Made by a program: the position numbers and the translations under genes
The notes under the pieces: model-generated
Databases searched by the model: none
Seen by the model: the letters and a program-made list of their open reading frames with translations, nothing else
Told to the model about the DNA's origin: nothing
Shown here: piece by piece, positions 1 to 64,000 of the stretch
Layout: each line of letters begins with the position of its first letter
How positions within the stretch are numbered: position 1 is the stretch's first letter
Virus record (IMG/VR): IMGVR_UViG_3300027917_000024
Span: 1 to 64,000 of that record
Direction: 5' to 3' (one strand)
DNA: 64,000 bases
DNA from: a virus

Positions 1-22
1 AGTGTTACCTTCTTTGCCATAG

Positions 23-220
23 TTAGCCTCCCATAACTATTTCTAGATTATCTTCATCCTTCCTACTCTTCCTCCCTGCCCGATTCTCCTTGACCTCAAC
101 TAAGAGATCAATAGTTTCCTCATACCCACACCTACACGTCCAGAATTCCTTACCCTTGCGTTCGCCCCTGTAGCCAACGCTTCTAAACTTCATACTCTTA
201 CCACACTCATTACACATCAT
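23..220 (-). CDS. Small zinc-ribbon protein
   Basis: The 65-residue product has a CNECGK knuckle at its N-terminus and a CRCG knuckle around residue 30, the spacing of a small treble-clef or zinc-ribbon fold. The C-terminal half is charged. Role unknown; such mini-proteins are common phage accessory factors. A GGGAGG ribosome site lies about 6 nt before two adjacent ATG codons. It is the first gene below the promoter at 271-299. Confidence 0.7.
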   Translation of the reverse strand: MMCNECGKSMKFRSVGYRGERKGKEFWTCRCGYEETIDLLVEVKENRAGRKSRKDEDNLEIVMGG

Positions 221-270
221 TTGTCTTGCCTCCCTTGTGATATTGAATAGTATATTTACTTCTAATACTA

Positions 271-299
271 TTTATACCACAGGGTTTGCATTTTGTCAA
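271..299 (-). promoter_or_regulatory. Sigma70-type promoter
   Basis: On the minus strand TTGACA (294-299) is followed by a 17-nt spacer ending in TGTGG and by TATAAA (271-276). The TGG before the -10 makes an extended -10. It should drive the zinc-ribbon gene at 23-220. Confidence 0.8.
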
Positions 300-359
300 C
301 CTCTTTTTTCAAATTTTTTCATATTTTTTAGGGGCTTATAATAGAACAAGATACTCACT

Positions 360-916
360 AGTATAACGGCCTGTAACTAGTCTCCCTTTCACTTCGATTC
401 GGCTCTGCTCTCTTCCAGTTCTTATCATATCACTTCCTTTCTGCTCATCTCCTCTCCACTTCCCCTCTGCTCCGGTCTTATCATCTCCGTTTCGGTTCTC
501 TCCCCCTCCGTTCGGATCTCTTCCATCTCAACTCTGATCTTGTCTTCTCCAACTCAGCTCATCTCACTCGGATCTGTTCAGTACCCTTCTGTTCACTTCC
601 AGTTCATCACGATTCCCTTCCTTTCTGTTCCTCTCCAACTCCCATCGTATCGGATCTAATCTTCTCTGTTCGCTTCCGGTTCTCCTCATGTCGGATCCGT
701 CCCGTTCAGTTCCTTCTCCAATCGTATCGGATCTAATCTTCTCTTGTGATTTCCTGTTCCTTTCCTTTCGGGTCTGGTCAGCTCCATTTCTTTTCAGTAC
801 AAAAAACTACGACTCATACGTTTCCGAATCATTTCTTCTTATCTCTTGTCACATCCTTTTCCCCTCAAATCTTTTCTTTTCTACTCTCCTCTTCTCCCGT
901 TCTGGTCATTTCCCCT
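360..916 (-). repeat. Purine-rich degenerate repeat region, non-coding
   Basis: About 560 bases between two minus-strand genes contain no convincing gene. The transcribed minus strand is overwhelmingly A/G and is built from degenerate short units. One unit reads GGAAG(N)GAACAGA and recurs at about 405-420, 584-602, 620-638 and 661-679. Another is AGATCCGA. A perfect 24-bp direct repeat lies at 644-667 and 721-744. Plus-strand open frames here lack ribosome sites and are composition artefacts. Function unknown. Confidence 0.6.
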
Positions 917-1471
917 TCAACCCATAAAATCCTTCACATAAGATTTTCTGTTCTCGTTGAAGATCTTGAGTACATGCACGATATACTCTGCAGCCTCTTC
1001 CTTTGTGTAATGAAGATCTTTCTCTAAACGCTCTTGTAGTTGCAGTGCAGTTAGGTAGAGTAAGTCACCGGAGACCCATTGATTAGCTAGAATACCAAGG
1101 AACAACTGGAAGTCAGGAGGTATAGGATTAGAGACGTGATCATATGGACTCGCCTCGGTTACACTCCGCTTATGCACATCTTCTCTCCAGGTATTGAAGA
1201 GAGAAGAAGAACAACCTGCATTGATAGCTAGCTCCTTCCGGTACCTCTCACCTACCTCACCGGGAAGCAGGGCAAGTTTACAGAGGTACCGGCTAAGATC
1301 ATCACTCCATACCAGTTGAGGGCAATGTGTTACACCAGGATAGAGTCGAGAGGAAGCAGCGCAAGGAGCTTTCATACAACAATAGCCACACCCTACACAC
1401 TCAGCTGTCTGTATCTGACTTTCCGTTTGTATTATTGCATCCATTACTTTTCGACTCATACCCCTCACCAT
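917..1471 (-). CDS. YkgJ-like CxxCxxCC metal-cluster protein
   Basis: The 184-residue product carries CVGCGYCC near residue 25 and further Cys around positions 38, 50 and 64. This is the signature of the YkgJ (UPF0153) family of presumed zinc- or iron-sulfur-binding proteins. The rest is helical with no recognised domain. Two later copies of the family occur at 6747-7118 and 47019-47519. The start is unsure: an internal ATG four codons in (MSRKVM) has a GAGGGG very close upstream. Both flanks are purine-rich non-coding sequence. Confidence 0.65.
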   Translation of the reverse strand: MVRGMSRKVMDAIIQTESQIQTAECVGCGYCCMKAPCAASSRLYPGVTHCPQLVWSDDLSRYLCKLALLPGEVGERYRKELAINAGCSSSLFNTWREDVHKRSVTEASPYDHVSNPIPPDFQLFLGILANQWVSGDLLYLTALQLQERLEKDLHYTKEEAAEYIVHVLKIFNENRKSYVKDFMG

Positions 1472-1595
1472 TCACATCACATCAGTTCCTTGTCTGATCG
1501 CCTCCTCTCAGATCTGTTCCCTTTCTCCTCATTTCTCATCTCTTCTAAGCTCCTCTTTTCCTTTACTTTTCCCTTCTGATCGCATCAAATCCGGT
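1472..1595 (-). other. Purine-rich leader, no gene seen
   Basis: This 124-bp spacer has the same strand asymmetry as 360-916: the minus strand is almost all A/G and contains GATC-linked units such as AGATCTGAGAGG. It lies upstream of the YkgJ-like gene. No reading frame with a ribosome site was found. Confidence 0.5.
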
Positions 1596-1787
1596 TCAGA
1601 CCACCACTCGTATGCTCTTTTCCGGTTCGTTCCTTGTCTCTAGAGGAGTACAAAAGTAAATATCATTACAATGTCTGCACTCATAAGTTGGTTCGCATTG
1701 AAGTCCTTCGTAAGCTGGATCATCTTCCTTCTCTTCTTTAGTCAATAAATGCACAAACAATCCACAGTAAACACATCTCCATGCCAT
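1596..1787 (-). CDS. Small zinc-ribbon protein
   Basis: The 63-residue protein has CVYC at residues 5-8 and C(x5)CRHC(x6)C in the middle, consistent with two metal knuckles. It starts 1 nt after the stop of the next gene upstream (1789), preceded by GGGG and an A-rich spacer, so it is translated as part of the same message. Specific role unknown. Confidence 0.65.
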   Translation of the reverse strand: MAWRCVYCGLFVHLLTKEEKEDDPAYEGLQCEPTYECRHCNDIYFCTPLETRNEPEKSIRVVV

Positions 1788-1788
1788 A

Positions 1789-2085
1789 TTATTTCCCCTT
1801 CTTCTTTTTCCTTGTGGCTATTTTGAGAGCAACATAATCATCATACAACGAATCCGACTGAGAAGATGGCCCAGGATCCTTCTTGAGCATTACAGAAAGA
1901 AGCCTCTTCCACTCTTCGGGCGCACACTTCTGACACCTTTTCAAATTCCTGAGCTCAATGTACGCTTTATGTTGCTTGCTGCTCTCCCCTTTATATAGCC
2001 AAGCATCAAACCATTCAGGATGCCCAAGAGAAACGTAGGTCTTCCTATCACACCCACCACAGTACCCACCAATAATAGCACTCAT
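1789..2085 (-). CDS. Zinc-finger hypothetical protein
   Basis: The 98-residue product begins MSAIIGGYCGGCDRK and has a second Cys pair (CQKC) near residue 50, so a four-Cys metal site is likely. The tail is basic (RKKKKGK). The ATG at 2083-2085 is chosen because GAAGG lies just upstream and the longer frame would overlap the 3' end of the preceding gene, which stops at 2091. Function not recognised. Confidence 0.7.
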   Translation of the reverse strand: MSAIIGGYCGGCDRKTYVSLGHPEWFDAWLYKGESSKQHKAYIELRNLKRCQKCAPEEWKRLLSVMLKKDPGPSSQSDSLYDDYVALKIATRKKKKGK

Positions 2086-2090
2086 AACCT

Positions 2091-2780
2091 TCAATTTCCC
2101 TTCTTCTTCATCTTCATCTCTGCACGAGGCTCGAACTTGAGTGTATCGAACCTTCCCCATCCACCACTTGCCCACTGACTCATACCAAACTTGCGCCCAT
2201 AGCTAAAGATCGTCTCTAGCATTTCGATGTTCAGTTTACTTGTGGGGAGCAGCTCGACGGTGAAGTCCATCTTTGTTCCAGGCGGGAAGTAATCGCTACG
2301 GGTAAGAGCTGTCCTGGGACCTTGCGGAGTCATGGCACGAAGAGGCCTTTCGTAGACCGGCAACCTTCCTCCATTCTCTTTCAGGATACTAGGATCGTAC
2401 TGGAACCTGAGTTTCCTCGGCCAAACGAAAATGTACCGGTCAATCGTATTCTTGTATGCAGTCACCTTATCCACATCCTTGGTTTCCATGAGTACAGCCA
2501 AAGAGCTCTTCATGAACCCCTTTACCCAATAGTCGTACACATAGAAGCCATCCTTGTCCCTGAGAAAGGTTGTCCAGCCCCTTTGCTCAACTGCATCAAG
2601 AGCCTCGTATGCTTCTGTAACTTCCTTGGCAACCTCTTCCTCACTCTTCTTGCCTTTCTTGATCGCACGAGAGGCAATGTAGTCTTCATAGAGCTTCGGA
2701 TCTGCAGGACTCGTTCCCAAGCAGTTCTCTGTCCACTCAATACTGACATCGATCATCTGTCCATCGTCCATCATCTTCAT
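2091..2780 (-). CDS. Hypothetical protein with RAMP-like glycine loop
   Basis: The protein has 229 residues and a clear AAGGAG ribosome site. I do not recognise a family with confidence. The C-terminal part ends with a Gly-rich segment (SGGWGRFDTLKFE) after an alpha/beta-looking stretch, reminiscent of the G-rich loop that closes RAMP/Cas7-type RRM folds, but no other Cas hallmark is present. The C-terminus is Lys-rich. It lies between two small conserved phage genes and probably shares their transcript. Confidence 0.6.
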   Translation of the reverse strand: MKMMDDGQMIDVSIEWTENCLGTSPADPKLYEDYIASRAIKKGKKSEEEVAKEVTEAYEALDAVEQRGWTTFLRDKDGFYVYDYWVKGFMKSSLAVLMETKDVDKVTAYKNTIDRYIFVWPRKLRFQYDPSILKENGGRLPVYERPLRAMTPQGPRTALTRSDYFPPGTKMDFTVELLPTSKLNIEMLETIFSYGRKFGMSQWASGGWGRFDTLKFEPRAEMKMKKKGN

Positions 2781-2802
2781 TGTACTTTCTCCTTTCTATT
2801 CT

Positions 2803-3150
2803 TTACCAATTAACACCACCATAAAGAAACTCCTGTAGCTCTCCATCGTCCATTGCAGCGTACTCTTCGAACGTCTTTGTGACAGAACCAATGGTGATCG
2901 TTTGGTTGTCACAGTTGAGCTCAATAACCGGATGCTCATTGTCAGGCATGTAGCTACAGATCCCGAATCCGGTCTCTTCCGCTTCCTGGCCTTTAACCAT
3001 CTCACAAAAGACGATCCTTGTGAGGTAGGCATCGTCATCCCATCGCCATTTCTTCTTGAGCGCATCTCGGACGATGAAAGGTAGATGCCTTCCACCCCAA
3101 TGTGTGTACAGGTAGACTCCAGAAATCAAAACATTTGCTCTGTCACCCAT
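2803..3150 (-). CDS. Conserved phage protein (MGDRANV family)
   Basis: The 115-residue product starts MGDRANVLISGVYLYTHWGG and continues with YLTRIVFCEMV and TGFGIC. This pattern belongs to a small conserved family found in phages and bacterial genomes, without a known activity. AAGGAG lies 8 nt before the ATG. Overlapping frames here are out-of-phase shadows. Confidence 0.8.
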   Translation of the reverse strand: MGDRANVLISGVYLYTHWGGRHLPFIVRDALKKKWRWDDDAYLTRIVFCEMVKGQEAEETGFGICSYMPDNEHPVIELNCDNQTITIGSVTKTFEEYAAMDDGELQEFLYGGVNW

Positions 3151-3179
3151 TACATAATCTCCTTCATTCTTACTTCCTT

Positions 3180-3377
3180 TCAGTCTGTTAATACGTCAAC
3201 AATTCCATCACACTCATCACAATACCAAATCGAAAATACATGATCTACTATTTTTCTTTCTCCTCGTACATTTGTCTTTGCAATACTCACAACGGTTGCC
3301 CGATCCCTACCATTACCACATTCACACCAATCATCTCGATCCTGTACTTGTCTTTTTATTCTTTGTGCTCGCCTCAT
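3180..3377 (-). CDS. Zinc-ribbon hypothetical protein
   Basis: The 65-residue product carries WCECGNGRDR and YCDECDG, a classic CxC/CxxC zinc ribbon. The start at 3377 is preceded by AGGAG at 8 nt. A longer frame exists but runs antiparallel in phase to the upstream gene. It overlaps the 3' end of that gene (3331-3600) by 47 nt, so the two are co-translated. Confidence 0.7.
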   Translation of the reverse strand: MRRAQRIKRQVQDRDDWCECGNGRDRATVVSIAKTNVRGERKIVDHVFSIWYCDECDGIVDVLTD

Positions 3378-3600
3378 CCACTTTCTCCTGCATGATAACA
3401 ATAGATGTGAGTTCATACTGTTCTGTAAATTGCCTCCCACAAGAACGGCATCTGACATCTGTTTCAATCCCCTTCTGACTGTCTTGGACGCACTCGCATG
3501 TAAGAGTCCGTTTTCTACAATCACTGAAGGGACAGCACATTCCTTCTTCTTTGACATATCGCTCCACTTCCTCAGCTGTTAGTCTTCTCTCTGTTTGCAT
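3331..3600 (-). CDS. Zinc-ribbon hypothetical protein
   Basis: This 89-residue product has CCPFSDC and CRSCGRQF knuckles around residues 22-55, giving a four-Cys ribbon followed by a beta-like segment (YELTSIVIMQ). AAAGGA precedes the ATG. It is the first of two overlapping zinc-ribbon genes. Function unknown. Confidence 0.7.
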   Translation of the reverse strand: MQTERRLTAEEVERYVKEEGMCCPFSDCRKRTLTCECVQDSQKGIETDVRCRSCGRQFTEQYELTSIVIMQEKVDEASTKNKKTSTGSR

Positions 3601-3657
3601 TCCATATCCTTTATTTTTGAAAGTACAGTGCGTTCGGATCCTTCTTAACAGCCCAAG

Positions 3658-4215
3658 TCATCCCCCCGCATCTGGATAGCCCCCTGATGGAAAGGTAATG
3701 GTTCCATAGGAGTCCCGATGATTAGCTTCCAGTTCTTGACGAAATATGTAAGCATCCCCACAAGCTGCAGAACCAAGCTTACTTTCAAATTGTGGGCAGG
3801 TATCATGCATCACAATAAGTCCATGAGGTTTCAATATACAGTCCACGTTCCAAAAATCTTTCCTTACCTGTTCGTGACTATGACAACCATCTATCAAACA
3901 TACAGCAACAGAAGAAACTGATTGCTCCTCAAGATATGAAAAGAAATCATCAGATCTTCCTGTATACACTCGGCTTGCACCTGTTAAATCTTCCATCCAT
4001 CTTGCAGGAGCCGTATCACAATGGTAAGCAGTAGCCCTCCTTCTCTCAGCGAGTTCAGAGATTAATTTGGAAGAATACGGCCCCATCCCAATCTCGATTA
4101 TACTTCCTCCACGAAGCATACCAAGCATCCAATCAAAAGTGATTACAACCGCATCGCATCCAGTAAATCTACCGGCTCTTGCTCTGTTATATAATTCATC
4201 CGATCCGTTCGTCAC
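3658..4215 (-). CDS. Class I SAM methyltransferase (Methyltransf_24-like)
   Basis: The 185-residue protein has motif I IIEIGMGPYSS near residue 40, a motif II acidic end (HCDTAP), and the block CLIDGCHSHEQVRKDFW followed by LKPHGLIVMHDT. This matches the Methyltransf_24/TylF-type small-molecule O-methyltransferase pattern with its D-x-x-H metal site. Substrate unknown. The start is GTG with AAGGAG 6 nt upstream. It is one of three methyltransferases in the minus-strand region. Confidence 0.75.
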   Translation of the reverse strand: MTNGSDELYNRARAGRFTGCDAVVITFDWMLGMLRGGSIIEIGMGPYSSKLISELAERRRATAYHCDTAPARWMEDLTGASRVYTGRSDDFFSYLEEQSVSSVAVCLIDGCHSHEQVRKDFWNVDCILKPHGLIVMHDTCPQFESKLGSAACGDAYIFRQELEANHRDSYGTITFPSGGYPDAGG

Positions 4216-4230
4216 TGCTTTCTCCTTATT

Positions 4231-4506
4231 CTACCTCTCCCGTATGTGATGTTCTATGACCTTCCAGCCGAACGACTTCCACCTTTCATCAGTTGGCGTC
4301 CATCCTTTATCCCCAACATGGATAACAGAAATAACATGAGCCTCATCTTTGACAGTACGTCTTCTGTAATCAAGAGTAGCCACAATCCTATTAACGTCAT
4401 CTTGACTGTCTGGATAGCAAGAATCATATCTGAGCATATCAATCGGGAAAGAAGAGACAAACCCATCAGCTCTTACCTTCATCGTATGTACATATATCTT
4501 CGCCAT
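4231..4506 (-). CDS. Hypothetical phage protein
   Basis: The 91-residue product (MAKIYVHTMKVRADGFVS...) has mixed beta/alpha character and a Trp-rich C-terminus (KGWTPTDERWKSFGWKV). No domain recognised. AGGAG lies before the ATG, and a 29-codon gene is directly upstream. Confidence 0.6.
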   Translation of the reverse strand: MAKIYVHTMKVRADGFVSSFPIDMLRYDSCYPDSQDDVNRIVATLDYRRRTVKDEAHVISVIHVGDKGWTPTDERWKSFGWKVIEHHIRER

Positions 4507-4515
4507 TGTAATCTC

Positions 4516-4605
4516 CTAAGCGAGCCATTCTTCAGCGCCAAGATCTTCCATTTCCTGCTTTGCTTTTTCCTTGAACCACTTCTCATCATTGTTCATTTTG
4601 ATCAT
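4516..4605 (-). CDS. 29-residue acidic mini-protein
   Basis: The short frame encodes a charged helix-like peptide starting MIKMNNDEKWFKEK and ending EEWLA. It is supported by a perfect AGGAGG 6 nt before the ATG and by a snug fit between the genes at 4231-4506 and 4607-4891. Function unknown. Confidence 0.6.
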   Translation of the reverse strand: MIKMNNDEKWFKEKAKQEMEDLGAEEWLA

Positions 4606-4606
4606 C

Positions 4607-4891
4607 CTATTCCTCCTTATATTGTTCTGCTGGAAATACTATCGGAGGAACAAGTTCTTTGAGGTCGTCATGGAAATGATCTCCCCGCCAGGAATTCTCC
4701 ATGAACTTTATATTCCCTTTTGCAAGTAAATCAAGATCAAAAACTGCTGTACAGACCTCGTCCTCCACATCGAACTGAATAGCTAACATGGTCTTTCCCT
4801 TACACGCCGGTTCGTCATCTTGAAATATAGAGACAAAAAAAGGCGTTCCACCAACTCCATTTCTATGATAACTACAATCTAAAATCTTCAT
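4607..4891 (-). CDS. Conserved hypothetical protein
   Basis: The 94-residue product starts MKILDCSYHRNGVGGTPFF and contains NSWRGDHFHDDL. This matches a recurring family of uncharacterised proteins in phages and plasmids. GGAGG lies 6 nt before the ATG. It sits in a tight run of minus-strand genes. No activity can be inferred. Confidence 0.7.
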   Translation of the reverse strand: MKILDCSYHRNGVGGTPFFVSIFQDDEPACKGKTMLAIQFDVEDEVCTAVFDLDLLAKGNIKFMENSWRGDHFHDDLKELVPPIVFPAEQYKEE

Positions 4892-4904
4892 TCTTTTCCT
4901 CCAT

Positions 4905-5153
4905 TCAATCTCCTGATAAAAATGAGAAGTAATATCTTGGCCAGTGCTGAAAAGCCAAGGTACCCCTTACTCCATCCGATTTTCTGGTTACATGCACAAA
5001 GGGAGCTAGGAAGGAATGTACTGTAAAATCATCCCGCAGCTCTTGAGTATCCCACACCTTCCCATAAACCTCTTCCAAATCTGCCCTTTCTGCTCTTGCC
5101 GAATTGATACGCTCAGTTGCCAACCTACGCAGTTCTTCAGTTGGATCTTGCAT
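4905..5153 (-). CDS. Hypothetical protein, paralogue of 9631-9861
   Basis: The 82-residue protein has a helical N-terminal half rich in R/E and a beta-like C-terminal half ending PRYYFSFL. It aligns along its whole length with the product of 9631-9861 through LEEVYGKVWDTQEL, FLAPFVHV, RKSDG and the PR(Y/F)YFSFL end. AGGAGG precedes the ATG. Function unknown. Confidence 0.65.
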   Translation of the reverse strand: MQDPTEELRRLATERINSARAERADLEEVYGKVWDTQELRDDFTVHSFLAPFVHVTRKSDGVRGTLAFQHWPRYYFSFLSGD

Positions 5154-5164
5154 GGCATCCTCCT

Positions 5165-5419
5165 TTAATAATAGGTCTCCTCATAAATCGTCTCACCATC
5201 CTTACTGATCCTAAGAGCAGCGTAGTCATCATCGGCCATTGTCACTGGCTTTTCCACATCGACCTCGCACCGGTAAACGTCATCTGCATGCCCACCAAAG
5301 CTGTAGACGATCACTGCTCCATCATACGCTACCCCTTTGAATGTGAAGAAGTACTTGTAGTAGTTCTTAAAGTGCAGCTGAACCTTCCCGTACTTCTCTA
5401 ACGCCTCTTCTTTTGTCAC
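5165..5419 (-). CDS. Hypothetical protein
   Basis: The 84-residue product (MTKEEALEKYGKVQLHFKN...) is rich in aromatic residues and beta-prone segments and ends YEETYY. The GTG start is preceded by AAGGAG and shares its G with the TAG of the upstream HD-domain gene, indicating translational coupling. Function not recognised. Confidence 0.6.
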   Translation of the reverse strand: MTKEEALEKYGKVQLHFKNYYKYFFTFKGVAYDGAVIVYSFGGHADDVYRCEVDVEKPVTMADDDYAALRISKDGETIYEETYY

Positions 5420-5847
5420 TACGCACTCCTTTCTTGCAGGTACTCAAGAGACTTCCGGTACCTCTTCTCCAGCCCCTTGTGCTCTTTAGGGAGAGGACGT
5501 TCGGGCCTGGGCATGTTATCTTCCAGGTCAGCAATCTTGATTCGAACCGCTACAGGATCGGAAGCAACCCTCTCTAAGTAATCCATGTACTTCTCTCCAT
5601 GCATCCGAGTAAGGATGTCTACAAGTTCCACCACTCTTTCAGGAAACTCGTAGGACTTGAGGTAAGCAAGAGAGAGAATGGTATCTTCAACAGTATCGTG
5701 GAGGACTGCAGCTGCCTGTTCAATAGGATCAGTAAACTTGAGCATGACTCGTAAGGGATGCAAGATATACGGCGTACCATTCTTGTCTACCTGTCCCTCA
5801 TGAAAGGCAGTGGCAACCCCAATCGCCTCTTCGACAACATGTTTCAT
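5419..5847 (-). CDS. HD-domain (p)ppGpp hydrolase-like protein (MESH1 type)
   Basis: The 142-residue protein matches the small HD hydrolase fold of RelA/SpoT and MESH1. It has H-x-x-Q with GTPYILHPLRV near residue 25, AAVLHDTVEDT as the HD dyad plus ED motif around residue 50, and VRIKIADLEDN near residue 105. Family members remove 3'-pyrophosphate from (p)ppGpp. In a phage it could blunt the stringent response, but that is inference. It is far shorter than full RelA/SpoT and has no synthetase domain. Confidence 0.8.
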   Translation of the reverse strand: MKHVVEEAIGVATAFHEGQVDKNGTPYILHPLRVMLKFTDPIEQAAAVLHDTVEDTILSLAYLKSYEFPERVVELVDILTRMHGEKYMDYLERVASDPVAVRIKIADLEDNMPRPERPLPKEHKGLEKRYRKSLEYLQERSA

Positions 5848-5848
5848 T

Positions 5849-6367
5849 TCAGTTGATCTCCTTCGAAGTATTTCTTACTAGGTTATATTCAGCTTCCCAA
5901 AGACCATCGAATATCCTACCTTCAATATCATGCCCTAGTTCATATGGTTCACCTATAATCTTTGGAGTTCCCTCATCAGACGTATCAATTTCCTGTGTAA
6001 TAACCAACCGCATATAAGGAGCAGCAATAGAGATATTGATCTGCTCCGTTCGCCCAGGTATGAACTTGACTCCAATATCATTCGCTAAATCCGCATCATC
6101 CTTATTATCGGATCGAGCCATCCACGCCTCGGTGATTAGAATAACTGCATATGCCTTATGTTCTTTGGCCAACTTCTTGAATTCCTCGATACATGCCGCT
6201 TTAGAATCCGCATCTTCAAATCTCAGTATAGTACCTTTCATTCCTTCTTCGGTGAAAAGAAATCCAACAGGAGCCACATATCCATCACGTTTAAGGAGTA
6301 TCTTAGCAATTTCAAGAAGATGATAGGCCGTATCCTTGATTTGATTTTCGTCTAGAATCTTTGCCAT
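5849..6367 (-). CDS. Hypothetical protein
   Basis: The 172-residue product has an amphipathic N-terminal half (TAYHLLEIAKILLKRDGYVAP) and a segment AYAVILITEAWMARSDN. No catalytic motif recognised. Two nucleotides separate its 5' side from the 6370-6630 gene, and it ends just before the HD gene, so all three are likely co-transcribed from the promoter at 6671-6699. Confidence 0.6.
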   Translation of the reverse strand: MAKILDENQIKDTAYHLLEIAKILLKRDGYVAPVGFLFTEEGMKGTILRFEDADSKAACIEEFKKLAKEHKAYAVILITEAWMARSDNKDDADLANDIGVKFIPGRTEQINISIAAPYMRLVITQEIDTSDEGTPKIIGEPYELGHDIEGRIFDGLWEAEYNLVRNTSKEIN

Positions 6368-6369
6368 TT

Positions 6370-6630
6370 TTATTCCTTTCCTAGGTTTATGGGATGTAAT
6401 ACTTCATTAGCTTTCTGCCAACATGTATCCTCCAAGTAATCCAAAAATTCACATACTTCTTCATCTGTCATTCCCTCTACATACTCAATATTAAAGCGGG
6501 GGGGAGTACCAGGATAGTCATAAGATCTTGGCTCACCTGGATCAAATGTGGCAAATACGACAATATCACTCTCAGCTGAATCTCTCGGATGGGTTGCTCT
6601 ACATACAAACCTCCTCAATTGCTTCTCCAT
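6370..6630 (-). CDS. Hypothetical protein
   Basis: The 86-residue product (MEKQLRRFVCRATHPRDS...) is mostly beta-like, with an acidic helix near the C-terminus (TDEEVCEFLDYLEDT). GGGAGG precedes the ATG at 6630. It is the first gene after the promoter at 6671-6699. Function unknown. Confidence 0.6.
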   Translation of the reverse strand: MEKQLRRFVCRATHPRDSAESDIVVFATFDPGEPRSYDYPGTPPRFNIEYVEGMTDEEVCEFLDYLEDTCWQKANEVLHPINLGKE

Positions 6631-6670
6631 CAATCTACCTCCCTACAGTGGTTTCCTATTCCTCGGCTCA

Positions 6671-6699
6671 TTTCTACCACAAGAGTCTCACATTGTCAA
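6671..6699 (-). promoter_or_regulatory. Sigma70-type promoter
   Basis: The minus strand reads TTGACA (6694-6699), a 17-nt spacer ending CTTGTGG, then TAGAAA (6671-6676). It shares the TGTGG extension seen before several other leftward genes. Confidence 0.75.
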
Positions 6700-6746
6700 G
6701 AAAAAAGTAAAATTTTTTTAGGCACTTACCCAAACACCGTTCTACC

Positions 6747-7118
6747 TCATGAGTCATAACCCTTGCAATCAAATCGGTCCTTCTCCCATTCCGGCGTCAT
6801 GAATTCCCTACAATCCATAGGCTTTAGCTCGTGGATACCGCATTTCCTTTTCAATTCTCCTCCTTTATCAACGATCTCATATAAAAACGGGCAGTAGGGT
6901 AATTGCTGGCTTTTTCGCCGGGGGTTGTACCATATTTTTCTATAGGCATACTCCCTACCCCTCCGCACGTAGGTTTTAACAAATGCCAGAATATATTGAG
7001 CATCTGCGTCCTTCCATCTTCGAAAATCTTCCTGTGTAATCTCCAGTCCATAGCGAGATCCATAGTAATCACAACAATTGCCGCACTGCTTGCACTTGAA
7101 CTTCTTATTTACAATCAT
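6747..7118 (-). CDS. YkgJ-like CxxCxxCC metal-cluster protein
   Basis: The 123-residue protein has CKQCGNCCDYYG at residues 9-16 and later Cys in LPYCPFLY, KCGIH and MDCREF. This is the full pattern of the YkgJ family, thought to bind an iron-sulfur cluster or zinc. The ATG overlaps the TGA of the upstream metallopeptidase-like gene (ATGA), so the two are coupled. Substrate unknown. Confidence 0.75.
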   Translation of the reverse strand: MIVNKKFKCKQCGNCCDYYGSRYGLEITQEDFRRWKDADAQYILAFVKTYVRRGREYAYRKIWYNPRRKSQQLPYCPFLYEIVDKGGELKRKCGIHELKPMDCREFMTPEWEKDRFDCKGYDS

Positions 7119-7690
7119 CCCTTTGCCATTCGATATGCATCTTGCTCAACTCTCCATCTCCTAAAAGCTTTCAAAACCTCAATACCAAACTTATTCGCCT
7201 TTGTCTCCCAATTCCCTCTCTCCTGTTTTGTTTTACACAGGAAGTGCCACAACTCATGCCCAAAGATAAAAACAAGTACTTCACTCTGATCACAGAAAGT
7301 AACCTCTTCTGAAATATACTTCCAACCCGTTACAGCTACTCTCCTGTAAGCCTTATGCTCCTCAGAGTGTTCAATGTACTCATATAATTGAATAGGCCCA
7401 CTATCCACATCATATGTCTCTGTACCTACATTCTCAGTAACAGTCATAGGAAATCGATTATAGGCAATGTTATACTTGCTTACTCGGCAGATGATACGGT
7501 AAGGTTTGTTACGAGTTCCTTTAGGTGGGTACTTACAAACACCGGAATAGTAACTTCGACCATAAGTTACCTTAAGTTCTATCTCACTCAGCCGTTTCAT
7601 ATTATAATCATCAGTAAACCGGTAAATAAAGTCCTTTACCTCAGCAAAGACTCCTGTATGGTCTCGTACAATCACAATGCCTCCCTTCAT
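7115..7690 (-). CDS. SprT/ImmA-like zinc metallopeptidase-fold protein
   Basis: The 191-residue product has VFIFGHELWHFLC near residue 140, an HExxH zinc motif, followed by NWETKANKFG where the Glu could be the third ligand. The first 130 residues are beta-rich. This fits the minigluzincin/SprT-like group, whose members cleave proteins or act as zinc-binding scaffolds. Start overlaps the stop of a 30-residue zinc-finger gene. Proteolytic activity is inferred only. Confidence 0.65.
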   Translation of the reverse strand: MKGGIVIVRDHTGVFAEVKDFIYRFTDDYNMKRLSEIELKVTYGRSYYSGVCKYPPKGTRNKPYRIICRVSKYNIAYNRFPMTVTENVGTETYDVDSGPIQLYEYIEHSEEHKAYRRVAVTGWKYISEEVTFCDQSEVLVFIFGHELWHFLCKTKQERGNWETKANKFGIEVLKAFRRWRVEQDAYRMAKG

Positions 7691-7779
7691 TCATGGCCGT
7701 AACACTCATCACAAATTTCAAGACCATCATCGCCTTGGGGGGATTCACATACCCACTTACCACATACAACAATGGACAC
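7687..7779 (-). CDS. 30-residue zinc-knuckle protein
   Basis: The frame starts at GTG and encodes MSIVVCGKWVCESP...EICDECYGHE, with CxxxxC and CxxC pairs suited to one zinc ion. Its TGA overlaps the ATG of the metallopeptidase-like gene. A GGAGGGGG element lies about 12 nt before the start. The zinc-knuckle pattern and the ATGA coupling are the main support. Confidence 0.5.
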   Translation of the reverse strand: MSIVVCGKWVCESPQGDDGLEICDECYGHE

Positions 7780-7867
7780 AGAGACATACCGCCCCCTCCA
7801 TTTCCCACGCTCCACAATGACAACGATAAGGATCTTTTTCTGCAGGATCATTAATCAATAACGACAT
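7757..7867 (-). CDS. 36-residue Cys-rich mini-protein
   Basis: The frame encodes MSLLINDPAEKDPYRCHCG followed by CLCVHCC, with six Cys in 36 residues. GGGAGGG precedes the ATG at 7867, which lies inside the end of the upstream gene (7851-8129). Metal binding is likely; role unknown. Confidence 0.55.
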   Translation of the reverse strand: MSLLINDPAEKDPYRCHCGAWEMEGAVCLCVHCCMW

Positions 7868-8129
7868 ACTCCCTCCCTTCACACTTCAGTAGCTTCACCG
7901 TATTCAGGTTTGCATTTCGATAGCTTAGAATTTTACGGTCAAACATGTTAACAAGGTGAGGTTTGCCTTCGGCAGGATTCCGACCGCCATTTGAATACTT
8001 CTTCACACCAGTTCGCCCATTCATTTGGCGAAAGCTCTTGTCCTGCTTTTCAAAGTAGACAGTAAAGAATCGGCCTTTCTGGTTTTCAATTTTACTTCTC
8101 AGTTCACTTCTCTTCAGTGGAATAACCAT
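7851..8129 (-). CDS. Hypothetical DNA/RNA-associated-looking small protein
   Basis: The 92-residue basic product contains KGRFFTVYFEKQDKSFRQM, NGRTGVKK and NMFDRKILSYRNANL. This resembles a recurrent family of small beta-barrel-like proteins on plasmids and phages with no assigned activity. It overlaps the start of the 36-residue gene downstream. Confidence 0.6.
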   Translation of the reverse strand: MVIPLKRSELRSKIENQKGRFFTVYFEKQDKSFRQMNGRTGVKKYSNGGRNPAEGKPHLVNMFDRKILSYRNANLNTVKLLKCEGREYVVID

Positions 8130-8153
8130 TTCCCTTTCCTTTCCTATTCATTG

Positions 8154-8444
8154 TTACCTTCTACCTGACCTTCCTTTCTTGGCTCGTTTATGTACTCGAT
8201 TATGTTGTGCCTTGGAAATCCTCTTCAAATTACTCTTACGCATATCTGATTTCTTCTTATTCCTATGATGAACAACTTCTCCAGGCTTGGCTCCAGCTTT
8301 TCTTCGATAGTAATGTGCGCTCTTTCCACCCTTCCATGCTCCGTTTTGAGCTCCTGTACGCATTAAACTTTTTTTCTTATCCCTTCTACTCCTATTCCTG
8401 CTGGTATCTCTTGGGCGTGTATTCTTGATTTTGCGTTTTGCCAT
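8154..8444 (-). CDS. Small HNH-like protein
   Basis: The 96-residue, very basic protein contains GAWKGGKSAHYY, EVVHHRNKKKSDMRKSN, LKRISKAQHNRVH. The HH...N...H spacing matches the beta-beta-alpha-metal core of HNH nucleases. The N-terminal 35 residues are Arg/Lys-rich. AAAGGAG lies before the ATG at 8444. It may be a homing-type nuclease or a DNA-binding remnant; activity is not shown. Confidence 0.6.
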   Translation of the reverse strand: MAKRKIKNTRPRDTSRNRSRRDKKKSLMRTGAQNGAWKGGKSAHYYRRKAGAKPGEVVHHRNKKKSDMRKSNLKRISKAQHNRVHKRAKKGRSGRR

Positions 8445-8473
8445 CACACTTCTCCTTTCTGTAGTATTTCATT

Positions 8474-8484
8474 ATTATACCACA
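8474..8484 (-). promoter_or_regulatory. Extended -10 promoter element
   Basis: The minus strand reads TGTGGTATAAT, a perfect extended -10, 30 nt upstream of the HNH-like gene and directly after the U-tract of the RNA unit at 8484-8592. No TTGACA is present at -35. Confidence 0.55.
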
Positions 8485-8592
8485 AAAAGAAAAAAGAGGG
8501 CAGGGGTAAGAAACCAAAGGAGGTAAAGAGAGGGATGTAGGGAGGCATTCCAATCTAACCGTTGGCAACTTACCCCTTTGTGGATGCCCTTA
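8484..8592 (-). ncRNA. Candidate small structured RNA with terminator
   Basis: From the start expected for the promoter at 8599-8627, the transcript begins AAGGGC and contains AGGGGTAAG (8569-8577). These can pair with GCCCT and CTTACCCCT near the 3' end (8496-8510), which is followed at once by a T6-C-T5 run. That gives a long closed stem enclosing about 60 nt and a plausible intrinsic end. The unit precedes a separate -10 element and the HNH-like gene. Identity is unknown; it could also be an attenuated leader. Confidence 0.45.
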
Positions 8593-8598
8593 TTGTAA

Positions 8599-8627
8599 AT
8601 CATACCACACACCCATAATCTTGTCAA
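8599..8627 (-). promoter_or_regulatory. Strong sigma70-type promoter
   Basis: TTGACA (8622-8627) and TATGAT (8599-8604) are separated by exactly 17 nt, with TGTGG before the -10. It is one of the best promoter matches in the window and points into the candidate small RNA. Confidence 0.85.
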
Positions 8628-8658
8628 GCCCCTTTTTATATTTTTTATATCTTACTAA

Positions 8659-8859
8659 CTAAAATATTATTCTAAGTGATATTATGAAAAGTGTTATCGC
8701 AAAGGATAAGATCATACCCGCACTAAGAGATCCCTTCACTTCATCCTTAGTAAAACCATCCTCCTCCCGATTACCAGAGCTCACCATAAGAAACCCTATC
8801 CCAAGAAGAAACGCTAAAGATACAAAAAATATCATATATCCAAAAAACATTATCCACAT
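8659..8859 (-). CDS. Small two-helix membrane protein
   Basis: The 66-residue protein has hydrophobic segments at about residues 1-27 and 47-66 joined by a charged loop (GNREEDGFTKDEVKG). It is an integral inner-membrane protein by composition. AGAGGA precedes the ATG. Role unknown; holin or exclusion protein are possible. Confidence 0.6.
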   Translation of the reverse strand: MWIMFFGYMIFFVSLAFLLGIGFLMVSSGNREEDGFTKDEVKGSLSAGMILSFAITLFIISLRIIF

Positions 8860-8862
8860 ATC

Positions 8863-9465
8863 CTATTCCTCTCGCAAAAATGCCAGTTTAGCCAATCTCG
8901 TTAATGACCTATTCTCCTTAGTTCGAATACCCTTAAGTTTCTTATGTAGATGAACAGGCCTACTACATACAAGAATATCGCTATGTGTTATACATACTCG
9001 CCGGAATCCTGCTCGTAGTTTGGAGTAGAGTTGCTCAATGGTCATACCAAGTTTGCGGGGGGATTTCGGATAATTTGCAACGAAGATAGAAAAGGGATTC
9101 ATCAACTGCCAGATCTCATTTAAGGTCGTCGAAAGCATCTCATCACTAACCTGAACATTCAAAACATTAGATGCAAAAATGATATCCCACTTTCCTTTCA
9201 CTGAAATCAGATCTTTCACAAACATTCCATCGGCCTTAGAATCTTTTACAAAATCATGAGCCCACGTATTACCATAGCCAGCCTTCCTTAACATCTTTGT
9301 ATGAATAGCCTTGTGTCCTGAACCGTAATCAAGAATCCAATCTGTCTTATCATAAGCCATATCCAAAATCAGCTTCGGTACCTTAGCATTCGGCCCCACT
9401 GCACCCGAACTACGAGATGTCTTTACTACTTTACTTACCTCCTCTTCCTTAAATTGCACTTCCAT
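8863..9465 (-). CDS. Class I SAM methyltransferase-like protein
   Basis: The 200-residue protein has WILDYGSGHKAIHTKML near residue 43 (motif I), AHDFV (motif II region) and DIIFASNVLNV (motif IV) followed by a carboxy region with basic residues. This is a Rossmann methyltransferase layout. Substrate unknown. GGGGGG lies before the ATG. It is one of three methyltransferases in the left block. Confidence 0.65.
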   Translation of the reverse strand: MEVQFKEEEVSKVVKTSRSSGAVGPNAKVPKLILDMAYDKTDWILDYGSGHKAIHTKMLRKAGYGNTWAHDFVKDSKADGMFVKDLISVKGKWDIIFASNVLNVQVSDEMLSTTLNEIWQLMNPFSIFVANYPKSPRKLGMTIEQLYSKLRAGFRRVCITHSDILVCSRPVHLHKKLKGIRTKENRSLTRLAKLAFLREE

Positions 9466-9497
9466 TACATCGCCCCCCTCTTCTATCTCATAGTTTT

Positions 9498-9641
9498 CTA
9501 CTTGTAGATTCCCTGATCCCTCTCTAAATCTCTCAGTGGATACTTTACCCTCCTCTTCGGTTTTGGAGTATGTACTTTTGTTGGACGTACCCAGGATCTC
9601 ACCTTAGGCACCTTCCTATTTTTTATATCTTTACGTGCCAT
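9498..9641 (-). CDS. 47-residue basic mini-protein
   Basis: The frame encodes MARKDIKNRKVPKVRSWVRP and continues with Lys/Arg/Pro-rich sequence. An AAGGA element precedes the ATG, which overlaps the 3' end of the upstream gene (stop at 9631). Nucleic-acid binding is plausible from charge alone. Confidence 0.55.
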   Translation of the reverse strand: MARKDIKNRKVPKVRSWVRPTKVHTPKPKRRVKYPLRDLERDQGIYK

Positions 9642-9861
9642 TTATATCCTTATCCTCCAAAAAGGAAAAGTAAAATCGTGGGAAGTTCTGATAAAGCAAT
9701 GTCCCTTTCTTGCCATCAGCCTTCCTTAATACTCTTACCCTCCGATGCAAGAATTCGTATACAACAAAATTACTCTTCAGCTCACTTGTATTCCACACTT
9801 CACCATACATATTCTCCAAGTGTGCCCGATCTTTTATCTCCTTGGCTGTCTCTCTCCTCAT
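9631..9861 (-). CDS. Hypothetical protein, paralogue of 4905-5153
   Basis: The 76-residue protein aligns with the product of 4905-5153: MYGEVWNTSEL, FVVYEFLHRRVRV, RKADGKKGTL and PRFYFSFL. The ATG at 9861 with GGAG 5 nt upstream is preferred to one 8 codons earlier because it matches the paralogue's length. Function unknown. Confidence 0.65.
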   Translation of the reverse strand: MRRETAKEIKDRAHLENMYGEVWNTSELKSNFVVYEFLHRRVRVLRKADGKKGTLLYQNFPRFYFSFLEDKDINGT

Positions 9862-9980
9862 ATTAACTCCATTCCATGCTATCATCTATAGAGAAAAAGC
9901 AGTTCATAATGTAATACAATAAAATTTACACGGAATTCAATAGGTTATCAGATCGAACTGACTTTCCGATTTATACATCA

Positions 9981-10085
9981 TTAGAGCAAAAAATAAAGAG
10001 AACCCAATATCCAAATGAAAGCTATAGCAAAACCTATAACCTGTAGAGTAAGCATAAAAGGATCCTCATCGTTAGGATGCCTCAC
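9981..10085 (-). CDS. 34-residue single-pass membrane protein
   Basis: The GTG-started frame encodes an acidic N-terminus (MRHPNDEDPF) followed by one hydrophobic helix to the end. AGGAGG is 7 nt upstream and the promoter at 10119-10147 is just before it, so this mini-gene is the first product of that transcript. Role unknown. Confidence 0.6.
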   Translation of the reverse strand: MRHPNDEDPFMLTLQVIGFAIAFIWILGSLYFLL

Positions 10086-10118
10086 AGTTAATCCTCCTTA
10101 CATTATTGATGATCCCCA

Positions 10119-10147
10119 GTTATACCACAAGACCTGAATCTTGTCAA
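10119..10147 (-). promoter_or_regulatory. Sigma70-type promoter
   Basis: TTGACA (10142-10147), 17-nt spacer ending CTTGTGG, TATAAC (10119-10124). The -35 overlaps the stop codon region of the upstream gene. Confidence 0.8.
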
Positions 10148-10431
10148 GCCTTTTTTCTCCCACCCTTCTTAATTTTTTTCTTGGCCTTTGACTCAGCCTC
10201 CCACTCCTTCATCTCCTCAGTTTTATGGTTATGTCGATTCAATATCTCAAAAACAGAGCTGACCAAAGGGACGTATCCCCCTGACCGATCATGATCAACA
10301 ATAAAATTCTCATATCCTCTGGGTTTTACGATGCGATACATATAATACTTAGTAGAACGACACTTTCCAATTCTCTGGATATGTACTTCATCAATCTGAT
10401 CAAAATTAACGGATACTTTTACGACGAGCAC
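10144..10431 (-). CDS. Hypothetical protein with basic tail
   Basis: The 95-residue product has a beta-like N-terminal half (VVKVSVNFDQIDEVHIQR) and a Lys-rich C-terminus. GTG start overlaps the end of the upstream gene by 26 nt. No domain recognised. Confidence 0.55.
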   Translation of the reverse strand: MLVVKVSVNFDQIDEVHIQRIGKCRSTKYYMYRIVKPRGYENFIVDHDRSGGYVPLVSSVFEILNRHNHKTEEMKEWEAESKAKKKIKKGGRKKA

Positions 10432-10681
10432 CTCTCCCTCTCCTCCTTACAATTTTCCAAAGACTATCTGCTCCATTAAAAAGGTTTGCCTTTTTATGCC
10501 GTCGAATAGCAGCAGTCGCCCTACTATCCCTCCAGTTATAAATCATTAACTCATCCCCGTCAAGATAATATTCAAAATGATGTACTAACCCACAATCGCA
10601 GCATGCCCAAAGTAATGGACTCTCTTTATATCTAACCTTTACAGCTTCTCCATCGTATACAGGATCATACCTACCTGCCAT
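10406..10681 (-). CDS. Small zinc-binding hypothetical protein
   Basis: The 91-residue product contains WACCDCGLVHHFEYYL near residue 27, a compact Cys/His cluster that could hold a metal. The C-terminus is Arg-rich (RRRGRGARRKS). AGGAG precedes the ATG. Similar small proteins are known from phages; no function assigned. Confidence 0.6.
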   Translation of the reverse strand: MAGRYDPVYDGEAVKVRYKESPLLWACCDCGLVHHFEYYLDGDELMIYNWRDSRATAAIRRHKKANLFNGADSLWKIVRRRGRGARRKSIR

Positions 10682-10692
10682 TAGTAAGTCTC

Positions 10693-11235
10693 CTAGATAT
10701 CAGACTTGTTAGAACAATCACAAAATCCTATAATCCTAACATCCTCCTTCTTAAAGACCTTTGCCTTATCACCTATCCAAATGTCAATTCTATTCTCGTA
10801 TCTCTTATTCATTATATCATTAACCGTAAAGATCCCAAAACCTTCCACCCACACCTTACTGAATGGAATAAAGCCCCTGTCAAGTAGATCTCTACTTACA
10901 GCTACCGTCCCTGGCCCTGTTTTCGTATTGAATGCAGTAATCTCTGGAGTACTATCGGTCTGGGAAGGGTGGGAATTGTAGCAGGTAACCGTAACCGTGG
11001 CAGACGTGACCAACTGCCTACGCCTCTCATATTGCAAGTCCAAAGTCTCATTGTTCCTGAGACAGTCAATCAATTGTTTTTGAACAGCATAATATTTTTG
11101 CTGAAACTCAAGAGCCATATTCCCAAACGTCCTCGCATACCCTCCTACATCATATAATGCGAAACGAAGAAAACCAATCCAAATACAAAGGCTCAAAGCA
11201 ACTCCTATAAAAATCAAATCCTTTTTTGTACACAT
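10693..11235 (-). CDS. Membrane-anchored 3D-domain cell-wall protein
   Basis: The 180-residue protein has an N-terminal hydrophobic helix (LIFIGVALSLCIWIGFL) and then a 3D domain. Key parts are VTVTCYNSH, GTVAVSRDLL, RGFIPFSKVWVEGFG and RIDIWIG with the acidic residues of the double-psi barrel seen in MltA/RpfB-type proteins. Family members bind or cleave peptidoglycan. Location outside the inner membrane is likely, so it may help lysis or wall remodelling. AGGAGG precedes the ATG at 11235. Confidence 0.75.
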   Translation of the reverse strand: MCTKKDLIFIGVALSLCIWIGFLRFALYDVGGYARTFGNMALEFQQKYYAVQKQLIDCLRNNETLDLQYERRRQLVTSATVTVTCYNSHPSQTDSTPEITAFNTKTGPGTVAVSRDLLDRGFIPFSKVWVEGFGIFTVNDIMNKRYENRIDIWIGDKAKVFKKEDVRIIGFCDCSNKSDI

Positions 11236-11251
11236 AATCACCTCCTAAAAA

Positions 11252-11326
11252 TGGTAGGGCGAGGGGGATTCGAACCCCCGACTCCCTGGTTAAAGGCCAG
11301 GTACTCCTCCACTGAGTTACCGCCCT
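11252..11326 (-). tRNA. tRNA-Lys (UUU)
   Basis: Full cloverleaf with 7-bp acceptor, D, anticodon stem CCTGG/CCAGG, T stem GGGGG/CCCCC and encoded A73-CCA. The loop is CCTTTAA, so the anticodon is UUU but position 33 is C instead of the near-universal U. Confidence 0.85.
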
Positions 11327-11478
11327 GTGATCAACTCTAACGTATCTTTGGCTAGTTTGCCCCCATCTATCTCTATGTAAGACAATCCAACATGAGAGCT
11401 CGCCTTATCAGCATACCATTCCAAAGTTTTGGTTACTTCCTCATATTCTTTCATTGCTTCCTTTGCCACGTATCTCAT
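11317..11478 (-). CDS. 53-residue hypothetical protein ending in tRNA-Lys
   Basis: The frame encodes MRYVAKEAMKEYEEVTKTLE and continues to LELITGR. Its TAA stop is tRNA-Lys nucleotides 8-10, so the last three codons overlap the tRNA. The ribosome site is weak. Coding character is supported by codon use and by five other genes with the same tRNA overlap. Confidence 0.5.
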   Translation of the reverse strand: MRYVAKEAMKEYEEVTKTLEWYADKASSHVGLSYIEIDGGKLAKDTLELITGR

Positions 11479-11503
11479 AGCATTTGGTCGGCCTGTAAGA
11501 TTA

Positions 11504-11764
11504 TCAAGGAGCTGCTATAGTTTCGACATCTTCCTTTTCATCCATACATCCTGGTCGGTGACGCTTCCAGTCTGGTAGCTCATTACCTAAATGGGTATCC
11601 TCAATCCATTCCTCTAGATAATGAATGTATGCCAAGAGCGATACGACTTTCTCATCCCAATGCACATTAAGATTCCTGTGATGATCGTCAGGAGGACACA
11701 TACTACATAGCAACGAAGGATACGCTCTGAATTTTCCTCTGCAAACATGCCCATCAGGTAGCAT
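11504..11764 (-). CDS. Hypothetical Cys/His-containing protein
   Basis: The 86-residue product (MLPDGHVCRGKFRAYPSLLC...) has CSMCPPDDHH, a possible metal site, and an amphipathic helix LLAYIHYLEEWIED. AAGGAG lies 6 nt before the chosen ATG at 11764. Function unknown. Confidence 0.6.
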   Translation of the reverse strand: MLPDGHVCRGKFRAYPSLLCSMCPPDDHHRNLNVHWDEKVVSLLAYIHYLEEWIEDTHLGNELPDWKRHRPGCMDEKEDVETIAAP

Positions 11765-11782
11765 CGAGTTCTCCTTTCTCAA

Positions 11783-12103
11783 CTAGTGAAGTATCTCCTT
11801 ATTTGGTTTCTTGATTCTCCACTTATGGCCTTGGTATCCAGAGAAGGTTGCCCACCCCTCTTCTCCTCCAACAACTCCTCCATACCTCACATCGAATCCG
11901 CAGCTAAAAGTCTCTCCACATACTCTAAAAAACGCAGACTCAGATCCATTCTCAACCAACTCAATATCAGTAATAGTAGTCTTGGAATCACCTTGCATAT
12001 GGGCATCACCAAAATCCTGTAACGTCCCACCAATCCAGTCAGCCCTGCTCTCAACAAACTGGCTCCACAAGGGATATGTCTTACCGTTTATTACAAGTGT
12101 CAT
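11783..12103 (-). CDS. Hypothetical protein
   Basis: The 106-residue product is beta-rich (MTLVINGKTYPLWSQFVES...) with CGETFSCGFDVRYGG and a closing WRIKKPNKEILH. GGGGG precedes the ATG. No family recognised. Confidence 0.6.
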   Translation of the reverse strand: MTLVINGKTYPLWSQFVESRADWIGGTLQDFGDAHMQGDSKTTITDIELVENGSESAFFRVCGETFSCGFDVRYGGVVGGEEGWATFSGYQGHKWRIKKPNKEILH

Positions 12104-12106
12104 ACA

Positions 12107-12304
12107 TCACCCCCGTACACACTCTAGCTTCCAGCGCTTTGTCTTACAGTAGTCTCTCACATGCCCTAAGCTCCACCCTACCATGTACCTCAAGATAGGG
12201 GCTGAGAAAACTACCCGCCCTTCCTCAGCCTCGAACCCCGCTACAAAATGTCGAGCCGAGATCCTATAGAGAGATCGTCTTTCTCTAAGGATTGTCATCG
12301 TCAT
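12107..12304 (-). CDS. Conserved small phage protein
   Basis: The 65-residue protein contains YRISARHFVAGFEAEEG, APILRYMVGW and VRDYCKTKRWK. This pattern recurs in phage and plasmid accessory proteins of unknown function. It starts inside the 3' end of the upstream gene (12285-12668), 20-nt overlap. Confidence 0.65.
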   Translation of the reverse strand: MTMTILRERRSLYRISARHFVAGFEAEEGRVVFSAPILRYMVGWSLGHVRDYCKTKRWKLECVRG

Positions 12305-12668
12305 CTTCCCAATATTGCTCGATCAGATCACATAGAACTTCTCGGGCTCCAGAGGAAAGGCCAGCAAGACACTCTCCTGCAATCTCTCCTTGAAAATCAA
12401 AAACATGCTCCCACAGATACTCATGAAGGTACCCAAACAAAAACCCCTCGCAGAAGAAGGCATCGATAATCTCGTCACAGATAGCACACATCTTATATAC
12501 ATCCCAATTGCCTTCCCACTTCCCTGTAATGTATCTGTACTTGTGAGAGGGGAGGATCTTCTTTCCACACTCACAACACTGATACTCTTTTCTGGCAGTG
12601 ACCTCTCTATTGTTGTAGCACTCGGGATGCTCATAGTCTCCAACATAGATACAAGAGCAATCAGTCAT
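12285..12668 (-). CDS. Conserved Cys-rich phage protein
   Basis: The 127-residue protein has MTDCSCIYVGDYE, CCECGKKILPSHKYRY, GKWEGNW and MCAICDEI in order, so at least one four-Cys zinc site at residues 30-65, then a helical region. This arrangement is common to a conserved phage/prophage family without known activity. GGAGG lies before the ATG at 12668. Confidence 0.7.
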   Translation of the reverse strand: MTDCSCIYVGDYEHPECYNNREVTARKEYQCCECGKKILPSHKYRYITGKWEGNWDVYKMCAICDEIIDAFFCEGFLFGYLHEYLWEHVFDFQGEIAGECLAGLSSGAREVLCDLIEQYWEDDDDNP

Positions 12669-12984
12669 TCTTACCTCCATTCACTACCTTGAGCTCTTCC
12701 TTTCGGATCATCTTCACCATTTCCTTGTGCCCCTCTTCTGCTTCTTCCCAAGTGCTATACCTTCTCATCTCCTCATTATGCTCTCCACCAAATACCAACG
12801 TCTCGAAAAGCAAAGGAGGTCCGTTCCCAAACTGGAGATCAAGAACCAGAAAGACAGTTGAAACCTCCACATCTCCTGGTAGCTTATCATATGCTACCCG
12901 CCTGTCCTTCTCAAGAGCCCGAGCTGCCTCTTCCATACTCTTTGCTTTGACTGGCTTCTTGTCTTTCAGTACATACCATACCAT
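12661..12984 (-). CDS. Conserved hypothetical protein
   Basis: The 107-residue product has VSTVFLVLDLQFGNGPPLLFET and RRYSTWEEAEEGH, a recurring phage/plasmid protein pattern with a FG-G-P-LFET core. AGGAGG precedes the ATG. Activity unknown. Confidence 0.7.
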   Translation of the reverse strand: MVWYVLKDKKPVKAKSMEEAARALEKDRRVAYDKLPGDVEVSTVFLVLDLQFGNGPPLLFETLVFGGEHNEEMRRYSTWEEAEEGHKEMVKMIRKEELKVVNGGKND

Positions 12985-12985
12985 T

Positions 12986-13441
12986 TCAATTAACCTCCTT
13001 CTTACTCGTTTGGCGCATCAGACCCATTAGCATTGTTTCTTGAAGCTTATAGAGCTCAGCTGATTTGAATATGTGAGACAAAACACCATTGATTAAAAAC
13101 TCCGATACTTGTGCCATAGTTGCTGTCAAAAAATCCCTGTGAATAAGAAGACAAAGCGCAAAAACTTCTACAGGAATTAAAATAGGCACATCTACAACTA
13201 AAAATATTTGTGAATCAACTGTCGGATCACCTTTCTCTTTTAACTTATCAAAAAAATCCTTAACGTAATGCATCATCTCATCTTCGGATTCGTATGCCTC
13301 TGTCACTTCTTCACTTATTAGCTTTATTACATCTACTAAGCGCTCCTTGAAATCATCCAGAAGTTCCTTGGGGATGTTTGTATCTTCCCGCATGTACTTC
13401 TCTAGGATCTCTAAAATTTCTTTCTCGTTAAGTTCATCCAT
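12986..13441 (-). CDS. Hypothetical protein with central hydrophobic segment
   Basis: The 151-residue protein has an acidic helical N-terminal half and a hydrophobic stretch (ILIPVEVFALCLLI) near residue 95. It may associate with the membrane. AAGGA is 6 nt before the ATG at 13441. Function unknown. Confidence 0.55.
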   Translation of the reverse strand: MDELNEKEILEILEKYMREDTNIPKELLDDFKERLVDVIKLISEEVTEAYESEDEMMHYVKDFFDKLKEKGDPTVDSQIFLVVDVPILIPVEVFALCLLIHRDFLTATMAQVSEFLINGVLSHIFKSAELYKLQETMLMGLMRQTSKKEVN

Positions 13442-13462
13442 ACGCATTCCTTATGATAAAGT

Positions 13463-13550
13463 TGGCGGAGGCTGTAGGACTCGAACCTACGCAGGTATTA
13501 CCCTGAACTCTGATTAGCAATCAGGTACCTTACCACTCGGTCAAGCCTCC
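13463..13550 (-). tRNA. tRNA-Ser (GCU)
   Basis: Cloverleaf with a long variable arm, anticodon loop TTGCTAA (anticodon GCU), G73 and encoded CCA. One C-A mismatch at the top of the anticodon stem. Confidence 0.88.
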
Positions 13551-13565
13551 TTTTATTTTTATAAG

Positions 13566-13649
13566 CGGAGGGCATGGGATTCGAACCCACAAGAGTATTA
13601 CCTCCACATGATTTCCAGTCATGCGCCTTAACCGTTCAGCCAACCCTCC
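13566..13649 (-). tRNA. tRNA-Ser (GGA)
   Basis: Anticodon stem CATGA/TCATG with loop CTGGAAA, long variable arm and G73 support serine. CCA is not encoded. It lies 15 nt from tRNA-Ser(GCU). Confidence 0.88.
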
Positions 13650-13652
13650 ATA

Positions 13653-14294
13653 CTATTCCTTATAGAAATACCATATCCCACGAATCGCCCTCTCATCCAA
13701 ACTATTATCATCACTGTAAGGAGCATCGTATTGATAGTAGGCAGAATTATATTTGTTCGTCATTACTCTATGAAATCTCATATTACAAGACTCTAATATC
13801 CCCTCTATCATAGCATGCGAAGGTCTATTACCAATCCGCTCGTAAGAGACATTATATCCTTTCTGCTTAACCCCCACTGTTTTGTCAGGATCCGCTGAGT
13901 TAACAAACTCCGTTTCAAGTATTACATATTGATTAGGCTTCAATAACGCACACAATTCAAGCAGATTCTTCCGAGGATCTGATAAATGGTATAAAGTTCC
14001 TATATGAAAAATAATATCTACCCCAGTAATATCCGGCCATCCTATATCCATATCCCATACAAAGAATTCAAGTTCAGGATGTAATTTTTTAGCATCTTCA
14101 ATATGCTCTTCCCTAACATCGAATCCTATAATATGCGGAGTCAATTCATAAAACATCATACCTAAATGACCAACACCGCAACCAACCTCTAATATACGCT
14201 TATTGACAATGTCTTCTTTAGGGATCAAATCTACAATAGCTTCATACAACTTCCGTCTGCGAGTTCCCCAATCTCCGTGATCAAATTTAGCCAT
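13653..14294 (-). CDS. Class I SAM methyltransferase
   Basis: The 213-residue protein has RILEVGCGVGHLGMMF (motif I, about residue 33), IIGFDVREEHIEDAK (motif II), WDMDIGWPD and DIIFHIGTLYHLSD (motif IV), then ALLKPNQYVILETEF. It resembles Methyltransf_11/DUF1698-type enzymes. Substrate unknown. It sits upstream of tRNA-Ser genes, and two genes away from a glycosyltransferase and radical SAM gene, perhaps one pathway. Confidence 0.75.
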   Translation of the reverse strand: MAKFDHGDWGTRRRKLYEAIVDLIPKEDIVNKRILEVGCGVGHLGMMFYELTPHIIGFDVREEHIEDAKKLHPELEFFVWDMDIGWPDITGVDIIFHIGTLYHLSDPRKNLLELCALLKPNQYVILETEFVNSADPDKTVGVKQKGYNVSYERIGNRPSHAMIEGILESCNMRFHRVMTNKYNSAYYQYDAPYSDDNSLDERAIRGIWYFYKE

Positions 14295-14317
14295 CTATCT
14301 GTACTCCTATTATATTT

Positions 14318-14388
14318 AGGGCCAAGGAGAATTGAACTCAGACCGGTGGATTGAAAGTCCCCCATCCTGACCATTAGAACATAGCCCC
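14318..14388 (-). tRNA. tRNA-Glu (UUC), degenerate
   Basis: The anticodon loop CTTTCAA is canonical for Glu(UUC), and TTCAATT resembles a T-loop. However the acceptor stem has internal mismatches, the anticodon stem has a G-A pair and only three T-stem pairs form. CCA is not encoded. It may be functional with a relaxed fold or be decaying. Confidence 0.55.
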
Positions 14389-14400
14389 TTTTACTATTAG

Positions 14401-14474
14401 AGTGCATGATGGGAGTCGAACCCCTCTCATCAGGGTGGAAACCTGAGGTACCGCCACGTATACCAGACTCGCAC
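14401..14474 (-). tRNA. tRNA-Gly (UCC)
   Basis: Anticodon stem TCAGG/CCTGA with loop TTTCCAC (UCC) and T-loop TTCGACT. The acceptor has one A-A mismatch and the D arm is irregular. It starts 4 nt after tRNA-Phe. Confidence 0.75.
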
Positions 14475-14478
14475 AATC

Positions 14479-14556
14479 TGGTGGAAGGGACTGGAATTGA
14501 ACCAGTGACCTTCTGGGCTTCGACCAGACGCTCTACCATAACTGAGCTACCCCTCC
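14479..14556 (-). tRNA. tRNA-Phe (GAA)
   Basis: Complete cloverleaf with encoded A73-CCA and anticodon stem TCTGG/CCAGA. The loop is TCGAAGC, giving GAA in the anticodon position but C at position 33. The upstream gene's TAG stop is nucleotides 8-10. Confidence 0.8.
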
Positions 14557-14756
14557 AAAAGCATACAACCTTTTATTATAGCTACAAGACTAAAGGATAA
14601 TCCAAATCCTATCAAGAGCACAGATACCCCAACCCTTCTAGTAAAAAAAATATCATCATCCAAGTATGCAATGAAACCTAGAAAAGACGAAAACAAAGCT
14701 ACAATAAAAAAGGTACATCCTAGAAAAAGCAACACATAACCCCAAAATTCTTCCAT
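14547..14756 (-). CDS. Small two-helix membrane protein ending in tRNA-Phe
   Basis: The 69-residue product has hydrophobic helices at about residues 7-30 and 43-62 separated by a short acidic/basic loop (YLDDDIFFTRR). AAGGAG precedes the ATG. The TAG stop is formed by tRNA-Phe nucleotides 8-10, a 10-nt overlap. Role unknown. Confidence 0.6.
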   Translation of the reverse strand: MEEFWGYVLLFLGCTFFIVALFSSFLGFIAYLDDDIFFTRRVGVSVLLIGFGLSFSLVAIIKGCMLLEG

Positions 14757-14770
14757 CTCATTCTCCTTTT

Positions 14771-14846
14771 TGGGTTAACCGGAGAGAATCGAACTCTCAC
14801 CTCCAGGGCCACAACCTGACGTGCAAACCTTTACACCACGGCTAAC
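14771..14846 (-). tRNA. tRNA-His (GUG)
   Basis: Loop TTGTGGC gives GUG. An extra G at -1 pairs with C73, the identity element of tRNA-His, and CCA is encoded. Confidence 0.88.
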
Positions 14847-14855
14847 ATAGTAGAC

Positions 14856-15587
14856 TCAAGATATTCCCGCATTTTTGAGATATGTTGTCATTGCTTTTAT
14901 TGCTGCGTCTACATTCCTCGAACCGTGAATATGCATAATATGAGGACCATTATGATGAAGGCTAATAGATGGATTAGTACTATTATGGCCACCAATATCC
15001 TGAAAATTCAATCTTGGATCATAAATTTTTTCTCTTATTTCTTCTGGTGACATACCTTGCATATGAAAAAGGGTATTATAGATTATACATTCATATGCCC
15101 ATACATCTTTCCAGTCAGAAGCAATCTTATCTCCAGTCTCCCACATCTCATTTGTTATAGCTCCTACTGGATAGTACCTGACATTAGACATCATCCACGG
15201 CTTCAAATGATAATAAAGCTTTGGTTCAACCTTATGTGAATAACTACAAAACTGATTCTGGATATCAAACATCACAAACTTGTCATACTTACCAAAAATC
15301 TCAGTCGGTTTAATACAAACGGAATCTGAATCTACCCATAGAATATTACAGTCTCCTGCCTGGTAGATTTTCTTTATCCGATAATAAATATCCTGAAACA
15401 TTCTATGATAATTTTCAGCCAGTCCCTCTAATACTATAACCTCATCCAAATCCTTCAAGTTCTTTCGGAAGGAGCGTATACATAAATCTGTTAATTGTCG
15501 ATACTTATTAAATATTAGCAATCTCTTCTTGTCTAGCCCTTCTTTATCATTAAGGTCATAACAAGCTGTAATAAGTATATTAGCCAT
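14856..15587 (-). CDS. DxD glycosyltransferase-like protein
   Basis: The 243-residue protein has ILITACYDLND at the N-terminus, ILWVDSDSVCIKP near residue 85 (the DxD metal site of GT-A fold enzymes), and GGHNS plus HIMHIHGSRN near the C-terminus. This resembles GT8-like transferases. Acceptor unknown. It overlaps the radical SAM gene upstream by 8 nt, so they are translated together. Confidence 0.65.
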   Translation of the reverse strand: MANILITACYDLNDKEGLDKKRLLIFNKYRQLTDLCIRSFRKNLKDLDEVIVLEGLAENYHRMFQDIYYRIKKIYQAGDCNILWVDSDSVCIKPTEIFGKYDKFVMFDIQNQFCSYSHKVEPKLYYHLKPWMMSNVRYYPVGAITNEMWETGDKIASDWKDVWAYECIIYNTLFHMQGMSPEEIREKIYDPRLNFQDIGGHNSTNPSISLHHNGPHIMHIHGSRNVDAAIKAMTTYLKNAGIS

Positions 15588-16875
15588 CCAACGCCCCTTT
15601 CAGCTCTATATTTCTACTTCCAGCTACCTCTTTCAGATACTTAAACCATTCCACAATCTGAGGGCTCGTATTAGGTTCAAAATCCTCTTTCCCTATCGTA
15701 TGGTAATCTTCAAAATTAGTGTTCTTGTTTAACACATAACCATATTTTTCAGGAGTCTGCCATACACTGCATCCTGGGAAAGGTTGAAAAATATGGATAC
15801 CAAACGCATCAACATACTCTGCACATGTAATAAACTCAGCCGTCTCAGCCACCGTTTCTTCTGTCTCACCAGGGAAACCTACAATCATCTGCCCCCTAAT
15901 TCTTATTCCTACCTTCTCACACGTAGAAATTGCATTGTAAGCCTGTTCTACTGTCGTCTTTTTGTTCATCATCTTTAGCATATTATTGGATCCGCTCTCA
16001 AAACCAAATACAAATTGCAAACATCCCGCATCCTTCATGGTTCGTAACAAATCATAATCACAACGATCCACTCTATTCAGACAGTGCCACTTTATTCCTA
16101 ATTTCTTTATCTTGTCACAGAACTCATACACTCGCTCCTTACTTATAACAAAAGTGTCATCTAAAATGTAAATGAGCTCCACCTTATATTTATTAATCAA
16201 GGTCTCCACTTCTTCTATGGTTCTATCTACACTATGACTCCTCACCTTTCCTCCCCAGATATAACTCTGAGCACAAAAATTACAATTGAAAGGACATCCC
16301 CTAGAAGTAATAAGTGTTGCTTCCCTGCACTCTCCTAATAAATACTTAAATGTCTGAGATCTTGAGTATCTATAAAAATCTACAAGATCTAAATCAGGTG
16401 GAGGAAAATCATCTATATCTGCAGTCAATGGGGTTTGTGGTGTACGAACAACCTTTCCATCAGAATCTTTATATGCTATATTAAAAACCTGATGTAAAGG
16501 GAGATGCAATAATTCAAACATTGCAATCTCACCCTCTCCTACCACACATACATCCGCATCTGTATTACTCAAAACATGCTCTGGAACAGTTGTAGCATGA
16601 GGCCCACCAACCACAACAAATGCATTCTCCCTTTCCTTTAATTTTTTTGTGATAGCTTGTATCTGAGGAAAATTAGGGGAGGTTCCTGTAATCCCATAGC
16701 AATCCCCAACGGGTATCTTCCACTGACGTTCTTCCAACCCAGACAAGTCACATAGCTGCACATCAATATTTCGTTTTTCCAAATAAGATGCAACATACAA
16801 TATTCCTAAAAAGGGGAGATCAGTATCCGAAATTAGCCAAGGACTCGGTGGGATAATAAGCACCACCTTTGGCAT
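15580..16875 (-). CDS. B12-binding-domain radical SAM enzyme
   Basis: The 431-residue protein has an N-terminal cobalamin-binding-type Rossmann region with GITGTSPNFPQ, VVVGGPHATTVPE and VCVVGEGE (residues 60-116). A radical SAM core follows with C194, C198 and C201 (CPFNCNFC). Later blocks YILDDTFV, FGFESGS and GQMIVGFPGETEE fit the TIM barrel. Family members methylate or rearrange unreactive carbons in lipids, antibiotics or nucleosides. Substrate unknown; coupling to a glycosyltransferase suggests a modified sugar or base. Confidence 0.88.
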   Translation of the reverse strand: MPKVVLIIPPSPWLISDTDLPFLGILYVASYLEKRNIDVQLCDLSGLEERQWKIPVGDCYGITGTSPNFPQIQAITKKLKERENAFVVVGGPHATTVPEHVLSNTDADVCVVGEGEIAMFELLHLPLHQVFNIAYKDSDGKVVRTPQTPLTADIDDFPPPDLDLVDFYRYSRSQTFKYLLGECREATLITSRGCPFNCNFCAQSYIWGGKVRSHSVDRTIEEVETLINKYKVELIYILDDTFVISKERVYEFCDKIKKLGIKWHCLNRVDRCDYDLLRTMKDAGCLQFVFGFESGSNNMLKMMNKKTTVEQAYNAISTCEKVGIRIRGQMIVGFPGETEETVAETAEFITCAEYVDAFGIHIFQPFPGCSVWQTPEKYGYVLNKNTNFEDYHTIGKEDFEPNTSPQIVEWFKYLKEVAGSRNIELKGALDG

Positions 16876-16910
16876 AAGTACACATCTCCATTTTGTTTTT
16901 AGTTATCACC

Positions 16911-16939
16911 ATTATACCATACCCATTCTAACATTTGTC
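16911..16939 (-). promoter_or_regulatory. Candidate extended -10 promoter
   Basis: Minus strand TATAAT (16911-16916) preceded by TATGG, so an extended -10. The -35 at 17-nt spacing is GACAAA, a weak match. It would drive the radical SAM gene. Confidence 0.5.
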
Positions 16940-17164
16940 TGTAATTTTGGTATAAGCTCTGCAGCGAAGACTACTCTCTAGTTCTCGCAATTGCTCACAA
17001 ACCTCATCGAATTCAAAAAGTATACACTCATAATATTTCAAATCAGCCACATCCATAACACCAAAAAAAATATCTAAACTATCATCTGCCGCTTTAATCT
17101 CCATCAACCGATTTCTAAGTTGTTTTCTAATTTTCTTTGCTTCTTTTCGTATTTCTTCAGACAT
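16928..17164 (-). CDS. Coiled-coil hypothetical protein
   Basis: The 78-residue product is highly charged and helical (MSEEIRKEAKKIRKQLRN... EQLRELESSL). No domain recognised. GAGG precedes the ATG. It lies between tRNA-Tyr and the radical SAM gene. Confidence 0.6.
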   Translation of the reverse strand: MSEEIRKEAKKIRKQLRNRLMEIKAADDSLDIFFGVMDVADLKYYECILFEFDEVCEQLRELESSLRCRAYTKITDKC

Positions 17165-17174
17165 AACAACCTCG

Positions 17175-17265
17175 TGGCGGGTGAGGGAGGAGTCGAACCT
17201 CCGGTGTTTTCTCGTAGAGTCACGGTTTTACAGACCGCTGCCCTCGCCTCTAGGCACACTCACCC
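17175..17265 (-). tRNA. tRNA-Tyr (GUA)
   Basis: Long variable arm, loop CTGTAAA (GUA), 7-bp acceptor and encoded CCA. Confidence 0.9.
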
Positions 17266-17277
17266 ACTAATAAATTA

Positions 17278-17688
17278 TTACTCTCCTACCTCTTCCAAAT
17301 ATGCTTTATTAATCCAAAAGGAACAATTACCATGACCGTCTTCTTCCATACACACTGACGGAGAATTCATTTTTTCTTTTTGCTCATTAGATAACAAAGA
17401 ATAGTATTTCTCACTCATCGTAAATGAACAGAGTCCACCATCTTCTCTCAGACACAGAGAAGGCATCACATCCTCAACAGCCATAGGTGGAGTTTCATCA
17501 TCTAACCCTACCAAGCCTCTGCCCTCACCTGGAAAATAATCGATATTACTATCATCTTTACTAGCTGGATTTGTAAGTACGGAATGCCCAATCACCGGCG
17601 TCGTGCCATTCTGTAAAATAAGAAAAGAGCCTGTAGATATAAGAGCACCTAACACAACACATCCAATCGCTATTCCTAATAATCTCAT
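17278..17688 (-). CDS. Exported protein with duplicated Cys motif
   Basis: The 136-residue protein has an N-terminal hydrophobic segment (LLGIAIGCVVLGALIS) that is a signal anchor or signal peptide. Two similar units follow: PSLCLREDGGLCSF and PSVCMEEDGHGNCSF, each with a Cys pair likely to form a disulfide outside the membrane. AAGGAG precedes the ATG. Role unknown. Confidence 0.6.
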   Translation of the reverse strand: MRLLGIAIGCVVLGALISTGSFLILQNGTTPVIGHSVLTNPASKDDSNIDYFPGEGRGLVGLDDETPPMAVEDVMPSLCLREDGGLCSFTMSEKYYSLLSNEQKEKMNSPSVCMEEDGHGNCSFWINKAYLEEVGE

Positions 17689-17749
17689 GGTACATCTCCT
17701 TTCCTTGATCTGTTTACTTACTTAATTCCATTTATATATTTATATATGA

Positions 17750-17834
17750 AGCCTAGGGAGAGATTCGAACTCCCGATGGACTTACGTCTGAGGCTTACAA
17801 AACCCCTGCTCTCGACCACTAAAGCGACCTAGGC
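17750..17834 (-). tRNA. tRNA with UGU anticodon (Thr?), long variable arm
   Basis: The cloverleaf closes well: acceptor GCCTAGG/CCTAGGC, anticodon stem GGGGT/GCCTC, loop TTTGTAA (UGU, threonine) and T-loop TTCGAAT. The variable region is 15 nt with a GAC/GTC stem, a type II feature normal for Ser, Leu or Tyr, not Thr. G1-C72 and C2-G71 fit threonine identity. CCA is not encoded. Confidence 0.75.
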
Positions 17835-17835
17835 A

Positions 17836-18741
17836 TTAAAATCCAAACTGTCCTGTATCCACCCACTCCATACTAATTAATGACCAGAAATCTAATGCTA
17901 GCTTATCCTCCGTATAAGCATATGGAAGCCATCCATAACCAGCTTCTCCCCATCCCCTCCCCCAACTATTCAGGAACTTTATAGCTCCCTTACTGGTTGC
18001 CCTTGTCTTTTCATCTTTTATAACAAGATTATCATCATATCCCACCGCCAACACAGCATGCCCACCAATACAAGCATCCTTTTTATTAGGATACGGAATC
18101 TTCCCACCACCACCATCCTTATAATTCTCAAAAACATAAAATCCAAACATAGATGGCATTCCGGCTGCAAGATATTTCTTTACTGAATAAAGAACTGCAC
18201 TTCCTTTCTTATCCAGTTTTACAGGATCATGAGAAAAATATGTCAAAGCTTCCCAGTTATCAGCTAATCCGTATATAAATGGGCCTGGAGCCTTGTCAAA
18301 TCCCTTGATAGAATATTTAAAATATTGCTCTGGAGGCACCCCAAACAATACCAAAGCCCCCATTGTACTTCTGAGATAAGCTCCTGTATCACCATGATCG
18401 ACACCTATAAGCCACCGTGTAACCTTATAAACAAATCTACGAGAACCCAAAATTGACTTCCCAAAAGCTTTTTCCTGATAGTATTCAACCATAGACGTTG
18501 CGGCATGAGCAGTACAAGATCCAAGTTTCCCTTGATCCTTGACAGTAGTAATCCACTTACCGAGATCAACTTTTTCGGGGAGAGGTGCTGGATCAGAACC
18601 TAACGGTATTCCCATCTTCTCAACTTGGCTCTTTATATCCAGCTCAGTATAGTCTCGTAAATCTGGGTATGACCGTAACCAACCCGTACCAAAAACTTTT
18701 TCAGCTTCTACATCTTCAATCCTGTGTGTTAATAATGACAT
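17836..18741 (-). CDS. Papain-family (C1A) cysteine peptidase
   Basis: The 301-residue protein has the papain triad blocks: VKDQGKLGSCTAHAATS with catalytic Cys about residue 76 and its oxyanion Gln, GGHAVLAVGYDD with the catalytic His, and FLNSWGRGWGEAGYGWLPY with the Asn. A ~55-residue N-terminal part is too short for a full propeptide, and there is no signal peptide. AGGAGG precedes the ATG at 18741. It may process phage or host proteins inside the cell. It ends 2 nt before the UGU tRNA. Confidence 0.85.
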   Translation of the reverse strand: MSLLTHRIEDVEAEKVFGTGWLRSYPDLRDYTELDIKSQVEKMGIPLGSDPAPLPEKVDLGKWITTVKDQGKLGSCTAHAATSMVEYYQEKAFGKSILGSRRFVYKVTRWLIGVDHGDTGAYLRSTMGALVLFGVPPEQYFKYSIKGFDKAPGPFIYGLADNWEALTYFSHDPVKLDKKGSAVLYSVKKYLAAGMPSMFGFYVFENYKDGGGGKIPYPNKKDACIGGHAVLAVGYDDNLVIKDEKTRATSKGAIKFLNSWGRGWGEAGYGWLPYAYTEDKLALDFWSLISMEWVDTGQFGF

Positions 18742-18767
18742 ACTTGATCCTCCTCTCATTGTGGTTG

Positions 18768-18844
18768 TGGCGGGAATGAAGGGATTCGAACCCTCGACTT
18801 CCTGATCGACAGTCAGGTACGCTAGGCCGCTGCGTCACATTCCC
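18768..18844 (-). tRNA. tRNA-Asp (GUC)
   Basis: Acceptor GGGAATG/CATTCCC, loop CTGTCGA (GUC), G73 and encoded CCA. The upstream gene's TGA stop is made by nucleotides 8-10. Confidence 0.9.
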
Positions 18845-19311
18845 TGGCTATTATTCAAAGCTCTATTTTTCTCTTCTTCCCAATCCTTATGATAAATATA
18901 CCCAAACTGATACACTATAAAATCAAGTAGATGGGTAAGCCCTTCCACTTTATCTTCAAGCTCTCGTATCTGCTGCTCTTGCTTCATTAACTGTGTGGTA
19001 GGATTAACTCTCAAAACTGGAACACTTTCTCTGGTCATCATACTCTCCCCTACTGGATCTGGAACTGGAACTGGAATTTGATGAAGAAGAACTACTAGTT
19101 CCAGTTCAAGCTCTAAATCGAGTAGTAGTTCTTCTTCATCAAGTTCCAGAGAATCTTTTTTATACCCCACTGTCTTTGCATATCTAAATCTATACCCACC
19201 AAGGACAGGATCTGATTTTCGCATAGCTTTAGACACAATAGTTTGTGGAATATTTAAATCATGTGAAATCTGTTTAATAGTATAATATCGTTTAATAAAC
19301 TTCCCTTTCAT
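18835..19311 (-). CDS. HTH-containing hypothetical protein
   Basis: The 158-residue protein starts with a likely helix-turn-helix (YYTIKQISHDLNIPQTIVSK) and a wing-like GGYRFRYAK. An acidic/Leu-rich stretch (LDEEELLLDLELELELVV) is encoded by a large inverted repeat at 19071-19149. A coiled coil follows (MKQEQQIRELEDKVEGL). The TGA stop lies inside tRNA-Asp. The start lacks a clear ribosome site. It may be a phage regulator. Confidence 0.6.
   Translation of the reverse strand: MKGKFIKRYYTIKQISHDLNIPQTIVSKAMRKSDPVLGGYRFRYAKTVGYKKDSLELDEEELLLDLELELELVVLLHQIPVPVPDPVGESMMTRESVPVLRVNPTTQLMKQEQQIRELEDKVEGLTHLLDFIVYQFGYIYHKDWEEEKNRALNNSQGM
19071..19149. repeat. 26-bp inverted repeat inside a gene
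   Basis: Arms 19071-19096 and 19124-19149 are complementary over 26 bp with a single mismatch, around a 27-nt loop. A second overlapping pair (19062-19072 with 19097-19107) is also complementary. All lie within the coding sequence of 18835-19311. Confidence 0.85.
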
Positions 19312-19325
19312 ATATTTTTACTATT

Positions 19326-19664
19326 TCAATTGCTACAAGTGCTTTGGAATACTTCGTCACACTGGTGTGAAGGCACATCTATATAGTCGCACCCCCGTTG
19401 ACGACATAAAGTTTCACAAGTCGTCTGACATCGTAAAATTTGGTGTGTAAAACTCCAGCAGTTAGCACAATGCCCCTCACAAATACCGGCACAGGAACCA
19501 CTACTTCCCCTGTATCCATCATCGTAGCTTCCCCCGTAATAGCCTCCATACTCACCACAGCCACTCAAAACAGAGGCTATGATCATAAAGAGGAATACAA
19601 AAAGTAAAATTAACAACCCTAACATCATCAAAAACGCTAGCCTGTCTTTGATTTTGGCAAGCAT
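19326..19664 (-). CDS. Cys-rich lipoprotein
   Basis: The 112-residue product begins MLAKIKDRLAF, has a long hydrophobic segment and the lipobox VLSGC near residue 37, then a Gly/Tyr-rich linker and about 12 Cys (CAGICEGHCANC and others). It should be lipid-anchored and disulfide-rich. The ATG at 19664 has AAGGAG 8 nt upstream; another ATG 11 codons earlier (19697) is also possible. Role unknown, perhaps surface exclusion. Confidence 0.6.
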   Translation of the reverse strand: MLAKIKDRLAFLMMLGLLILLFVFLFMIIASVLSGCGEYGGYYGGSYDDGYRGSSGSCAGICEGHCANCWSFTHQILRCQTTCETLCRQRGCDYIDVPSHQCDEVFQSTCSN

Positions 19665-19708
19665 CTTCTCATCTCCTTGTCTAGGTAATCGACTCATACT
19701 TTACTCCA

Positions 19709-20013
19709 CTATTTACTACACTTACAAAATGGATCCAGCTTTACACAATAGACTTGTCCAACCACCGCACCAGCACACAGTTCCTTATGGTAACTCCTAT
19801 CATTCTGATCACAGCTCCACAATGACTTGCCGTAGCCTTCAAAATGTGCTATAATATGCTTTTCTGTCCTGCTCGCACAGCCCCCAGAACTCGTCCTCAC
19901 ATCCAGTTCAAAGTCAGTAAGCTTTGCCTTCTTCACACACTCGCAGCAATTCCACTCCGAGCATGTAGGAGCAAGAAGGAATGGCAGCAGTAAAAAATAG
20001 CAAGGATTTTCAT
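19709..20013 (-). pseudogene. Frameshifted exported Cys protein
   Basis: An ATG at 20011-20013 with GGGAG upstream begins MKILAIF, but the frame soon stops. Adding one T to the T6 run at 19992-19997 joins it to LLLPFLLAPTCSEWNCC and on to the long downstream frame (...FELDVRTSSGGC to DPFCKCSK). The repaired protein, about 101 residues, would have a signal peptide with a lipobox-like LAPTC. Either a sequencing indel, a slippage site or real decay. Confidence 0.55.
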
Positions 20014-20033
20014 GTTATCTCCCTTTCTTTTGA

Positions 20034-20116
20034 TGCAGGTGGAGGGAATCGAACCCCCAATCCCGAAGGCACACGGGCCTAAACCGTGCCTGTATCCCTA
20101 GTTCCAGCACACCTGC
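20034..20116 (-). tRNA. tRNA-Leu (UAG)
   Basis: Acceptor GCAGGTG/CACCTGC, anticodon stem CACGG/CCGTG with loop TTTAGGC (UAG), long variable arm and A73. TCA follows instead of CCA. Confidence 0.88.
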
Positions 20117-20163
20117 ATAAATCATATGGCGTATAGTGCCCAAACAACTCATATAGTATCGGC

Positions 20164-20244
20164 TCATCTATAAAGCATCCAAATAGCAAAAATACATACA
20201 GCACCTAAAGTCCCATAGCAGATCACAACAGCAAGATTTTCCAT
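20164..20244 (-). CDS. 26-residue single-pass membrane peptide
   Basis: The frame encodes MENLAVVICYGTLGAVCIF and a short end (AIWMLYR), one hydrophobic helix with a basic C-terminus. AAAGGAG is 7 nt before the ATG, 1 nt after the stop of the upstream gene. Tiny but well supported by its ribosome site. Confidence 0.5.
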   Translation of the reverse strand: MENLAVVICYGTLGAVCIFAIWMLYR

Positions 20245-20245
20245 G

Positions 20246-20473
20246 CTAATCTCCTTTATCAGCTGGTACTCTTTTCAAATGCTGCAATAAAAATATAAGA
20301 TCGTCTATGTCCTCAAAATTGAAGTCCCAACACATCCCTGCAGTATCATCTTTATCACCAGGAAAAGGATACCAAATACAGCAGCCGACCTTCCCTTTGT
20401 ACTCTATCTTATCCCCTCTAATGTTCCCTTGCTTGTATATATGAAACTTATCTTTCTTTTTCACCTGTACCAT
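20246..20473 (-). CDS. Hypothetical protein
   Basis: The 75-residue product (MVQVKKKDKFHIYKQGN...) has VGCCIWYPFPGDKDD and an acidic helix (FEDIDDLIFLLQHL). GGAGG precedes the ATG at 20473, which overlaps the stop of the upstream gene. Function unknown. Confidence 0.6.
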   Translation of the reverse strand: MVQVKKKDKFHIYKQGNIRGDKIEYKGKVGCCIWYPFPGDKDDTAGMCWDFNFEDIDDLIFLLQHLKRVPADKGD

Positions 20474-20760
20474 CAATCATCCTCCATTGAGTACTTAACA
20501 ACCACATGCTTCGGATTACCACAACCGCACATAAGAGTCTTCAATGGAACTTCCTCTCGCTTCTCAAAAATGTATTCCTTCCCACAAGGCATCCCAATTT
20601 TAAGTACAGGACATTTCAAATCCCGGTCACCATCCAAAAGCATATCCACTAAAATATTTCGATGCACCGCATGAATACCTACAAATTCTCCTAAGTCTTC
20701 TCCTTCAACTAGGTCTATTATTGCCTCCTTCTCAATATGATCTGTAGTTTTCTCCTCCAT
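20473..20760 (-). CDS. Hypothetical Cys-containing protein
   Basis: The 95-residue protein (MEEKTTDHIEKEAIIDLVEG...) contains CPVLKIGMPCGKEY and LMCGCGNPKH, possibly a zinc site. GGAGG lies before the ATG at 20760. Function unknown. Confidence 0.6.
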   Translation of the reverse strand: MEEKTTDHIEKEAIIDLVEGEDLGEFVGIHAVHRNILVDMLLDGDRDLKCPVLKIGMPCGKEYIFEKREEVPLKTLMCGCGNPKHVVVKYSMEDD

Positions 20761-20790
20761 TTTATTCCTCCATGAGTTTACCACACAGTT

Positions 20791-20864
20791 TCGGGATGGG
20801 GTGATTTGAACACCCGACTCCCTGCGCCCAAGGCAGGTGCTCTTCCAGGCTGAGCTACACCCCG
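20791..20864 (-). tRNA. tRNA-Pro (UGG)
   Basis: Anticodon stem CCTGC/GCAGG with loop CTTGGGC (UGG), acceptor CGGGGTG/CATCCCG, A73. CCA is not encoded. Nucleotides 8-10 supply the TAG of the GNAT gene. Confidence 0.88.
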
Positions 20865-21307
20865 TTAAAATCCTTTCTCATCCTTTGCATATCATCATCC
20901 CACCCAGATATATCGTAGTAGCCTAACTTACAATAAAGCCGTCGAGCACTCCAATTATTATCTCTAACATACAAAGCAGAGTACATACACCCTCTATCAC
21001 GAGCTCTACCTTCGAGAGTTGCAAGCAATCTAGATGCTACACCATTCCTTCTGAACGCTGGAACAACAGAGACATCCTGTACCTGCAAACTCTTCTTCCG
21101 TTTCCCATTATAAACAACTCCTACAGCCTTCCCTATTATTTGGTTACATATTTCCGCCTTCAAAACAATCGCACAGGGATTTCTAAGCCTTCTCACAAAA
21201 CTTTGCCTATCCCACTGCCCCATATACCGAAATGCCTTCTCCTCTACTGCCACTAATTCACAAACATCATTAAGAGTTGCCTCCCTTATATGTACTCTTC
21301 TTTCCAT
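20855..21307 (-). CDS. GNAT-family N-acetyltransferase
   Basis: The 150-residue protein matches the RimI-like GNAT fold: VHIREATLNDVCEL at the start, LQVQDVSVVPAFRRNGVASRLL with the acetyl-CoA loop (RxxGxA) near residue 90, and ALYVRDNNWSARRLYCKLGYY. Substrate unknown. The ATG at 21307 with GGGAGG is preferred to an upstream one. The TAG stop is inside tRNA-Pro. It overlaps the end of the upstream gene by 38 nt. Confidence 0.8.
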   Translation of the reverse strand: MERRVHIREATLNDVCELVAVEEKAFRYMGQWDRQSFVRRLRNPCAIVLKAEICNQIIGKAVGVVYNGKRKKSLQVQDVSVVPAFRRNGVASRLLATLEGRARDRGCMYSALYVRDNNWSARRLYCKLGYYDISGWDDDMQRMRKDFNGV

Positions 21308-21776
21308 CGCTCCTCCCTTTCTTGCTCTTTTTAACACTTGTACTAATCTTATCATCGCAAGCAGCAGTTCTATTCTCACCTAAAGCAACCTTGTTGTTCC
21401 AGCGTTCAGAACTTCTACGTAGCCGCACCCTCTCACGATTCTCTGCGTACCATTTCTTGAAGTAAGCAGCGATCCTTTCTCTATTCCTTCTACGATATCT
21501 CTTAGCATATTCCCTGATCTTATCCTGATTCTTTAACCTGTATTCAGCTTGTTTCAACAGCCTAGTTTCTCTATGCTTTATATGTACAAACTTGGAACAT
21601 TCGTAACAGTATTTGTACTTTCGATTTCTAACACTGCACCCAGAATCTCGGAAGTCATGACCACGTCCACAAAGCGATCCAAGATTCCACACTTCTGGAT
21701 TATAGCCATGTATCATCAACAGCCTCTTTTCCTCCGCTTCACTATACGGAGAATACTTTTTCTTCTCTTTCTTCAT
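21270..21776 (-). CDS. Zinc-finger protein with HNH-type charged repeats
   Basis: The 168-residue protein has a Cys/His cluster LCGRGHDFRDSGC...YKYCYECSKF near residues 35-65. About three 15-residue helical repeats follow (NQDKIREYAKRYRRR, NRERIAAYFKKWYAE, NRERVRLRR). The same repeat type occurs in the HNH endonucleases at 54809-57649. The tail is Lys/Ser-rich. AGGAGG precedes the ATG at 21776. It probably binds DNA; a homing-nuclease origin is possible. Confidence 0.65.
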   Translation of the reverse strand: MKKEKKKYSPYSEAEEKRLLMIHGYNPEVWNLGSLCGRGHDFRDSGCSVRNRKYKYCYECSKFVHIKHRETRLLKQAEYRLKNQDKIREYAKRYRRRNRERIAAYFKKWYAENRERVRLRRSSERWNNKVALGENRTAACDDKISTSVKKSKKGRSDGKKSTYKGGNS

Positions 21777-21796
21777 TTTACCTTTCCTCCTTTTTC

Positions 21797-21872
21797 TGGT
21801 AGACGAGATAGGATTCGAACCTACGATCCCTTGCTTGTAAGGCAAGTGCTTTAACCACTAAGCTACTCGTCT
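21797..21872 (-). tRNA. tRNA-Val (UAC)
   Basis: Stem CTTGC/GCAAG with loop CTTACAA (UAC), A73 and encoded CCA. Nucleotides 8-10 form the TAG of the upstream gene. Confidence 0.9.
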
Positions 21873-22132
21873 GTTTTTACATACTTCCAGGTAGTATTTC
21901 TTCCTAGTTTTTCCTCCTTAGTTTTTCGTATATCCAGTTTTGTAACAATTACTTCTACGTCCACTTCCCACTCATGCCACGTATCACATTTATCACATAC
22001 AGCATAGAATATACCAACTTCGTGTGGTTCCAATGTTTTAAGTTCACACGGGCCGTCCTTACTTTGAAAATTTTCTAGTTCCACTCCACAACTGCAAGTA
22101 GCCTTATAATCCACGTAATCGAACATGCCCAT
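21863..22132 (-). CDS. Conserved phage protein (MGMFDYV family)
   Basis: The 89-residue protein starts MGMFDYVDYKATCSCGVEL and continues FQSKDGPC, LEPHEV, FYAVCDKCDTWHEW. This conserved phage/plasmid family has a four-Cys site and no known activity. The TAG stop is formed by tRNA-Val nucleotides 8-10. Confidence 0.78.
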   Translation of the reverse strand: MGMFDYVDYKATCSCGVELENFQSKDGPCELKTLEPHEVGIFYAVCDKCDTWHEWEVDVEVIVTKLDIRKTKEEKLGRNTTWKYVKTDE

Positions 22133-22172
22133 AGTTTATTATCTCTTAACTTTCCCCATTAGTATAATCTTC

Positions 22173-22388
22173 TCACACCTTCTCTTTCGATAATGCCTGA
22201 GCCAATCTAGAGCTCGCCTCTTTTACGAGACGATTATACCACTCTTCAACTCCGTCATGTCGGCGGCACACAACTTTAAAGGGATCCGGTATGCTCCTAT
22301 GATAAACCCACTTGTCTGAAGCCTTCTCCTTCAACATCTTCTTACAGATAAAACACTGTACTTCCGCCTCCTTCGAAATTTCAGCCAT
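22173..22388 (-). CDS. Small Cys/His hypothetical protein
   Basis: The 71-residue product has CFICKKMLKEKASDKWVYH and VVCRRHDG, so a CxxC...H...C site is likely. It starts directly after the stop of the upstream metallopeptidase-like gene. Function unknown. Confidence 0.6.
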   Translation of the reverse strand: MAEISKEAEVQCFICKKMLKEKASDKWVYHRSIPDPFKVVCRRHDGVEEWYNRLVKEASSRLAQALSKEKV

Positions 22389-22916
22389 TTACCTAGCCTT
22401 CCCCGGTTTCTTCCGTCTTTTTACTGGAACTCTCTTCATTTTCATCTTTGCCTCTCTCTCCAACCAATTATACATCATAAGACTGGTTCTGACACTGTAG
22501 AAGTTATCGAGCTTCTCCTTCTCGTATAGTACATCTTTGAACTCATCCGTCTCTCTAATAGCCTCAGCCTCTATTCCAATCTTTCTCATCTTCTTGTAAT
22601 TAAATCCTGATCGGACCCATTCCATAACATATGTCACATAAAACCCTACCGATCCTTGAGGCATCGTTTTTTGTTGTGCTACGTGAACAAGCTCATGATG
22701 TATAAGTAATGCCTGAAAATATCTATTACTAGAATCATAAACAGAATCATCGATAAGTATAAGATCTTCATGAAAAGTAATCCCTAAATGCCAAAACCAA
22801 GTAACCTTATAGAATTCTACTTCATCATATAACTCAACAGGCATAAATCCCCTAAATTCATGCCCGTACTTATCAAGATACTCCCTAATTCTTTCATCTG
22901 GGTACCATCTGTCCAT
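22389..22916 (-). CDS. HExxH metallopeptidase-like protein
   Basis: The product, about 175 residues, has LLIHHELVHVAQQ near residue 75, the HExxH zinc motif in the form typical of DUF4157-like gluzincins. GIEAEAIRETDEF follows, where E-x-x-A may supply the third ligand. The C-terminus is very basic. The start at 22916 is chosen over a GTG nine codons earlier. Proteolysis is inferred. Confidence 0.6.
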   Translation of the reverse strand: MDRWYPDERIREYLDKYGHEFRGFMPVELYDEVEFYKVTWFWHLGITFHEDLILIDDSVYDSSNRYFQALLIHHELVHVAQQKTMPQGSVGFYVTYVMEWVRSGFNYKKMRKIGIEAEAIRETDEFKDVLYEKEKLDNFYSVRTSLMMYNWLEREAKMKMKRVPVKRRKKPGKAR

Positions 22917-22987
22917 ATGTTTTGACCCCACTAGGCATATCACAATTGCTCAGAATGGGATCAGTTACTAGCCCCGTTAGTTGTTGT

Positions 22988-23061
22988 TGGGCGTGGTGGG
23001 AGTCGGACCCACAAAACCGGGAGCTTAAATCCCGTACCTATACCAATTCGGTTACACGCCC
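22988..23061 (-). tRNA. tRNA-Leu (UAA) with short variable loop
   Basis: Acceptor GGGCGTG/CACGCCC, anticodon stem CGGGA/TCCCG with loop TTTAAGC (UAA), A73. The variable loop is only 5 nt, whereas bacterial tRNA-Leu has a long arm. T-loop reads TCCGACT, an unusual C at 55. CCA not encoded. Confidence 0.75.
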
Positions 23062-23435
23062 TTCTTTTTCGTCTTCGTTTTCTCCACTGACAAAAACCCG
23101 AGTTCACTTAAATATTTAAAATCCCGTATACAAACTACTGGTGCGAATCTCTTTCTGTATTCATCTGTATCCTTAGGAATTGAATCTCCTTCCTTCATGC
23201 CTTCCATCTTAAGATCCGATATAATATGTAACCTAGCAGCTGCGGCGGCCCCATCTCCCCACATCTGTCTTACAATCTCAATCCCTTCCTTATTATGTAA
23301 TACGTCCCGGTGCATTGGATCGAAGCTACCATCAGCCAACCATGCATACTGATCAAGATATCGATGTACATGCTCATACGTCTCACCAAACTTCATTAGA
23401 CTCTCGGCCATATGCTCCGATAGTTTCATGGCCAT
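23052..23435 (-). CDS. Hypothetical protein ending in tRNA-Leu
   Basis: The 127-residue product (MAMKLSEHMAESLMKFGE...) is helical with VRQMWGDGAAAAARLHI and a Lys-rich end. Its ATG overlaps the TGA of the 33-residue gene (TGATG). Its TAA stop is tRNA-Leu(UAA) nucleotides 8-10. Function unknown. Confidence 0.6.
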   Translation of the reverse strand: MAMKLSEHMAESLMKFGETYEHVHRYLDQYAWLADGSFDPMHRDVLHNKEGIEIVRQMWGDGAAAAARLHIISDLKMEGMKEGDSIPKDTDEYRKRFAPVVCIRDFKYLSELGFLSVEKTKTKKKGV

Positions 23436-23536
23436 CAGTCCTTTGGGAACCGCAAATTAAATGGACGATCCTTCACCAGATTTGGAACCTCATCAAAATC
23501 CCGTTTACCAGCATCGCCCATCTTTTTTTCTTCCAT
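23435..23536 (-). CDS. 33-residue charged mini-protein
   Basis: The frame encodes MEEKKMGDAGKRDFDEVPN and ends RFPKD. GGGAG precedes the ATG and its TGA overlaps the ATG of the next gene. Role unknown. Confidence 0.5.
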   Translation of the reverse strand: MEEKKMGDAGKRDFDEVPNLVKDRPFNLRFPKD

Positions 23537-23556
23537 ACCTTTTCTCCCTATACGAT

Positions 23557-23667
23557 TTACCAACCAAACACCACCGCCACCATCTCTAATCGCACCTGCA
23601 GCAACAGGGCTTCCCAGGCTATACCGCTAGTCTGCTGAATCAGGTCAATCAATCGATCCGTCTCCAT
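23557..23667 (-). CDS. 36-residue hydrophobic mini-protein
   Basis: The frame encodes METDRLIDLIQQTSGIAW and a hydrophobic end (VAVVFGW). GGGGGG is 5 nt before the ATG. Similar short peptides occur in phage operons; role unknown. Confidence 0.5.
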   Translation of the reverse strand: METDRLIDLIQQTSGIAWEALLLQVRLEMVAVVFGW

Positions 23668-23697
23668 CACAACCCCCCTTTTTAGTCAAAGTGACTA

Positions 23698-23961
23698 CTA
23701 ATCACCCGTCTCCTTGCCTTCCAGGGCCTCACGGGCAGCAACAAAAATGCCTTCTTCGCCTGTATTGTCTCTTACGTATTCCAACGCTTCCCGCAGCCTG
23801 TCCCGTTCGGCCTCAAGTGCATTACTTTTGTCTATCGCCACGGCCATCGTTACGTCCTGTGTCCGTAGCTGTTCCTGCGCCTCGGCAAGGTCGGCCTCGG
23901 CCTTCTCTACTCTCTGTTGCCAGCTTTCAAGGGCTTTCCAGATGTGATCGTAGTCACTCAT
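23698..23961 (-). CDS. Coiled-coil protein
   Basis: The 87-residue protein is a predicted coiled coil (VEKAEADLAEAQEQLRTQ, ALEAERDRLREALEYV) with an acidic end. The ATG at 23961 has GGAGG upstream and overlaps the end of the preceding gene by 8 nt. Its AEADLAEAQ units resemble those of 24414-25133. Confidence 0.6.
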   Translation of the reverse strand: MSDYDHIWKALESWQQRVEKAEADLAEAQEQLRTQDVTMAVAIDKSNALEAERDRLREALEYVRDNTGEEGIFVAAREALEGKETGD

Positions 23962-24064
23962 CAGATCCTCCAATCTTCAATATCAACCAACCCAAAAACA
24001 CCCAATACCCGCAATAAGCGAGTACAAACGCCCACTCCCACAATCCGATTGACGGATCACTCAT
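23954..24064 (-). CDS. 36-residue single-pass membrane protein
   Basis: The frame encodes MSDPSIGLWEWAFVLAYCG and a second half that completes one hydrophobic helix, ending KIGGSDE. GGGGGTGAG is just upstream. The GGAGG of the next gene's ribosome site is read through as the last codons. Confidence 0.55.
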   Translation of the reverse strand: MSDPSIGLWEWAFVLAYCGYWVFLGWLILKIGGSDE

Positions 24065-24078
24065 GGCTCACCCCCATC

Positions 24079-24285
24079 TTATTTCAGCCATTTTGGTTTG
24101 TCGCATACATCGAAATAAATAGCATCGTCATCGTGAACTTCTTCAAGGCGGTTTTCCAAACGCTTGATATAGGCCAGGAGGTCGCTGGCCTTCCCCTGCT
24201 CGGGGACAAAGCTCAGCATCAGCTCGAGGCCCGTCATGGTCCGGCTTCCCAAATACTCCAGCTCCTCTTTAGTCGGTAGACTCAT
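24079..24285 (-). CDS. Hypothetical helical protein
   Basis: The 68-residue acidic product (MSLPTKEELEYLGSRTM...) is helical and ends DVCDKPKWLK. A G8 run precedes the start. Function unknown. Confidence 0.55.
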   Translation of the reverse strand: MSLPTKEELEYLGSRTMTGLELMLSFVPEQGKASDLLAYIKRLENRLEEVHDDDAIYFDVCDKPKWLK

Positions 24286-24413
24286 TTGTATCCCCCCCCT
24301 TTTTTTTGCTCATGACTACTCCTTTCCCTTAATCAGTTCTTCCTCCTCTTTGGTGAGGCTGAGATTCCTCTGTGTCAGCTTGCTTGGTTCCACTCTTCTC
24401 GGGGTTCCGTTTT

Positions 24414-25133
24414 TCAGGTTGGTAAAAGAAGGATTCGCCTAAGTGTGGCAAGCTCGGCCTCAAGCAGAAGAATTTTGTTTATCGCTTGTATGTGATCCTC
24501 TCTTGCGGCACTTGTCTCGGCCTCGGCCTTCTCTAGTTTCCCAAGCAACTCCTCGGCCTGGGCCTTGTAGTAGTCCCGCTCTGCCCGTAGACAACCGATT
24601 TCCTCATAGAATGCATCTGCTTGTCGGTCAAATTCCTTGGCATCTGCTTTCCAACCGGCAAGCTCGGCCTTAATTCGCCGTATTTCTTTTGCATCTGATA
24701 GACTCGGTTCCCCCGTATCTCGACACTGCCTATCGTCTCCAATGGCGTTGCCAATGCCATCACGATAATGCTTGAGGCGTTGCTGCGCCTCGGCAAGCTC
24801 GGCCTCGGTTTTCTCCCATCCATCCCATGCGCTTTCTAGCCATTCCTCAAAGAATTTACATTCCCGTTTCGCCTCGGCAAGCTCGGCCTTGCGTTGGTCG
24901 TTTTCTCCGTCATAGATCACAATTTGCTCTCCAAGAAGTTTGACGTTATCCCGCATCTCGACAAGCTCGGCCTCAAGCAGAAGAATTTTGTTTATCGCTT
25001 GTATGTGATCCTCTCTTGCGGCACTTGTCTCGGCCTCGGCCTTCTGTGCTCTCTGTCGCCACTTTACGGTTTCTTTGATCGGTGGTGCCCCGCAATGTTC
25101 ACAATGTGGCATGAGTCTATCGGATTCCGTCAC
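24414..25133 (-). CDS. Long coiled-coil protein with internal duplication
   Basis: The 239-residue protein has an N-terminal CEHCG and then continuous coiled coil with KAELAEAK and EAELAEAQ units. A perfect 84-bp repeat (24449-24532 and 24962-25045) encodes EAETSAAREDHIQAINKILL twice. The GTG start overlaps the stop of the upstream gene (GTGA). After the second repeat the frame ends abruptly (RRILLLPT), while another frame continues with coding-like sequence, so the 3' end may be rearranged. Confidence 0.6.
   Translation of the reverse strand: MTESDRLMPHCEHCGAPPIKETVKWRQRAQKAEAETSAAREDHIQAINKILLLEAELVEMRDNVKLLGEQIVIYDGENDQRKAELAEAKRECKFFEEWLESAWDGWEKTEAELAEAQQRLKHYRDGIGNAIGDDRQCRDTGEPSLSDAKEIRRIKAELAGWKADAKEFDRQADAFYEEIGCLRAERDYYKAQAEELLGKLEKAEAETSAAREDHIQAINKILLLEAELATLRRILLLPT
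24449..24532. repeat. 84-bp perfect direct repeat, copy 1
   Basis: Identical to 24962-25045 over 84 bp; both copies lie in frame in the coiled-coil gene, 171 codons apart. Confidence 0.9.
24962..25045. repeat. 84-bp perfect direct repeat, copy 2
   Basis: Identical to 24449-24532. It encodes the N-terminal coiled-coil copy of the 24414-25133 product. Confidence 0.9.
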
Positions 25134-25354
25134 GGCTCACCCCTTTCCAATCTGTAACACGGACCAATATACTCAGCCATCAATAGATTTGTTCCAAAAA
25201 TTTGCTCTATCTCGGCAAACGATTCAGCCGCAACATATACTATCTCATCATCACACTTAGCATATTTACCATTAGCAAATTGAGTGGTTGTTTTTAGGGC
25301 ATTGGTGGTTTTTACCCGTACTTTGTAGCAAAAGTGTGACACAATCTTACTCAT
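25130..25354 (-). CDS. Hypothetical protein
   Basis: The 74-residue product (MSKIVSHFCYKVRVKTTNA...) is beta-rich with IVYVAAESFAEIEQIFG. Its TGA overlaps the GTG of the coiled-coil gene. GGGAGG precedes the ATG. Function unknown. Confidence 0.6.
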   Translation of the reverse strand: MSKIVSHFCYKVRVKTTNALKTTTQFANGKYAKCDDEIVYVAAESFAEIEQIFGTNLLMAEYIGPCYRLERGEP

Positions 25355-25400
25355 ATTCCTCCCTTGTATCCTTCAGCTCAATCAAAAGTGCTATTGCTAC

Positions 25401-25604
25401 CTACGCCGTAGCCTCCTTGAGCTTCTTTTTATAAGCTACCTCCGCCCTAGAAATCTCTGCCAGTACCCACCAGCTCCGATACATGTCATTCCACTTCTCA
25501 GGGCTCTTTCGCATATCCTCTGCTAAATCTTTGAGGAACTTTTTGAACTCAATCGGGTCATAAATCCAGCTCTTTTGATCCAGATCCAAAAACGGTAGTA
25601 TCAC
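25401..25604 (-). CDS. Hypothetical helical protein
   Basis: The 67-residue product (MILPFLDLDQKSWIYDPIE...) is helical and rich in Lys/Glu. GGAGG precedes the ATG. It is divergent from the plus-strand gene at 25713. Function unknown. Confidence 0.55.
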   Translation of the reverse strand: MILPFLDLDQKSWIYDPIEFKKFLKDLAEDMRKSPEKWNDMYRSWWVLAEISRAEVAYKKKLKEATA

Positions 25605-25637
25605 GATCTACCTCCTCCAAAATAAGTTAATTTTTTC

Positions 25638-25666
25638 TTGACTTTCTATTTTTCTTTTGATAACGT
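25638..25666 (+). promoter_or_regulatory. Candidate rightward promoter
   Basis: TTGACT (25638-25643), 17-nt T-rich spacer ending TTGA, TAACGT (25661-25666). It would serve the lone plus-strand gene at 25713. Confidence 0.55.
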
Positions 25667-25712
25667 AATTTCTAATAACAACCCAAAACTTAGAAAACTG
25701 AAAGGATATATC

Positions 25713-26021
25713 ATGCCTAAAAAACCTCGTAAAATAAGAAAGCCACAACCGAAACCATCTACCGCAATCCTAATCAAGAAAGACAACAATACCATCCGAA
25801 TACGTCACCAGCGATTTGATGGGTTCGACATCTATACAGCAGAAACAGTAAACGAGAAATTACTTTTTCATAAACCAGAAGATAAGCACATAATATTTGC
25901 CGATACATTCAAATTCCTCGGATCAAAGGAGAATCTGTGGCTGTGCGAAGATGTTACAAACGGTACAATCCACATCGCCCCCTTTGACCGGTTTGCTCAG
26001 TTAGATATGAATAAGACCTAA
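25713..26021 (+). CDS. Lone plus-strand hypothetical protein
   Basis: The 102-residue product (MPKKPRKIRKPQPKPSTAI...) has a basic Pro-rich N-terminus and a beta-rich remainder (NTIRIRHQRFDGFDIYT, ENLWLCEDVTNGTIHI). AAAGGA precedes the ATG at 25713. It is the only convincing plus-strand gene before 28128 and has its own promoter. Function unknown. Confidence 0.65.
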   Translation: MPKKPRKIRKPQPKPSTAILIKKDNNTIRIRHQRFDGFDIYTAETVNEKLLFHKPEDKHIIFADTFKFLGSKENLWLCEDVTNGTIHIAPFDRFAQLDMNKT

Positions 26022-26045
26022 TAATTTTATTTACATCTCCGATCA

Positions 26046-26399
26046 TTACAGATCCTCGTTCAGGTACTGGATAATATAGTTCCCCTGTACATCTTTTATA
26101 GAAGTTTTAGGAATATCATCTATATCCTTAAACCTCACCAATGCCAATCCAGCCGTCCCATTGAAGTCGTGGATCAATAAAATACAGAGGAGATATTCAG
26201 CAGTACAAGTATCTCCTTTCAAGCTATATGTTATACTTTCGTATAATTCCTCATAAGAATCTAAGATTATGGGACCGTACCATTTCAAAGCACACACTCG
26301 ATTACACGTACCTGTAACTGAATCTTCTGTAATACCAAGATCCTTCACACCTAAACATCCTACAAAACCCAACAGCAAAACAATCACAAGGTATCGCAT
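26046..26399 (-). CDS. Lipoprotein, paralogue of 26411-26794
   Basis: The 117-residue product has a signal peptide with lipobox (VIVLLLGFVGC). It shares LKWYGPIILDSYEEL, LLCILLIHDFNGT, VRFKDIDDIPKTS and the end NYIIQYLNEDL with the neighbouring gene, so the two are a tandem duplication. GGGGG precedes the ATG at 26399. A surface role such as superinfection exclusion is a guess. Confidence 0.7.
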   Translation of the reverse strand: MRYLVIVLLLGFVGCLGVKDLGITEDSVTGTCNRVCALKWYGPIILDSYEELYESITYSLKGDTCTAEYLLCILLIHDFNGTAGLALVRFKDIDDIPKTSIKDVQGNYIIQYLNEDL

Positions 26400-26410
26400 T
26401 GTACCCCCAT

Positions 26411-26794
26411 TCACAGATCCTCATTCAGATATTGAATAATACAATTCCCATACTCATCATTAAGAGACGTTCTAGGAATATCATTTACTGTATTGAACCT
26501 CACTACTTCCATCTCAATAGTCCCATTAGTATCGTATGTCAGCCAAATACAAAGTAGATCAGGAGCGACACAAGTATTAGGATCGTGTTGGATCAGCAGT
26601 GTGGTTATCAAGTCTTCATAACTCTCAAAAACAACACAACCGTACCATTCAATGCGGCACAACGACTTGAACTCGGATTCCTTAATACTTGGGTTCTTTA
26701 TGACAGGACAACCCAAAACACCCAAGAGCAAACATAGGACTATTTGAATGATTATAGCAATGCTAACAAAGCCTTTCTTATTTTCTTTTCCCAT
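26411..26794 (-). CDS. Lipoprotein, paralogue of 26046-26399
   Basis: The 127-residue product has a signal peptide ending LLLGVLGC, then IEWYGCVVFESYEDL, LLCIWLTYDTNGT, VRFNTVNDIPRTS and CIIQYLNEDL matching its neighbour. GGGGAGG precedes the ATG at 26794. It is first in the transcript from 26822-26850. Confidence 0.7.
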   Translation of the reverse strand: MGKENKKGFVSIAIIIQIVLCLLLGVLGCPVIKNPSIKESEFKSLCRIEWYGCVVFESYEDLITTLLIQHDPNTCVAPDLLCIWLTYDTNGTIEMEVVRFNTVNDIPRTSLNDEYGNCIIQYLNEDL

Positions 26795-26821
26795 AAAATA
26801 CCTCCCCACCTGTTTATCTTA

Positions 26822-26850
26822 TACATAAACCCATAGCACCCATTTGTCAA
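26822..26850 (-). promoter_or_regulatory. Sigma70-type promoter
   Basis: TTGACA (26845-26850), 17-nt spacer, TATGTA (26822-26827), on the minus strand ahead of the lipoprotein pair. The TGTGG extension is absent here (GGGTT instead). Confidence 0.75.
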
Positions 26851-26901
26851 GAAAAAAATAAAAATTATTTTGGGACGAAATTTATAACAGTATTCTGAAT
26901 A

Positions 26902-27120
26902 TTAGTTAATTGCCGTGACACCCCTTGAAAGTGAGCCACTATCAACGTCCTCAAGTATGAGCCGTTCTATCTGCCCAATATTCAGATCTATGAAAAGCCC
27001 ATCAAGGAGTTTCCGCACTTCCAGACAGGTAGGACAAAGGATCACTCCCTTATAGTAGGGATCCTCATGTAGTTCGAGGATGAAAGGCTTTAAGCACTGA
27101 TTACAACGAATCTCAGTCAT
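26902..27120 (-). CDS. Small zinc-ribbon protein
   Basis: The 72-residue protein has RCNQCLKPF and ILCPTCLEV, a CxxC-(x22)-CxxC ribbon, then a helical C-terminus. GGAGG precedes the ATG. It is the first gene of the leftward block below the promoter at 27438-27467. Confidence 0.7.
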   Translation of the reverse strand: MTEIRCNQCLKPFILELHEDPYYKGVILCPTCLEVRKLLDGLFIDLNIGQIERLILEDVDSGSLSRGVTAIN

Positions 27121-27437
27121 TCACACCTCCTCTAAGCATGTTATAGATTACTCCTTATATTATAAAAAATTAAAAGTCATTTCGCAATCCTTTTCTGATA
27201 GACCCAAATTCCTATTTTCTACACCTCTAAAAACATAATAGATACAAATAGTTATAAGTATCATCTCCACGAAACCCAATAAAGACAGTGGTAAAAAAAA
27301 TCATTAGCAGAATCAACTAGTTACAGCGACCTTGAAAAAATGAAGACCACCCCGATTTTGGGGGATTCAAAACACAAGCAAATTCAGCCATAAAATTAAC
27401 AAATACAACTAGTTACAAATTTTAGTAACTCACCTAC

Positions 27438-27467
27438 TTTATACCACAAGAGCTAACATACTGTCAG
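27438..27467 (-). promoter_or_regulatory. Leftward promoter
   Basis: CTGACA (27462-27467), 18-nt spacer ending CTTGTGG, TATAAA (27438-27443). It shares the TGTGG extension of the other leftward promoters and faces the zinc-ribbon gene. Confidence 0.7.
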
Positions 27468-27481
27468 ATTAGCTACTTTCC

Positions 27482-27510
27482 TTGACATACACTCAAATTT
27501 TATTTAGATC
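27482..27510 (+). promoter_or_regulatory. Candidate rightward promoter, weak -10
   Basis: TTGACA (27482-27487), 17-nt spacer, TAGATC (27505-27510). Confidence 0.35.
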
Positions 27511-27582
27511 CTTTTATATTTTATTTTTCATAACTTATCTCTTTTCCAGTATCTTTAACTTATCGTTACACTAATTTTTTGC

Positions 27583-27611
27583 TTGACACGATAGTCCTAT
27601 TTCAATTATTA
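27583..27611 (+). promoter_or_regulatory. Candidate rightward promoter
   Basis: TTGACA (27583-27588), 17-nt spacer, TTATTA (27606-27611). A perfect TATAAT lies at 27614-27619 but at the wrong spacing. Confidence 0.4.
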
Positions 27612-27867
27612 CATATAATTGACTACGGGGTGGGGGAAGATGCTCGGCTAGCAAGCGGTGCTTGCACCTCGCACTTCCGGTTTAGTTCTTACTCTGGTTT
27701 TAGATCCAGTCTTCTCACTAAGTTCCTCATTGAGTTTCTATTTCTTCTTCTTATCATACTTCTAAGATTCCATCAAGAAAATAAATAGAAAAAAACTGAG
27801 AATTGAGGTTAGGTTGTAATTATTCACCGAGTATCTTCAGGGGGGGTGATTTAGGATTTTTAATGGA

Positions 27868-27918
27868 GAGGTGTGGCTTTCATCCGAGAAGCCCATCCAT
27901 CAGGTATGTCCACCCCTC
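27868..27918 (+). ncRNA. Candidate folded RNA element
   Basis: GAGGTGTGG (27868-27876) and CCACCCCTC (27910-27918) can pair at 8 of 9 positions, enclosing an inner GGCTT/AAGCC hairpin. It lies in the presumed 5' leader of the rightward block. Support is complementarity only. Confidence 0.3.
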
Positions 27919-28069
27919 AAGAGTTAAGACTTTAATTTATCAGTGACATCTTACCAGGAAATACTTTTACAGAATAGATGTGACGAGAAGCTCCCGCCTT
28001 CAAGTAATACTTTAACTTCCCGCCATAACTCACTTTTTACCTTAACCTTCTTAAAAAAAATAAAAAATA

Positions 28070-28116
28070 TTCAACTTTTATTAAAAAAAGTCTCTGCTCG
28101 TGCATCTTTTTAATAG
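28070..28116 (+). promoter_or_regulatory. Shared upstream element, copy 1
   Basis: The sequence TTCAACTTTT, an A-rich centre, then CTC(G/A)TGCATCTTT and TAATA recurs at 44433-44480 with one-base length difference. Both copies lie just before the ribosome site of the first gene in a run. It may be a phage-specific promoter or a regulator site. Confidence 0.55.
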
Positions 28117-28127
28117 GAAGGGAACCT

Positions 28128-28478
28128 ATGAATCAGCTCCTCAGCACAATTTTAAACTTGATTGAGAGTACTGTCCTTGAATATGAGCTCTTGAAAGAAG
28201 AGACAGTCGATGGATTTCCGGTCATGGCCATCCGATGTAATATTCGTAAGCCAGACCTTTCCAGCGAGAATCAGTACTTTATAGCCATACAAGATATTAC
28301 CGGCCCACACTGCGTCGATTGGTTTGCCCATAAGGATCAGACAGATGATAGGTTAGCGATCTGGAAAAAGTTACTTGGACGTGGGAACAGAGACATTATC
28401 GAGTATAGTTTCCCAGGTATTTTCCCAACAAGGAAGTATACCCTTAAGGAGAGTAATAAGAGGAGCAAGAATGATTAA
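28128..28478 (+). CDS. Hypothetical protein
   Basis: The 116-residue product (MNQLLSTILNLIESTVLEY...) has a beta-rich centre (YFIAIQDITGPHCVDW) and a basic tail. It is the first gene of the rightward block, after GGAAGGGAACCT. Function unknown. Confidence 0.65.
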   Translation: MNQLLSTILNLIESTVLEYELLKEETVDGFPVMAIRCNIRKPDLSSENQYFIAIQDITGPHCVDWFAHKDQTDDRLAIWKKLLGRGNRDIIEYSFPGIFPTRKYTLKESNKRSKND

Positions 28479-28944
28479 AAGAGATACTCAATTTACAGAG
28501 GCAATACCTATCATGTCCTTCTACTTTGGCCCAGTGAATGTTGGGTGGATTTACATTGAACCACCACATTTTGAGATTCGTACCTTCAAACGGGATACTA
28601 TAGATTTTGATACCCTTGTTGATTATTACCCAGATATTGTCCTCGTAAATCTACACATGAAATTTATACGGGCACATTTTGCAGATTCCTATATTTTAAG
28701 GATTCATTCAAAAGATGTAAAAGAAATGTTCAAAACAACACCCACCTCCTTTGAATCTTACAAGGTATACTTTGAAAAGATCATCAATTCACTCTCTACA
28801 AGCACAGCCGAACCTAGTTACAAATGCCCATTCTCTTTCTCACCAACAGAATTAAAAAGCTTGAAGCAATTGGTGTATACTCTTCACCTTTTAGAGATGG
28901 ATAAATATATTACTCACCCACTTCTTACTGAAGAGGATGTATAA
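28471..28944 (+). CDS. Hypothetical protein
   Basis: The 157-residue product (MIKRDTQFTEAIPIMSFYF...) is mixed alpha/beta with FGPVNVGWIYIEPPHFEIR and a helical C-terminus. The ATG at 28471 has GAGGAG upstream and overlaps the end of the previous gene by 8 nt. It abuts the thymidylate-synthase-like gene and may act with it. Function unknown. Confidence 0.6.
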   Translation: MIKRDTQFTEAIPIMSFYFGPVNVGWIYIEPPHFEIRTFKRDTIDFDTLVDYYPDIVLVNLHMKFIRAHFADSYILRIHSKDVKEMFKTTPTSFESYKVYFEKIINSLSTSTAEPSYKCPFSFSPTELKSLKQLVYTLHLLEMDKYITHPLLTEEDV

Positions 28945-29730
28945 ATGTACATAAAGGCAAAAACCCTGCCTGATGCGTGGTTTCAAGCTGTCTATAATTT
29001 AATAGATTACGATGAAGACAAGAAACTAAAAAATGGAGTCCTATATCAAATAGACCAAGGCAGTTACGAGCAATCATGGCGACTTGAATATCCCTTTATT
29101 GCAATTGAAATAAATCATCCTCTAGAAAAACCTTTGCTTCCTGACCTCCCACCTCATACGAACTTACCCCCAATAGCTGATATGGCATATGTATATCAGT
29201 ATTTCATAGAGTATTTCATGGGAACTGAAATACCTCCTAATACTGTATACAGCTATGGAAGTCGAATTAATCAGATCTTGTGCTGGAACAAAGTACGTGC
29301 CTATGACATGCCCCAGTTAGATATATTGATAGAGAGACTTAAGGAACATCCCCACTCTAATCAGCTTATTTTACAGATAGCCGAACCCAGTGATCTTCTT
29401 CTTGTTGATCCTCCCTGTTTGAGATCTATAGCACTTAAAGTAATTGATGGTAACATAGATCTCCATGTTTACTTTCGTTCAAATGATCTCTGGTCTGGTT
29501 TTCCTGTCAATCTCGCCTGTATGTCACTCTTCCTTAAGTATTTGACAGTGATGGCTGAGTATGGAAGTGGGAAGATATATTACTTTAGTAGTGGGTTGCA
29601 TCTGTATCATCATAACTTCGAACATGCTGCCATTAGGTGTCAGAAACCAGAATTTATAGAACTGATAGCAAAGTTAATGGGTATAGCTCTTCCCACCAAA
29701 GGGACGTGTTTAGCTCATCAAGACGAATAG
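28945..29730 (+). CDS. Thymidylate synthase/dNMP hydroxymethylase-fold protein
   Basis: The 261-residue protein carries the thymidylate-synthase core: DPPCLRSIALKVIDGN with the active Cys, VYFRSNDLWSGFPVNLACMSLFLKYL, and YYFSSGLHLYHHNFE matching the substrate-binding D/G-x-H-x-Y-x-N/H end. The usual PCH reads PCL. The family makes dTMP or 5-hydroxymethyl-dUMP/dCMP using folate. In a phage it may feed DNA synthesis or make a modified base. It is followed by a ParB-like gene. Confidence 0.72.
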   Translation: MYIKAKTLPDAWFQAVYNLIDYDEDKKLKNGVLYQIDQGSYEQSWRLEYPFIAIEINHPLEKPLLPDLPPHTNLPPIADMAYVYQYFIEYFMGTEIPPNTVYSYGSRINQILCWNKVRAYDMPQLDILIERLKEHPHSNQLILQIAEPSDLLLVDPPCLRSIALKVIDGNIDLHVYFRSNDLWSGFPVNLACMSLFLKYLTVMAEYGSGKIYYFSSGLHLYHHNFEHAAIRCQKPEFIELIAKLMGIALPTKGTCLAHQDE

Positions 29731-29747
29731 ATGAAAGGAGTATTCCT

Positions 29748-30389
29748 ATGGAGCTTAAATTATCACAGCTTCTTCCAAATCCATTTCGTAAGATTGAACA
29801 GTACCCAATTGATAAGGAGAAGGTTGCAACACTAGTAGACTCAATTATGGAAACAGATTTTTGGGATAATCTACTTGCAAGACCTGCTCCTAAAAATGGT
29901 AAATACGAGCTTGCTTACGGGCACCATCGACTAGAAGCAGCAAAACAAGCAGGAATAAAAAAAGTAGATATTCCAATTAGAAATCTCTCCAATGCCAGAA
30001 TGATCAAGATAATGGCTAACGAGAATATGGAGCAGTATCGGGCCGATCCAAAAACAGTACTATCGACTATTGTTACAGCGAAAGAATTTTTAGACTCTGA
30101 AATTTCTAAGTGTTCAAAACTGAAGGACTTTTCGAAGCGAGTGGGTGCTGGCACCCGCTCATTATTTGCTAACGAATCTACCTTCCAAAAAGCAAAAGTA
30201 AGTAGTGTGGGAAAAGACATCCTTGGTAAATTTCTAGGGGTGAGCTGGAAGGAATGGTTAATAACTGAGGCATTAGCCACAATAAGAGATGTAAAGAAAA
30301 AGGAGGTATCGCAAGAAGCAATAGAGGAATTCAAAAGTATGAGGACTTCTGAGCCGTTTAGAGAAGTAGCAAAAGAACAGAGGAAATAA
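29748..30389 (+). CDS. ParB/Srx-domain protein
   Basis: The 213-residue protein has LSQLLPNPFRKIEQYPID, then YELAYGHHRLEAAKQAGI (the GxHRxxA motif of ParB-like domains) and MIKIMANENMEQYRAD, about residues 3-105. The rest is helical and basic. ParB-like domains bind DNA and in some families hydrolyse nucleotides. AAAGGAG lies before the ATG at 29748. Its neighbour is a thymidylate-synthase-like gene, so a DNA-modification link is possible but unproven. Confidence 0.75.
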   Translation: MELKLSQLLPNPFRKIEQYPIDKEKVATLVDSIMETDFWDNLLARPAPKNGKYELAYGHHRLEAAKQAGIKKVDIPIRNLSNARMIKIMANENMEQYRADPKTVLSTIVTAKEFLDSEISKCSKLKDFSKRVGAGTRSLFANESTFQKAKVSSVGKDILGKFLGVSWKEWLITEALATIRDVKKKEVSQEAIEEFKSMRTSEPFREVAKEQRK

Positions 30390-30399
30390 AAATAAAATC

Positions 30400-30428
30400 T
30401 TGAACTGATAATACTAGTGTGATACTAT
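30400..30428 (+). promoter_or_regulatory. Rightward promoter
   Basis: TTGAAC (30400-30405), 17-nt spacer ending GTGTGA, TACTAT (30423-30428), an extended -10. Start expected near 30435. Confidence 0.7.
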
Positions 30429-30434
30429 ATATTT

Positions 30435-30546
30435 AACTGCCAATACATAGTAACTTTCCTTTCCTGTACGGATCAAGGATAGCTAAGGTGGAGGGTTATT
30501 GGCAGAAACACTAGGTCAGGTACTGATTGCCCTCCACCCCTTTTTT
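30435..30546 (+). ncRNA. Structured leader or small RNA with intrinsic terminator
   Basis: From the expected start the RNA begins with CTGCCAATA (30437-30445), perfectly complementary to TATTGGCAG (30497-30505). GGTGGAGGG (30487-30495) pairs perfectly with CCCTCCACC (30530-30538), which is followed by CC and T6. The two 9-bp helices interleave, so they form a pseudoknot or compete, as in attenuators. The basic-protein gene follows. Confidence 0.55.
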
Positions 30547-30561
30547 GTTCTAAATGAGGCT

Positions 30562-30777
30562 ATGGCAAGCGTTAAGAATAGTAGAAAGAAAGGCCGCAGA
30601 TCGAAAGGTAAAAAAAGGAGAAAGGTTGAGAAGGAAAAAAGCAGAAAGACTAGGAAATATAAAGCAGGGAAATCACGAAGTGGAAAAAGCAATGCCCGAT
30701 CAACTAGTAAAAAGACTCGTAACAAAGCAACCAAGAAGAATAAAAAGAAGGATAAGAGCAAGAAGAGGAAGCAATAG
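30562..30777 (+). CDS. Highly basic protamine-like small protein
   Basis: The 71-residue product starts MASVKNSRKKGRRSKGKKRR and consists almost wholly of Lys, Arg, Ser and Thr with no hydrophobic core. It resembles histone-H1-tail or protamine-like DNA-binding proteins by composition. The ribosome site is weak (GAGG close to ATG), and an overlapping +1 frame (30554-30787) is also basic, so the frame is uncertain. It follows a terminator-bearing leader. Confidence 0.5.
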   Translation: MASVKNSRKKGRRSKGKKRRKVEKEKSRKTRKYKAGKSRSGKSNARSTSKKTRNKATKKNKKKDKSKKRKQ

Positions 30778-30831
30778 CGGCCATTAGTGTTACTGTTAAC
30801 CCCAACCTTTAGTGGGGTAAAGGAGTAGTAT

Positions 30832-31095
30832 ATGAAAGCAGTCCTCAACTACCTCCTCGAACAGCCTAAGACCTATATTCCTCTGATTGGAATTGCAATT
30901 ACTTGGGGGGCTGACATTATTGCACAGCAACTCGGTGTTCCACTATCCATCAGTCCTGAGGTCAAAGAATCTCTCACGGTACTTTTGGGAGTTCTTGCAG
31001 CCTACCTTTTACGTAGAGGCACTGTGAAAGACAAGGACATGGATAAGAAGCTCGAAGAACTCATGAAGAAGATATTAAAGGAAGTTCGAGGTTAG
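30832..31095 (+). CDS. Small membrane protein, possible holin
   Basis: The 87-residue protein has two hydrophobic segments (YIPLIGIAITWGADIIA and LTVLLGVLAAYLL) and a charged C-terminus (DKDMDKKLEELMKKIL). The size and topology fit small holins or phage membrane proteins. AAAGGAG is upstream, with a TTAACCCC/GGGGTAA hairpin just before it. No lysin gene adjoins it, so the holin call is tentative. Confidence 0.55.
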   Translation: MKAVLNYLLEQPKTYIPLIGIAITWGADIIAQQLGVPLSISPEVKESLTVLLGVLAAYLLRRGTVKDKDMDKKLEELMKKILKEVRG

Positions 31096-31325
31096 TAATT
31101 AAAAGCAGCTAAGTCCATAATTTCTGGACATACCGCACAAAAAAGTAGGGAGTAAGACATTTCTCGTTCAAAATTAGGAAAAAAGTCTCAGCTACTCAAC
31201 TTCAAATATCAAAACACACACCTCAGATGCAGGTGTACTTCACATAAATGCCGTCACTATAAAAAAGGAGAATGCAAAAAAATATATAAAAACAGCAAAC
31301 CTACCTATTAGGAGATCGTACAAAT

Positions 31326-34184
31326 ATGCCAGGAAAACTATCAGACAATGCATTACAAGTAGCACAATCCAGATATTTTATGGAAGGTGAGGATTGGGAG
31401 AAATGTACTTATCGAGTTGCAAGTAGTGTAGCTACTATTGAGAAGGACAAAGAAAAATACGAACAAGCATTCCACGAAATGATTTATAATATGGAGTTTA
31501 TACCTGGTGGGAGGATACTTCGAAATGCAGGAAGACCGAAGGGAAACTGTTATAACTGTTTTAATATTCCAATAAATGATAGTAGAGAAGAGATAGGAGA
31601 ACACCTTAAAAACTGTCTTATTACCTGGGGAACCGGTGGTGGAATTGGTTGTAATTGGTCATCTATTAGACCAAAGAACAGTCCTATAATTACTTCTGGT
31701 GGCCAAGCTTCTGGACCTGTCAGTTTTCTTGAAGCTACCGATGCCCTCGCTGCTACTATAGAATCAGGAGGTCAGAGAAGAAGTGCTGCCCTTGCTAGCC
31801 TAGATATTACACATCCTGACATCTTTGATTTCATCGATGCCAAATTAGTCCACGGGAAGCTATCTCATTTTAACATTAGTGTTAATATCAATAATGATTT
31901 CTTAGTCGCCGTTGAATCCAATGATGAAATAGAACTCATATTCAATCAACAGGTCTATAAAAAAGTCAAGGCAAGGACTCTGTGGAATAAAATTTTAAAG
32001 AATATGCTGAATCATGCAGAACCTGGACTATTAAATACAAGTAACCTATACAAAAATAACTCATACTCATATGCAAATGTGACCTGTCTTTCTGGTGATA
32101 CATTAATTTCTACTACAGATGGGCTTGTACCTATAAAAAATCTTGTAGGAAAAACTATAAATTTAGTTACTGATTTGAGGACTATTAATTCGCAAGGTAC
32201 ATTTATAGAGCGTGGTAGAGGAGTGTATTCTGGAAAACAACTATTATTTGAGGTAAAACTGTCCAATAAACAAATTCTTAAGGTGACACACGACCATGAA
32301 GTAAGAACGATGAGAGGTTGGAAAAAGGTAAAAGATCTAAAAATAAACAAAGACTATTTACTGGTGCAAAATTCTATTTCTCAAAATTTTATTAGTAAAG
32401 AAATAAATGAAGCTGAATATGATGATGGATTTATGGTAGGTTATTTAGTTGGGGATGGTTGGATAACATACCATAAAAACAATAAGAGTACTCAATACGG
32501 ATTTGTATGTCATGAAGACGAAAAGAACATTATTGATTTTATTTATGAAAAAATCAATAGTATGACAAAGCGAGAAACTAATTGGAGAAGATCTTCTAAT
32601 GGAGGAAAATCTTTTGAGTTAGTAACAACAGATAGTGTCATAAGACAATATTTCTCTAAATGGGGTTATGTAGACATTACAAATAAATATGGGTACACAT
32701 CAGGGACCAAAAAAAGTAGTAAGTTTATATCAGATGAGGTGTTAACTTCTTCTCCATCTTTTAAACGAGGTTTTATATCTGGCCTATTTTCCGCAGATGG
32801 ACATATTTGCACTTACAAAAAAAGTAAGTGTTCTAGGATTCAATTGACTACCGCAAAAAGGGATACAGCACAAAGACTCCAAATAATGTTAAATGAGTTT
32901 GGCATCCCAACGAGTATAGGCTCTGGGATAACTAAACTGAATGGAAAATTACATACATGTTATAATGTAACAACATCAGGATTTTTGGCAACTATGGCTT
33001 TTAAAAGTCATATTGGTTTGAAATATAGTATAAAACAAAAAGAATTGAATTTAGTTACACCGGAAACATGTACAGATTGGACTACCAAATTTTATGGTGC
33101 TTATCTTGTAAAAAGCGTTAAAGAATTAGAAGTAGAAGATGTTTATGATATTCAAGCTGATGTTACCCACTCACTTATTGCAAACGGAATAGTTGTCCAT
33201 AATTGCACCAACCCATGCGGAGAATTGCCCCTCGAACCTTACTCGGCTTGCTGCTTAGGTTCCCTTATTCTTCCTAAATATATTAGCGAAGGAGGGAAAG
33301 TTCATTGGAAAAAGTTAGAAGACACCATCAAACTGGCTATAAGATTCCTAGATAATGTGATTGACGTGACAAGATATGAATTAAAACAAGTTGATATAGC
33401 TGCACACAGGTCAAGAAGAGTCGGTTTAGGAGGCGCAGGACTAGCCGAATTCCTTTTCGCTAAGAAAGTAAGATACGGAACAGAAGAATCTATATCAGAA
33501 ATAGAACGCCTCGTTAAGTTTATCAGAAACGTTGCTTATCAGACCCTAGTTGAACTCTCTGTCGAAAAGGGCTCTTTCCCAGCATTTGATCCTATAGCAT
33601 ATGGTAAGGCATCTTTTGTTAGAAAACTCCCTGCATCACTACGGAGTGATATTAAAAAACATGGATCAAGGTGCGTTACTTCTTTATCATGGGCTCCGAC
33701 AGGAACTATCTCCTTATTACCAGAAGTCTCTAGTGGATGCGAGCCTCTCTTCGCCAGGGCTTATAAGAGGAAGGACAGAGTTGGCACTCGTATTTATATA
33801 CATCCAGTATATAGAAAATTAATAGAGGAGGGCAACCTTATCAAACAAAAGGAGCTCCCAGATTGGTTTGTAGATGCTTATGATTTAACGCCTCAAGATC
33901 ATCTAGAAGTCCAAAGCATCATTACTAAATACATTGATAGTGCAGTGAGCAAGACCATTAACCTACCAAAAGAAACTACCTCAGATCAATTAAGTTCACT
34001 CCTATTAGAGTATATCTACGACTTAAAAGGTGTAACAGTATACAGAGACGGATCCAGAGAAGGTCAAGTATTAAACAGAATTCCCCACGAAGAAACACTA
34101 AAAGCAGTCAAAGACGGTAAAATAATTGATGACGAAATTCCAGAAGAAGCAACAAAATGTGCATCGGGGAAATGTGATATCTAG
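31326..34184 (+). CDS. Class II ribonucleotide reductase with intein
   Basis: The 952-residue precursor gives about 579 residues after splicing. The host part has GRILRNAG, GNCYNCFNI with the first redox Cys, GTGGGIGCNWS, then CTNPCGELPLEPYSACCLGS with the NPCGE finger loop, SWAPTGTISLL and SGCEPLFARAYKR. This is the B12-dependent class II enzyme, converting ribonucleotides to deoxyribonucleotides. C945 and C950 near the end form the expected redox tail. The intein (residues 254-626) sits right before the finger loop. First gene of the replication operon; AGGAG lies 11 nt before the ATG. Confidence 0.9.
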   Translation: MPGKLSDNALQVAQSRYFMEGEDWEKCTYRVASSVATIEKDKEKYEQAFHEMIYNMEFIPGGRILRNAGRPKGNCYNCFNIPINDSREEIGEHLKNCLITWGTGGGIGCNWSSIRPKNSPIITSGGQASGPVSFLEATDALAATIESGGQRRSAALASLDITHPDIFDFIDAKLVHGKLSHFNISVNINNDFLVAVESNDEIELIFNQQVYKKVKARTLWNKILKNMLNHAEPGLLNTSNLYKNNSYSYANVTCLSGDTLISTTDGLVPIKNLVGKTINLVTDLRTINSQGTFIERGRGVYSGKQLLFEVKLSNKQILKVTHDHEVRTMRGWKKVKDLKINKDYLLVQNSISQNFISKEINEAEYDDGFMVGYLVGDGWITYHKNNKSTQYGFVCHEDEKNIIDFIYEKINSMTKRETNWRRSSNGGKSFELVTTDSVIRQYFSKWGYVDITNKYGYTSGTKKSSKFISDEVLTSSPSFKRGFISGLFSADGHICTYKKSKCSRIQLTTAKRDTAQRLQIMLNEFGIPTSIGSGITKLNGKLHTCYNVTTSGFLATMAFKSHIGLKYSIKQKELNLVTPETCTDWTTKFYGAYLVKSVKELEVEDVYDIQADVTHSLIANGIVVHNCTNPCGELPLEPYSACCLGSLILPKYISEGGKVHWKKLEDTIKLAIRFLDNVIDVTRYELKQVDIAAHRSRRVGLGGAGLAEFLFAKKVRYGTEESISEIERLVKFIRNVAYQTLVELSVEKGSFPAFDPIAYGKASFVRKLPASLRSDIKKHGSRCVTSLSWAPTGTISLLPEVSSGCEPLFARAYKRKDRVGTRIYIHPVYRKLIEEGNLIKQKELPDWFVDAYDLTPQDHLEVQSIITKYIDSAVSKTINLPKETTSDQLSSLLLEYIYDLKGVTVYRDGSREGQVLNRIPHEETLKAVKDGKIIDDEIPEEATKCASGKCDI
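32085..33203 (+). mobile_element. Class 1 intein with LAGLIDADG endonuclease (RNR)
   Basis: Residues 254-626 of the precursor. It starts with CLSGDTLIS, has block B LKVTHDHEV, two LAGLIDADG-like motifs (GYLVGDGWI and SGLFSADGHI) and ends GIVVHN before Cys+1 of CTNPCGE. All splicing residues are present. Confidence 0.92.
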
Positions 34185-34186
34185 AC

Positions 34187-36643
34187 ATGATACAGATTGT
34201 AAAAACTAATACATATTCAAAGCTTGAGTTTATTCAAGAAAACCCACTTGATTTAGAGACTCACAAGAAGTGCGTAGCTGAGCTCCATCGTAGACTAGCC
34301 ATATTTGATCCTAATGCAAAATTCTCTGAAAAGTATAATTCGTTTAAGTCTAACGGCGAGCGTATTTGGGATGGCTATATTCGTTTCTTCAATACCAAGA
34401 ACTTCTCATTCCTTACAGGCCACCTCCCTTACGTTGAGAAAGTCCTTGATGGCCAAGAAGTTGAGTACGGAATCATTGATAAATGCTACCGGCCCAATGT
34501 TGATATAAGTCCTGTCTATGAACTAAAGGGAATTACATTAAGAGATTACCAGAAAAAGGGTGTCTATATCTGCACCAACAGAACTAATCGAGGAGTATTT
34601 TATCAAGCAACAAATTCTGGTAAAGGACATAGTTTAGATACACCTATACTTACTCCTACTGGGTGGCAAGAGATACAAAATTTAAAAGTAGGAGATTATA
34701 TTGTTGCTGCTGATGGATGCCCTACAAGAATTACTGGTTTATTTCCTAGAGGTAAACAGCAAACTTATACAATTACATTTAATGATCATACTTCTATTAT
34801 TTGTGATGCTGATCATTTATGGACAGTACAGACACCATACAGCAAAAAGAAACTATGGAATACCTTATCTACGAAAGAAATAATAAAGCGAAATAATAAA
34901 TTAGGTAAGAGAGCTTCACGCCTTAAAATACCTAATTGTTATCCTATCCAGTTTAACAGAAAAAAATTACTTTTGAAACCCTATGTTTTAGGAGTATTAT
35001 TAGGTAATGGAAGTCTTTGTTATACCACACCAAAATTAACTACTACAGATAAAGAAATAGTCAATGCAATATCAAGATATTACAAAGTGAATCCGATCAG
35101 TTCGAAAAACAGATGCCAAGGATATTCTATATTAGACATACACGATATTATCAAACAATTAGGACTAAACGATGTAAGGTCATGGACAAAATTTATACCA
35201 AAAGAGTATTTACTATCCGATATTGATGATAGATTGGCTATTCTTCAAGGACTAATGGATACAGATGGAACAGTATGTAAAAGTGGAAGGACAGTTAGTT
35301 TTAGTAGTACTTCAAAACAGTTAGTATGTGATGTTATGTATTTAGTTAGATCTTTAGGAGGAAAAGCTGTCTTAGGTAAACCGAGGCGTACAATTTATAC
35401 AATTAACGGCATAAAAAAACAAGGACGAGAAAGCTATCGAGTATATATTAAATTAATTTATGATAATCTTATACCTTTTAGGTTGGCTAGGAAAAAAGTT
35501 CGATACTATAACCATACGCATAAAAAACATAGCTATAAAACTATTGTAGGTATAAAGGATGCAGGAATACAAGAAACTATTTGTATTTCAATCAATCACC
35601 CATCTGGCTTATATGTAGCTAAAGATTTTATAGTGACACACAATACAATCCAGGCAATTGCTACTTGCGAATCCATCCCTGTGAACACTCTTTTTCTAGT
35701 GGATCGAGTAGAGCTTCTAGACCAGGCGTATAAAAAGTTCAAGAAGCATGGGTCCAGAGAAGTTGGAGTCATTACACCACAGGAATTTGAGCCTAGGGAA
35801 GTAACCATCGGACTGCAACGAACCATCTGGAGTAGGCTTAGAAATCAATATACTAGGGATGAATATACAAATTATTTGAAATCGGTAGAAATGCTGTTCG
35901 TCGATGAAGTACATAAGTCAACTTCTTCTACCTGGAAATATGTACTTAGGCATATGCATCACGCTTACTATCGGTACGGCCTATCTGGTACTCCTCTGTT
36001 AGAAGATGCCATTCGAAATATGCTCCTTGTTGGTTTTATTGGTAGGATTGTACAGAAAATTAGCAATCAATATCTAATTGAAAATGGATATTCTGCAAAG
36101 CCTTTAATTAACATTGTAAAACGTGAGGCGGAGAGGATTTCCAGTACTCTTGATTACATTGAGGTATACAGAATAGGGATAACAGAGAATGCTACAAGAA
36201 ACGCTCAAATTATAGATCTAATCAAAAAGCATAGTGGGGAAACCATTCTTGTAATAGTAAAACATTTAGAGCACGGTAGGATCATAAAAAGTTCCATAGA
36301 AAAAGAGAAAGGGTATTTTGTATCGGGACAGGATAGGAAGGCAGAACGTATTTCGATATATAATAAATTTAAAGATAAAAAGATCCCAATCGTAATTGCA
36401 ACCATGATCTACAAAGAAGGAATAGACATCAGTGCTATTGATGTTCTTATATATGCAGCTGGCGAGAAGGCACCTGTTACAATATTACAGGTTCTTGGAA
36501 GGGGACTAAGAGCAAGGGAGGATAAGAAGTTTTTAAAATATTATGACTTTGAAGATAAAGGGCATCGCCATTTGAGCAGCCATACAAGAAAAAGGATCAA
36601 GATCTACAAGAGAGAGAATTTCTTAATTGAATACATAAGATAG
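34187..36643 (+). CDS. SF2 DNA helicase (UvsW-like) with class 3 intein
   Basis: The 818-residue precursor gives about 478 residues. Host motifs are YQATNSGK/TIQAIA (Walker A split by the intein), LFVDEVHKS (motif II), YGLSGTPL (motif III), IVIATMIYKEGID and ILQVLGRGLRAR (motif VI). This fits the UvsW/DEAD-DEAH group that remodels branched DNA in recombination-dependent replication. The intein occupies residues 147-486. It starts 2 nt after the reductase stop. Confidence 0.85.
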   Translation: MIQIVKTNTYSKLEFIQENPLDLETHKKCVAELHRRLAIFDPNAKFSEKYNSFKSNGERIWDGYIRFFNTKNFSFLTGHLPYVEKVLDGQEVEYGIIDKCYRPNVDISPVYELKGITLRDYQKKGVYICTNRTNRGVFYQATNSGKGHSLDTPILTPTGWQEIQNLKVGDYIVAADGCPTRITGLFPRGKQQTYTITFNDHTSIICDADHLWTVQTPYSKKKLWNTLSTKEIIKRNNKLGKRASRLKIPNCYPIQFNRKKLLLKPYVLGVLLGNGSLCYTTPKLTTTDKEIVNAISRYYKVNPISSKNRCQGYSILDIHDIIKQLGLNDVRSWTKFIPKEYLLSDIDDRLAILQGLMDTDGTVCKSGRTVSFSSTSKQLVCDVMYLVRSLGGKAVLGKPRRTIYTINGIKKQGRESYRVYIKLIYDNLIPFRLARKKVRYYNHTHKKHSYKTIVGIKDAGIQETICISINHPSGLYVAKDFIVTHNTIQAIATCESIPVNTLFLVDRVELLDQAYKKFKKHGSREVGVITPQEFEPREVTIGLQRTIWSRLRNQYTRDEYTNYLKSVEMLFVDEVHKSTSSTWKYVLRHMHHAYYRYGLSGTPLLEDAIRNMLLVGFIGRIVQKISNQYLIENGYSAKPLINIVKREAERISSTLDYIEVYRIGITENATRNAQIIDLIKKHSGETILVIVKHLEHGRIIKSSIEKEKGYFVSGQDRKAERISIYNKFKDKKIPIVIATMIYKEGIDISAIDVLIYAAGEKAPVTILQVLGRGLRAREDKKFLKYYDFEDKGHRHLSSHTRKRIKIYKRENFLIEYIR
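34625..35644 (+). mobile_element. Class 3 (WCT-type) intein with LAGLIDADG endonuclease
   Basis: Residues 147-486 of the helicase. The first residue is Gly (GHSLDTPILTPTGW), not Cys/Ser. Block B has HLW (W212), block F has TICISINHPSG (C466), and the +1 residue is Thr after FIVTHN. W, C and T together are the class 3 signature. LAGLIDADG-like motifs are GVLLGNGSL and GLMDTDGTV. Confidence 0.85.
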
Positions 36644-36659
36644 AATACTGAGAGGTATC

Positions 36660-37514
36660 ATGACAGAGATACCTGATTTTGTTAGAATGGAAGATTATGT
36701 AGAAAGGGCTAATGGAACTTATACTCGGTATTCCACACCTGAACTAAATCTTCGGATCCGACAGATGATTGAGATGTTAGGCCTTGATCCAAAAGATGGG
36801 GAGATGAAGAAGAAGATATGGAGTGACAGAACACAAGAAAGAATCATAAGCCATTTACTTTCATATGCTATACAAGAAAAAAAAGTAGATTATACTCACA
36901 CATGGTACAAATGGTTAAAGAATAAAATAAACGAATTTCATTACAGATATACAAAACATCAGCTTATACATAAAGATACTATCGATGCGTACAAAAAACT
37001 ATTCAGATTATACCTATTTATTACAACAGAGACAGGCGTATTAAAGGCAGAAGATAAAGGCAAGGAATTAAATTACTATATAGCAGCGCAATATAGTGCC
37101 AGGTACAGTCCAGTGAAAGGCTTATTGACTAAATTTACAGTTGATACATTTTTATTCAATCGTAATATCCTTTACTACAGGGATTTTAAAAAGAACGGGT
37201 TTCCCCCAACACTCATCATACCAGGACCAAAGCTCCTATACCACCCCAAAGAAACCAATGAACACAAACGTAGACTTCGTAACCTACCTGATATAAAATG
37301 TACTCCATTTCTTGACATCACCCTTCCTATCTTAAACCTCAGAATACCAGCACTTACCAGGAAGACAAACGATTGGCTCCATCATTACCTCCGTTCCATC
37401 GAGCTCATGATGATTCGAGAAAGATTGCTTGCTCGACCTTACAATCGCTTTCTTCTATCTGTTGAGCATTTGAGAGTATACAAGGAGATAATGAGTCGTG
37501 CAAGTACAAAGTAA
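36660..37514 (+). CDS. Hypothetical protein of the replication operon
   Basis: The 284-residue protein (MTEIPDFVRMEDYVERANG...) is helical and basic, with YTHTWYKWLKNKINEFHYRY and RIPALTRKTNDWLHHYL. No motif recognised. Its place between an SF2 helicase and the primase-helicase, whose GTG start overlaps its end by 17 nt, suggests a replication accessory role such as helicase loading, but this is inference. Confidence 0.65.
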   Translation: MTEIPDFVRMEDYVERANGTYTRYSTPELNLRIRQMIEMLGLDPKDGEMKKKIWSDRTQERIISHLLSYAIQEKKVDYTHTWYKWLKNKINEFHYRYTKHQLIHKDTIDAYKKLFRLYLFITTETGVLKAEDKGKELNYYIAAQYSARYSPVKGLLTKFTVDTFLFNRNILYYRDFKKNGFPPTLIIPGPKLLYHPKETNEHKRRLRNLPDIKCTPFLDITLPILNLRIPALTRKTNDWLHHYLRSIELMMIRERLLARPYNRFLLSVEHLRVYKEIMSRASTK

Positions 37515-40500
37515 AAGCCAAACTATTCTCGAAGACATTTATAGTTCTTTAAGATCACGAAGTACTGAATATAAAGTAGATAATGCTAATGAAAATCTTA
37601 TCTTAAAAACATGTCCGATATGTCAAGATACTGGAGATCATTTTTATTTAGGAATTGCGACAAAAAATTTAGGGCTATGGAATTGTTTTAAATGTAGACA
37701 AGGGGGAAGTTGGAATAAACTCAAAAGGCATATAGTAGGGGAAGAGGGTTGTTTTATTGATACTCCCTTTCATGCCAAGCCAAAGATTAATGTAGAACAA
37801 GGAGCATCCAAAACAGTAACGGCACATAACAGATTACTTTCTGATTCTGACACAATGAGTTGGCTATATAACAGGAACATTAAAATAGATTCAATACAAA
37901 AATACAAGCTAGGTGTAAAAACTATAGAGCATCCTAAATCAAAAGAAATAATAAAATACCTTACTATCCCGTTTATCTTCAAAGAGCAACTCGTAGACAT
38001 CAAATACCGTAGCCTACCCCCAGCGAAGAAATCCTTTTATCGAACTCCTGGTGGGATGAGTATACTATATAACTATGATAACATCGATCATTCTCTTAAC
38101 TACATTTATATATGTGAAGGGGAGTTAGATGCAATAAGTTTAGCTCAAGAAGGGGAATCTAATATCGTTTCTATTACAGTGGGAGCGAAATCTTTTATAC
38201 CAGAATGGTTTGACCTATTAAGAGAGTTCAAAATCATATATTTAGTTATGGATAATGATGCGGCGGGGCAGGAAGGCGCAAAGATTATTGCAAACAGATT
38301 AGGTAGGGATAGATGCTACAATATTCTTCTACCAAAAGAAGTAGATCCAAAAACAAAAAAGCCTAAAATAAAAGACCTCAATGATTATTTTAGATACCAC
38401 GACATTAGTGATTTTAAGACTTTAACCTTACGAGCCACCCAATTTACGATTGATACCATATACTCTATTGAAAATGTTATCAGCAATCTTGAATCTCAGT
38501 TCAAGGACAAAGGAGAACTCATTGAAGGGTTAGCTACGCCTTGGGAGAGCCTGAATAGTAAAATGGGACCAATTGCAAGGGGGGATTTGATCTATCTAAG
38601 TGGGAAGCCAAAGACTGGTAAGTGTGTTGAAAAGTCTACAAAGATATGTACTCATAAAGGATTAATAAGTATCGAAGAAATGTTTAGCTATTATGGTATT
38701 TCTCTAGATAATGATGAAAGAGTTGAAGATATCAGTAGTAAAAAAATATTTGTAGATACTAGCAATGGTAGGAGACAAATCACACATTTTACTATTAATG
38801 GGAGGAGAGAATTATTAGAAATCAGAACTAAGTTAGGACTATCAATTAAAGTAACCAAGAACCATCCACTTCGAGTAATGGGAATGACAGGAAAATTAAA
38901 GTGGGTAGCTGCTAAAGATCTCAGGGTCAAAGATAGATTGGTAGTTAGTAGATCTATAAGTGAAGGGGGAGCAGTAGATCTAATTACAAGAGAGGAAGCA
39001 AGATTCATTGGATACCTTATTGCTGACGGATGTTTATCTGTCTCCAATCGAATCCTATTTTCTAACTCAAATCAGGATGTAATAAACGACTACAAAAGCT
39101 GTGTTTATACTATAGATCAAGAATTAGAAGTGGAACATTATCCCCAAAAAAATTCGAATGGTGTTGAACAGCATATAAATTCCAAACGTTTCAGAGAATT
39201 CATTAGGTCTGCCTATACTTTAGATTATGTAAAAGCTGCCGATAAAGTGGTACCACTATTAATACGGACAAGTTCTAATATTATATGGAAGGAATTCTTG
39301 TCTGCGTATTTTGAATGCAAATCATATATTAATATCTCTCGTAATTGTATAGAAGTTACATCTTCCTCCAAGGAATTAATAGATACGATACAACTCATGT
39401 TACTCAGTTTGGGAATCGTGTCTCGACAGCGTATGAAAAAGGTTAAAGGGTATGACCAACCATATTATGAACTAGTACTACCTTTTGATGAAGCCATTAA
39501 ATTTATTCAGAGGATTGGATATATAAGTAAAGAGCAAAAAGATAAAATAGATATATTACTGCGAAATAGTAAAATTAAAAGAAATAAATCTAATGACACA
39601 GTACCATTCCAGAGAGAGCACTTTTTATACATTCAAGATAATTATTCTACTGATGGAGAATGGAACCATCTCGCAAATAAAATAGTTCGTGGAGTCAGAG
39701 ATCCATCACATGCATTATTAGAACGGATTATAAATTATATTGACCGTAGAGAATGGGACATACCAATATGTACATACTGGAAAAGTATTAGGAATATGTA
39801 TTTTGACTCGATAACATCAATCGAAAATATTGGTGAGAAAGAAACCTATGACATTGTGCAGCCAGAAACCAACGAATTTATTGGTAATGGTATAATTAAT
39901 CACAATACTACTCTTGCTCTTAATCTCTGTTATTATTTTTCTTACATTAAAAAAATACCATCCCTGCTATTTTGTTTAGAGATGCCACCAGAAAGATTAA
40001 CAGCAAAACTTATATGTCGCCATAGACTGGCTGCTCATAAGGAAATTGCTCTGGATGATATATATCTAACTCGTGCGGATTTTCTGGATCCCAACAACGG
40101 AGATGTACAGTTATACTTTGGCTATACTGCAGATCCACACTATTTAAATATAGATGCAATGTTTAAAGTGTTCGAAGTAGCAACAAGAAAGTATGGAATA
40201 GAATTTTTAGTATTTGATAACTTACAATTTTTAAGTAGGAATCTTGAACATACCGCTCAAGAAATTGCCATGATTAGTCGGCAATTCAAAATTATGGCAA
40301 TGAATTTCAACATACGAATCATGGTGGTGGTACAACCGAAAAGAATAAGCGAAGATGAGATTATGACTTCTGTTCATATGAAAGATTCTAGTGCTATGGA
40401 GGCGGATGCTGATTGTGTATTAATATGTCACAGAAAAAGTTTTGCAAAGGATATCTACACAGAGAAGGCAGATGATGAAACACTACTCAGTCCTATTATA

Positions 40501-40623
40501 ACACTTACAGTAGACAGAACCAGGTACGCACAAGGAGGATTTACAAGAATGTTTTTAGAGGGAGCAAAGAGCTACATAAGAGAAGCCACAGACAATGAGC
40601 TGGTACTAAATGGGAGCAGATAG
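37498..40623 (+). CDS. Primase-helicase (T7 gp4-like) with intein
   Basis: The 1041-residue precursor gives about 613 residues. In order: zinc finger CPIC...CFKC (about residues 38-67), TOPRIM domain with YICEGELDAI and LVMDNDAAGQ, Walker A SGKPKTGK/TTLALNL split by the intein, LLFCLEMPPERL, Walker B FLVFDNLQFL, VVVQPKR, and KDSSAMEADADC. It should unwind the fork and prime lagging-strand synthesis. Start is GTG at 37498 with AAGGAG 10 nt upstream. Confidence 0.9.
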   Translation: MQVQSKSQTILEDIYSSLRSRSTEYKVDNANENLILKTCPICQDTGDHFYLGIATKNLGLWNCFKCRQGGSWNKLKRHIVGEEGCFIDTPFHAKPKINVEQGASKTVTAHNRLLSDSDTMSWLYNRNIKIDSIQKYKLGVKTIEHPKSKEIIKYLTIPFIFKEQLVDIKYRSLPPAKKSFYRTPGGMSILYNYDNIDHSLNYIYICEGELDAISLAQEGESNIVSITVGAKSFIPEWFDLLREFKIIYLVMDNDAAGQEGAKIIANRLGRDRCYNILLPKEVDPKTKKPKIKDLNDYFRYHDISDFKTLTLRATQFTIDTIYSIENVISNLESQFKDKGELIEGLATPWESLNSKMGPIARGDLIYLSGKPKTGKCVEKSTKICTHKGLISIEEMFSYYGISLDNDERVEDISSKKIFVDTSNGRRQITHFTINGRRELLEIRTKLGLSIKVTKNHPLRVMGMTGKLKWVAAKDLRVKDRLVVSRSISEGGAVDLITREEARFIGYLIADGCLSVSNRILFSNSNQDVINDYKSCVYTIDQELEVEHYPQKNSNGVEQHINSKRFREFIRSAYTLDYVKAADKVVPLLIRTSSNIIWKEFLSAYFECKSYINISRNCIEVTSSSKELIDTIQLMLLSLGIVSRQRMKKVKGYDQPYYELVLPFDEAIKFIQRIGYISKEQKDKIDILLRNSKIKRNKSNDTVPFQREHFLYIQDNYSTDGEWNHLANKIVRGVRDPSHALLERIINYIDRREWDIPICTYWKSIRNMYFDSITSIENIGEKETYDIVQPETNEFIGNGIINHNTTLALNLCYYFSYIKKIPSLLFCLEMPPERLTAKLICRHRLAAHKEIALDDIYLTRADFLDPNNGDVQLYFGYTADPHYLNIDAMFKVFEVATRKYGIEFLVFDNLQFLSRNLEHTAQEIAMISRQFKIMAMNFNIRIMVVVQPKRISEDEIMTSVHMKDSSAMEADADCVLICHRKSFAKDIYTEKADDETLLSPIITLTVDRTRYAQGGFTRMFLEGAKSYIREATDNELVLNGSR
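38623..39906 (+). mobile_element. Class 1 intein with LAGLIDADG endonuclease (helicase)
   Basis: Residues 376-803. It starts CVEKSTKICTHKG, has block B VTKNHPLRV and ends GIINHN before Thr+1 within Walker A. One clear LAGLIDADG motif (GYLIADGCL); the second (SAYFECKSYI) is degenerate, so the nuclease may be weak. Confidence 0.88.
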
Positions 40624-40624
40624 G

Positions 40625-41176
40625 ATGGATCTTCATAGATTAGCACAACTAAATAATGCAATAGATAGTTATTTTACACTAGATGAGCTGAAATACATAA
40701 ACATAATGATACATAGCTACCAGAAACTAATCGATAAGGATCCTGCATATGAAACGGATGATTACATATCAGAACTCTTTCTCCTATTAGTTGAACTTAA
40801 AAGGAAAGGAGTACCTGATGAAGTTAGATCGAGGGCGAGATATTACTTACAATATTTAAAGACCTTGATGTTAGCAAGAGCACGAAGAACAAAAATAAGA
40901 AAAAAGATAGAAGAAGTCCTTCTCCAGTTACATTCTTCGAGTAGTAGTGGTAACAGGCATATAGATAATTTAAACTCTTTTGTTAAATTTCTTCTAAATG
41001 AAGGCGAGGATGAGCTGTTCTATATATTACTTATGACTATATCATCTGTTTTGAACGACAAGGAATCGAAGTTGGACAAATTGAATATATCTCGAATCTC
41101 TGCTGATCTGCCAATGCATTATCTAGAATATAGAAGACATATTGAAAAAATCAGGAGGCTTTATGAGCAAACGTAA
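40625..41176 (+). CDS. Hypothetical protein, possible sigma-like
   Basis: The 183-residue protein is helical: DDYISELFLLLVELKRKG, RSRARYYLQYLKTLMLARARR and a C-terminal ISRISADLPMHYLEYRRHIEKIR resembling a region-4-type helix-turn-helix. The layout recalls small phage sigma factors but no conserved region 2 is certain. GGGAG lies before the ATG at 40625; an ATG at 40610 overlaps the previous gene. Confidence 0.5.
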   Translation: MDLHRLAQLNNAIDSYFTLDELKYINIMIHSYQKLIDKDPAYETDDYISELFLLLVELKRKGVPDEVRSRARYYLQYLKTLMLARARRTKIRKKIEEVLLQLHSSSSSGNRHIDNLNSFVKFLLNEGEDELFYILLMTISSVLNDKESKLDKLNISRISADLPMHYLEYRRHIEKIRRLYEQT

Positions 41177-41549
41177 ACTTGAAGATATGTTTGCAGAAAT
41201 TGATGAGCAAGAAGAAATCGAAAACATAGAAGAGCTAGTAAATGAGCTGTGGGATGTATACCACCGGTTCTCGGAATTATCGCACAGAGTCATGAGAGTA
41301 TTCAAAAGGTATATGCCAGGGAAGAATGAGCGTATCGGTTTGAGTAACTATATCCTCACACTCTTTGACAAGCATGAAAAACTGACTCGGCAGGATATCA
41401 TGGAGTATCTCATAATAGGTGATTTTGAATATACAATATCTTCAAAAAGTCTTACGGATAGCCTGTACTTTCTCTTAAAAACTAATAGGCTAATTCGGTA
41501 CAAAGATCCATCAACTGGAGAGCATTGTTATAAAAGGGGGAATGGATAA
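41163..41549 (+). CDS. Winged-helix-like protein
   Basis: The 128-residue protein has an acidic N-terminus and a C-terminal winged-helix-like block (LTRQDIMEYL, SSKSLTDSLYFLLKTNRLIRY). AGGAGG is 4 nt before the ATG. Its TAA overlaps the ATG of the polymerase gene. It may be a regulator or polymerase partner; function unknown. Confidence 0.55.
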   Translation: MSKRKLEDMFAEIDEQEEIENIEELVNELWDVYHRFSELSHRVMRVFKRYMPGKNERIGLSNYILTLFDKHEKLTRQDIMEYLIIGDFEYTISSKSLTDSLYFLLKTNRLIRYKDPSTGEHCYKRGNG

Positions 41550-44422
41550 TGTCTGGTGTTTGTACTCTGTGTGGGCTATATAAAACTACAACGAATGTGA
41601 AAATCGATAGTGTTGTAGGTGAGATCAAGGCTACTGAGTGCAAAGAACCTATTGAGATAGCATTTATTGCGGAGGCCCCTGGAAAAGTCGAGGAGGAAAA
41701 AGGTATTCCTTTAGTGGGTCCTGCTGGAATGAACTTAGATACTGCTCTTAAATCGGCAGAAATTGATAGGTCTCGTGTGTTCGTTGGTAATATCTGCCGC
41801 TGCAAGCCTCCTAATAATCGAACCCCAAGCAGAACTGAGCAGCAGAAATGCTATCCCTATCTGTTAAAAGAGCTCAAAAAAGTCAAACCTAAAGTAATTG
41901 TGTGTTTAGGACTTGCAGCCACGAAGACTATTCTCAAAGACAGTACAATTAGGATGAAAGATGCACATGGTAGAGCATATAGTGGTAAACCTCTTTTAGG
42001 CTTTGACTGTATCATTGTCCCTACTTGGCATCCCAGTCCTACAACTTTCATAAATAACGAAGATCGGCGATTCCAGATGATGGCTGACATTCGTATAGCT
42101 AAAAGCCATTTAGAGGGTGAATCATTAAAGGATAAAAAGGACTGGCTTTCAATCACTGTTGCAAATTATGAGACTTGGCTCTTGGTTCTTCCAATACTCA
42201 AGAAGGCAACCCATTTTACCATCGACGTGGAAACAACTGGACTGAATGTTTTTGCTAAAAATGCGGAAATCACAAATTTTGGAATAACATCCCATGGTAA
42301 TTATGGTATTTCTGTTATTTGTAGAGAAGGAGATTGGATTAGAACAAACAAAGATGGAACTATCCACGACTATTTCAATGATTTTCTTACTGATCTCGAA
42401 GAGTTAATGGATACAATACCTACTGTTGCTCATAATATGTGCTTTGATGCCAAATACATGAAGAAAAAGTGGAACATCTGGCCAAAAAAATGGCTCTGGG
42501 ATACGATGCTGGGCCACTCAATTATTAGCCCAGGAGGTTCTGCCAAACTAAAGGACATAAGTTGGCAATATACTCCTAAGATGGGAGGGTATGAACATGA
42601 ATTGTTACAGGCTGGTGGGTTGGAGAAAGCAAATGCGTATGAGAGAGTAGATTACAATGTTGGTGATATCGTTTGTACGGATCGGATATATAATAGGCAA
42701 CTTGAGATCTTAGAAAAAGAGAAGAAGTTATTTCTTATGCAGAAGATTCTTATGCCAGCCGCTGAAATCTTCGCAGAGATGGAGTATATAGGAGTTGCTA
42801 TTGATGAATATGTTCTTAGAAACCTAGAGAAAGACTATGGAAAACGACTGTTAGATGAAAAAACAAAAATATATATGCACGGTACTATAATGCAATATAA
42901 CAGAACACACGGTGGCTTCAATCCCAGTTCAACAGATCAAGTTGGACAAGTGTTATTTGATAAGAAGTATTGTGGATTTACAGTCATAGACGTATCTGAC
43001 AAAACCGGAAAACCATCCTGCTCCAAAAAAGTTCTTGTTGAGTTACAGAGGAAATATAACAGTAAACTTGTAAGTATGATTCTAGACTACCGTGCGCTGT
43101 TAAAGCTTCATAGTACCTATCTCAAGGGAATGAAATCACAGCTAATCAATGGTCGGATACACACAAACTATCACCTAAACGTTGCGAGGTCAGGGCGTAC
43201 AAGCTCGTGTGTTGCGGAGGGAACTTTGGTAGATGTTGTACGAGATTTATCTAGGTATCCTAATGGTATTCCAATCGAAGATATACGCCCAGGAGATTAT
43301 GTATACTGTTATGATAATAAATGTAACCTAACAATCAGGAAAGTAAAATGGGCAGGAAGGACTGGAAGAGAGAAAGTATTAAAACTAAAATGGATTGGTG
43401 CTGGTAGAAAGTTTTCGGGAGAATTGAAAGTAACTCCTGAGCATAAAATCCGCCATTCTGATGGACATTATATAGAAGCAATAGATTGTAAAGGAATAAA
43501 TACTCTAGCACTTAGTAGAAGTTTGCGTAAATCTGGTAAAAGTAGGCTATTAATTTTAGATGTGTTAGATGAAGGAGAGATGGTCGATGTTTATAATCTT
43601 GAAGTAGAAGAGTTTCACAACTTTATTGCTAATGGTATCTGTATAAAAAATAGTGGACCCAACCTTCAAAATATACCCGAAGATAGTGATATAAAATCTA
43701 TGTTTATTCCAGATGTGGGATTTAGATTTATTGATTTGGATTATCGGCAGATGGAATTGGTTGTCTCTGCCTATTATACTGGTGATGAGGTTATGAAAAA
43801 GGCCATACTTTCTGGTGATGCTCATACATATATTGCAAAATTAATTTTTGGTATGGCAGAGGTAAGTGAAGATAATAGAAGGTTTGTAAAGACACTTAAT
43901 TTTGGGGTTCTCTATGGAATGGGAGCTGGGAAGTTAGCAGAATCACTTGGTATAGAGGAAGACGATGCAAGAAGGCACATAAAAGAATATTTTAATATTT
44001 TGAAGGCTACAAAAACTTGGATAGATAGAAGGCGGTGGCATGCTGAACATAAGGGATTTGTTACATCTAAATTTGGACGTATCAGGAAGTATAAAGCAAG
44101 GGAGGAAATTCTTCCAGGCGAGAAGGTTGAATATAACTCCGCTGTCAACCACCCTATACAATCACTAGCATCTGATCTTATGCTCTACGCTATGGTACAA
44201 TGGAAAAAGTATTTAGTAAAACGTGGTTTGTATCCACATGATGCTTACATGGCATTACAGGTACACGACTCTATTGTTAGTTGTGTCAAAGAGCAACTAG
44301 TTGAAGAACTCCTTCTGGCTAAAAAGAACGTATTTGAGTCAATCAAGTTCGAATTTATGACATTACCGTTATCAGTAGAACTAAAAACAGGCCATGATTG
44401 GGGTAACTTATCGAAAACATAG
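41549..44422 (+). CDS. Uracil-DNA glycosylase/DNA polymerase I fusion with mini-intein
   Basis: The 957-residue precursor gives about 809 residues. Residues 1-195 match family 4-type UDG: CTLCGLY, FIAEAPGKVEEEKG, LVGPAGMNLD, NICRCKPPNNR and PTWHPSP, with Cys for a 4Fe-4S cluster. A 3'-5' exonuclease follows (IDVETTG with D226/E228, AHNMCFDAKY). The family A polymerase has RTSS/SGPNLQNIP, motif A IDLDYRQMELVV, motif B KTLNFGVLYG and motif C QVHDSIV, with Ser instead of Glu. Similar UDG-polymerase fusions are known from SPO1-type phages. It copies the genome and may remove or sense uracil. Confidence 0.9.
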   Translation: MSGVCTLCGLYKTTTNVKIDSVVGEIKATECKEPIEIAFIAEAPGKVEEEKGIPLVGPAGMNLDTALKSAEIDRSRVFVGNICRCKPPNNRTPSRTEQQKCYPYLLKELKKVKPKVIVCLGLAATKTILKDSTIRMKDAHGRAYSGKPLLGFDCIIVPTWHPSPTTFINNEDRRFQMMADIRIAKSHLEGESLKDKKDWLSITVANYETWLLVLPILKKATHFTIDVETTGLNVFAKNAEITNFGITSHGNYGISVICREGDWIRTNKDGTIHDYFNDFLTDLEELMDTIPTVAHNMCFDAKYMKKKWNIWPKKWLWDTMLGHSIISPGGSAKLKDISWQYTPKMGGYEHELLQAGGLEKANAYERVDYNVGDIVCTDRIYNRQLEILEKEKKLFLMQKILMPAAEIFAEMEYIGVAIDEYVLRNLEKDYGKRLLDEKTKIYMHGTIMQYNRTHGGFNPSSTDQVGQVLFDKKYCGFTVIDVSDKTGKPSCSKKVLVELQRKYNSKLVSMILDYRALLKLHSTYLKGMKSQLINGRIHTNYHLNVARSGRTSSCVAEGTLVDVVRDLSRYPNGIPIEDIRPGDYVYCYDNKCNLTIRKVKWAGRTGREKVLKLKWIGAGRKFSGELKVTPEHKIRHSDGHYIEAIDCKGINTLALSRSLRKSGKSRLLILDVLDEGEMVDVYNLEVEEFHNFIANGICIKNSGPNLQNIPEDSDIKSMFIPDVGFRFIDLDYRQMELVVSAYYTGDEVMKKAILSGDAHTYIAKLIFGMAEVSEDNRRFVKTLNFGVLYGMGAGKLAESLGIEEDDARRHIKEYFNILKATKTWIDRRRWHAEHKGFVTSKFGRIRKYKAREEILPGEKVEYNSAVNHPIQSLASDLMLYAMVQWKKYLVKRGLYPHDAYMALQVHDSIVSCVKEQLVEELLLAKKNVFESIKFEFMTLPLSVELKTGHDWGNLSKT
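43208..43651 (+). other. Mini-intein in DNA polymerase
   Basis: Residues 554-701 (148 aa) begin CVAEGTLVDV, contain block B LKVTPEHKI and end FIANGICIKN before Ser+1. There is no endonuclease domain. The penultimate residue is Lys instead of the usual His. Confidence 0.88.
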
Positions 44423-44432
44423 GATAAAAAAT

Positions 44433-44480
44433 TTCAACTTTTTTTGATAAAAACACCATTCTCATGCATCTTTAATAATA
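44433..44480 (+). promoter_or_regulatory. Shared upstream element, copy 2
   Basis: TTCAACTTTT, A-rich centre, CTCATGCATCTTT and TAATA match the element at 28070-28116. It lies between the polymerase gene and the ribosome site of the next gene. Confidence 0.55.
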
Positions 44481-44495
44481 GAGGAGGAAAAAGAC

Positions 44496-44684
44496 ATGGC
44501 ACAAAAAGTGGAAGACATTACTGGTACAAGTATTTCATTCAGAATTACTTATGAGCAAAAACAAAAATTACTGAAGATTGCAGAGGAAGTGGAAAAGGGA
44601 TGTGGAACTCCAGCAACTCTTACAGACATTATCAAGACTGCAGTGAAACAGACCTGGGGAATCGATTTATATAAGGAGAAATAA
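44496..44684 (+). CDS. Ribbon-helix-helix-like small protein
   Basis: The 62-residue product (MAQKVEDITGTSISFRITY...) has a beta strand (GTSISFRIT) then two helices (EQKQKLLKIAEEVEK, LTDIIKTAVKQTWG), the CopG/Arc layout. GAGGAGG precedes the ATG. It may regulate its own operon through the element at 44433-44480. Confidence 0.6.
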   Translation: MAQKVEDITGTSISFRITYEQKQKLLKIAEEVEKGCGTPATLTDIIKTAVKQTWGIDLYKEK

Positions 44685-44685
44685 G

Positions 44686-45078
44686 ATGGGAGATCTAGAA
44701 CTTGATCTTTCGATTGCGGCGAACAATACCCCACTACTTCTTGAGCAACTACAAAAGTCTCCTCATATTTATTGGCAGTTTGCAATGAAATATGAAGAAG
44801 CGAAGCGAGCAGTGGCCAATCAAAAGCTGGAGATAAAGGTACGGGAAGCAACACTTTCAAGGAATCTAAGAGACGAAAAAGGAAAAGCACTATCTGATGC
44901 AAAGATAGAGAGAATGCTTTTTACTTTTGATGAGTATTGTTCGTTACATGAGGAACTGAACAAGAGAAAGGAGATTGAAGGGAAGTGTAGTGCTATTGTA
45001 AGGGCTCTTGAGCAGAGACACCACATTATGACAACCGTGGCCTCACTCATTAAACACGAACTCAGACAAAGTATTTAG
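44686..45078 (+). CDS. Possible UvsY-like recombination mediator
   Basis: The 130-residue protein is helical and charged (YWQFAMKYEEAKRAVANQK, LSRNLRDEKGKALSDAK, IVRALEQRHHIMTTVASLI). The size, the helical layout and the place before a gp32-like SSB and RecA recall T4 UvsY, which loads recombinase onto SSB-coated DNA. Sequence similarity alone is not convincing. Confidence 0.45.
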   Translation: MGDLELDLSIAANNTPLLLEQLQKSPHIYWQFAMKYEEAKRAVANQKLEIKVREATLSRNLRDEKGKALSDAKIERMLFTFDEYCSLHEELNKRKEIEGKCSAIVRALEQRHHIMTTVASLIKHELRQSI

Positions 45079-45171
45079 AAAGGAGGATTCTACGCAAAAT
45101 TAATTCAAAACCAATAAAAATTCAAAACAAGCAACAAGCAAGTACCGCAAAAAGCAAAAAGGAGATTAAAA

Positions 45172-46155
45172 ATGGACAAATTCGATGTCAACTTAGATGC
45201 TAATGTAAGAAAGAGACTATTCTTCGGCAAGGTATGTGAAGCTCAAAAGGGTGGAGATTGCCAAGAGTGTGCTAAGGCAAGTGATCTATTTCGTCAATCA
45301 AGAGCACAATCAGATCAAGGAAAAAAGAAAGAACTAGAAGATCAAGCCAGAGGTCTCTATGCCAAGAGCCGCATCTTTATCAATGCCATTAATGTGAGGG
45401 ACGAGGACAAAACATATCCTGTTCGTATCTATGCAATACCTCCTCTTGTCTATGATGAGGTAATCAGTGTAATCAGAGGTGCGAGGCAACTTGATCCGCA
45501 AAAGAATGTTTTTCATCCATTAACTGGCCATAATATACTCATCACAAAAAGAGGAAGTGGAATCCTCACACGATATTCCACACAGCTAGACCAAAATCCA
45601 AGTAAGATTCCAAACGAGGAATTACTTGCACAACTTCAGGGGGGAGATCGTAGTGGTCTACACAATCTTAATATGGTTGAGGAGTTTATCAATGACAATT
45701 ATTTACACATCACCACCCTCAATAATGACCAGAATCTGATAAGGCTTCTTCCTCCGTTTGAAGATCAGACCATTTACAAAGAGATTAAATTCCATAGATT
45801 CACTATAGGTTCTTACAGGAGCATTAGTGATGGAAATAGTGGAAGTAGAGTTCCTGATCCAAAAGAATCAGGTCATAGTTTAGATGGTCCTAGTTTTGAT
45901 GACCAAGGTATGCAGGACGAATTTGATCCATCTGCTCTCGAAGATATTCAAGAATTTACTCCTGATACCAATCCAGCACAAGCAGAACCCGTCCCTGTTA
46001 AAACTGAAGCACTACCACAAACCTCTAATGATTCAGTAGTTAATGCTTTAAAGGAGGAAATTAAGAAAATCGAGGCGGGTGCTGGGAAGGAGGAAACAGA
46101 GAGGATTTTGGAACGGCTCAAAGAGATTAAGAGTGAAGCTATAGGAAGTACCTAG
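45172..46155 (+). CDS. gp32-like single-stranded DNA-binding protein
   Basis: The 327-residue protein has a Cys-bearing N-terminal part (CEAQKGGDCQECAKASD), aromatic and basic OB-fold segments (RGLYAKSRIFINAINV, TYPVRIYAIPPLVYDEV, ILITKRGSGILTRYS) and a long acidic tail (FDPSALEDIQEF). This is the layout of T4 gp32-type SSBs. It would coat single strands at the fork and interact through its acidic tail. Confidence 0.75.
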   Translation: MDKFDVNLDANVRKRLFFGKVCEAQKGGDCQECAKASDLFRQSRAQSDQGKKKELEDQARGLYAKSRIFINAINVRDEDKTYPVRIYAIPPLVYDEVISVIRGARQLDPQKNVFHPLTGHNILITKRGSGILTRYSTQLDQNPSKIPNEELLAQLQGGDRSGLHNLNMVEEFINDNYLHITTLNNDQNLIRLLPPFEDQTIYKEIKFHRFTIGSYRSISDGNSGSRVPDPKESGHSLDGPSFDDQGMQDEFDPSALEDIQEFTPDTNPAQAEPVPVKTEALPQTSNDSVVNALKEEIKKIEAGAGKEETERILERLKEIKSEAIGST

Positions 46156-46156
46156 T

Positions 46157-46540
46157 ATGGATCTGCTTGGGCGAGATAAATTATATGCTACGGAATGGGT
46201 TGAGCGAACATTTGAATATGTTCGCTCAGCCAGGACCGTATTGAGAGAGACAGGAGAACTTTCATTCATCTTAACATTTCAGCCGAGAGATTTTGAGCCT
46301 AGAAAGGACCTCGATGATATTATTGCTATTTCTGAATCAGTGATGATTTATGATATTAACTTGTATATTGACTCATACTATTTCATTTACCAAGTTGGAG
46401 AAGAGACAACACATAAAGTTGGTCATATCTACACAGAGGATCTTTTAGCATATAATCGGAAGCTAATAACTTTTGAGCAAGTAATGGAGAAATTAGAATA
46501 CACCAGCCTACTTGAAACCGATGATAAAGATAGATCCTAA
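46157..46540 (+). CDS. Hypothetical protein
   Basis: The 127-residue acidic product (MDLLGRDKLYATEWVERTF...) is mixed alpha/beta with VMIYDINLYIDSYYFIYQV. It lies 1 nt after the SSB stop. An 11-bp inverted repeat (46201-46228) sits in its coding sequence. Function unknown. Confidence 0.6.
   Translation: MDLLGRDKLYATEWVERTFEYVRSARTVLRETGELSFILTFQPRDFEPRKDLDDIIAISESVMIYDINLYIDSYYFIYQVGEETTHKVGHIYTEDLLAYNRKLITFEQVMEKLEYTSLLETDDKDRS
46201..46228. repeat. Perfect 11-bp hairpin inside a gene
   Basis: TGAGCGAACAT (46201-46211) and ATGTTCGCTCA (46218-46228) are fully complementary around a 6-nt loop. Confidence 0.85.
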
Positions 46541-46853
46541 TCTTGAGTCAGCTTGGGAGTTGATGATAGAAAATCAAGATGTTTTTAGTGAGAAGGATTT
46601 AATAGTACTTCTTGAAGGACATCTTAATTATGATGTGGCAATAGGACTACGAGGTATAGATGCAATCCCGCCGTGCTATCAGTATGCTCCGTGTATAGAT
46701 TGTGTATATGTAAATTTTTGTAGGAATCAAGAACGACGGCTTCAAGGAGGATTAAGTGATGCAAGTAGACGAATCGATGAAGACAGTTACCGCAAACAAC
46801 TGCTTAAAGATCTCGGTAGAATTCTCTCTGACAGTGAATCTTGGGAATTTTAA
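46521..46853 (+). CDS. Cys-rich hypothetical protein
   Basis: The 110-residue protein has CYQYAPCIDCVYVNFC near residue 50, four Cys that could bind iron-sulfur or zinc. The ATG at 46521 overlaps the end of the previous gene by 20 nt. Function unknown. Confidence 0.6.
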   Translation: MIKIDPNLESAWELMIENQDVFSEKDLIVLLEGHLNYDVAIGLRGIDAIPPCYQYAPCIDCVYVNFCRNQERRLQGGLSDASRRIDEDSYRKQLLKDLGRILSDSESWEF

Positions 46854-47022
46854 TAGTGCCAAACTGGGATGCTCGATGGAAGATATTATTGAGAATGAGG
46901 ACGAATTCGAGATCAAGTTCGATCATATATACAAAAAGTTAAGGCGTAAAGTTGTAAATGAACTTGCTGATATTAATAAAGAATATATTGCTGGGAAAAA
47001 GGATCGGGGGATTGCTGGATGA
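46759..47022 (+). CDS. Conserved small phage protein
   Basis: The 87-residue product has LKISVEFSLTVNLGNFNSAKLGC and a helical end (YKKLRRKVVNELADINKEY). The EFSLTVNLGNF pattern recurs in small phage proteins near SSB or recombination genes. AAGGAGG precedes the ATG at 46759, inside the upstream gene. Function unknown. Confidence 0.6.
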   Translation: MQVDESMKTVTANNCLKISVEFSLTVNLGNFNSAKLGCSMEDIIENEDEFEIKFDHIYKKLRRKVVNELADINKEYIAGKKDRGIAG

Positions 47023-47519
47023 ATAAGAATCAAAAGCTGAGAAATATTATTGAATATGGTGGTGATGATGTAGAAGTTACTAGAATAACAAATACTCTCT
47101 ACAGGGTTGGATACTGTAGCCGATGTGGGAGCTGTTGTAAGAATATCGATATAAGTAGCCGAGTGAGTGAATATGTTATTGAATGGTTAAAGGGATATGG
47201 TGTTGGTGTGCAGGTAAAGGATAATATTTTTGAGAGTCCAGATGAGCGGTCCAAATATGAGTATTCCGCAACCCTTAGTTTTCCTATTACGTGCAAACAC
47301 CTAGACGAGGTACGGGCAGAAGTCGACAAAAAAGCGACCTGTCTATGTACATGTAAAAGATATAAGGATCGACCAGCAGTATGTAAATTATATCCAAGAA
47401 AAACGTCTAAATGGCCAACGTGTACATATGTATTTCTAGATGATGACAACATGAAATGGTTCGTAAGCGAGTGGGAGAAAAAACATGGCAAAGAGAAAAA
47501 AATCAAGTTCGTCTCTTGA
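47019..47519 (+). CDS. YkgJ-like CxxCxxCC metal-cluster protein
   Basis: The 166-residue protein has YCSRCGSCCKN near residue 33 and later Cys in ITCKHLD, CLCTCKRY, VCKLYPRK. It is the third YkgJ-like copy and the only one in the replication operon. Its ATG overlaps the previous stop, and its end overlaps the recA start by 35 nt, so expression is tied to recombination genes. Confidence 0.72.
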   Translation: MNKNQKLRNIIEYGGDDVEVTRITNTLYRVGYCSRCGSCCKNIDISSRVSEYVIEWLKGYGVGVQVKDNIFESPDERSKYEYSATLSFPITCKHLDEVRAEVDKKATCLCTCKRYKDRPAVCKLYPRKTSKWPTCTYVFLDDDNMKWFVSEWEKKHGKEKKIKFVS

Positions 47520-48627
47520 TTCTAACACACTTGAACAGAACGCCGATAATATCATAAGCCAACTTACAAAAGAATTTGGGGAAGGTACAGCTTTTCGAAG
47601 TGAATCTAATTTTGAGTTTTCTAATAAAGGTGTTATCTCAACTGGCATCCTTAGTCTAGATCGAGCTCTCGGAGTTGGAGGGCTACCAATTGGAAGGATT
47701 ATAGAAGTATTCGGTACGGAGATGTCAGGCAAGAGCAGCTTAGCATTCAAGGCAGCTGGTGAGGCGCAGCGTAAGGGTATTGTTGCTGTATATATCGATC
47801 TGGAACATTCTCTTGATATGGAACTGGCAAGAAATAGTGGTATGGATATTGTGGAGAACTGTGTAATTTCCCAACCGGCATTTGGCGAAGAAGCTATGAA
47901 AACTATTGAGATGATTATCCGTGGGGGCTATAAGGTTTTCGTAGTGGTTGACTCTGTCGCCGCATTATTACCAAAAGTAGAACTTGATACTGGATTTACA
48001 GAGCCTACCCAACTTGGACGGCAAGCCGCACTTATGACAGAGGCACTACGAAAACTTGCTGGTCTTATTTCAAAATCAGATTGTACAGTATTATTTGTAA
48101 ATCAAACCCGCCAGAAGATTGGTAGTTACTTCCCAGGAGCAAAGAGTACTCCTGGTGGTAATGCCTTGAAATTCTACTCATCAATCCGTCTCCAGGTTAG
48201 TAATGTAGGAAAGCTGACACAAGGAACAGATATTGTAGGTCATACTGCCAAAATAAAAGTTGAGAAGAACAAACTAGCAGCACCATTCAAGGAAGTTAAT
48301 GTCGATTTATTTTATGGGAGCGGTTTTTGCGGGATTGCTGATATTCTAAAAATTGCTGAAGCTCATGATATTGTAACTCGCTCTGGTTCCTGGTATGCAT
48401 ACGGCGAAGAAAAATTGGGGCAAGGACTTTTTAGTAGTTTAAAAACTTTGATTACAAATCCAGAATGGTATTTCGAGATACGAGATCAAGTTGCTAATCT
48501 GTTAGGGACCACTTTAACCCATAGGGAAATGTATTATGATAAAACCATAAAAATTGGAGACGAAGTGTGGCAACCAGAAACAATCGATAACAAGGATATT
48601 CCCGATTCTACAGTAAAGGCAGAGTAA
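47485..48627 (+). CDS. recA: RecA/UvsX-type recombinase
   Basis: The 380-residue protein matches RecA: GGLPIGRIIEVFGTEMSGKSS (Walker A near residue 78), YIDLEHSLD, VFVVVDSVAALLPK (Walker B), LFVNQTRQKIG, and STPGGNALKFYSSIRL (L2 loop region). It forms filaments on single-stranded DNA for strand exchange. The C-terminus has a winged region (FSSLKTLITNPEWYF). Confidence 0.93.
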   Translation: MAKRKKSSSSLDSNTLEQNADNIISQLTKEFGEGTAFRSESNFEFSNKGVISTGILSLDRALGVGGLPIGRIIEVFGTEMSGKSSLAFKAAGEAQRKGIVAVYIDLEHSLDMELARNSGMDIVENCVISQPAFGEEAMKTIEMIIRGGYKVFVVVDSVAALLPKVELDTGFTEPTQLGRQAALMTEALRKLAGLISKSDCTVLFVNQTRQKIGSYFPGAKSTPGGNALKFYSSIRLQVSNVGKLTQGTDIVGHTAKIKVEKNKLAAPFKEVNVDLFYGSGFCGIADILKIAEAHDIVTRSGSWYAYGEEKLGQGLFSSLKTLITNPEWYFEIRDQVANLLGTTLTHREMYYDKTIKIGDEVWQPETIDNKDIPDSTVKAE

Positions 48628-48628
48628 T

Positions 48629-49810
48629 ATGCGAACAGAACATATAGATCTCGGTGACACAAATCAGATCATTCTTTTCTCTGATATACATTTCCACGAG
48701 TACAAACCATTCTCTAAACCTACGACAGATGGGATTGGTTCTAGGTTTCAATGGATCTTACATGCAATGGATCTTATTTTCGAGTATGCCGTAGCAGAGA
48801 AGATAAAACATTTATTCTTTCTCGGCGATCTCTACCATCAGCGTACCCTCATATATAGTGTCGTATTTGACAGGGTAGCAGCTTGTATCGAGAGGGCCAA
48901 AGAATCTGGATTGGAAATACATGCTATATTAGGGAACCATGACTATGTATATAATAATGACAATTCTCCTTCTATCGTAAAGAGAATTCGAGGGTTGGAT
49001 GTTATAGATTCTCCTACTTTGTATCTTTTAAGAGATAGGGACGAGAAGATAGGATGTATGCCCTTCCGATTCAAACTTCCACAACTAAGAGAGGATCTGA
49101 AGGAGCTGCGTGAAGCTATAGAGGATTTGCCACCACACCAAATTGATGCTGACCATTTACTTTTAGGGCATTTTGAGATAGATGGTGCCGCAGTGAATGA
49201 TGAATATGTTCTGAGTGAAGTAATTGATAAAAGCGAATTTGAAGGAACTCACTTTAAGTTTATATTGTCTGGTCATATACACAAACGTCAGGCTCTCGCT
49301 ACTAATAATGGTCAAGTGATTGAATATATTGGTACTCCTTTACAGCACACTTTTACAAATGAAGGATCCCCATACGGTTTTGTTGTTTATGATTTTGAAG
49401 GAGAAGCCAAGTCAAAACACATCGAACTGAGTGATATGGCCGATTTTCCAGAGTTTGTTACCTTGGAATTTCGTTCACAAGACGATGTAAAGGCAGCTAT
49501 TCGTGATAAGAAAAATAGGTTTAACATTGACTATTACAGACTAAGAACTTATGCAGATGATCTCAAATTAGAGAGTATATTCAAAAGGCTTCCTAACTAT
49601 ACTTTTGAACCAATGGGGGTGGAGACTAGCCAGAACACCGAATCTGAGGAGGATGAAGGTGCGCTTAAATTCAACTTAAATATTGGTCATTATTTAAGAT
49701 TATTTGCAGAGCAGGAAGCGGGTACACAAACATTGGATTGGCTTGATATTAATCTGCTTGTGGAATATCTAATGAAAGTAGCAACAAAAGGAAATATATG
49801 TCTAGAGTAA
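48629..49810 (+). CDS. SbcD/Mre11-like nuclease (gp47-like)
   Basis: The 393-residue protein has metallophosphoesterase motifs ILFSDIHFHEY, LFFLGDLYHQR, ILGNHDY, LLGHFEID and ILSGHIHKRQ, which bind two Mn ions. With the SbcC-like partner it should resect DNA ends. The two genes overlap by 13 nt. Confidence 0.9.
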   Translation: MRTEHIDLGDTNQIILFSDIHFHEYKPFSKPTTDGIGSRFQWILHAMDLIFEYAVAEKIKHLFFLGDLYHQRTLIYSVVFDRVAACIERAKESGLEIHAILGNHDYVYNNDNSPSIVKRIRGLDVIDSPTLYLLRDRDEKIGCMPFRFKLPQLREDLKELREAIEDLPPHQIDADHLLLGHFEIDGAAVNDEYVLSEVIDKSEFEGTHFKFILSGHIHKRQALATNNGQVIEYIGTPLQHTFTNEGSPYGFVVYDFEGEAKSKHIELSDMADFPEFVTLEFRSQDDVKAAIRDKKNRFNIDYYRLRTYADDLKLESIFKRLPNYTFEPMGVETSQNTESEEDEGALKFNLNIGHYLRLFAEQEAGTQTLDWLDINLLVEYLMKVATKGNICLE

Positions 49811-51813
49811 ATTTCAAGTTACTGACAATAAGTGGATTTTCATGTATTGAAAAAGAAGCTAGTATTCCACTCGACGGGGTTGGTCTCTGCTGCATTGAAG
49901 GCCGAGTATTAGATAAGGGATTTATAGATGCCTTCGAAACGGATCAAGTATTTAGAAGTAATGGTGCTGGGAAGAGCTCAATTGTGGAGGCATTTTACTT
50001 CACACTTACTGGAGAGTTTTTCGATTCTGACACTACACTCGCTTCTGTTATTAATCGTTTCTCAAAAGCACCGACCAAACTGTCTATTGAAGGAGATGTG
50101 GATGGTAAGAAATTTAAAGTTTTCCGGTCACTGGATAGTAAATCAAGGCGTCCTGGCAGTAAAGTAGCCCACCGTCTATTCTTTACTTTTGATGGTGAGA
50201 ATATCCACGAGCAAACAAATTCCCTCCCACAAACACAGGAACGTATCAATGAACTTCTCGGCATAACACCACTCTTACTACTCAATAGTAAGATCTTTGG
50301 CCAAGGCGATATAAGCAGTTTCACCAATGTCAATGACCGGCAGAAAAAAGTAATCATAGATAATCTTGTTGGAATAGGTACCTGCGATAAGTTCTGCAAA
50401 GCCTCAAAAGCACTACTATCAGAAGCATCCACAGAAATAGCAACACTAAAGATACAAATCATGAGTAAGAAAGAATCACAGCAACAAGCAGAGGATGAAT
50501 TGATAGAGATACGCTTGAAAGAAACTACTTGGAAGAGAGAAAAGACAGCCAAATTAATAGAAATAGCAAGAAATATAGAAGAGCTTGAAAATGAAATACA
50601 GTTCCTTGAAGATTCAATTAACGAATGTAAGCTATCCAAATCGAAACTTGGTATTCCCGCAGATCAGCAAAATGAGATCAGGAAAAAATTAGAAGAAGTC
50701 AACCTTTTATTGTCTACTACTGAAGGAAGTTTGAAAGAAGAGCAGATAAAATATAACCAGCTAGAGGCAAAATCAAGTTTTCAAATGGGACTCAAAAAGA
50801 GTGTGGAAGACAAGATGATAAAGCTCTCGGATCTCTACCAGAAGGAAGGATCCAAGTGTCCTACCTGTTATCAAGAATTGACAGTCGATGGTTTGAAGAC
50901 TGTGTATAATGAACTAGAGCAAGAACGGAATGATATTAAGAGTGCAGTGGAAGGATTTGCTGTTGAGATCGGGAAATCTACACAGGCCTGTAAGAAATGG
51001 GAAGCAACAAAAGAGGAAATAGATCGAGTAAGAAACAGCTTGAAGGGCCAGATGGGGGCACTAGAACATGTTGTAAAAAAGATAGAGAAAGCTGAATCTG
51101 ATATAGCCCGTTTCGAAGAACTAATCAAAGCAAGTGGAAAGAGAAAAACACTACTTAACAGTAATCTGCGAACTATAGAAAATGAACAATCCCCATATCT
51201 TACATTCCACAAGGGCAAGGAGACAAAGCTTGAAGACATGAAAAAGGAGATTGAAGAGAAAGAAAAGGAGATAGAAAGACTAGAAAAGGATCAACAATAC
51301 TTTAACTTCCTTGTCCGAGCTTTCGATAAGGGAGGTATACCACAACTGATCTCTAATGATGTACTTAAGATTCTAAATAAGATTTTAGAGAAATATAAAA
51401 ACAAGATCTTAGGTCGTAACTTCAATGCTGAATACCAAATGCGAGAAAAAAGAGGTACGGAAGAGATAAGCCTTAACCTTGAAAATCCAACAGGTGGTGA
51501 GGGATATTCAAGGCAATCAAAGGGGGAGAAAAGAAAGATCGATCTGTGTCAAATGTTCACTATATCAGACTTCGCAAAAATGCAGAACAAATGCAACTTA
51601 AATGTTATTTGGTTCGATGAGATATTTTCTGAACTTGATCCTCACAGCTGCGAATCAGTACTAGACATTATCAAAGATTATCCAGCCCAATCTAAATTTA
51701 TCATCACACATAAGGACCTGTTTAAAGACGAATTTAAAAATCGAATCTATGTTGAAAAAAATGGGAACTCATCGACTGTCAGAGTGAATTACGTTACGGG
51801 AGAGGCAGGATGA
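49798..51813 (+). CDS. SbcC/Rad50-like ATPase (gp46-like)
   Basis: The 671-residue protein has Walker A NGAGKSS (N55-S61), long coiled coils, a zinc hook CPTC at 354-357, the signature YSRQSKGEKRK and Walker B LNVIWFDEIFSELD. It is short for a Rad50 family protein, typical of phage gp46. Works with the SbcD-like nuclease. Confidence 0.92.
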   Translation: MSRVNFKLLTISGFSCIEKEASIPLDGVGLCCIEGRVLDKGFIDAFETDQVFRSNGAGKSSIVEAFYFTLTGEFFDSDTTLASVINRFSKAPTKLSIEGDVDGKKFKVFRSLDSKSRRPGSKVAHRLFFTFDGENIHEQTNSLPQTQERINELLGITPLLLLNSKIFGQGDISSFTNVNDRQKKVIIDNLVGIGTCDKFCKASKALLSEASTEIATLKIQIMSKKESQQQAEDELIEIRLKETTWKREKTAKLIEIARNIEELENEIQFLEDSINECKLSKSKLGIPADQQNEIRKKLEEVNLLLSTTEGSLKEEQIKYNQLEAKSSFQMGLKKSVEDKMIKLSDLYQKEGSKCPTCYQELTVDGLKTVYNELEQERNDIKSAVEGFAVEIGKSTQACKKWEATKEEIDRVRNSLKGQMGALEHVVKKIEKAESDIARFEELIKASGKRKTLLNSNLRTIENEQSPYLTFHKGKETKLEDMKKEIEEKEKEIERLEKDQQYFNFLVRAFDKGGIPQLISNDVLKILNKILEKYKNKILGRNFNAEYQMREKRGTEEISLNLENPTGGEGYSRQSKGEKRKIDLCQMFTISDFAKMQNKCNLNVIWFDEIFSELDPHSCESVLDIIKDYPAQSKFIITHKDLFKDEFKNRIYVEKNGNSSTVRVNYVTGEAG

Positions 51814-52403
51814 TAAAACAGCTATTGCCAGAAATCGCTTTACCGAACTATAATCTTAACTTTGAATTTGAAAAACGAGAACAGAACGAAAAGGTAAATT
51901 ATGTAAATAGTTTTGGCGAGCTCTCTTTAAAAGACTACCGGATTACCATCATGAAAATGGGAGGAGAGTTCGATAAGTACTTGTATGCAACTTTTGTTTG
52001 TTATTCTATAGCAAATGCCTACGATGTAAATCTCTCCAAGCACAAAGCCTACGCATTAGGATTATTCACTTATCACATTCTAACGTATAACAGCTTCGTA
52101 AAATTATTCAAACAGTTTACAAAAAGGAGTGTATTTACTCCATTTAAAGTGGCAGTTCCATCTTTTAATTTAGAAGTTGAGCCTCATACAGAAGATGACG
52201 CACCACTAGGAATAATCAACGTCCCAAAGCAGCGTATACAAATTTATTCTGAGTGTGTACCAAAGCTCAAGAACGTAATACTTATACATGAATTATTTGA
52301 ATGGGCAAACACGATGTATAACCTAAGTCTGAAACATATTGAAATACAAAGCTTATCTGAAGGACTGGTCTACGTCTTAAACAATAATAATTTTACAACA
52401 TGA
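51810..52403 (+). CDS. Metallopeptidase-like hypothetical protein
   Basis: The 197-residue protein has VILIHELFEWANTMYNLSLKHIE near residue 150, with His-Glu and a later His-x-Glu in helix positions like M-clan metallopeptidases, but without the second His of HExxH at the usual spacing. It overlaps the SbcC-like gene by 4 nt. Function uncertain. Confidence 0.45.
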   Translation: MIKQLLPEIALPNYNLNFEFEKREQNEKVNYVNSFGELSLKDYRITIMKMGGEFDKYLYATFVCYSIANAYDVNLSKHKAYALGLFTYHILTYNSFVKLFKQFTKRSVFTPFKVAVPSFNLEVEPHTEDDAPLGIINVPKQRIQIYSECVPKLKNVILIHELFEWANTMYNLSLKHIEIQSLSEGLVYVLNNNNFTT

Positions 52404-52404
52404 T

Positions 52405-52977
52405 ATGAAAATTGGATTCGACTTAGATGGATGTGTAATACAACTAATGCCAACAATGTTGGGCATACTGAAGAAAAAGTACGGCCTGTCTTACACAGAA
52501 CAAGATGTTACATGTTGGAAGCTTGAGGACTGTTTAGGTATTACAGAACAGATGACAAGATCCATTGTTAACGAATCACTTGGTGCATGGAAAAGTTGGA
52601 AGCCATATGAGGGAGCTATCGAATTTATCAATGAATATCATAGGAGGTCAGGAGGAATAGTAACATTCATTACTGGGCGACAGCCCGAATTTCGAATAGC
52701 CACATATGAATGGTTGGATTGGTGGCTCCCTCATATCCCTTATGAACTAATTCTGACAGGTAAAGCTAACAAAGGAGAATTAGCGAGACAACTTCGTATT
52801 CATATGTTTATAGAAGATTATTTCGACGGTGTCCTAGATCTTGCCAATAATGGAATATTTGTACTTATGCCAGCCAGACCTTGGAACAGAGACGTAAATC
52901 TTTTCAATGTAATTACTTTTAATGAGTGGAAAGATATCATGTGTGTTCTAGATTTCTATGGGGGAAATAATGAGTAG
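52405..52977 (+). CDS. HAD-family 5' nucleotidase-like protein
   Basis: The 190-residue protein has IGFDLDGCV (motif I DxD), VTFITGR (motif II T), K of ANKGELARQL and MFIEDYFDG (motif IV E-D). This matches the 5'(3')-deoxyribonucleotidase NT5C group. It may tune nucleotide pools. Confidence 0.78.
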   Translation: MKIGFDLDGCVIQLMPTMLGILKKKYGLSYTEQDVTCWKLEDCLGITEQMTRSIVNESLGAWKSWKPYEGAIEFINEYHRRSGGIVTFITGRQPEFRIATYEWLDWWLPHIPYELILTGKANKGELARQLRIHMFIEDYFDGVLDLANNGIFVLMPARPWNRDVNLFNVITFNEWKDIMCVLDFYGGNNE

Positions 52978-53461
52978 AAAACCTTTCTCCTCCTACGACC
53001 ATAAAACAAATGATCCAATAACAAAAAGGATAGCGGTTAGATTCTTAGAGCAAGGTGGGGAATTTGAACTCCAATGTCCATTAGATGATCAACCAGAACG
53101 ATTTGGAGACTGGGACTTCTTTATCTTTTCTCAGGCATTAAATAGAAATATGTTTGTAGAAGTTCAACGAAAACACGGATGGAAGGATTATGGTAAATGG
53201 CAGCACAACTTTCGGACTGTACATGTAGAAGAAAGAAAACATAAGAGTCGTGCAGAATTATTTATAATGTTTAACTATCACTGTAACACTCTTCTTATAG
53301 GAAGTATGAAAAAAATTATAGAAGCTAAAGTCATAAAAAAAGATTGCAGACTTTCAGATGGGAGTATACTTGAAGATGATCACTTCTACGAACTGCCTCC
53401 AGAAAGTTTTGATTTCTATAAGTTGGATGGTTACGGAGTATGGAGGACTACAAAACCGTGA
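52970..53461 (+). CDS. Possible PD-(D/E)xK nuclease-like protein
   Basis: The 163-residue protein has DWDFFIFSQALNRNMFVEVQRKHGW, where D...E-x-Q resembles the PD-(D/E)xK metal site, then RTVHVEERKHKSRAELFIMFN. It sits beside a RuvC-like resolvase in the recombination run. GGGGGA precedes the ATG at 52970. Assignment is tentative. Confidence 0.5.
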   Translation: MSRKPFSSYDHKTNDPITKRIAVRFLEQGGEFELQCPLDDQPERFGDWDFFIFSQALNRNMFVEVQRKHGWKDYGKWQHNFRTVHVEERKHKSRAELFIMFNYHCNTLLIGSMKKIIEAKVIKKDCRLSDGSILEDDHFYELPPESFDFYKLDGYGVWRTTKP

Positions 53462-53952
53462 GTGGACTTTATTATATAGGTGTAGATCCAGGTATGAGGG
53501 AAGCAGGAGTTGGTGTAATTGACTATGAAGGTAGATTTGTGAAGGGCGAAAGGCTTTCTAACTGGGCTCCTTATCAATTCAAGGAGCTTATTCTTCGTAT
53601 AGTAGATGATAATACCAAGCTTATACATCTTGTTGCAATAGAAAAAGTAGGTGCAATGCCAAAACAAGGAATAGCTAGCACGTCTAAATTCATGAAAGCT
53701 ACAGGTATTATGATCGGGGTACTGGTAGGATTAGAAATTCCATTTGTCGAGGTAGCTCCGCAAACATGGAGGAAGATATCACCAGTACTAGCATCGAAAA
53801 AGGGAGAAACACCAACTGAGAAGAAAAGAAAATCACTTGAGTATATACAAAATAGATACCCTGAAGCCAGACTAATCAAGCAGGTAGAACATAATGTAGC
53901 CGATGCATTATGTATAGCTGAGTGGCTTTACATCAATAGAGGCAAAGTATGA
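53458..53952 (+). CDS. RuvC-like Holliday junction resolvase
   Basis: The 164-residue protein has YIGVDPGMREAGVGVID (first Asp), HLVAIEKVGAMPKQG (Glu), FVEVAPQTWRK and EHNVADALCIAEW (C-terminal Asp pair), the RNase H-like resolvase layout. GTG at 53458 overlaps the previous TGA (GTGA) and has GGAGG 10 nt upstream. It would cleave branched DNA before packaging. Confidence 0.82.
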   Translation: MSGLYYIGVDPGMREAGVGVIDYEGRFVKGERLSNWAPYQFKELILRIVDDNTKLIHLVAIEKVGAMPKQGIASTSKFMKATGIMIGVLVGLEIPFVEVAPQTWRKISPVLASKKGETPTEKKRKSLEYIQNRYPEARLIKQVEHNVADALCIAEWLYINRGKV

Positions 53953-54131
53953 CACCTGATAAAGTAGAAAATGCTTTAGACCCAATCAAGAAAGAATGGG
54001 AAAAATTTGTACTTTCAGGCCAGAGTATAACCATTGGGTCTGGACAGAACTGTATATGTATTCCTGCATGGGCTATTCAATTTCTAGCACAGGTGATGGA
54101 GTGGAAACCCTTCGATGACAGAGATTCCTAA
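53949..54131 (+). CDS. Hypothetical small protein
   Basis: The 60-residue product (MTPDKVENALDPIKKEWEK...) has ITIGSGQNCICIPAWAIQF. Its ATG overlaps the RuvC-like gene's stop (ATGA) and its end overlaps the methyltransferase start by 17 nt. Function unknown. Confidence 0.6.
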   Translation: MTPDKVENALDPIKKEWEKFVLSGQSITIGSGQNCICIPAWAIQFLAQVMEWKPFDDRDS

Positions 54132-54819
54132 GTCCGAGCTCCCTTCTCACATTACCGACCAGCACTTCTCCGACAAACAGGCCGCTACAGATGAGGAGTT
54201 CTGGGATAATCAAGCTACACTTCCTGGGTATCAGCCGGTAGTGGTAGATGATGATAACCATACCAGTACAAGAATGCTTTATAACTATCTTTCAACCCAG
54301 ATAAACTTTAGGGACAAGATCATTTTAGATGTGGGCTGTGGTGTAGGAAGAATACTGCCTATCTATATTGAGTTTGGTGCAAGAGAAATTCATGGTATTG
54401 ACATCTCACATAGCATGTTAAAGATTGCCAGATTCAAGCATCCGCATCCTCATGTAATGTTATATAAGATGAACAGTAACAATATGTATGGATTCTCAGA
54501 TAACTTCTTTGATCTTACTATGTGTATAACCACTTTAGCACATATAGGAAACGATGATGACTTAAGCCAGACAGTGCATGAAATAGTACGGGTGACCAAA
54601 CCAGATGGATATATAGTAGTAATCGAGCCCATGTCCTTCAATTTAGTTATGAACTACCCGCACTCTAGGATGACTATGCGCCCAAGTCAGGGTTATCTAC
54701 ACTTATTCAAAGACGGAACAACAAATGTACATAGCAGCCGTGAATGTTTTGGTAGCCCTGATCACCAAGATGCGTGGCGAAATGTGATGATATTCAGAAA
54801 GAACACAGATGCTGCATGA
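54115..54819 (+). CDS. Class I SAM methyltransferase
   Basis: The 234-residue protein has IILDVGCGVGRILPIYIEF (motif I), IHGIDISHSMLKIARF (motif II), LTMCITTLAHIGND (motif IV) and EIVRVTKPDGYIVVIEP. Type Methyltransf_11. Substrate unknown; the neighbour is a GT9-type transferase, so a sugar or surface target is possible. GGAGTGG lies upstream. Confidence 0.75.
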   Translation: MTEIPKSELPSHITDQHFSDKQAATDEEFWDNQATLPGYQPVVVDDDNHTSTRMLYNYLSTQINFRDKIILDVGCGVGRILPIYIEFGAREIHGIDISHSMLKIARFKHPHPHVMLYKMNSNNMYGFSDNFFDLTMCITTLAHIGNDDDLSQTVHEIVRVTKPDGYIVVIEPMSFNLVMNYPHSRMTMRPSQGYLHLFKDGTTNVHSSRECFGSPDHQDAWRNVMIFRKNTDAA

Positions 54820-55390
54820 ACCTAGGGGGCAACTAGGAAAGAAAGCGTTACAAAAAAAAAGAGATAAGATACTAGTACGACAGAGAAAGTACAGAGAAGA
54901 AAATAAAGATAAGATACTAGTACGACAGAGAAAGTACTATGAAGAAAATAAAGATGAGATACTAGTACGACAGAGGAAGCGCTATGAAAGGAAGTATAAA
55001 ACTAGCCCAGCATATAGACTCAATTGTAGTATGCGAAGTAATATGTACCAGTCTCTAAAAAAGGGAGGAGGTAAAAGAAACAACCACTGGGAAGATCTCG
55101 TGCCTTATACGCTTGAAGAATTACAACGACACCTAGAATCTAAATTTGATTCCTATATGACTTGGGAAAATTATGGGAGTTACTGGCATGTGGATCATAT
55201 AATTCCATTAGCTAGTTTTACTTTCGAATCTGCTGATGATCCTCAATTTCAATTAGCTTGGGCACTTTCTAATCTACAACCCCTAGAAAGTTCTGAAAAT
55301 ATAGGTAAGGGTGATAGATTTGATCATCCATCTAATAAAAAATTTAAACCTATTCCGAAGGTACTAATTAACAATGATCTACGAACCTAG
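54809..55390 (+). CDS. HNH homing endonuclease, three charged repeats
   Basis: The 193-residue protein has three 15-residue repeats (RDKILVRQRKYREEN, KDKILVRQRKYYEEN, KDEILVRQRKRYERK) and an HNH domain: WHVDHIIPLASF, ALSNLQPLESSEN, KGDRFDHP. The HNH half is about 90% identical at DNA level to 57338-57620. A 13-bp repeat flanks the gene (54818-54830, 55383-55395), consistent with recent insertion. No good ribosome site; start overlaps the methyltransferase end. Confidence 0.82.
   Translation: MLHEPRGQLGKKALQKKRDKILVRQRKYREENKDKILVRQRKYYEENKDEILVRQRKRYERKYKTSPAYRLNCSMRSNMYQSLKKGGGKRNNHWEDLVPYTLEELQRHLESKFDSYMTWENYGSYWHVDHIIPLASFTFESADDPQFQLAWALSNLQPLESSENIGKGDRFDHPSNKKFKPIPKVLINNDLRT
54818..54830 (+). 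repeat. Insertion-flanking 13-bp repeat, copy 1
   Basis: GAACCTAGGGGGC, identical to 55383-55395; the interval of 565 bp is nearly the HNH gene. Confidence 0.8.
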
Positions 55391-56408
55391 GGGGCTGCAT
55401 GGCAAAGACAAGAAGGTTATTATCCTCATGCTCGAAGGTGGTATTGGAGATCATCTTCTAGCTACACCTCTTCTTCGTGGCCTCAGAAAAAAGTATCCCA
55501 CCGATCAATGGTATCTCATAATGATTGCGATGTACCATGAAGTCTTTGGTTACGAGGATCCCAAAACTAAAGACGGCAATACTTTGATATGCATGAATCC
55601 GTATATCGATAAGCTCTATTCCATGCGACTACCCTCTCGCTTCTATATGGAATGGGCTCGAAATGCAGATGTAATATATCGGTTAAATCCATATATACTA
55701 TCTCCGCAAAGACTAGGCTCTAACCACTTTGCTGAAACATGGTGTACTATTCATGAAGTTAAAATGGACGCTCTTGTATTGGACTATTATATTACTGAGC
55801 ATGAAGACTTAATGGCAAGAAGACTCTATGAAATGCTCGTAAATCCAGTTATTGTAATCCAACCTTTCGGTGCATATGACCCTATCGACCACATCAAAGC
55901 CACCGAGAATAAAGACTGGTGCGATGACAGGTGGGAGTTTATTATTCAACTTCTCTTGAACAGGGGCTACGATATTATTCAGGTGGGAAAGATAGGAGAG
56001 CGAGTATTTAATGGTGTTCTTTCTTTTGTAGGCCATGCAAACATAAGGGAGACGGCAGCTATTATGAAGTATGCCGAGTACTTCATCAGCATTGATTCTT
56101 TTGTAATGCATATGGCCAAAGCACTAAATAAAATTGGTATTGTATTGTGGGGAAGAACTAATCCCTTCAGAGTTGGTTATATGGAGAACTATAATATTTT
56201 CAAGCTGCATTCGTGTCCTGAGATCTTCTGTGGCCGACCAGAAGGAGCGCTCTTCGATATGGCCTTCGATCAGCCCTACTTTACCCCGTGGCAGTGTCCT
56301 CATAGAGACTGCATGAAGGCAATTACAGTAGCAGATGTAGCTAAAGGGATAGGCTTTATGGAACAAAGACTACAGCTGGATCCTGTTACATATGAGAGGA
56401 AGATGTAA
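55374..56408 (+). CDS. GT9-family glycosyltransferase
   Basis: The 344-residue protein resembles heptosyltransferase-like GT9 enzymes: MLEGGIGDHLLATPLLRGLRK at the N-terminus, IQPFGAYDPIDH near the middle, and HANIRETAAIMKYAEYFIS with DSFVMHMAKALNK in the GT-B C-terminal domain. It transfers a sugar to an unknown acceptor. The first codons lie in the duplicated 13-bp sequence. TAATG overlap with the next gene. Confidence 0.78.
   Translation: MIYEPRGLHGKDKKVIILMLEGGIGDHLLATPLLRGLRKKYPTDQWYLIMIAMYHEVFGYEDPKTKDGNTLICMNPYIDKLYSMRLPSRFYMEWARNADVIYRLNPYILSPQRLGSNHFAETWCTIHEVKMDALVLDYYITEHEDLMARRLYEMLVNPVIVIQPFGAYDPIDHIKATENKDWCDDRWEFIIQLLLNRGYDIIQVGKIGERVFNGVLSFVGHANIRETAAIMKYAEYFISIDSFVMHMAKALNKIGIVLWGRTNPFRVGYMENYNIFKLHSCPEIFCGRPEGALFDMAFDQPYFTPWQCPHRDCMKAITVADVAKGIGFMEQRLQLDPVTYERKM
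55383..55395 (+). repeat. Insertion-flanking 13-bp repeat, copy 2
   Basis: GAACCTAGGGGGC, second copy, now forming codons 4-8 of the GT9 gene. Confidence 0.8.
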
Positions 56409-57649
56409 TGGCAGTTCCTAAGAAATACAAAGGGAGGGAAAAAGAATACTATAGAAAGTATTATAAGGAGAACAGGAATAGAATATTAGAACTACAGAGA
56501 AAGAATAGAGAAAAAAATAGGGATAAGATTAGAGATAGACAAAGGAAATACTACAAAAAAAATAAAGATAAGGTGCTCGAAACAAATAAAAGATCTAGGG
56601 AGAAAAGTATAGATAAAAGACTTGAATATGAAAAGAAGTATAGGGAGGAAAACAAAGATAGAATACAAGAATATAAAAAGGAATATGCCAAGAAAAATAA
56701 AGACAGACTGCAAGAATATAAAAAGGAATACTATAAGAAGAACAAAGATACGATAGCAGCCAAGAAGAAAAAGCACAGAGAAAAAAATAAGGATAAGATA
56801 GCAGAAAGTAGTAAGAGATACAGGGAAGAAAATAGGGACGAGATATTAAAGAGGCAAAAACAGTGTAGAGAGAAAAATAGGGATAAAATACTAAAGAGAC
56901 AAAAGGAATATACCGAGAAAAATAAGGACAAAATAAAGGAGTCTCAAAAGAAGTATAGACACCAAAATAAAGCAAAAATAGTAGCTCGACAAAAACAATA
57001 TAGAGAAGAGAACCGGGAGAAAATAAAAGCCGGACGAAAGAGATACTACGAAAAAGAAGAGAACCAGGAGAAAATAAAAGCCGGACGAAAGAGATATTAC
57101 GAAGAGAATAAAGAAAAAATGGCGACTCAACATAAACAGTACTATGAAGAGAACAAAGGCACAATAGCAAAAAAGGCAAAGAAATTTAGAGAAGAAAACA
57201 AGGAGAAAATATCAGAAGGGCAAAGGAAATATTATAAAAAGAATCAGAATGACCCAATGTTTAAGTTGAATGGGGCAATGCGACAAGGAATATATCAGGC
57301 ACTAAAAAGAAATGGAGGAAGTAAAAACGGACGACATTGGGAAGATCTTGTGCCTTATACTCTTGAAGAATTACAACAGCACCTAGAATCTAAATTTGAT
57401 GAAAATATGACTTGGGAAAATTATGGGAGTTATTGGCATCTAGATCATATAATTCCACTAGCCAGTTTTACTTTTCAATCTGCAGACGACCCACAATTTA
57501 AATTAGCTTGGACACTTTCTAATCTACAACCTCTAGAAAGTTCTGAAAATATAGGTAAGGGAAATAGATTTGATCACCCATCCAATAAAAAATTTAAACC
57601 TATTCCAAAAGCTGAAGTGAGCCCCAAAAATTTAGATTGCCTCATCTGA
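56408..57649 (+). CDS. HNH endonuclease with about 17 charged 15-residue repeats
   Basis: The 413-residue protein has an array of roughly 17 repeats of the type (K/R)YYEENKDKIxxxQR over residues 8-280, then an HNH domain: WHLDHIIPLASF, TLSNLQPLESSEN, KGNRFDHP. The HNH half is nearly identical to 55085-55380. One repeat pair (ENREKIKAGRKRYYEK) is duplicated almost exactly. Repeats probably form a long basic helix for DNA contact. The last codons run into a remnant of a tail gene on the opposite strand. Confidence 0.82.
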   Translation: MAVPKKYKGREKEYYRKYYKENRNRILELQRKNREKNRDKIRDRQRKYYKKNKDKVLETNKRSREKSIDKRLEYEKKYREENKDRIQEYKKEYAKKNKDRLQEYKKEYYKKNKDTIAAKKKKHREKNKDKIAESSKRYREENRDEILKRQKQCREKNRDKILKRQKEYTEKNKDKIKESQKKYRHQNKAKIVARQKQYREENREKIKAGRKRYYEKEENQEKIKAGRKRYYEENKEKMATQHKQYYEENKGTIAKKAKKFREENKEKISEGQRKYYKKNQNDPMFKLNGAMRQGIYQALKRNGGSKNGRHWEDLVPYTLEELQQHLESKFDENMTWENYGSYWHLDHIIPLASFTFQSADDPQFKLAWTLSNLQPLESSENIGKGNRFDHPSNKKFKPIPKAEVSPKNLDCLI

Positions 57650-57667
57650 TAGTCTACGCCAAGAAGT
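57636..57667 (-). repeat. 32-bp repeat, remnant of a tail-gene 3' end
   Basis: Identical to 58117-58148. On the minus strand it encodes the C-terminal SWRRLSDEAI and is preceded by YGT, matching the end of the 58113-58595 product. It overlaps the 3' end of the HNH gene in antisense. Confidence 0.8.
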
Positions 57668-57687
57668 GCCATAATCTGAGGTACAAG

Positions 57688-58113
57688 TTAAGAAGTAGAT
57701 TTAGTGGTAGGTTTAGGCCTGTACACTCCGGTTATGTATGGCTTTAGTCGCTTTAGTGGCAGTACTTCTGTTCCAAATCCCATACCATGAATAACCCGCC
57801 CATCTCCTATGTACATCCCAAAATGATAGGCTGTTTTCAAAGTAAAGTTAGATATCATTACTATATCTCCATACTGAATATTTTCTATCTTAACTTGATT
57901 AGCTAATTCGGATTTGTCATATTCAAGAATTGCATCGGCTATTTCCTTCTCGCTCTTTAAATCATACTCTGGATCAGGAAAATCATAGTCATGTACTCTT
58001 TTTATTAGATCTATCATCAGTCCCCAACAATCAAACCCTTCTTCTCTTGATCTTCCTCTTTTTGTATAAGGCAATCCAATATAAGTTTCTATATCATCAA
58101 CTTTTCTTGCCAT
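57688..58113 (-). CDS. NlpC/P60 family peptidase
   Basis: The 141-residue protein has YIGLPYTKRGRSREEGFDCWG with the catalytic Cys near residue 30, GDIVMISNFTLKTAYHFGMYIGD with the catalytic His, and RVIHGMG. NlpC/P60 enzymes cut peptidoglycan peptides; in tail operons they serve tail assembly and DNA entry. Its ATG overlaps the TAA of the upstream tail gene (TAATG). Confidence 0.85.
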   Translation of the reverse strand: MARKVDDIETYIGLPYTKRGRSREEGFDCWGLMIDLIKRVHDYDFPDPEYDLKSEKEIADAILEYDKSELANQVKIENIQYGDIVMISNFTLKTAYHFGMYIGDGRVIHGMGFGTEVLPLKRLKPYITGVYRPKPTTKSTS

Positions 58114-58595
58114 TAAATTGCCTCATCTGATAGTCTACGCCAAGAAGTACCATTATAAAAGTAAAAGGCATTTCCTACAGAATCATAGTAGAGTTTCCCT
58201 TCTTCAGCTGCAGGAGTGCCTAATGGTTCAAATGTAGCAGACCGGATTACACTTCCAGCTGGGGTTTGATTTAAGTGGCTGTCTATTCTGTTTAATGCCT
58301 CAGCCAGTATTGTTGGCCATCCCACATCTCCTTTATCAACTGTAGGCCATTGATAGTGAAAAGTATAGTCTTTTACAATAGCGTAGTTGACATTGATCCT
58401 GTTGGCATCCCCAGCATAAACAGGACTGATCGTAAGTTCTGTGTCGCTGTTAACGCTCTGGATCTCATAAAAATCAGTGTCGCCTACAACAATAAAAATA
58501 TTACTTATACTGGCATTGACTAGCCATCTCGTTCCAGTCCCAGTAACGGTGGCACTTCCTATGTCTATGGATATTGTTCCTGTTCTGTACTGCAT
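58113..58595 (-). CDS. Tail protein, tandem paralogue
   Basis: The 160-residue protein starts MQYRTGTISIDIGSATVTG and has FYEIQSVNSDTELTI, YAIVKDYTFHYQWP, GDVGWPTILAEALNRID, ending GTSWRRLSDEAI. It aligns with 58606-59193 over the first 130 residues. AAGGAGG precedes the ATG at 58595. Likely a baseplate or fibre-connecting protein. Confidence 0.7.
   Translation of the reverse strand: MQYRTGTISIDIGSATVTGTGTRWLVNASISNIFIVVGDTDFYEIQSVNSDTELTISPVYAGDANRINVNYAIVKDYTFHYQWPTVDKGDVGWPTILAEALNRIDSHLNQTPAGSVIRSATFEPLGTPAAEEGKLYYDSVGNAFYFYNGTSWRRLSDEAI
58117..58148 (-). repeat. 32-bp repeat, intact tail-gene copy
   Basis: 3' end of 58113-58595, identical to 57636-57667. Confidence 0.8.
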
Positions 58596-58605
58596 TCTAA
58601 CCTCC

Positions 58606-59193
58606 TTAAGAATGTAATAGCTTTCTCCATTGTGGGTACCAAACAGCAGCACTTACTCCTGTACCTTCATGTACTGTTACACCACTTGCCATGGTTCCAT
58701 TGTAATAGAGAAATGTTTTGTAACCTATATCATAGAATAGTTTTCCTACTCTTGGTTTTATAAGAGGGTTTACCTGATAGTGAGAAGCCCCAGAAGTTGT
58801 AACCATAGTTCCAGATGGTATGGTTTCGAAGGTCATAGAACCGATATATCGCTCTAGAAATCGGCGGTCAATCTCTTGTAACGCTCTTCTTAATATTCTT
58901 GGCCAATCAACGTCGCCTACTGTAATATACGGCCAACCATAATTCGTGGTATAGTCTTGTACGATTGTATACTCTTCACCCCAAATGTCTTCTGCGTCCT
59001 CATTTAAATAGGCATAAGTAAGTGTAAGCTCTGTTGTACTCGAAACACTACTGATCCAATAGATATTCTGCTCACCTCTTACCTTGAATATGCACCCATT
59101 CCAACTCCCGTCTGTAACCCATGTCGTATTTTTACCAATTACAGTTGTAGAGTTGTGATCAATACTTACAGTTCCTGTTCTATATTGTCCCAT
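58606..59193 (-). CDS. Tail protein, tandem paralogue
   Basis: The 195-residue protein starts MGQYRTGTVSIDHNSTTVIG and shares YWISSVSSTTELTL, YTIVQDYTTNYGWP and GDVDWPRILRRALQEID with the neighbour, then has a different beta-rich C-terminus (KTFLYYNGTMAS, WRKLLHS). AAGGAG precedes the ATG. Structural role inferred. Confidence 0.7.
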   Translation of the reverse strand: MGQYRTGTVSIDHNSTTVIGKNTTWVTDGSWNGCIFKVRGEQNIYWISSVSSTTELTLTYAYLNEDAEDIWGEEYTIVQDYTTNYGWPYITVGDVDWPRILRRALQEIDRRFLERYIGSMTFETIPSGTMVTTSGASHYQVNPLIKPRVGKLFYDIGYKTFLYYNGTMASGVTVHEGTGVSAAVWYPQWRKLLHS

Positions 59194-59202
59194 CTCAGCT
59201 CC

Positions 59203-60405
59203 TTACCAGAAAGAAACTATTTTTACTAGATCTGCATATACAGTTTTACAGACGTTGCTTTTACCTACATATGCTAATGTATCTGGATCAAACTCATAGA
59301 ATATAGGAAAGACGTCCCCAGCAACACAATCTACACCTGCTCCAAAAAGTCTATTTGAGTCTCCCCCTAAGCACCAAATCCTATAAAACCCAGAAGGAGC
59401 TTGGTCAGAATAGGGATTCCATACCCATTGAGCAGTATCATAGTAAGTCTGTGTAAGATTTAGTGAGGTGGCCACTGCAAATTTCTGAGAAACGGATGCA
59501 TATCGTTTTTCTAAAAAGCACTCTTCTACATTATTATCATATCTAAGAGAGTATAGATATCCATTTACACCGTCTCCTCCAATTTTATATATTGTACTAT
59601 CAAAGACCTCATCAGCCATTTGTATCACATCTGTTGCATCCCAGGCCGCAACATCAAAAACTACCATCTTGAAATACTGTGGTGGATACGCCCAAGCTTC
59701 CATAGTATACAATATATAGAGTGTAGTGGCATTACCTGCTAGTGATACCGGCCTTCCTCCAGTAAGTCCATATTCTGTTGTAAAATCATACGCAAAAATA
59801 TTCTTCTCGTTAATAATCTCATAGGTCTCTGGGTTGATTTGAAAAAGATGTTCCCCAAAGGGTTCTTTCATAAGCACAAATGTCCCACCAGTATCAACCA
59901 CAATATCAGTTAAGGTCCAAGGTTTAGACAGCCTATCAATCCAGTGCGAAGGTTTTATAGGGGTTGCACTACCATACGCTTCTATGGTATTTTCTGATTC
60001 TCCACTAGGCCATTCTCTTACTTCAAATCGATATTCGGTGGTTGGACACCTAGCTGTATGGTAAGGTAGATTCTCAGAGGTAGGTGAACCTGGTCCTATC
60101 ACACCCTCGTAATTCATCGGTGAATGACAATAAAGCCCACAACCGTTATCGCACTCGGGACACCACTCATTCCAATTTAACCAAGTATCAGTAGGGCATC
60201 TACAGTGCTCTGCATAGTCGTGTCTCAATACGATACTAATGTTATCCCCTTTAGCTCCAATTCCTACAGGCATACATCCACTATTAGCTTCTATAATAAG
60301 GTTTTCTCCCAGTTCTGCCGGTGGAGACCATATTGCCGGTCTATATGTTGGTGGTAAATATGGATATGCAGGTGCTTGTGGCTTCCAGTACCAATCCCAA
60401 CTCAC
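59203..60405 (-). CDS. Beta-rich, Cys-rich structural protein
   Basis: The 400-residue protein has an aromatic/Pro-rich N-terminus (MSWDWYWKPQAPAYPYLPP), a Cys cluster (HCRCPTDTW, WCPECDNGCGLYC) and then repeated beta segments with FVLMKEPFGEHLFQINPE and TLYILYTMEAW that suggest a beta-propeller. GTG start with GGAGG upstream. Probably a tail or host-contact protein. Confidence 0.6.
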   Translation of the reverse strand: MSWDWYWKPQAPAYPYLPPTYRPAIWSPPAELGENLIIEANSGCMPVGIGAKGDNISIVLRHDYAEHCRCPTDTWLNWNEWCPECDNGCGLYCHSPMNYEGVIGPGSPTSENLPYHTARCPTTEYRFEVREWPSGESENTIEAYGSATPIKPSHWIDRLSKPWTLTDIVVDTGGTFVLMKEPFGEHLFQINPETYEIINEKNIFAYDFTTEYGLTGGRPVSLAGNATTLYILYTMEAWAYPPQYFKMVVFDVAAWDATDVIQMADEVFDSTIYKIGGDGVNGYLYSLRYDNNVEECFLEKRYASVSQKFAVATSLNLTQTYYDTAQWVWNPYSDQAPSGFYRIWCLGGDSNRLFGAGVDCVAGDVFPIFYEFDPDTLAYVGKSNVCKTVYADLVKIVSFW

Positions 60406-60419
60406 TGTATCTTCCTCCT

Positions 60420-62084
60420 CTAAGGTACGTCTAAGGCGTCTTGTATCTCAGAACCATCAAATTCTGTATTAGTAGTTTGTAGTAGACTAGCTCTTGTCGG
60501 TTTCAATGTGGTTCCATCAATTTCAATTAATGCTAGATACGTATCATCTCCATTTAGCCATATTAATGTTCCTATGGTAAAGAGGGCATTTGGGTAATTT
60601 CCACAGACAAGATATGGGCCACCGCCTTCGAACCAATTGTCTCCATAATAGATATCCCTTTGCCAATCACATAATTCACCTAAATGATATTCCGCACGTA
60701 GGGCAGATACAGCCACCTCATCTAGGTTTTTATCATAACTAGCCAAATCAGTATACATCTCATGTGGCTGGTCATCCCAATACCAACCATTCTTTTCTCT
60801 TGAAACTGCCATCCCATCTGTACCTGCTGTTACTGCATAGGCCTCGCATACATTCAGATTCTTCGACCGTAAGAGAGTCTCGAACTGTTTTGTACTACTA
60901 TTATAACTGTCTCTCTCGTATACATAGGTTTTTGCATAGACGTTGAAACCTGATTTAACAGTAAAATTATCGGCTCTCCATGTTACATTCTGAGATGCGT
61001 TTGAATTATCTACACGAAGTGAAATGTTGATTATTCTGTATGCATAGGAGTTCCTAAACTCATCGTGCTCTGCGATCAATGTCCAATCACTTCCATTCCA
61101 ATAATACCCCCTTAATTCGGTATATCCTGTAATCATACCCTCTGACCGCCGCATTCTGGCTACTATCCTTAATTTACCACTTGTATCTGGAGAACTACCT
61201 ATCATAGAATCAATTGTATGCCACGAACTATCGTAGTAGCCAAGTTGATATCCATATTGTCCTCCCCAATAACCAAATCGTACATAAGCAACATCGGTTT
61301 TTGTTTTATAATAGTTAAGTACTAGATCAATTCCCCAACTCTCCACCGCACCATAATTTATTAACTCAAAATCCACAGCGATATCAACTTGTGGCAGATC
61401 ATAATCCCCCCCAATCATATAGGTAGTTGTTACATGATCCGCTGTTCCTAATCCAATCTGAGTGAGTTCTAGTTTGTTATTTTGAATATCTGGAGACCCT
61501 GAAGTAATATTCCACTTTTTAGAATTTGGTGCGCTGCCATCCAATCCTGTAAAATCATCACCAAGGTAACTACTCTCAACCATCTCGCTTCCTGCTGTTA
61601 TGTAGACCTCATCATCAACGACATCAATGAACTTTATATTCGTTTCAGAAGTATAATCAAAATAATCTATTAACCGCAGAAATTTCCATCCAGATGCTTC
61701 AGGAATGGAGCTCGAACTAGACTCTTCGGTTTCTATATGACTAGAACCAATTTCTGCAATATAGCGAACATGAGGATCGGATGTGTCTCTAAAAGTAGCA
61801 AAAACGGAGCCATAATCGCTACTACCTATTAACAATAACTGGTTATAGGCTCCCGCACCATAATCTACTGTTATTGATGGGTTTGCCGCCTCAATAATAT
61901 CAATTAAATTTTGAACCGTTGTAGAACTTATATAGGTAGGTTTTGAATCTGCTACTGGCCATTTTAGTTTAGCAACTCTATGGCCTTCTACTGCAGCCGA
62001 ATCGTTGTATTGCATATAAATAATTCGGCTCCCAGTTTTCCCTCCTACAAGGGCATGTCTTGCAATATTACTCATACCAATCAT
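60420..62084 (-). CDS. Large tail protein with lectin-like domain
   Basis: The 554-residue protein starts MIGMSNIARHALVGGKTGSR. About residues 180-370 contain DDFTGLDGSAPNSKKWNIT, VDIAVDFELINYG and TYVYERDSY-type strands, resembling the laminin-G/DUF1080 jelly-roll. GGAGGGG precedes the ATG. It likely binds carbohydrate as part of the fibre or baseplate. No catalytic motif seen. Confidence 0.65.
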   Translation of the reverse strand: MIGMSNIARHALVGGKTGSRIIYMQYNDSAAVEGHRVAKLKWPVADSKPTYISSTTVQNLIDIIEAANPSITVDYGAGAYNQLLLIGSSDYGSVFATFRDTSDPHVRYIAEIGSSHIETEESSSSSIPEASGWKFLRLIDYFDYTSETNIKFIDVVDDEVYITAGSEMVESSYLGDDFTGLDGSAPNSKKWNITSGSPDIQNNKLELTQIGLGTADHVTTTYMIGGDYDLPQVDIAVDFELINYGAVESWGIDLVLNYYKTKTDVAYVRFGYWGGQYGYQLGYYDSSWHTIDSMIGSSPDTSGKLRIVARMRRSEGMITGYTELRGYYWNGSDWTLIAEHDEFRNSYAYRIINISLRVDNSNASQNVTWRADNFTVKSGFNVYAKTYVYERDSYNSSTKQFETLLRSKNLNVCEAYAVTAGTDGMAVSREKNGWYWDDQPHEMYTDLASYDKNLDEVAVSALRAEYHLGELCDWQRDIYYGDNWFEGGGPYLVCGNYPNALFTIGTLIWLNGDDTYLALIEIDGTTLKPTRASLLQTTNTEFDGSEIQDALDVP

Positions 62085-62099
62085 TTGCTTCCCCTCCGT

Positions 62100-64000
62100 T
62101 TAGTAAGGCCCATCTGATGGTGTTCTATTCCCACAACCGTCTGTTACGTAGAGATACCATAATTGTGGAGATCCAGTACCTTCTCCTAGACCCATCATAT
62201 TTGCTCCGAACCTTATTTCTGAATCTGTCCAGTAAGTAATCTCTTGCTGATGTAAGATTGTACATAAAGCATAAAGAGCATTATTTCCAATCTCTACTTT
62301 GGCACTTCCACAATATACCCCAAACCCACTTCCTTGGACCGTGCCATAAATGGTTTCTCCATGCACTCCTATTTCTTTCGTAAAGCTACTTATGGAAGGT
62401 GTATCCGCTTTTTCCGAGCAGTAGCTAGCATCACAAGCTGACATGACATATGTATCTGATGTTCCGAAGTATACAATTATTCTTAGATCGCCTCCACCAA
62501 CAGTGGTCGTTCCTCCCTGGTCTATATCAATATTAATATCGTCATACTGTGCTATATTTTGGTATGTAAGAGTTATCGTATTTGATGAATACTCACCCTC
62601 TTTAATTTCTAATTGCTCCCCCCCAAGGCCAAAGATACTGGAAGAATTACAATTGATATCAACAAGTAAACTAGCTCCACTAGGAGGTACATCTACAGCC
62701 ATTCTTGCCTTTGTAATATATCCTGAAAATGGTGCCAGGAAAGAGACTATGTTTTGTGTCTGTCCCCATTGTCCTTTTATAAGAATATTGTTGCCCCTAT
62801 CACCTCCAAGTGTAAATGGCATATTAGCGCCGCTCGCAATAGCAAACGGCAACCAACCATTTACTGCGTCCGAGTAGTAATAACATCTGGCATCGAGAGC
62901 TTGATATACTATTGTACCACCTACTGGTTTGAGTACTTGTCCTAAGGTCATGGTAGAGGCGGTAATACCATACTGTGACCTGATAGCTGGGCCGTCTGAT
63001 CTTTCTCCAATTACAGCATAATCGGTAGAAGTCCGAACATGCATTCCTTTCTTCATACCGTACATTTGTATTCCTGTTGTATTAGCACTGCTCATATATA
63101 CCATTGTACCACTAGGGGCCGTACTCTCAAGTCTCAGTGCGTTTCCTGTGTAACCTGACGTTCCAATTTTTATTCCTGCTCCTGTACCGCATGCTAAACT
63201 AATAGCGTACCCATCACCAGTTGCTACTCCTCCGCTGGATTGAAAATCTATCAATTTTCCTGTCGCTGACCTTGCCTTTATAAGATTTAGATTGGCACTT
63301 TCCAGGCTAAGTGTTGCATAGGCTACATCAGGTCCGGTAGTCGTTGTAACTTCTAGCCCACCACCTGCTCCGCATTGTAAGCTCGCAGCATATGAAGTTC
63401 CTGTGCCATTTGCAGTACCCTTGATTAATTGCCCAAGTTGTGTACTAACTTTTAAACCAATACCTTTCACAGCATTGGCCTGTATTGCTCCATACTGCGT
63501 AGTTGTTACGTCGCTTGATGCAGATATTGCCCACGCCCTCTTCGAATAAAAATATGAGGCGTCTCGTGGCAGAGATGTATTCAAATTTTTTACTTGAAAT
63601 GCGAGGTTGTTATAGCTCAGGATATCAACAGGGTAAAGTCCTTCTGTTGCTATAGCTATATAACTTCCTTCGTCATAAGCGTCCTGCAGTGACACACCAC
63701 CAGCAGCACCGCCTGTTATGGATTGCCACGCCCCATCATAATAACGCAGTCCACTTGCAGCATTCGAATAGACAACAGTTCCTATTTGTGGGCTTGTAAT
63801 TGCGGCATGATTATCAGAATAAATTGTAATTCCATTTTTAGAGTCAATAGCTGGATAAGTAGTTGAAGATGCTCTCAATGCCCATGATGATGTCCCAGTA
63901 ACTTCCAGGCCTACCCTATTTGATCTTATTACAGCAGCAGGATACCCGACAGCTCCCCCAGAGACTTCCAGCGCTGTCTGTGATGCTTCTAGAATGGCTT
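62100..64000 (-). CDS. Tail fibre protein, partial (5' end beyond window)
   Basis: The reading frame is open from 62100 to the right edge, so the gene starts outside; a TTG at 63878 is internal. The visible part has repeated beta units (ALEVSGG, GLEVTGTSSWALRAS, GIKIGTSGYTGNALRLES) typical of fibre shafts. The C-terminal region resembles an IPT/TIG fold (ISSFTKEIGVHGETIYG, KVEIGNNALYALC) and ends PSDGPY. It should form a trimeric host-binding fibre. Confidence 0.72.
   Translation of the reverse strand, partial: AILEASQTALEVSGGAVGYPAAVIRSNRVGLEVTGTSSWALRASSTTYPAIDSKNGITIYSDNHAAITSPQIGTVVYSNAASGLRYYDGAWQSITGGAAGGVSLQDAYDEGSYIAIATEGLYPVDILSYNNLAFQVKNLNTSLPRDASYFYSKRAWAISASSDVTTTQYGAIQANAVKGIGLKVSTQLGQLIKGTANGTGTSYAASLQCGAGGGLEVTTTTGPDVAYATLSLESANLNLIKARSATGKLIDFQSSGGVATGDGYAISLACGTGAGIKIGTSGYTGNALRLESTAPSGTMVYMSSANTTGIQMYGMKKGMHVRTSTDYAVIGERSDGPAIRSQYGITASTMTLGQVLKPVGGTIVYQALDARCYYYSDAVNGWLPFAIASGANMPFTLGGDRGNNILIKGQWGQTQNIVSFLAPFSGYITKARMAVDVPPSGASLLVDINCNSSSIFGLGGEQLEIKEGEYSSNTITLTYQNIAQYDDINIDIDQGGTTTVGGGDLRIIVYFGTSDTYVMSACDASYCSEKADTPSISSFTKEIGVHGETIYGTVQGSGFGVYCGSAKVEIGNNALYALCTILHQQEITYWTDSEIRFGANMMGLGEGTGSPQLWYLYVTDGCGNRTPSDGPY

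Follow-up and report, generated by a model that had tools for sequence, protein, structure and literature searches.

Six genes of an uncultivated virus stop at nucleotides 8–10 of the following tRNA, a recurrent overlap that is probably a by-product of gene packing

Genes that end within tRNAs

Six protein open reading frames (ORFs) in the window, the 64,000-nucleotide stretch of DNA analyzed here from the 105-kb record of an uncultivated virus, end exactly at nucleotides (nt) 8–10 of the tRNA that follows, ten bases inside the tRNA. The overlap is real, recurrent, and mostly ordinary, with a neat structural cause, and we consider it likely that the tRNA serves as a back-up stop within a tightly packed phage operon, for the most part as a passive by-product of packing and not as a new control switch. 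Nearly all tRNAs carry U at position 8, often with purines at positions 9 and 10. A gene entering a T8-R9-R10 tRNA would therefore, in one frame out of three, meet UAG, UAA, or UGA, the structural reason already given in a sequence-only reading of this DNA.

ARAGORN identifies 14 tRNAs in the window, all on the minus strand between 11252 and 23061. Rfam confirms 12 of these, with Gly (14400–14474) and Leu-UAG (20032–20117) falling below the cut-off. The sequence-only reading had placed six stops within these tRNAs, and its coordinates proved exact in each case when compared to the ARAGORN tRNAs, the ORFs, and the sequence itself. The overlapped tRNAs, each supported by ARAGORN, Rfam, and the sequence, and the ORFs that end in them are as follows:

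11252..11326, minus strand: tRNA-Lys(UUU), nt 8–10 = TAA at 11317–11319
11317..11478, minus strand: ORF of 53 aa ending at Lys nt 8–10; codon score 8.2, clear Shine-Dalgarno sequence absent
14479..14556, minus strand: tRNA-Phe(GAA), nt 8–10 = TAG at 14547–14549
14547..14756, minus strand: hydrophobic ORF of 69 aa ending at Phe nt 8–10; not called by the codon model
18768..18844, minus strand: tRNA-Asp(GUC), nt 8–10 = TGA at 18835–18837
18835..19311, minus strand: gene of 158 aa ending at Asp nt 8–10; codon score 22.7
20791..20864, minus strand: tRNA-Pro(UGG), nt 8–10 = TAG at 20855–20857
20855..21379, minus strand: GNAT acetyltransferase gene ending at Pro nt 8–10; Pfam PF00583, 1.1e-14
21797..21872, minus strand: tRNA-Val(UAC), nt 8–10 = TAG at 21863–21865
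21863..22132, minus strand: gene of 89 aa, Cys-rich, ending at Val nt 8–10; codon score 16.7
22988..23061, minus strand: tRNA-Leu(UAA), nt 8–10 = TAA at 23052–23054
23052..23435, minus strand: gene of 127 aa, DUF6915-like, ending at Leu-UAA nt 8–10; codon score 17.3

The genes upstream of the Pro, Asp, Val, and Leu-UAA tRNAs are well supported, though the DUF6915 similarity of the last (Pfam E-value 1.5e-5) lies just under the Pfam cut-off. The acetyltransferase probably starts at the ATG at 21307, which has a strong Shine-Dalgarno sequence (GGGAGGAG). The marginal 53-aa Lys ORF and the 69-aa Phe ORF have weaker support than the other four; the Phe ORF lacks a codon signal and has a good Shine-Dalgarno sequence (AAAAGGAG) immediately after tRNA-His. 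That some of the upstream frames are not genes at all, and end at a tRNA simply because any open frame must, seems very improbable for the set as a whole: the short length and weak codon signal of the Lys and Phe ORFs fit such a reading, but the other four carry a codon signal and two of them have Pfam similarity.

Within 20 nt of a tRNA start, the window has ten gene ends. Six of the genes are read in the same frame as nt 8–10 (the Phe ORF among them, placed by eye since the codon model had not called it), and each of the other frames holds two. All of the same-frame genes take their stop from the tRNA. The four genes in other frames stop at −14, −12, −5, and −3, and the tRNAs beside them have no stop triplet at nt 8–10. 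Two of the genes in other frames are:

13653..14294, minus strand: methyltransferase gene, own stop 3 nt before tRNA-Ser(GGA)
17836..18759, minus strand: papain-like peptidase gene, own stop 1 nt before tRNA-Thr

For three further tRNAs (Ser-GCU, Glu, and Gly) the element directly upstream is another tRNA, and no gene was called within 100 nt upstream of tRNA-Leu-UAG. When the six overlapped tRNAs were folded together with 30 nt of upstream message, the acceptor stem was retained in five and Pro adopted an alternative fold, a result that does not inform function. A candidate explanation in which the A10-U25 pair of the Lys, Asp, and Leu tRNAs had been selected to create TAA or TGA was dropped, as tRNAs in the survey described below also have TAA or TGA at nt 8–10.

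Relatives of the region are scarce. Neither a megablast search with the region nor tblastn searches with four of the upstream proteins revealed a close relative among phages; the matches were limited to distant acetyltransferases. A related-locus search with three window proteins recovered one contig that is nearly identical and four distant relatives identified by DNA polymerase, which carry at most two tRNAs. The nearly identical contig, from IMG/VR and the only relative found for the region, is 99.995% identical over it, too close to gauge conservation of the upstream frames within the lineage of the window.

Survey of viral and cellular loci

A broader set of tRNAs was collected using three T-arm patterns that are blind to nt 8–10 and to upstream genes, which yielded 288 viral loci with 1,183 distinct tRNAs. 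These tRNAs are accordingly ones selected by their T-arm patterns, with an encoded CCA, and the genes beside them were predicted with a home-made, unbenchmarked caller. A same-strand gene lies directly upstream of 322 of the tRNAs, and where such genes are close, most stop 2–12 nt before the tRNA. Among the stops that fall inside a tRNA there is a sharp peak at nt 8, with 13 cases in 13 loci (one each), of which one (L314) is discounted since it reads through a preceding tRNA; no other position within the tRNA has more than three. The peak arises because in half of the tRNAs (50% of the 1,183) an ORF entering in that frame first meets a stop at nt 8–10, while one entering in the other two frames runs deeper, to nt 13, 19, 21, or 36, or straight through.

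The sequence-only reading had suggested a mode of gene packing, and packing as a recurrent mode is borne out. Whether such overlaps are more frequent than chance, a point on which that reading would stand or fall, has a two-part answer: the overlap exceeds chance as a positional peak in viruses generally, but genes are not over-represented in the frame that can use the nt 8–10 stop. Upstream of viral tRNAs that bear the stop, genes are spread over frames 0, 1, and 2 in the ratio 25:29:29, and of the 29 genes in frame 2, the frame that can use the stop, 13 (~45%) do so and 15 keep a stop of their own. Even frames are expected if the tRNA stop only replaces a redundant stop belonging to the gene. 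Selection for the overlap would over-represent the usable frame, which is not seen, and this argues against such selection in general.

Compared to the survey, use of the tRNA stop is higher in the window (6/6 versus 13/29, Fisher P = 0.022), and the frame skew of 6:2:2 has P = 0.077 (six or more of ten). The window is a moderately extreme example, picked after the fact, of a general pattern, and a lineage-specific factor behind both the complete use of tRNA stops and the skew is possible.

A cellular control, comprising 118 loci of bacteria and archaea collected with one of the three T-arm patterns, contained no stop at tRNA nt 8. Few upstream genes in these loci stop within 20 nt of the tRNA (3/69 versus 114/322 in viruses). 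The absence of nt 8 stops and the rarity of close genes in cellular loci indicate that the arrangement belongs to dense phage genomes.

Comparison with known systems

The window contains what defines a phage CDS-tRNA 5′ overlap, a same-strand CDS with its stop inside the next tRNA. In the literature searched, no description of an nt 8–10 rule was found, and the arrangement is already annotated in public records of cultured Proteus phages of the genus Novosibvirus. One survey locus belongs to Proteus phage PM135, and its Novosibvirus relatives were then examined. As in the window, the CDS before tRNA-Gly in Stubb, RP7, Proteus phage 2, and vB_PMC-PL1 is annotated to end at nt 8–10 (TAA), although the tRNA itself is unannotated in the vB_PMC-PL1 record and was found there by ARAGORN. 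In Proteus phage VTCCBPA139 (L438, 1741–2025) the overlapping frame is intact, yet the CDS is missing from the annotation, unlike in its close relatives. The protein is conserved through its last, tRNA-encoded residues, with a middle portion that sets PM135 apart from its relatives. For the five closer phages, dN/dS is 0.08–0.22 in those pairs where synonymous changes suffice for an estimate; pairs with PM135 give 0.43–0.57 near saturation, and two near-identical pairs, with one synonymous change against three non-synonymous, are uninformative. The gene is thus conserved as coding, and a selected protein gene can live with the overlap. The stretch examined in these phages differs from the window in having one nt 8–10 gene, not six, and in a second gene that stops at nt 4–6 of tRNA-Asn.

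Escherichia phage T5 (AY543070), the classical case, resembles the window in that its tRNAs are scattered among small genes and four CDSs end within the next tRNA. The T5 stops, however, begin at nt 4, 12, 21, and 22 and not at nt 8, and two of the four genes are HNH endonucleases (hegC and hegD), while the six overlapping genes of the window match no endonuclease family. Mitochondrial tRNA punctuation provides a further comparison; there, protein genes and tRNAs directly adjoin in polycistronic transcripts that are cut at tRNA 5′ ends, and polyadenylation completes the truncated stops. The stops in the window are instead complete and lie inside the tRNA, such that they would be lost on cleavage, and the window does not follow the mitochondrial arrangement.

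A CDS overlapping a tRNA may be lost in gene annotation, as the VTCCBPA139 record illustrates, and a simple rule accepting tRNA nt 8–10 as a legitimate end for phage genes would help to recover real ones. Additionally, the overlap marks cultured phages suited to measuring a putative conflict of tRNA processing with translation.

Origin and consequences of the overlap

In the evolutionary route that we infer, a point change or small deletion removes the original stop of a gene in the same frame as the tRNA stop, which would then take over. Such a loss would add about three codons with function kept, and the change would be tolerated; stop loss in the other frames would result in reading deep into the tRNA or past it. 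The geometry of the overlap has a consequence for expression. Cutting by RNase P at the 5′ end of the tRNA would strip the upstream message of its stop, two complete codons, and part of another, so that one RNA molecule could become a mature tRNA or a complete message, never both. The mutual exclusion proposed in the sequence-only reading is retained here on geometric grounds. Geometry and general knowledge also suggest that a ribosome positioned at the stop would keep the 5′ half of the tRNA unfolded. This exclusion probably lowers the output of the upstream gene, and it need not be a regulatory device.

It should be noted that the same geometry could serve a selected form of control, in which RNase P leaves the upstream mRNA without a stop, tRNA maturation is coupled to gene expression, and tmRNA clears the products. 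Every same-frame gene of this phage uses the tRNA stop and the arrangement persists in Novosibvirus, in keeping with such control. Set against this are a survey in which the required frame is not over-represented, upstream genes in the window that share no Pfam family, four neighboring genes that stop just before their tRNA instead, and a search of the window and the remaining 41 kb of the record that found no tmRNA gene (nor, in those 41 kb, any tRNA). We regard selected control as unlikely, and the suggestion that the repetition is itself a sign of control or of tmRNA rescue is not upheld by the even frames and the tmRNA search. A specific version, in which the tRNA stop became fixed at all same-frame genes since RNase P shuts off the upstream genes as tRNAs accumulate, appears slightly less likely still.

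Insertion of mobile elements is about as doubtful as selected control. Here the tRNAs, or homing endonuclease genes adjacent to them, would have been inserted such that the upstream gene was cut and capped by a tRNA. Homing endonuclease motifs do occur in 9/30 survey genes reading into tRNAs versus 7/119 of those just upstream (P = 0.0007; motifs chosen after some cases had been seen, with Pfam and PHROGs counts, not tallied per gene, agreeing in direction), and both hegC and hegD of T5 end inside tRNAs. The six genes in the window, however, show no match to endonuclease families, and the GNAT domain match extends to residue 154 of 174, with the protein looking untruncated. A back-up stop reached through the loss of redundant stops remains the preferred reading for the window.

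Other features of the region

The endonuclease genes that read into a tRNA 5′ end come from survey loci L025, L028, L045, L046, L050, L124, L160, L279, and L304, along with hegC and hegD of T5 (L317). Their frequency suggests endonuclease insertion at tRNA 5′ ends, and T4 SegB is known to spread the tRNA region (cited in PMC6409571 and PMC2988022).

Among the tRNAs of the window, a B12-binding radical SAM protein (Pfam) is encoded at 15580–16875, near the methyltransferase and papain-like peptidase genes, and these three genes are unusual cargo for a tRNA region. Just after tRNA-Val, a protein with long charged repeats and no Pfam match is encoded at 21270–21776; similar repeats (e.g., REENKDKI) occur in HNH-like proteins at 54809–55390 and 56408–57649. 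Beyond the tRNA region, ORFs at 31326–34184, 34187–36643, 37498–40623, and 41549–44422 correspond to predicted ribonucleotide reductase, helicase, primase-helicase, and DNA polymerase, and each has an apparent intein-like insert, judged by eye from the translations. An exact 84-bp direct repeat (24449–24532 and 24962–25045) lies within the frame 24414–25133 and gives rise to a repeated peptide.
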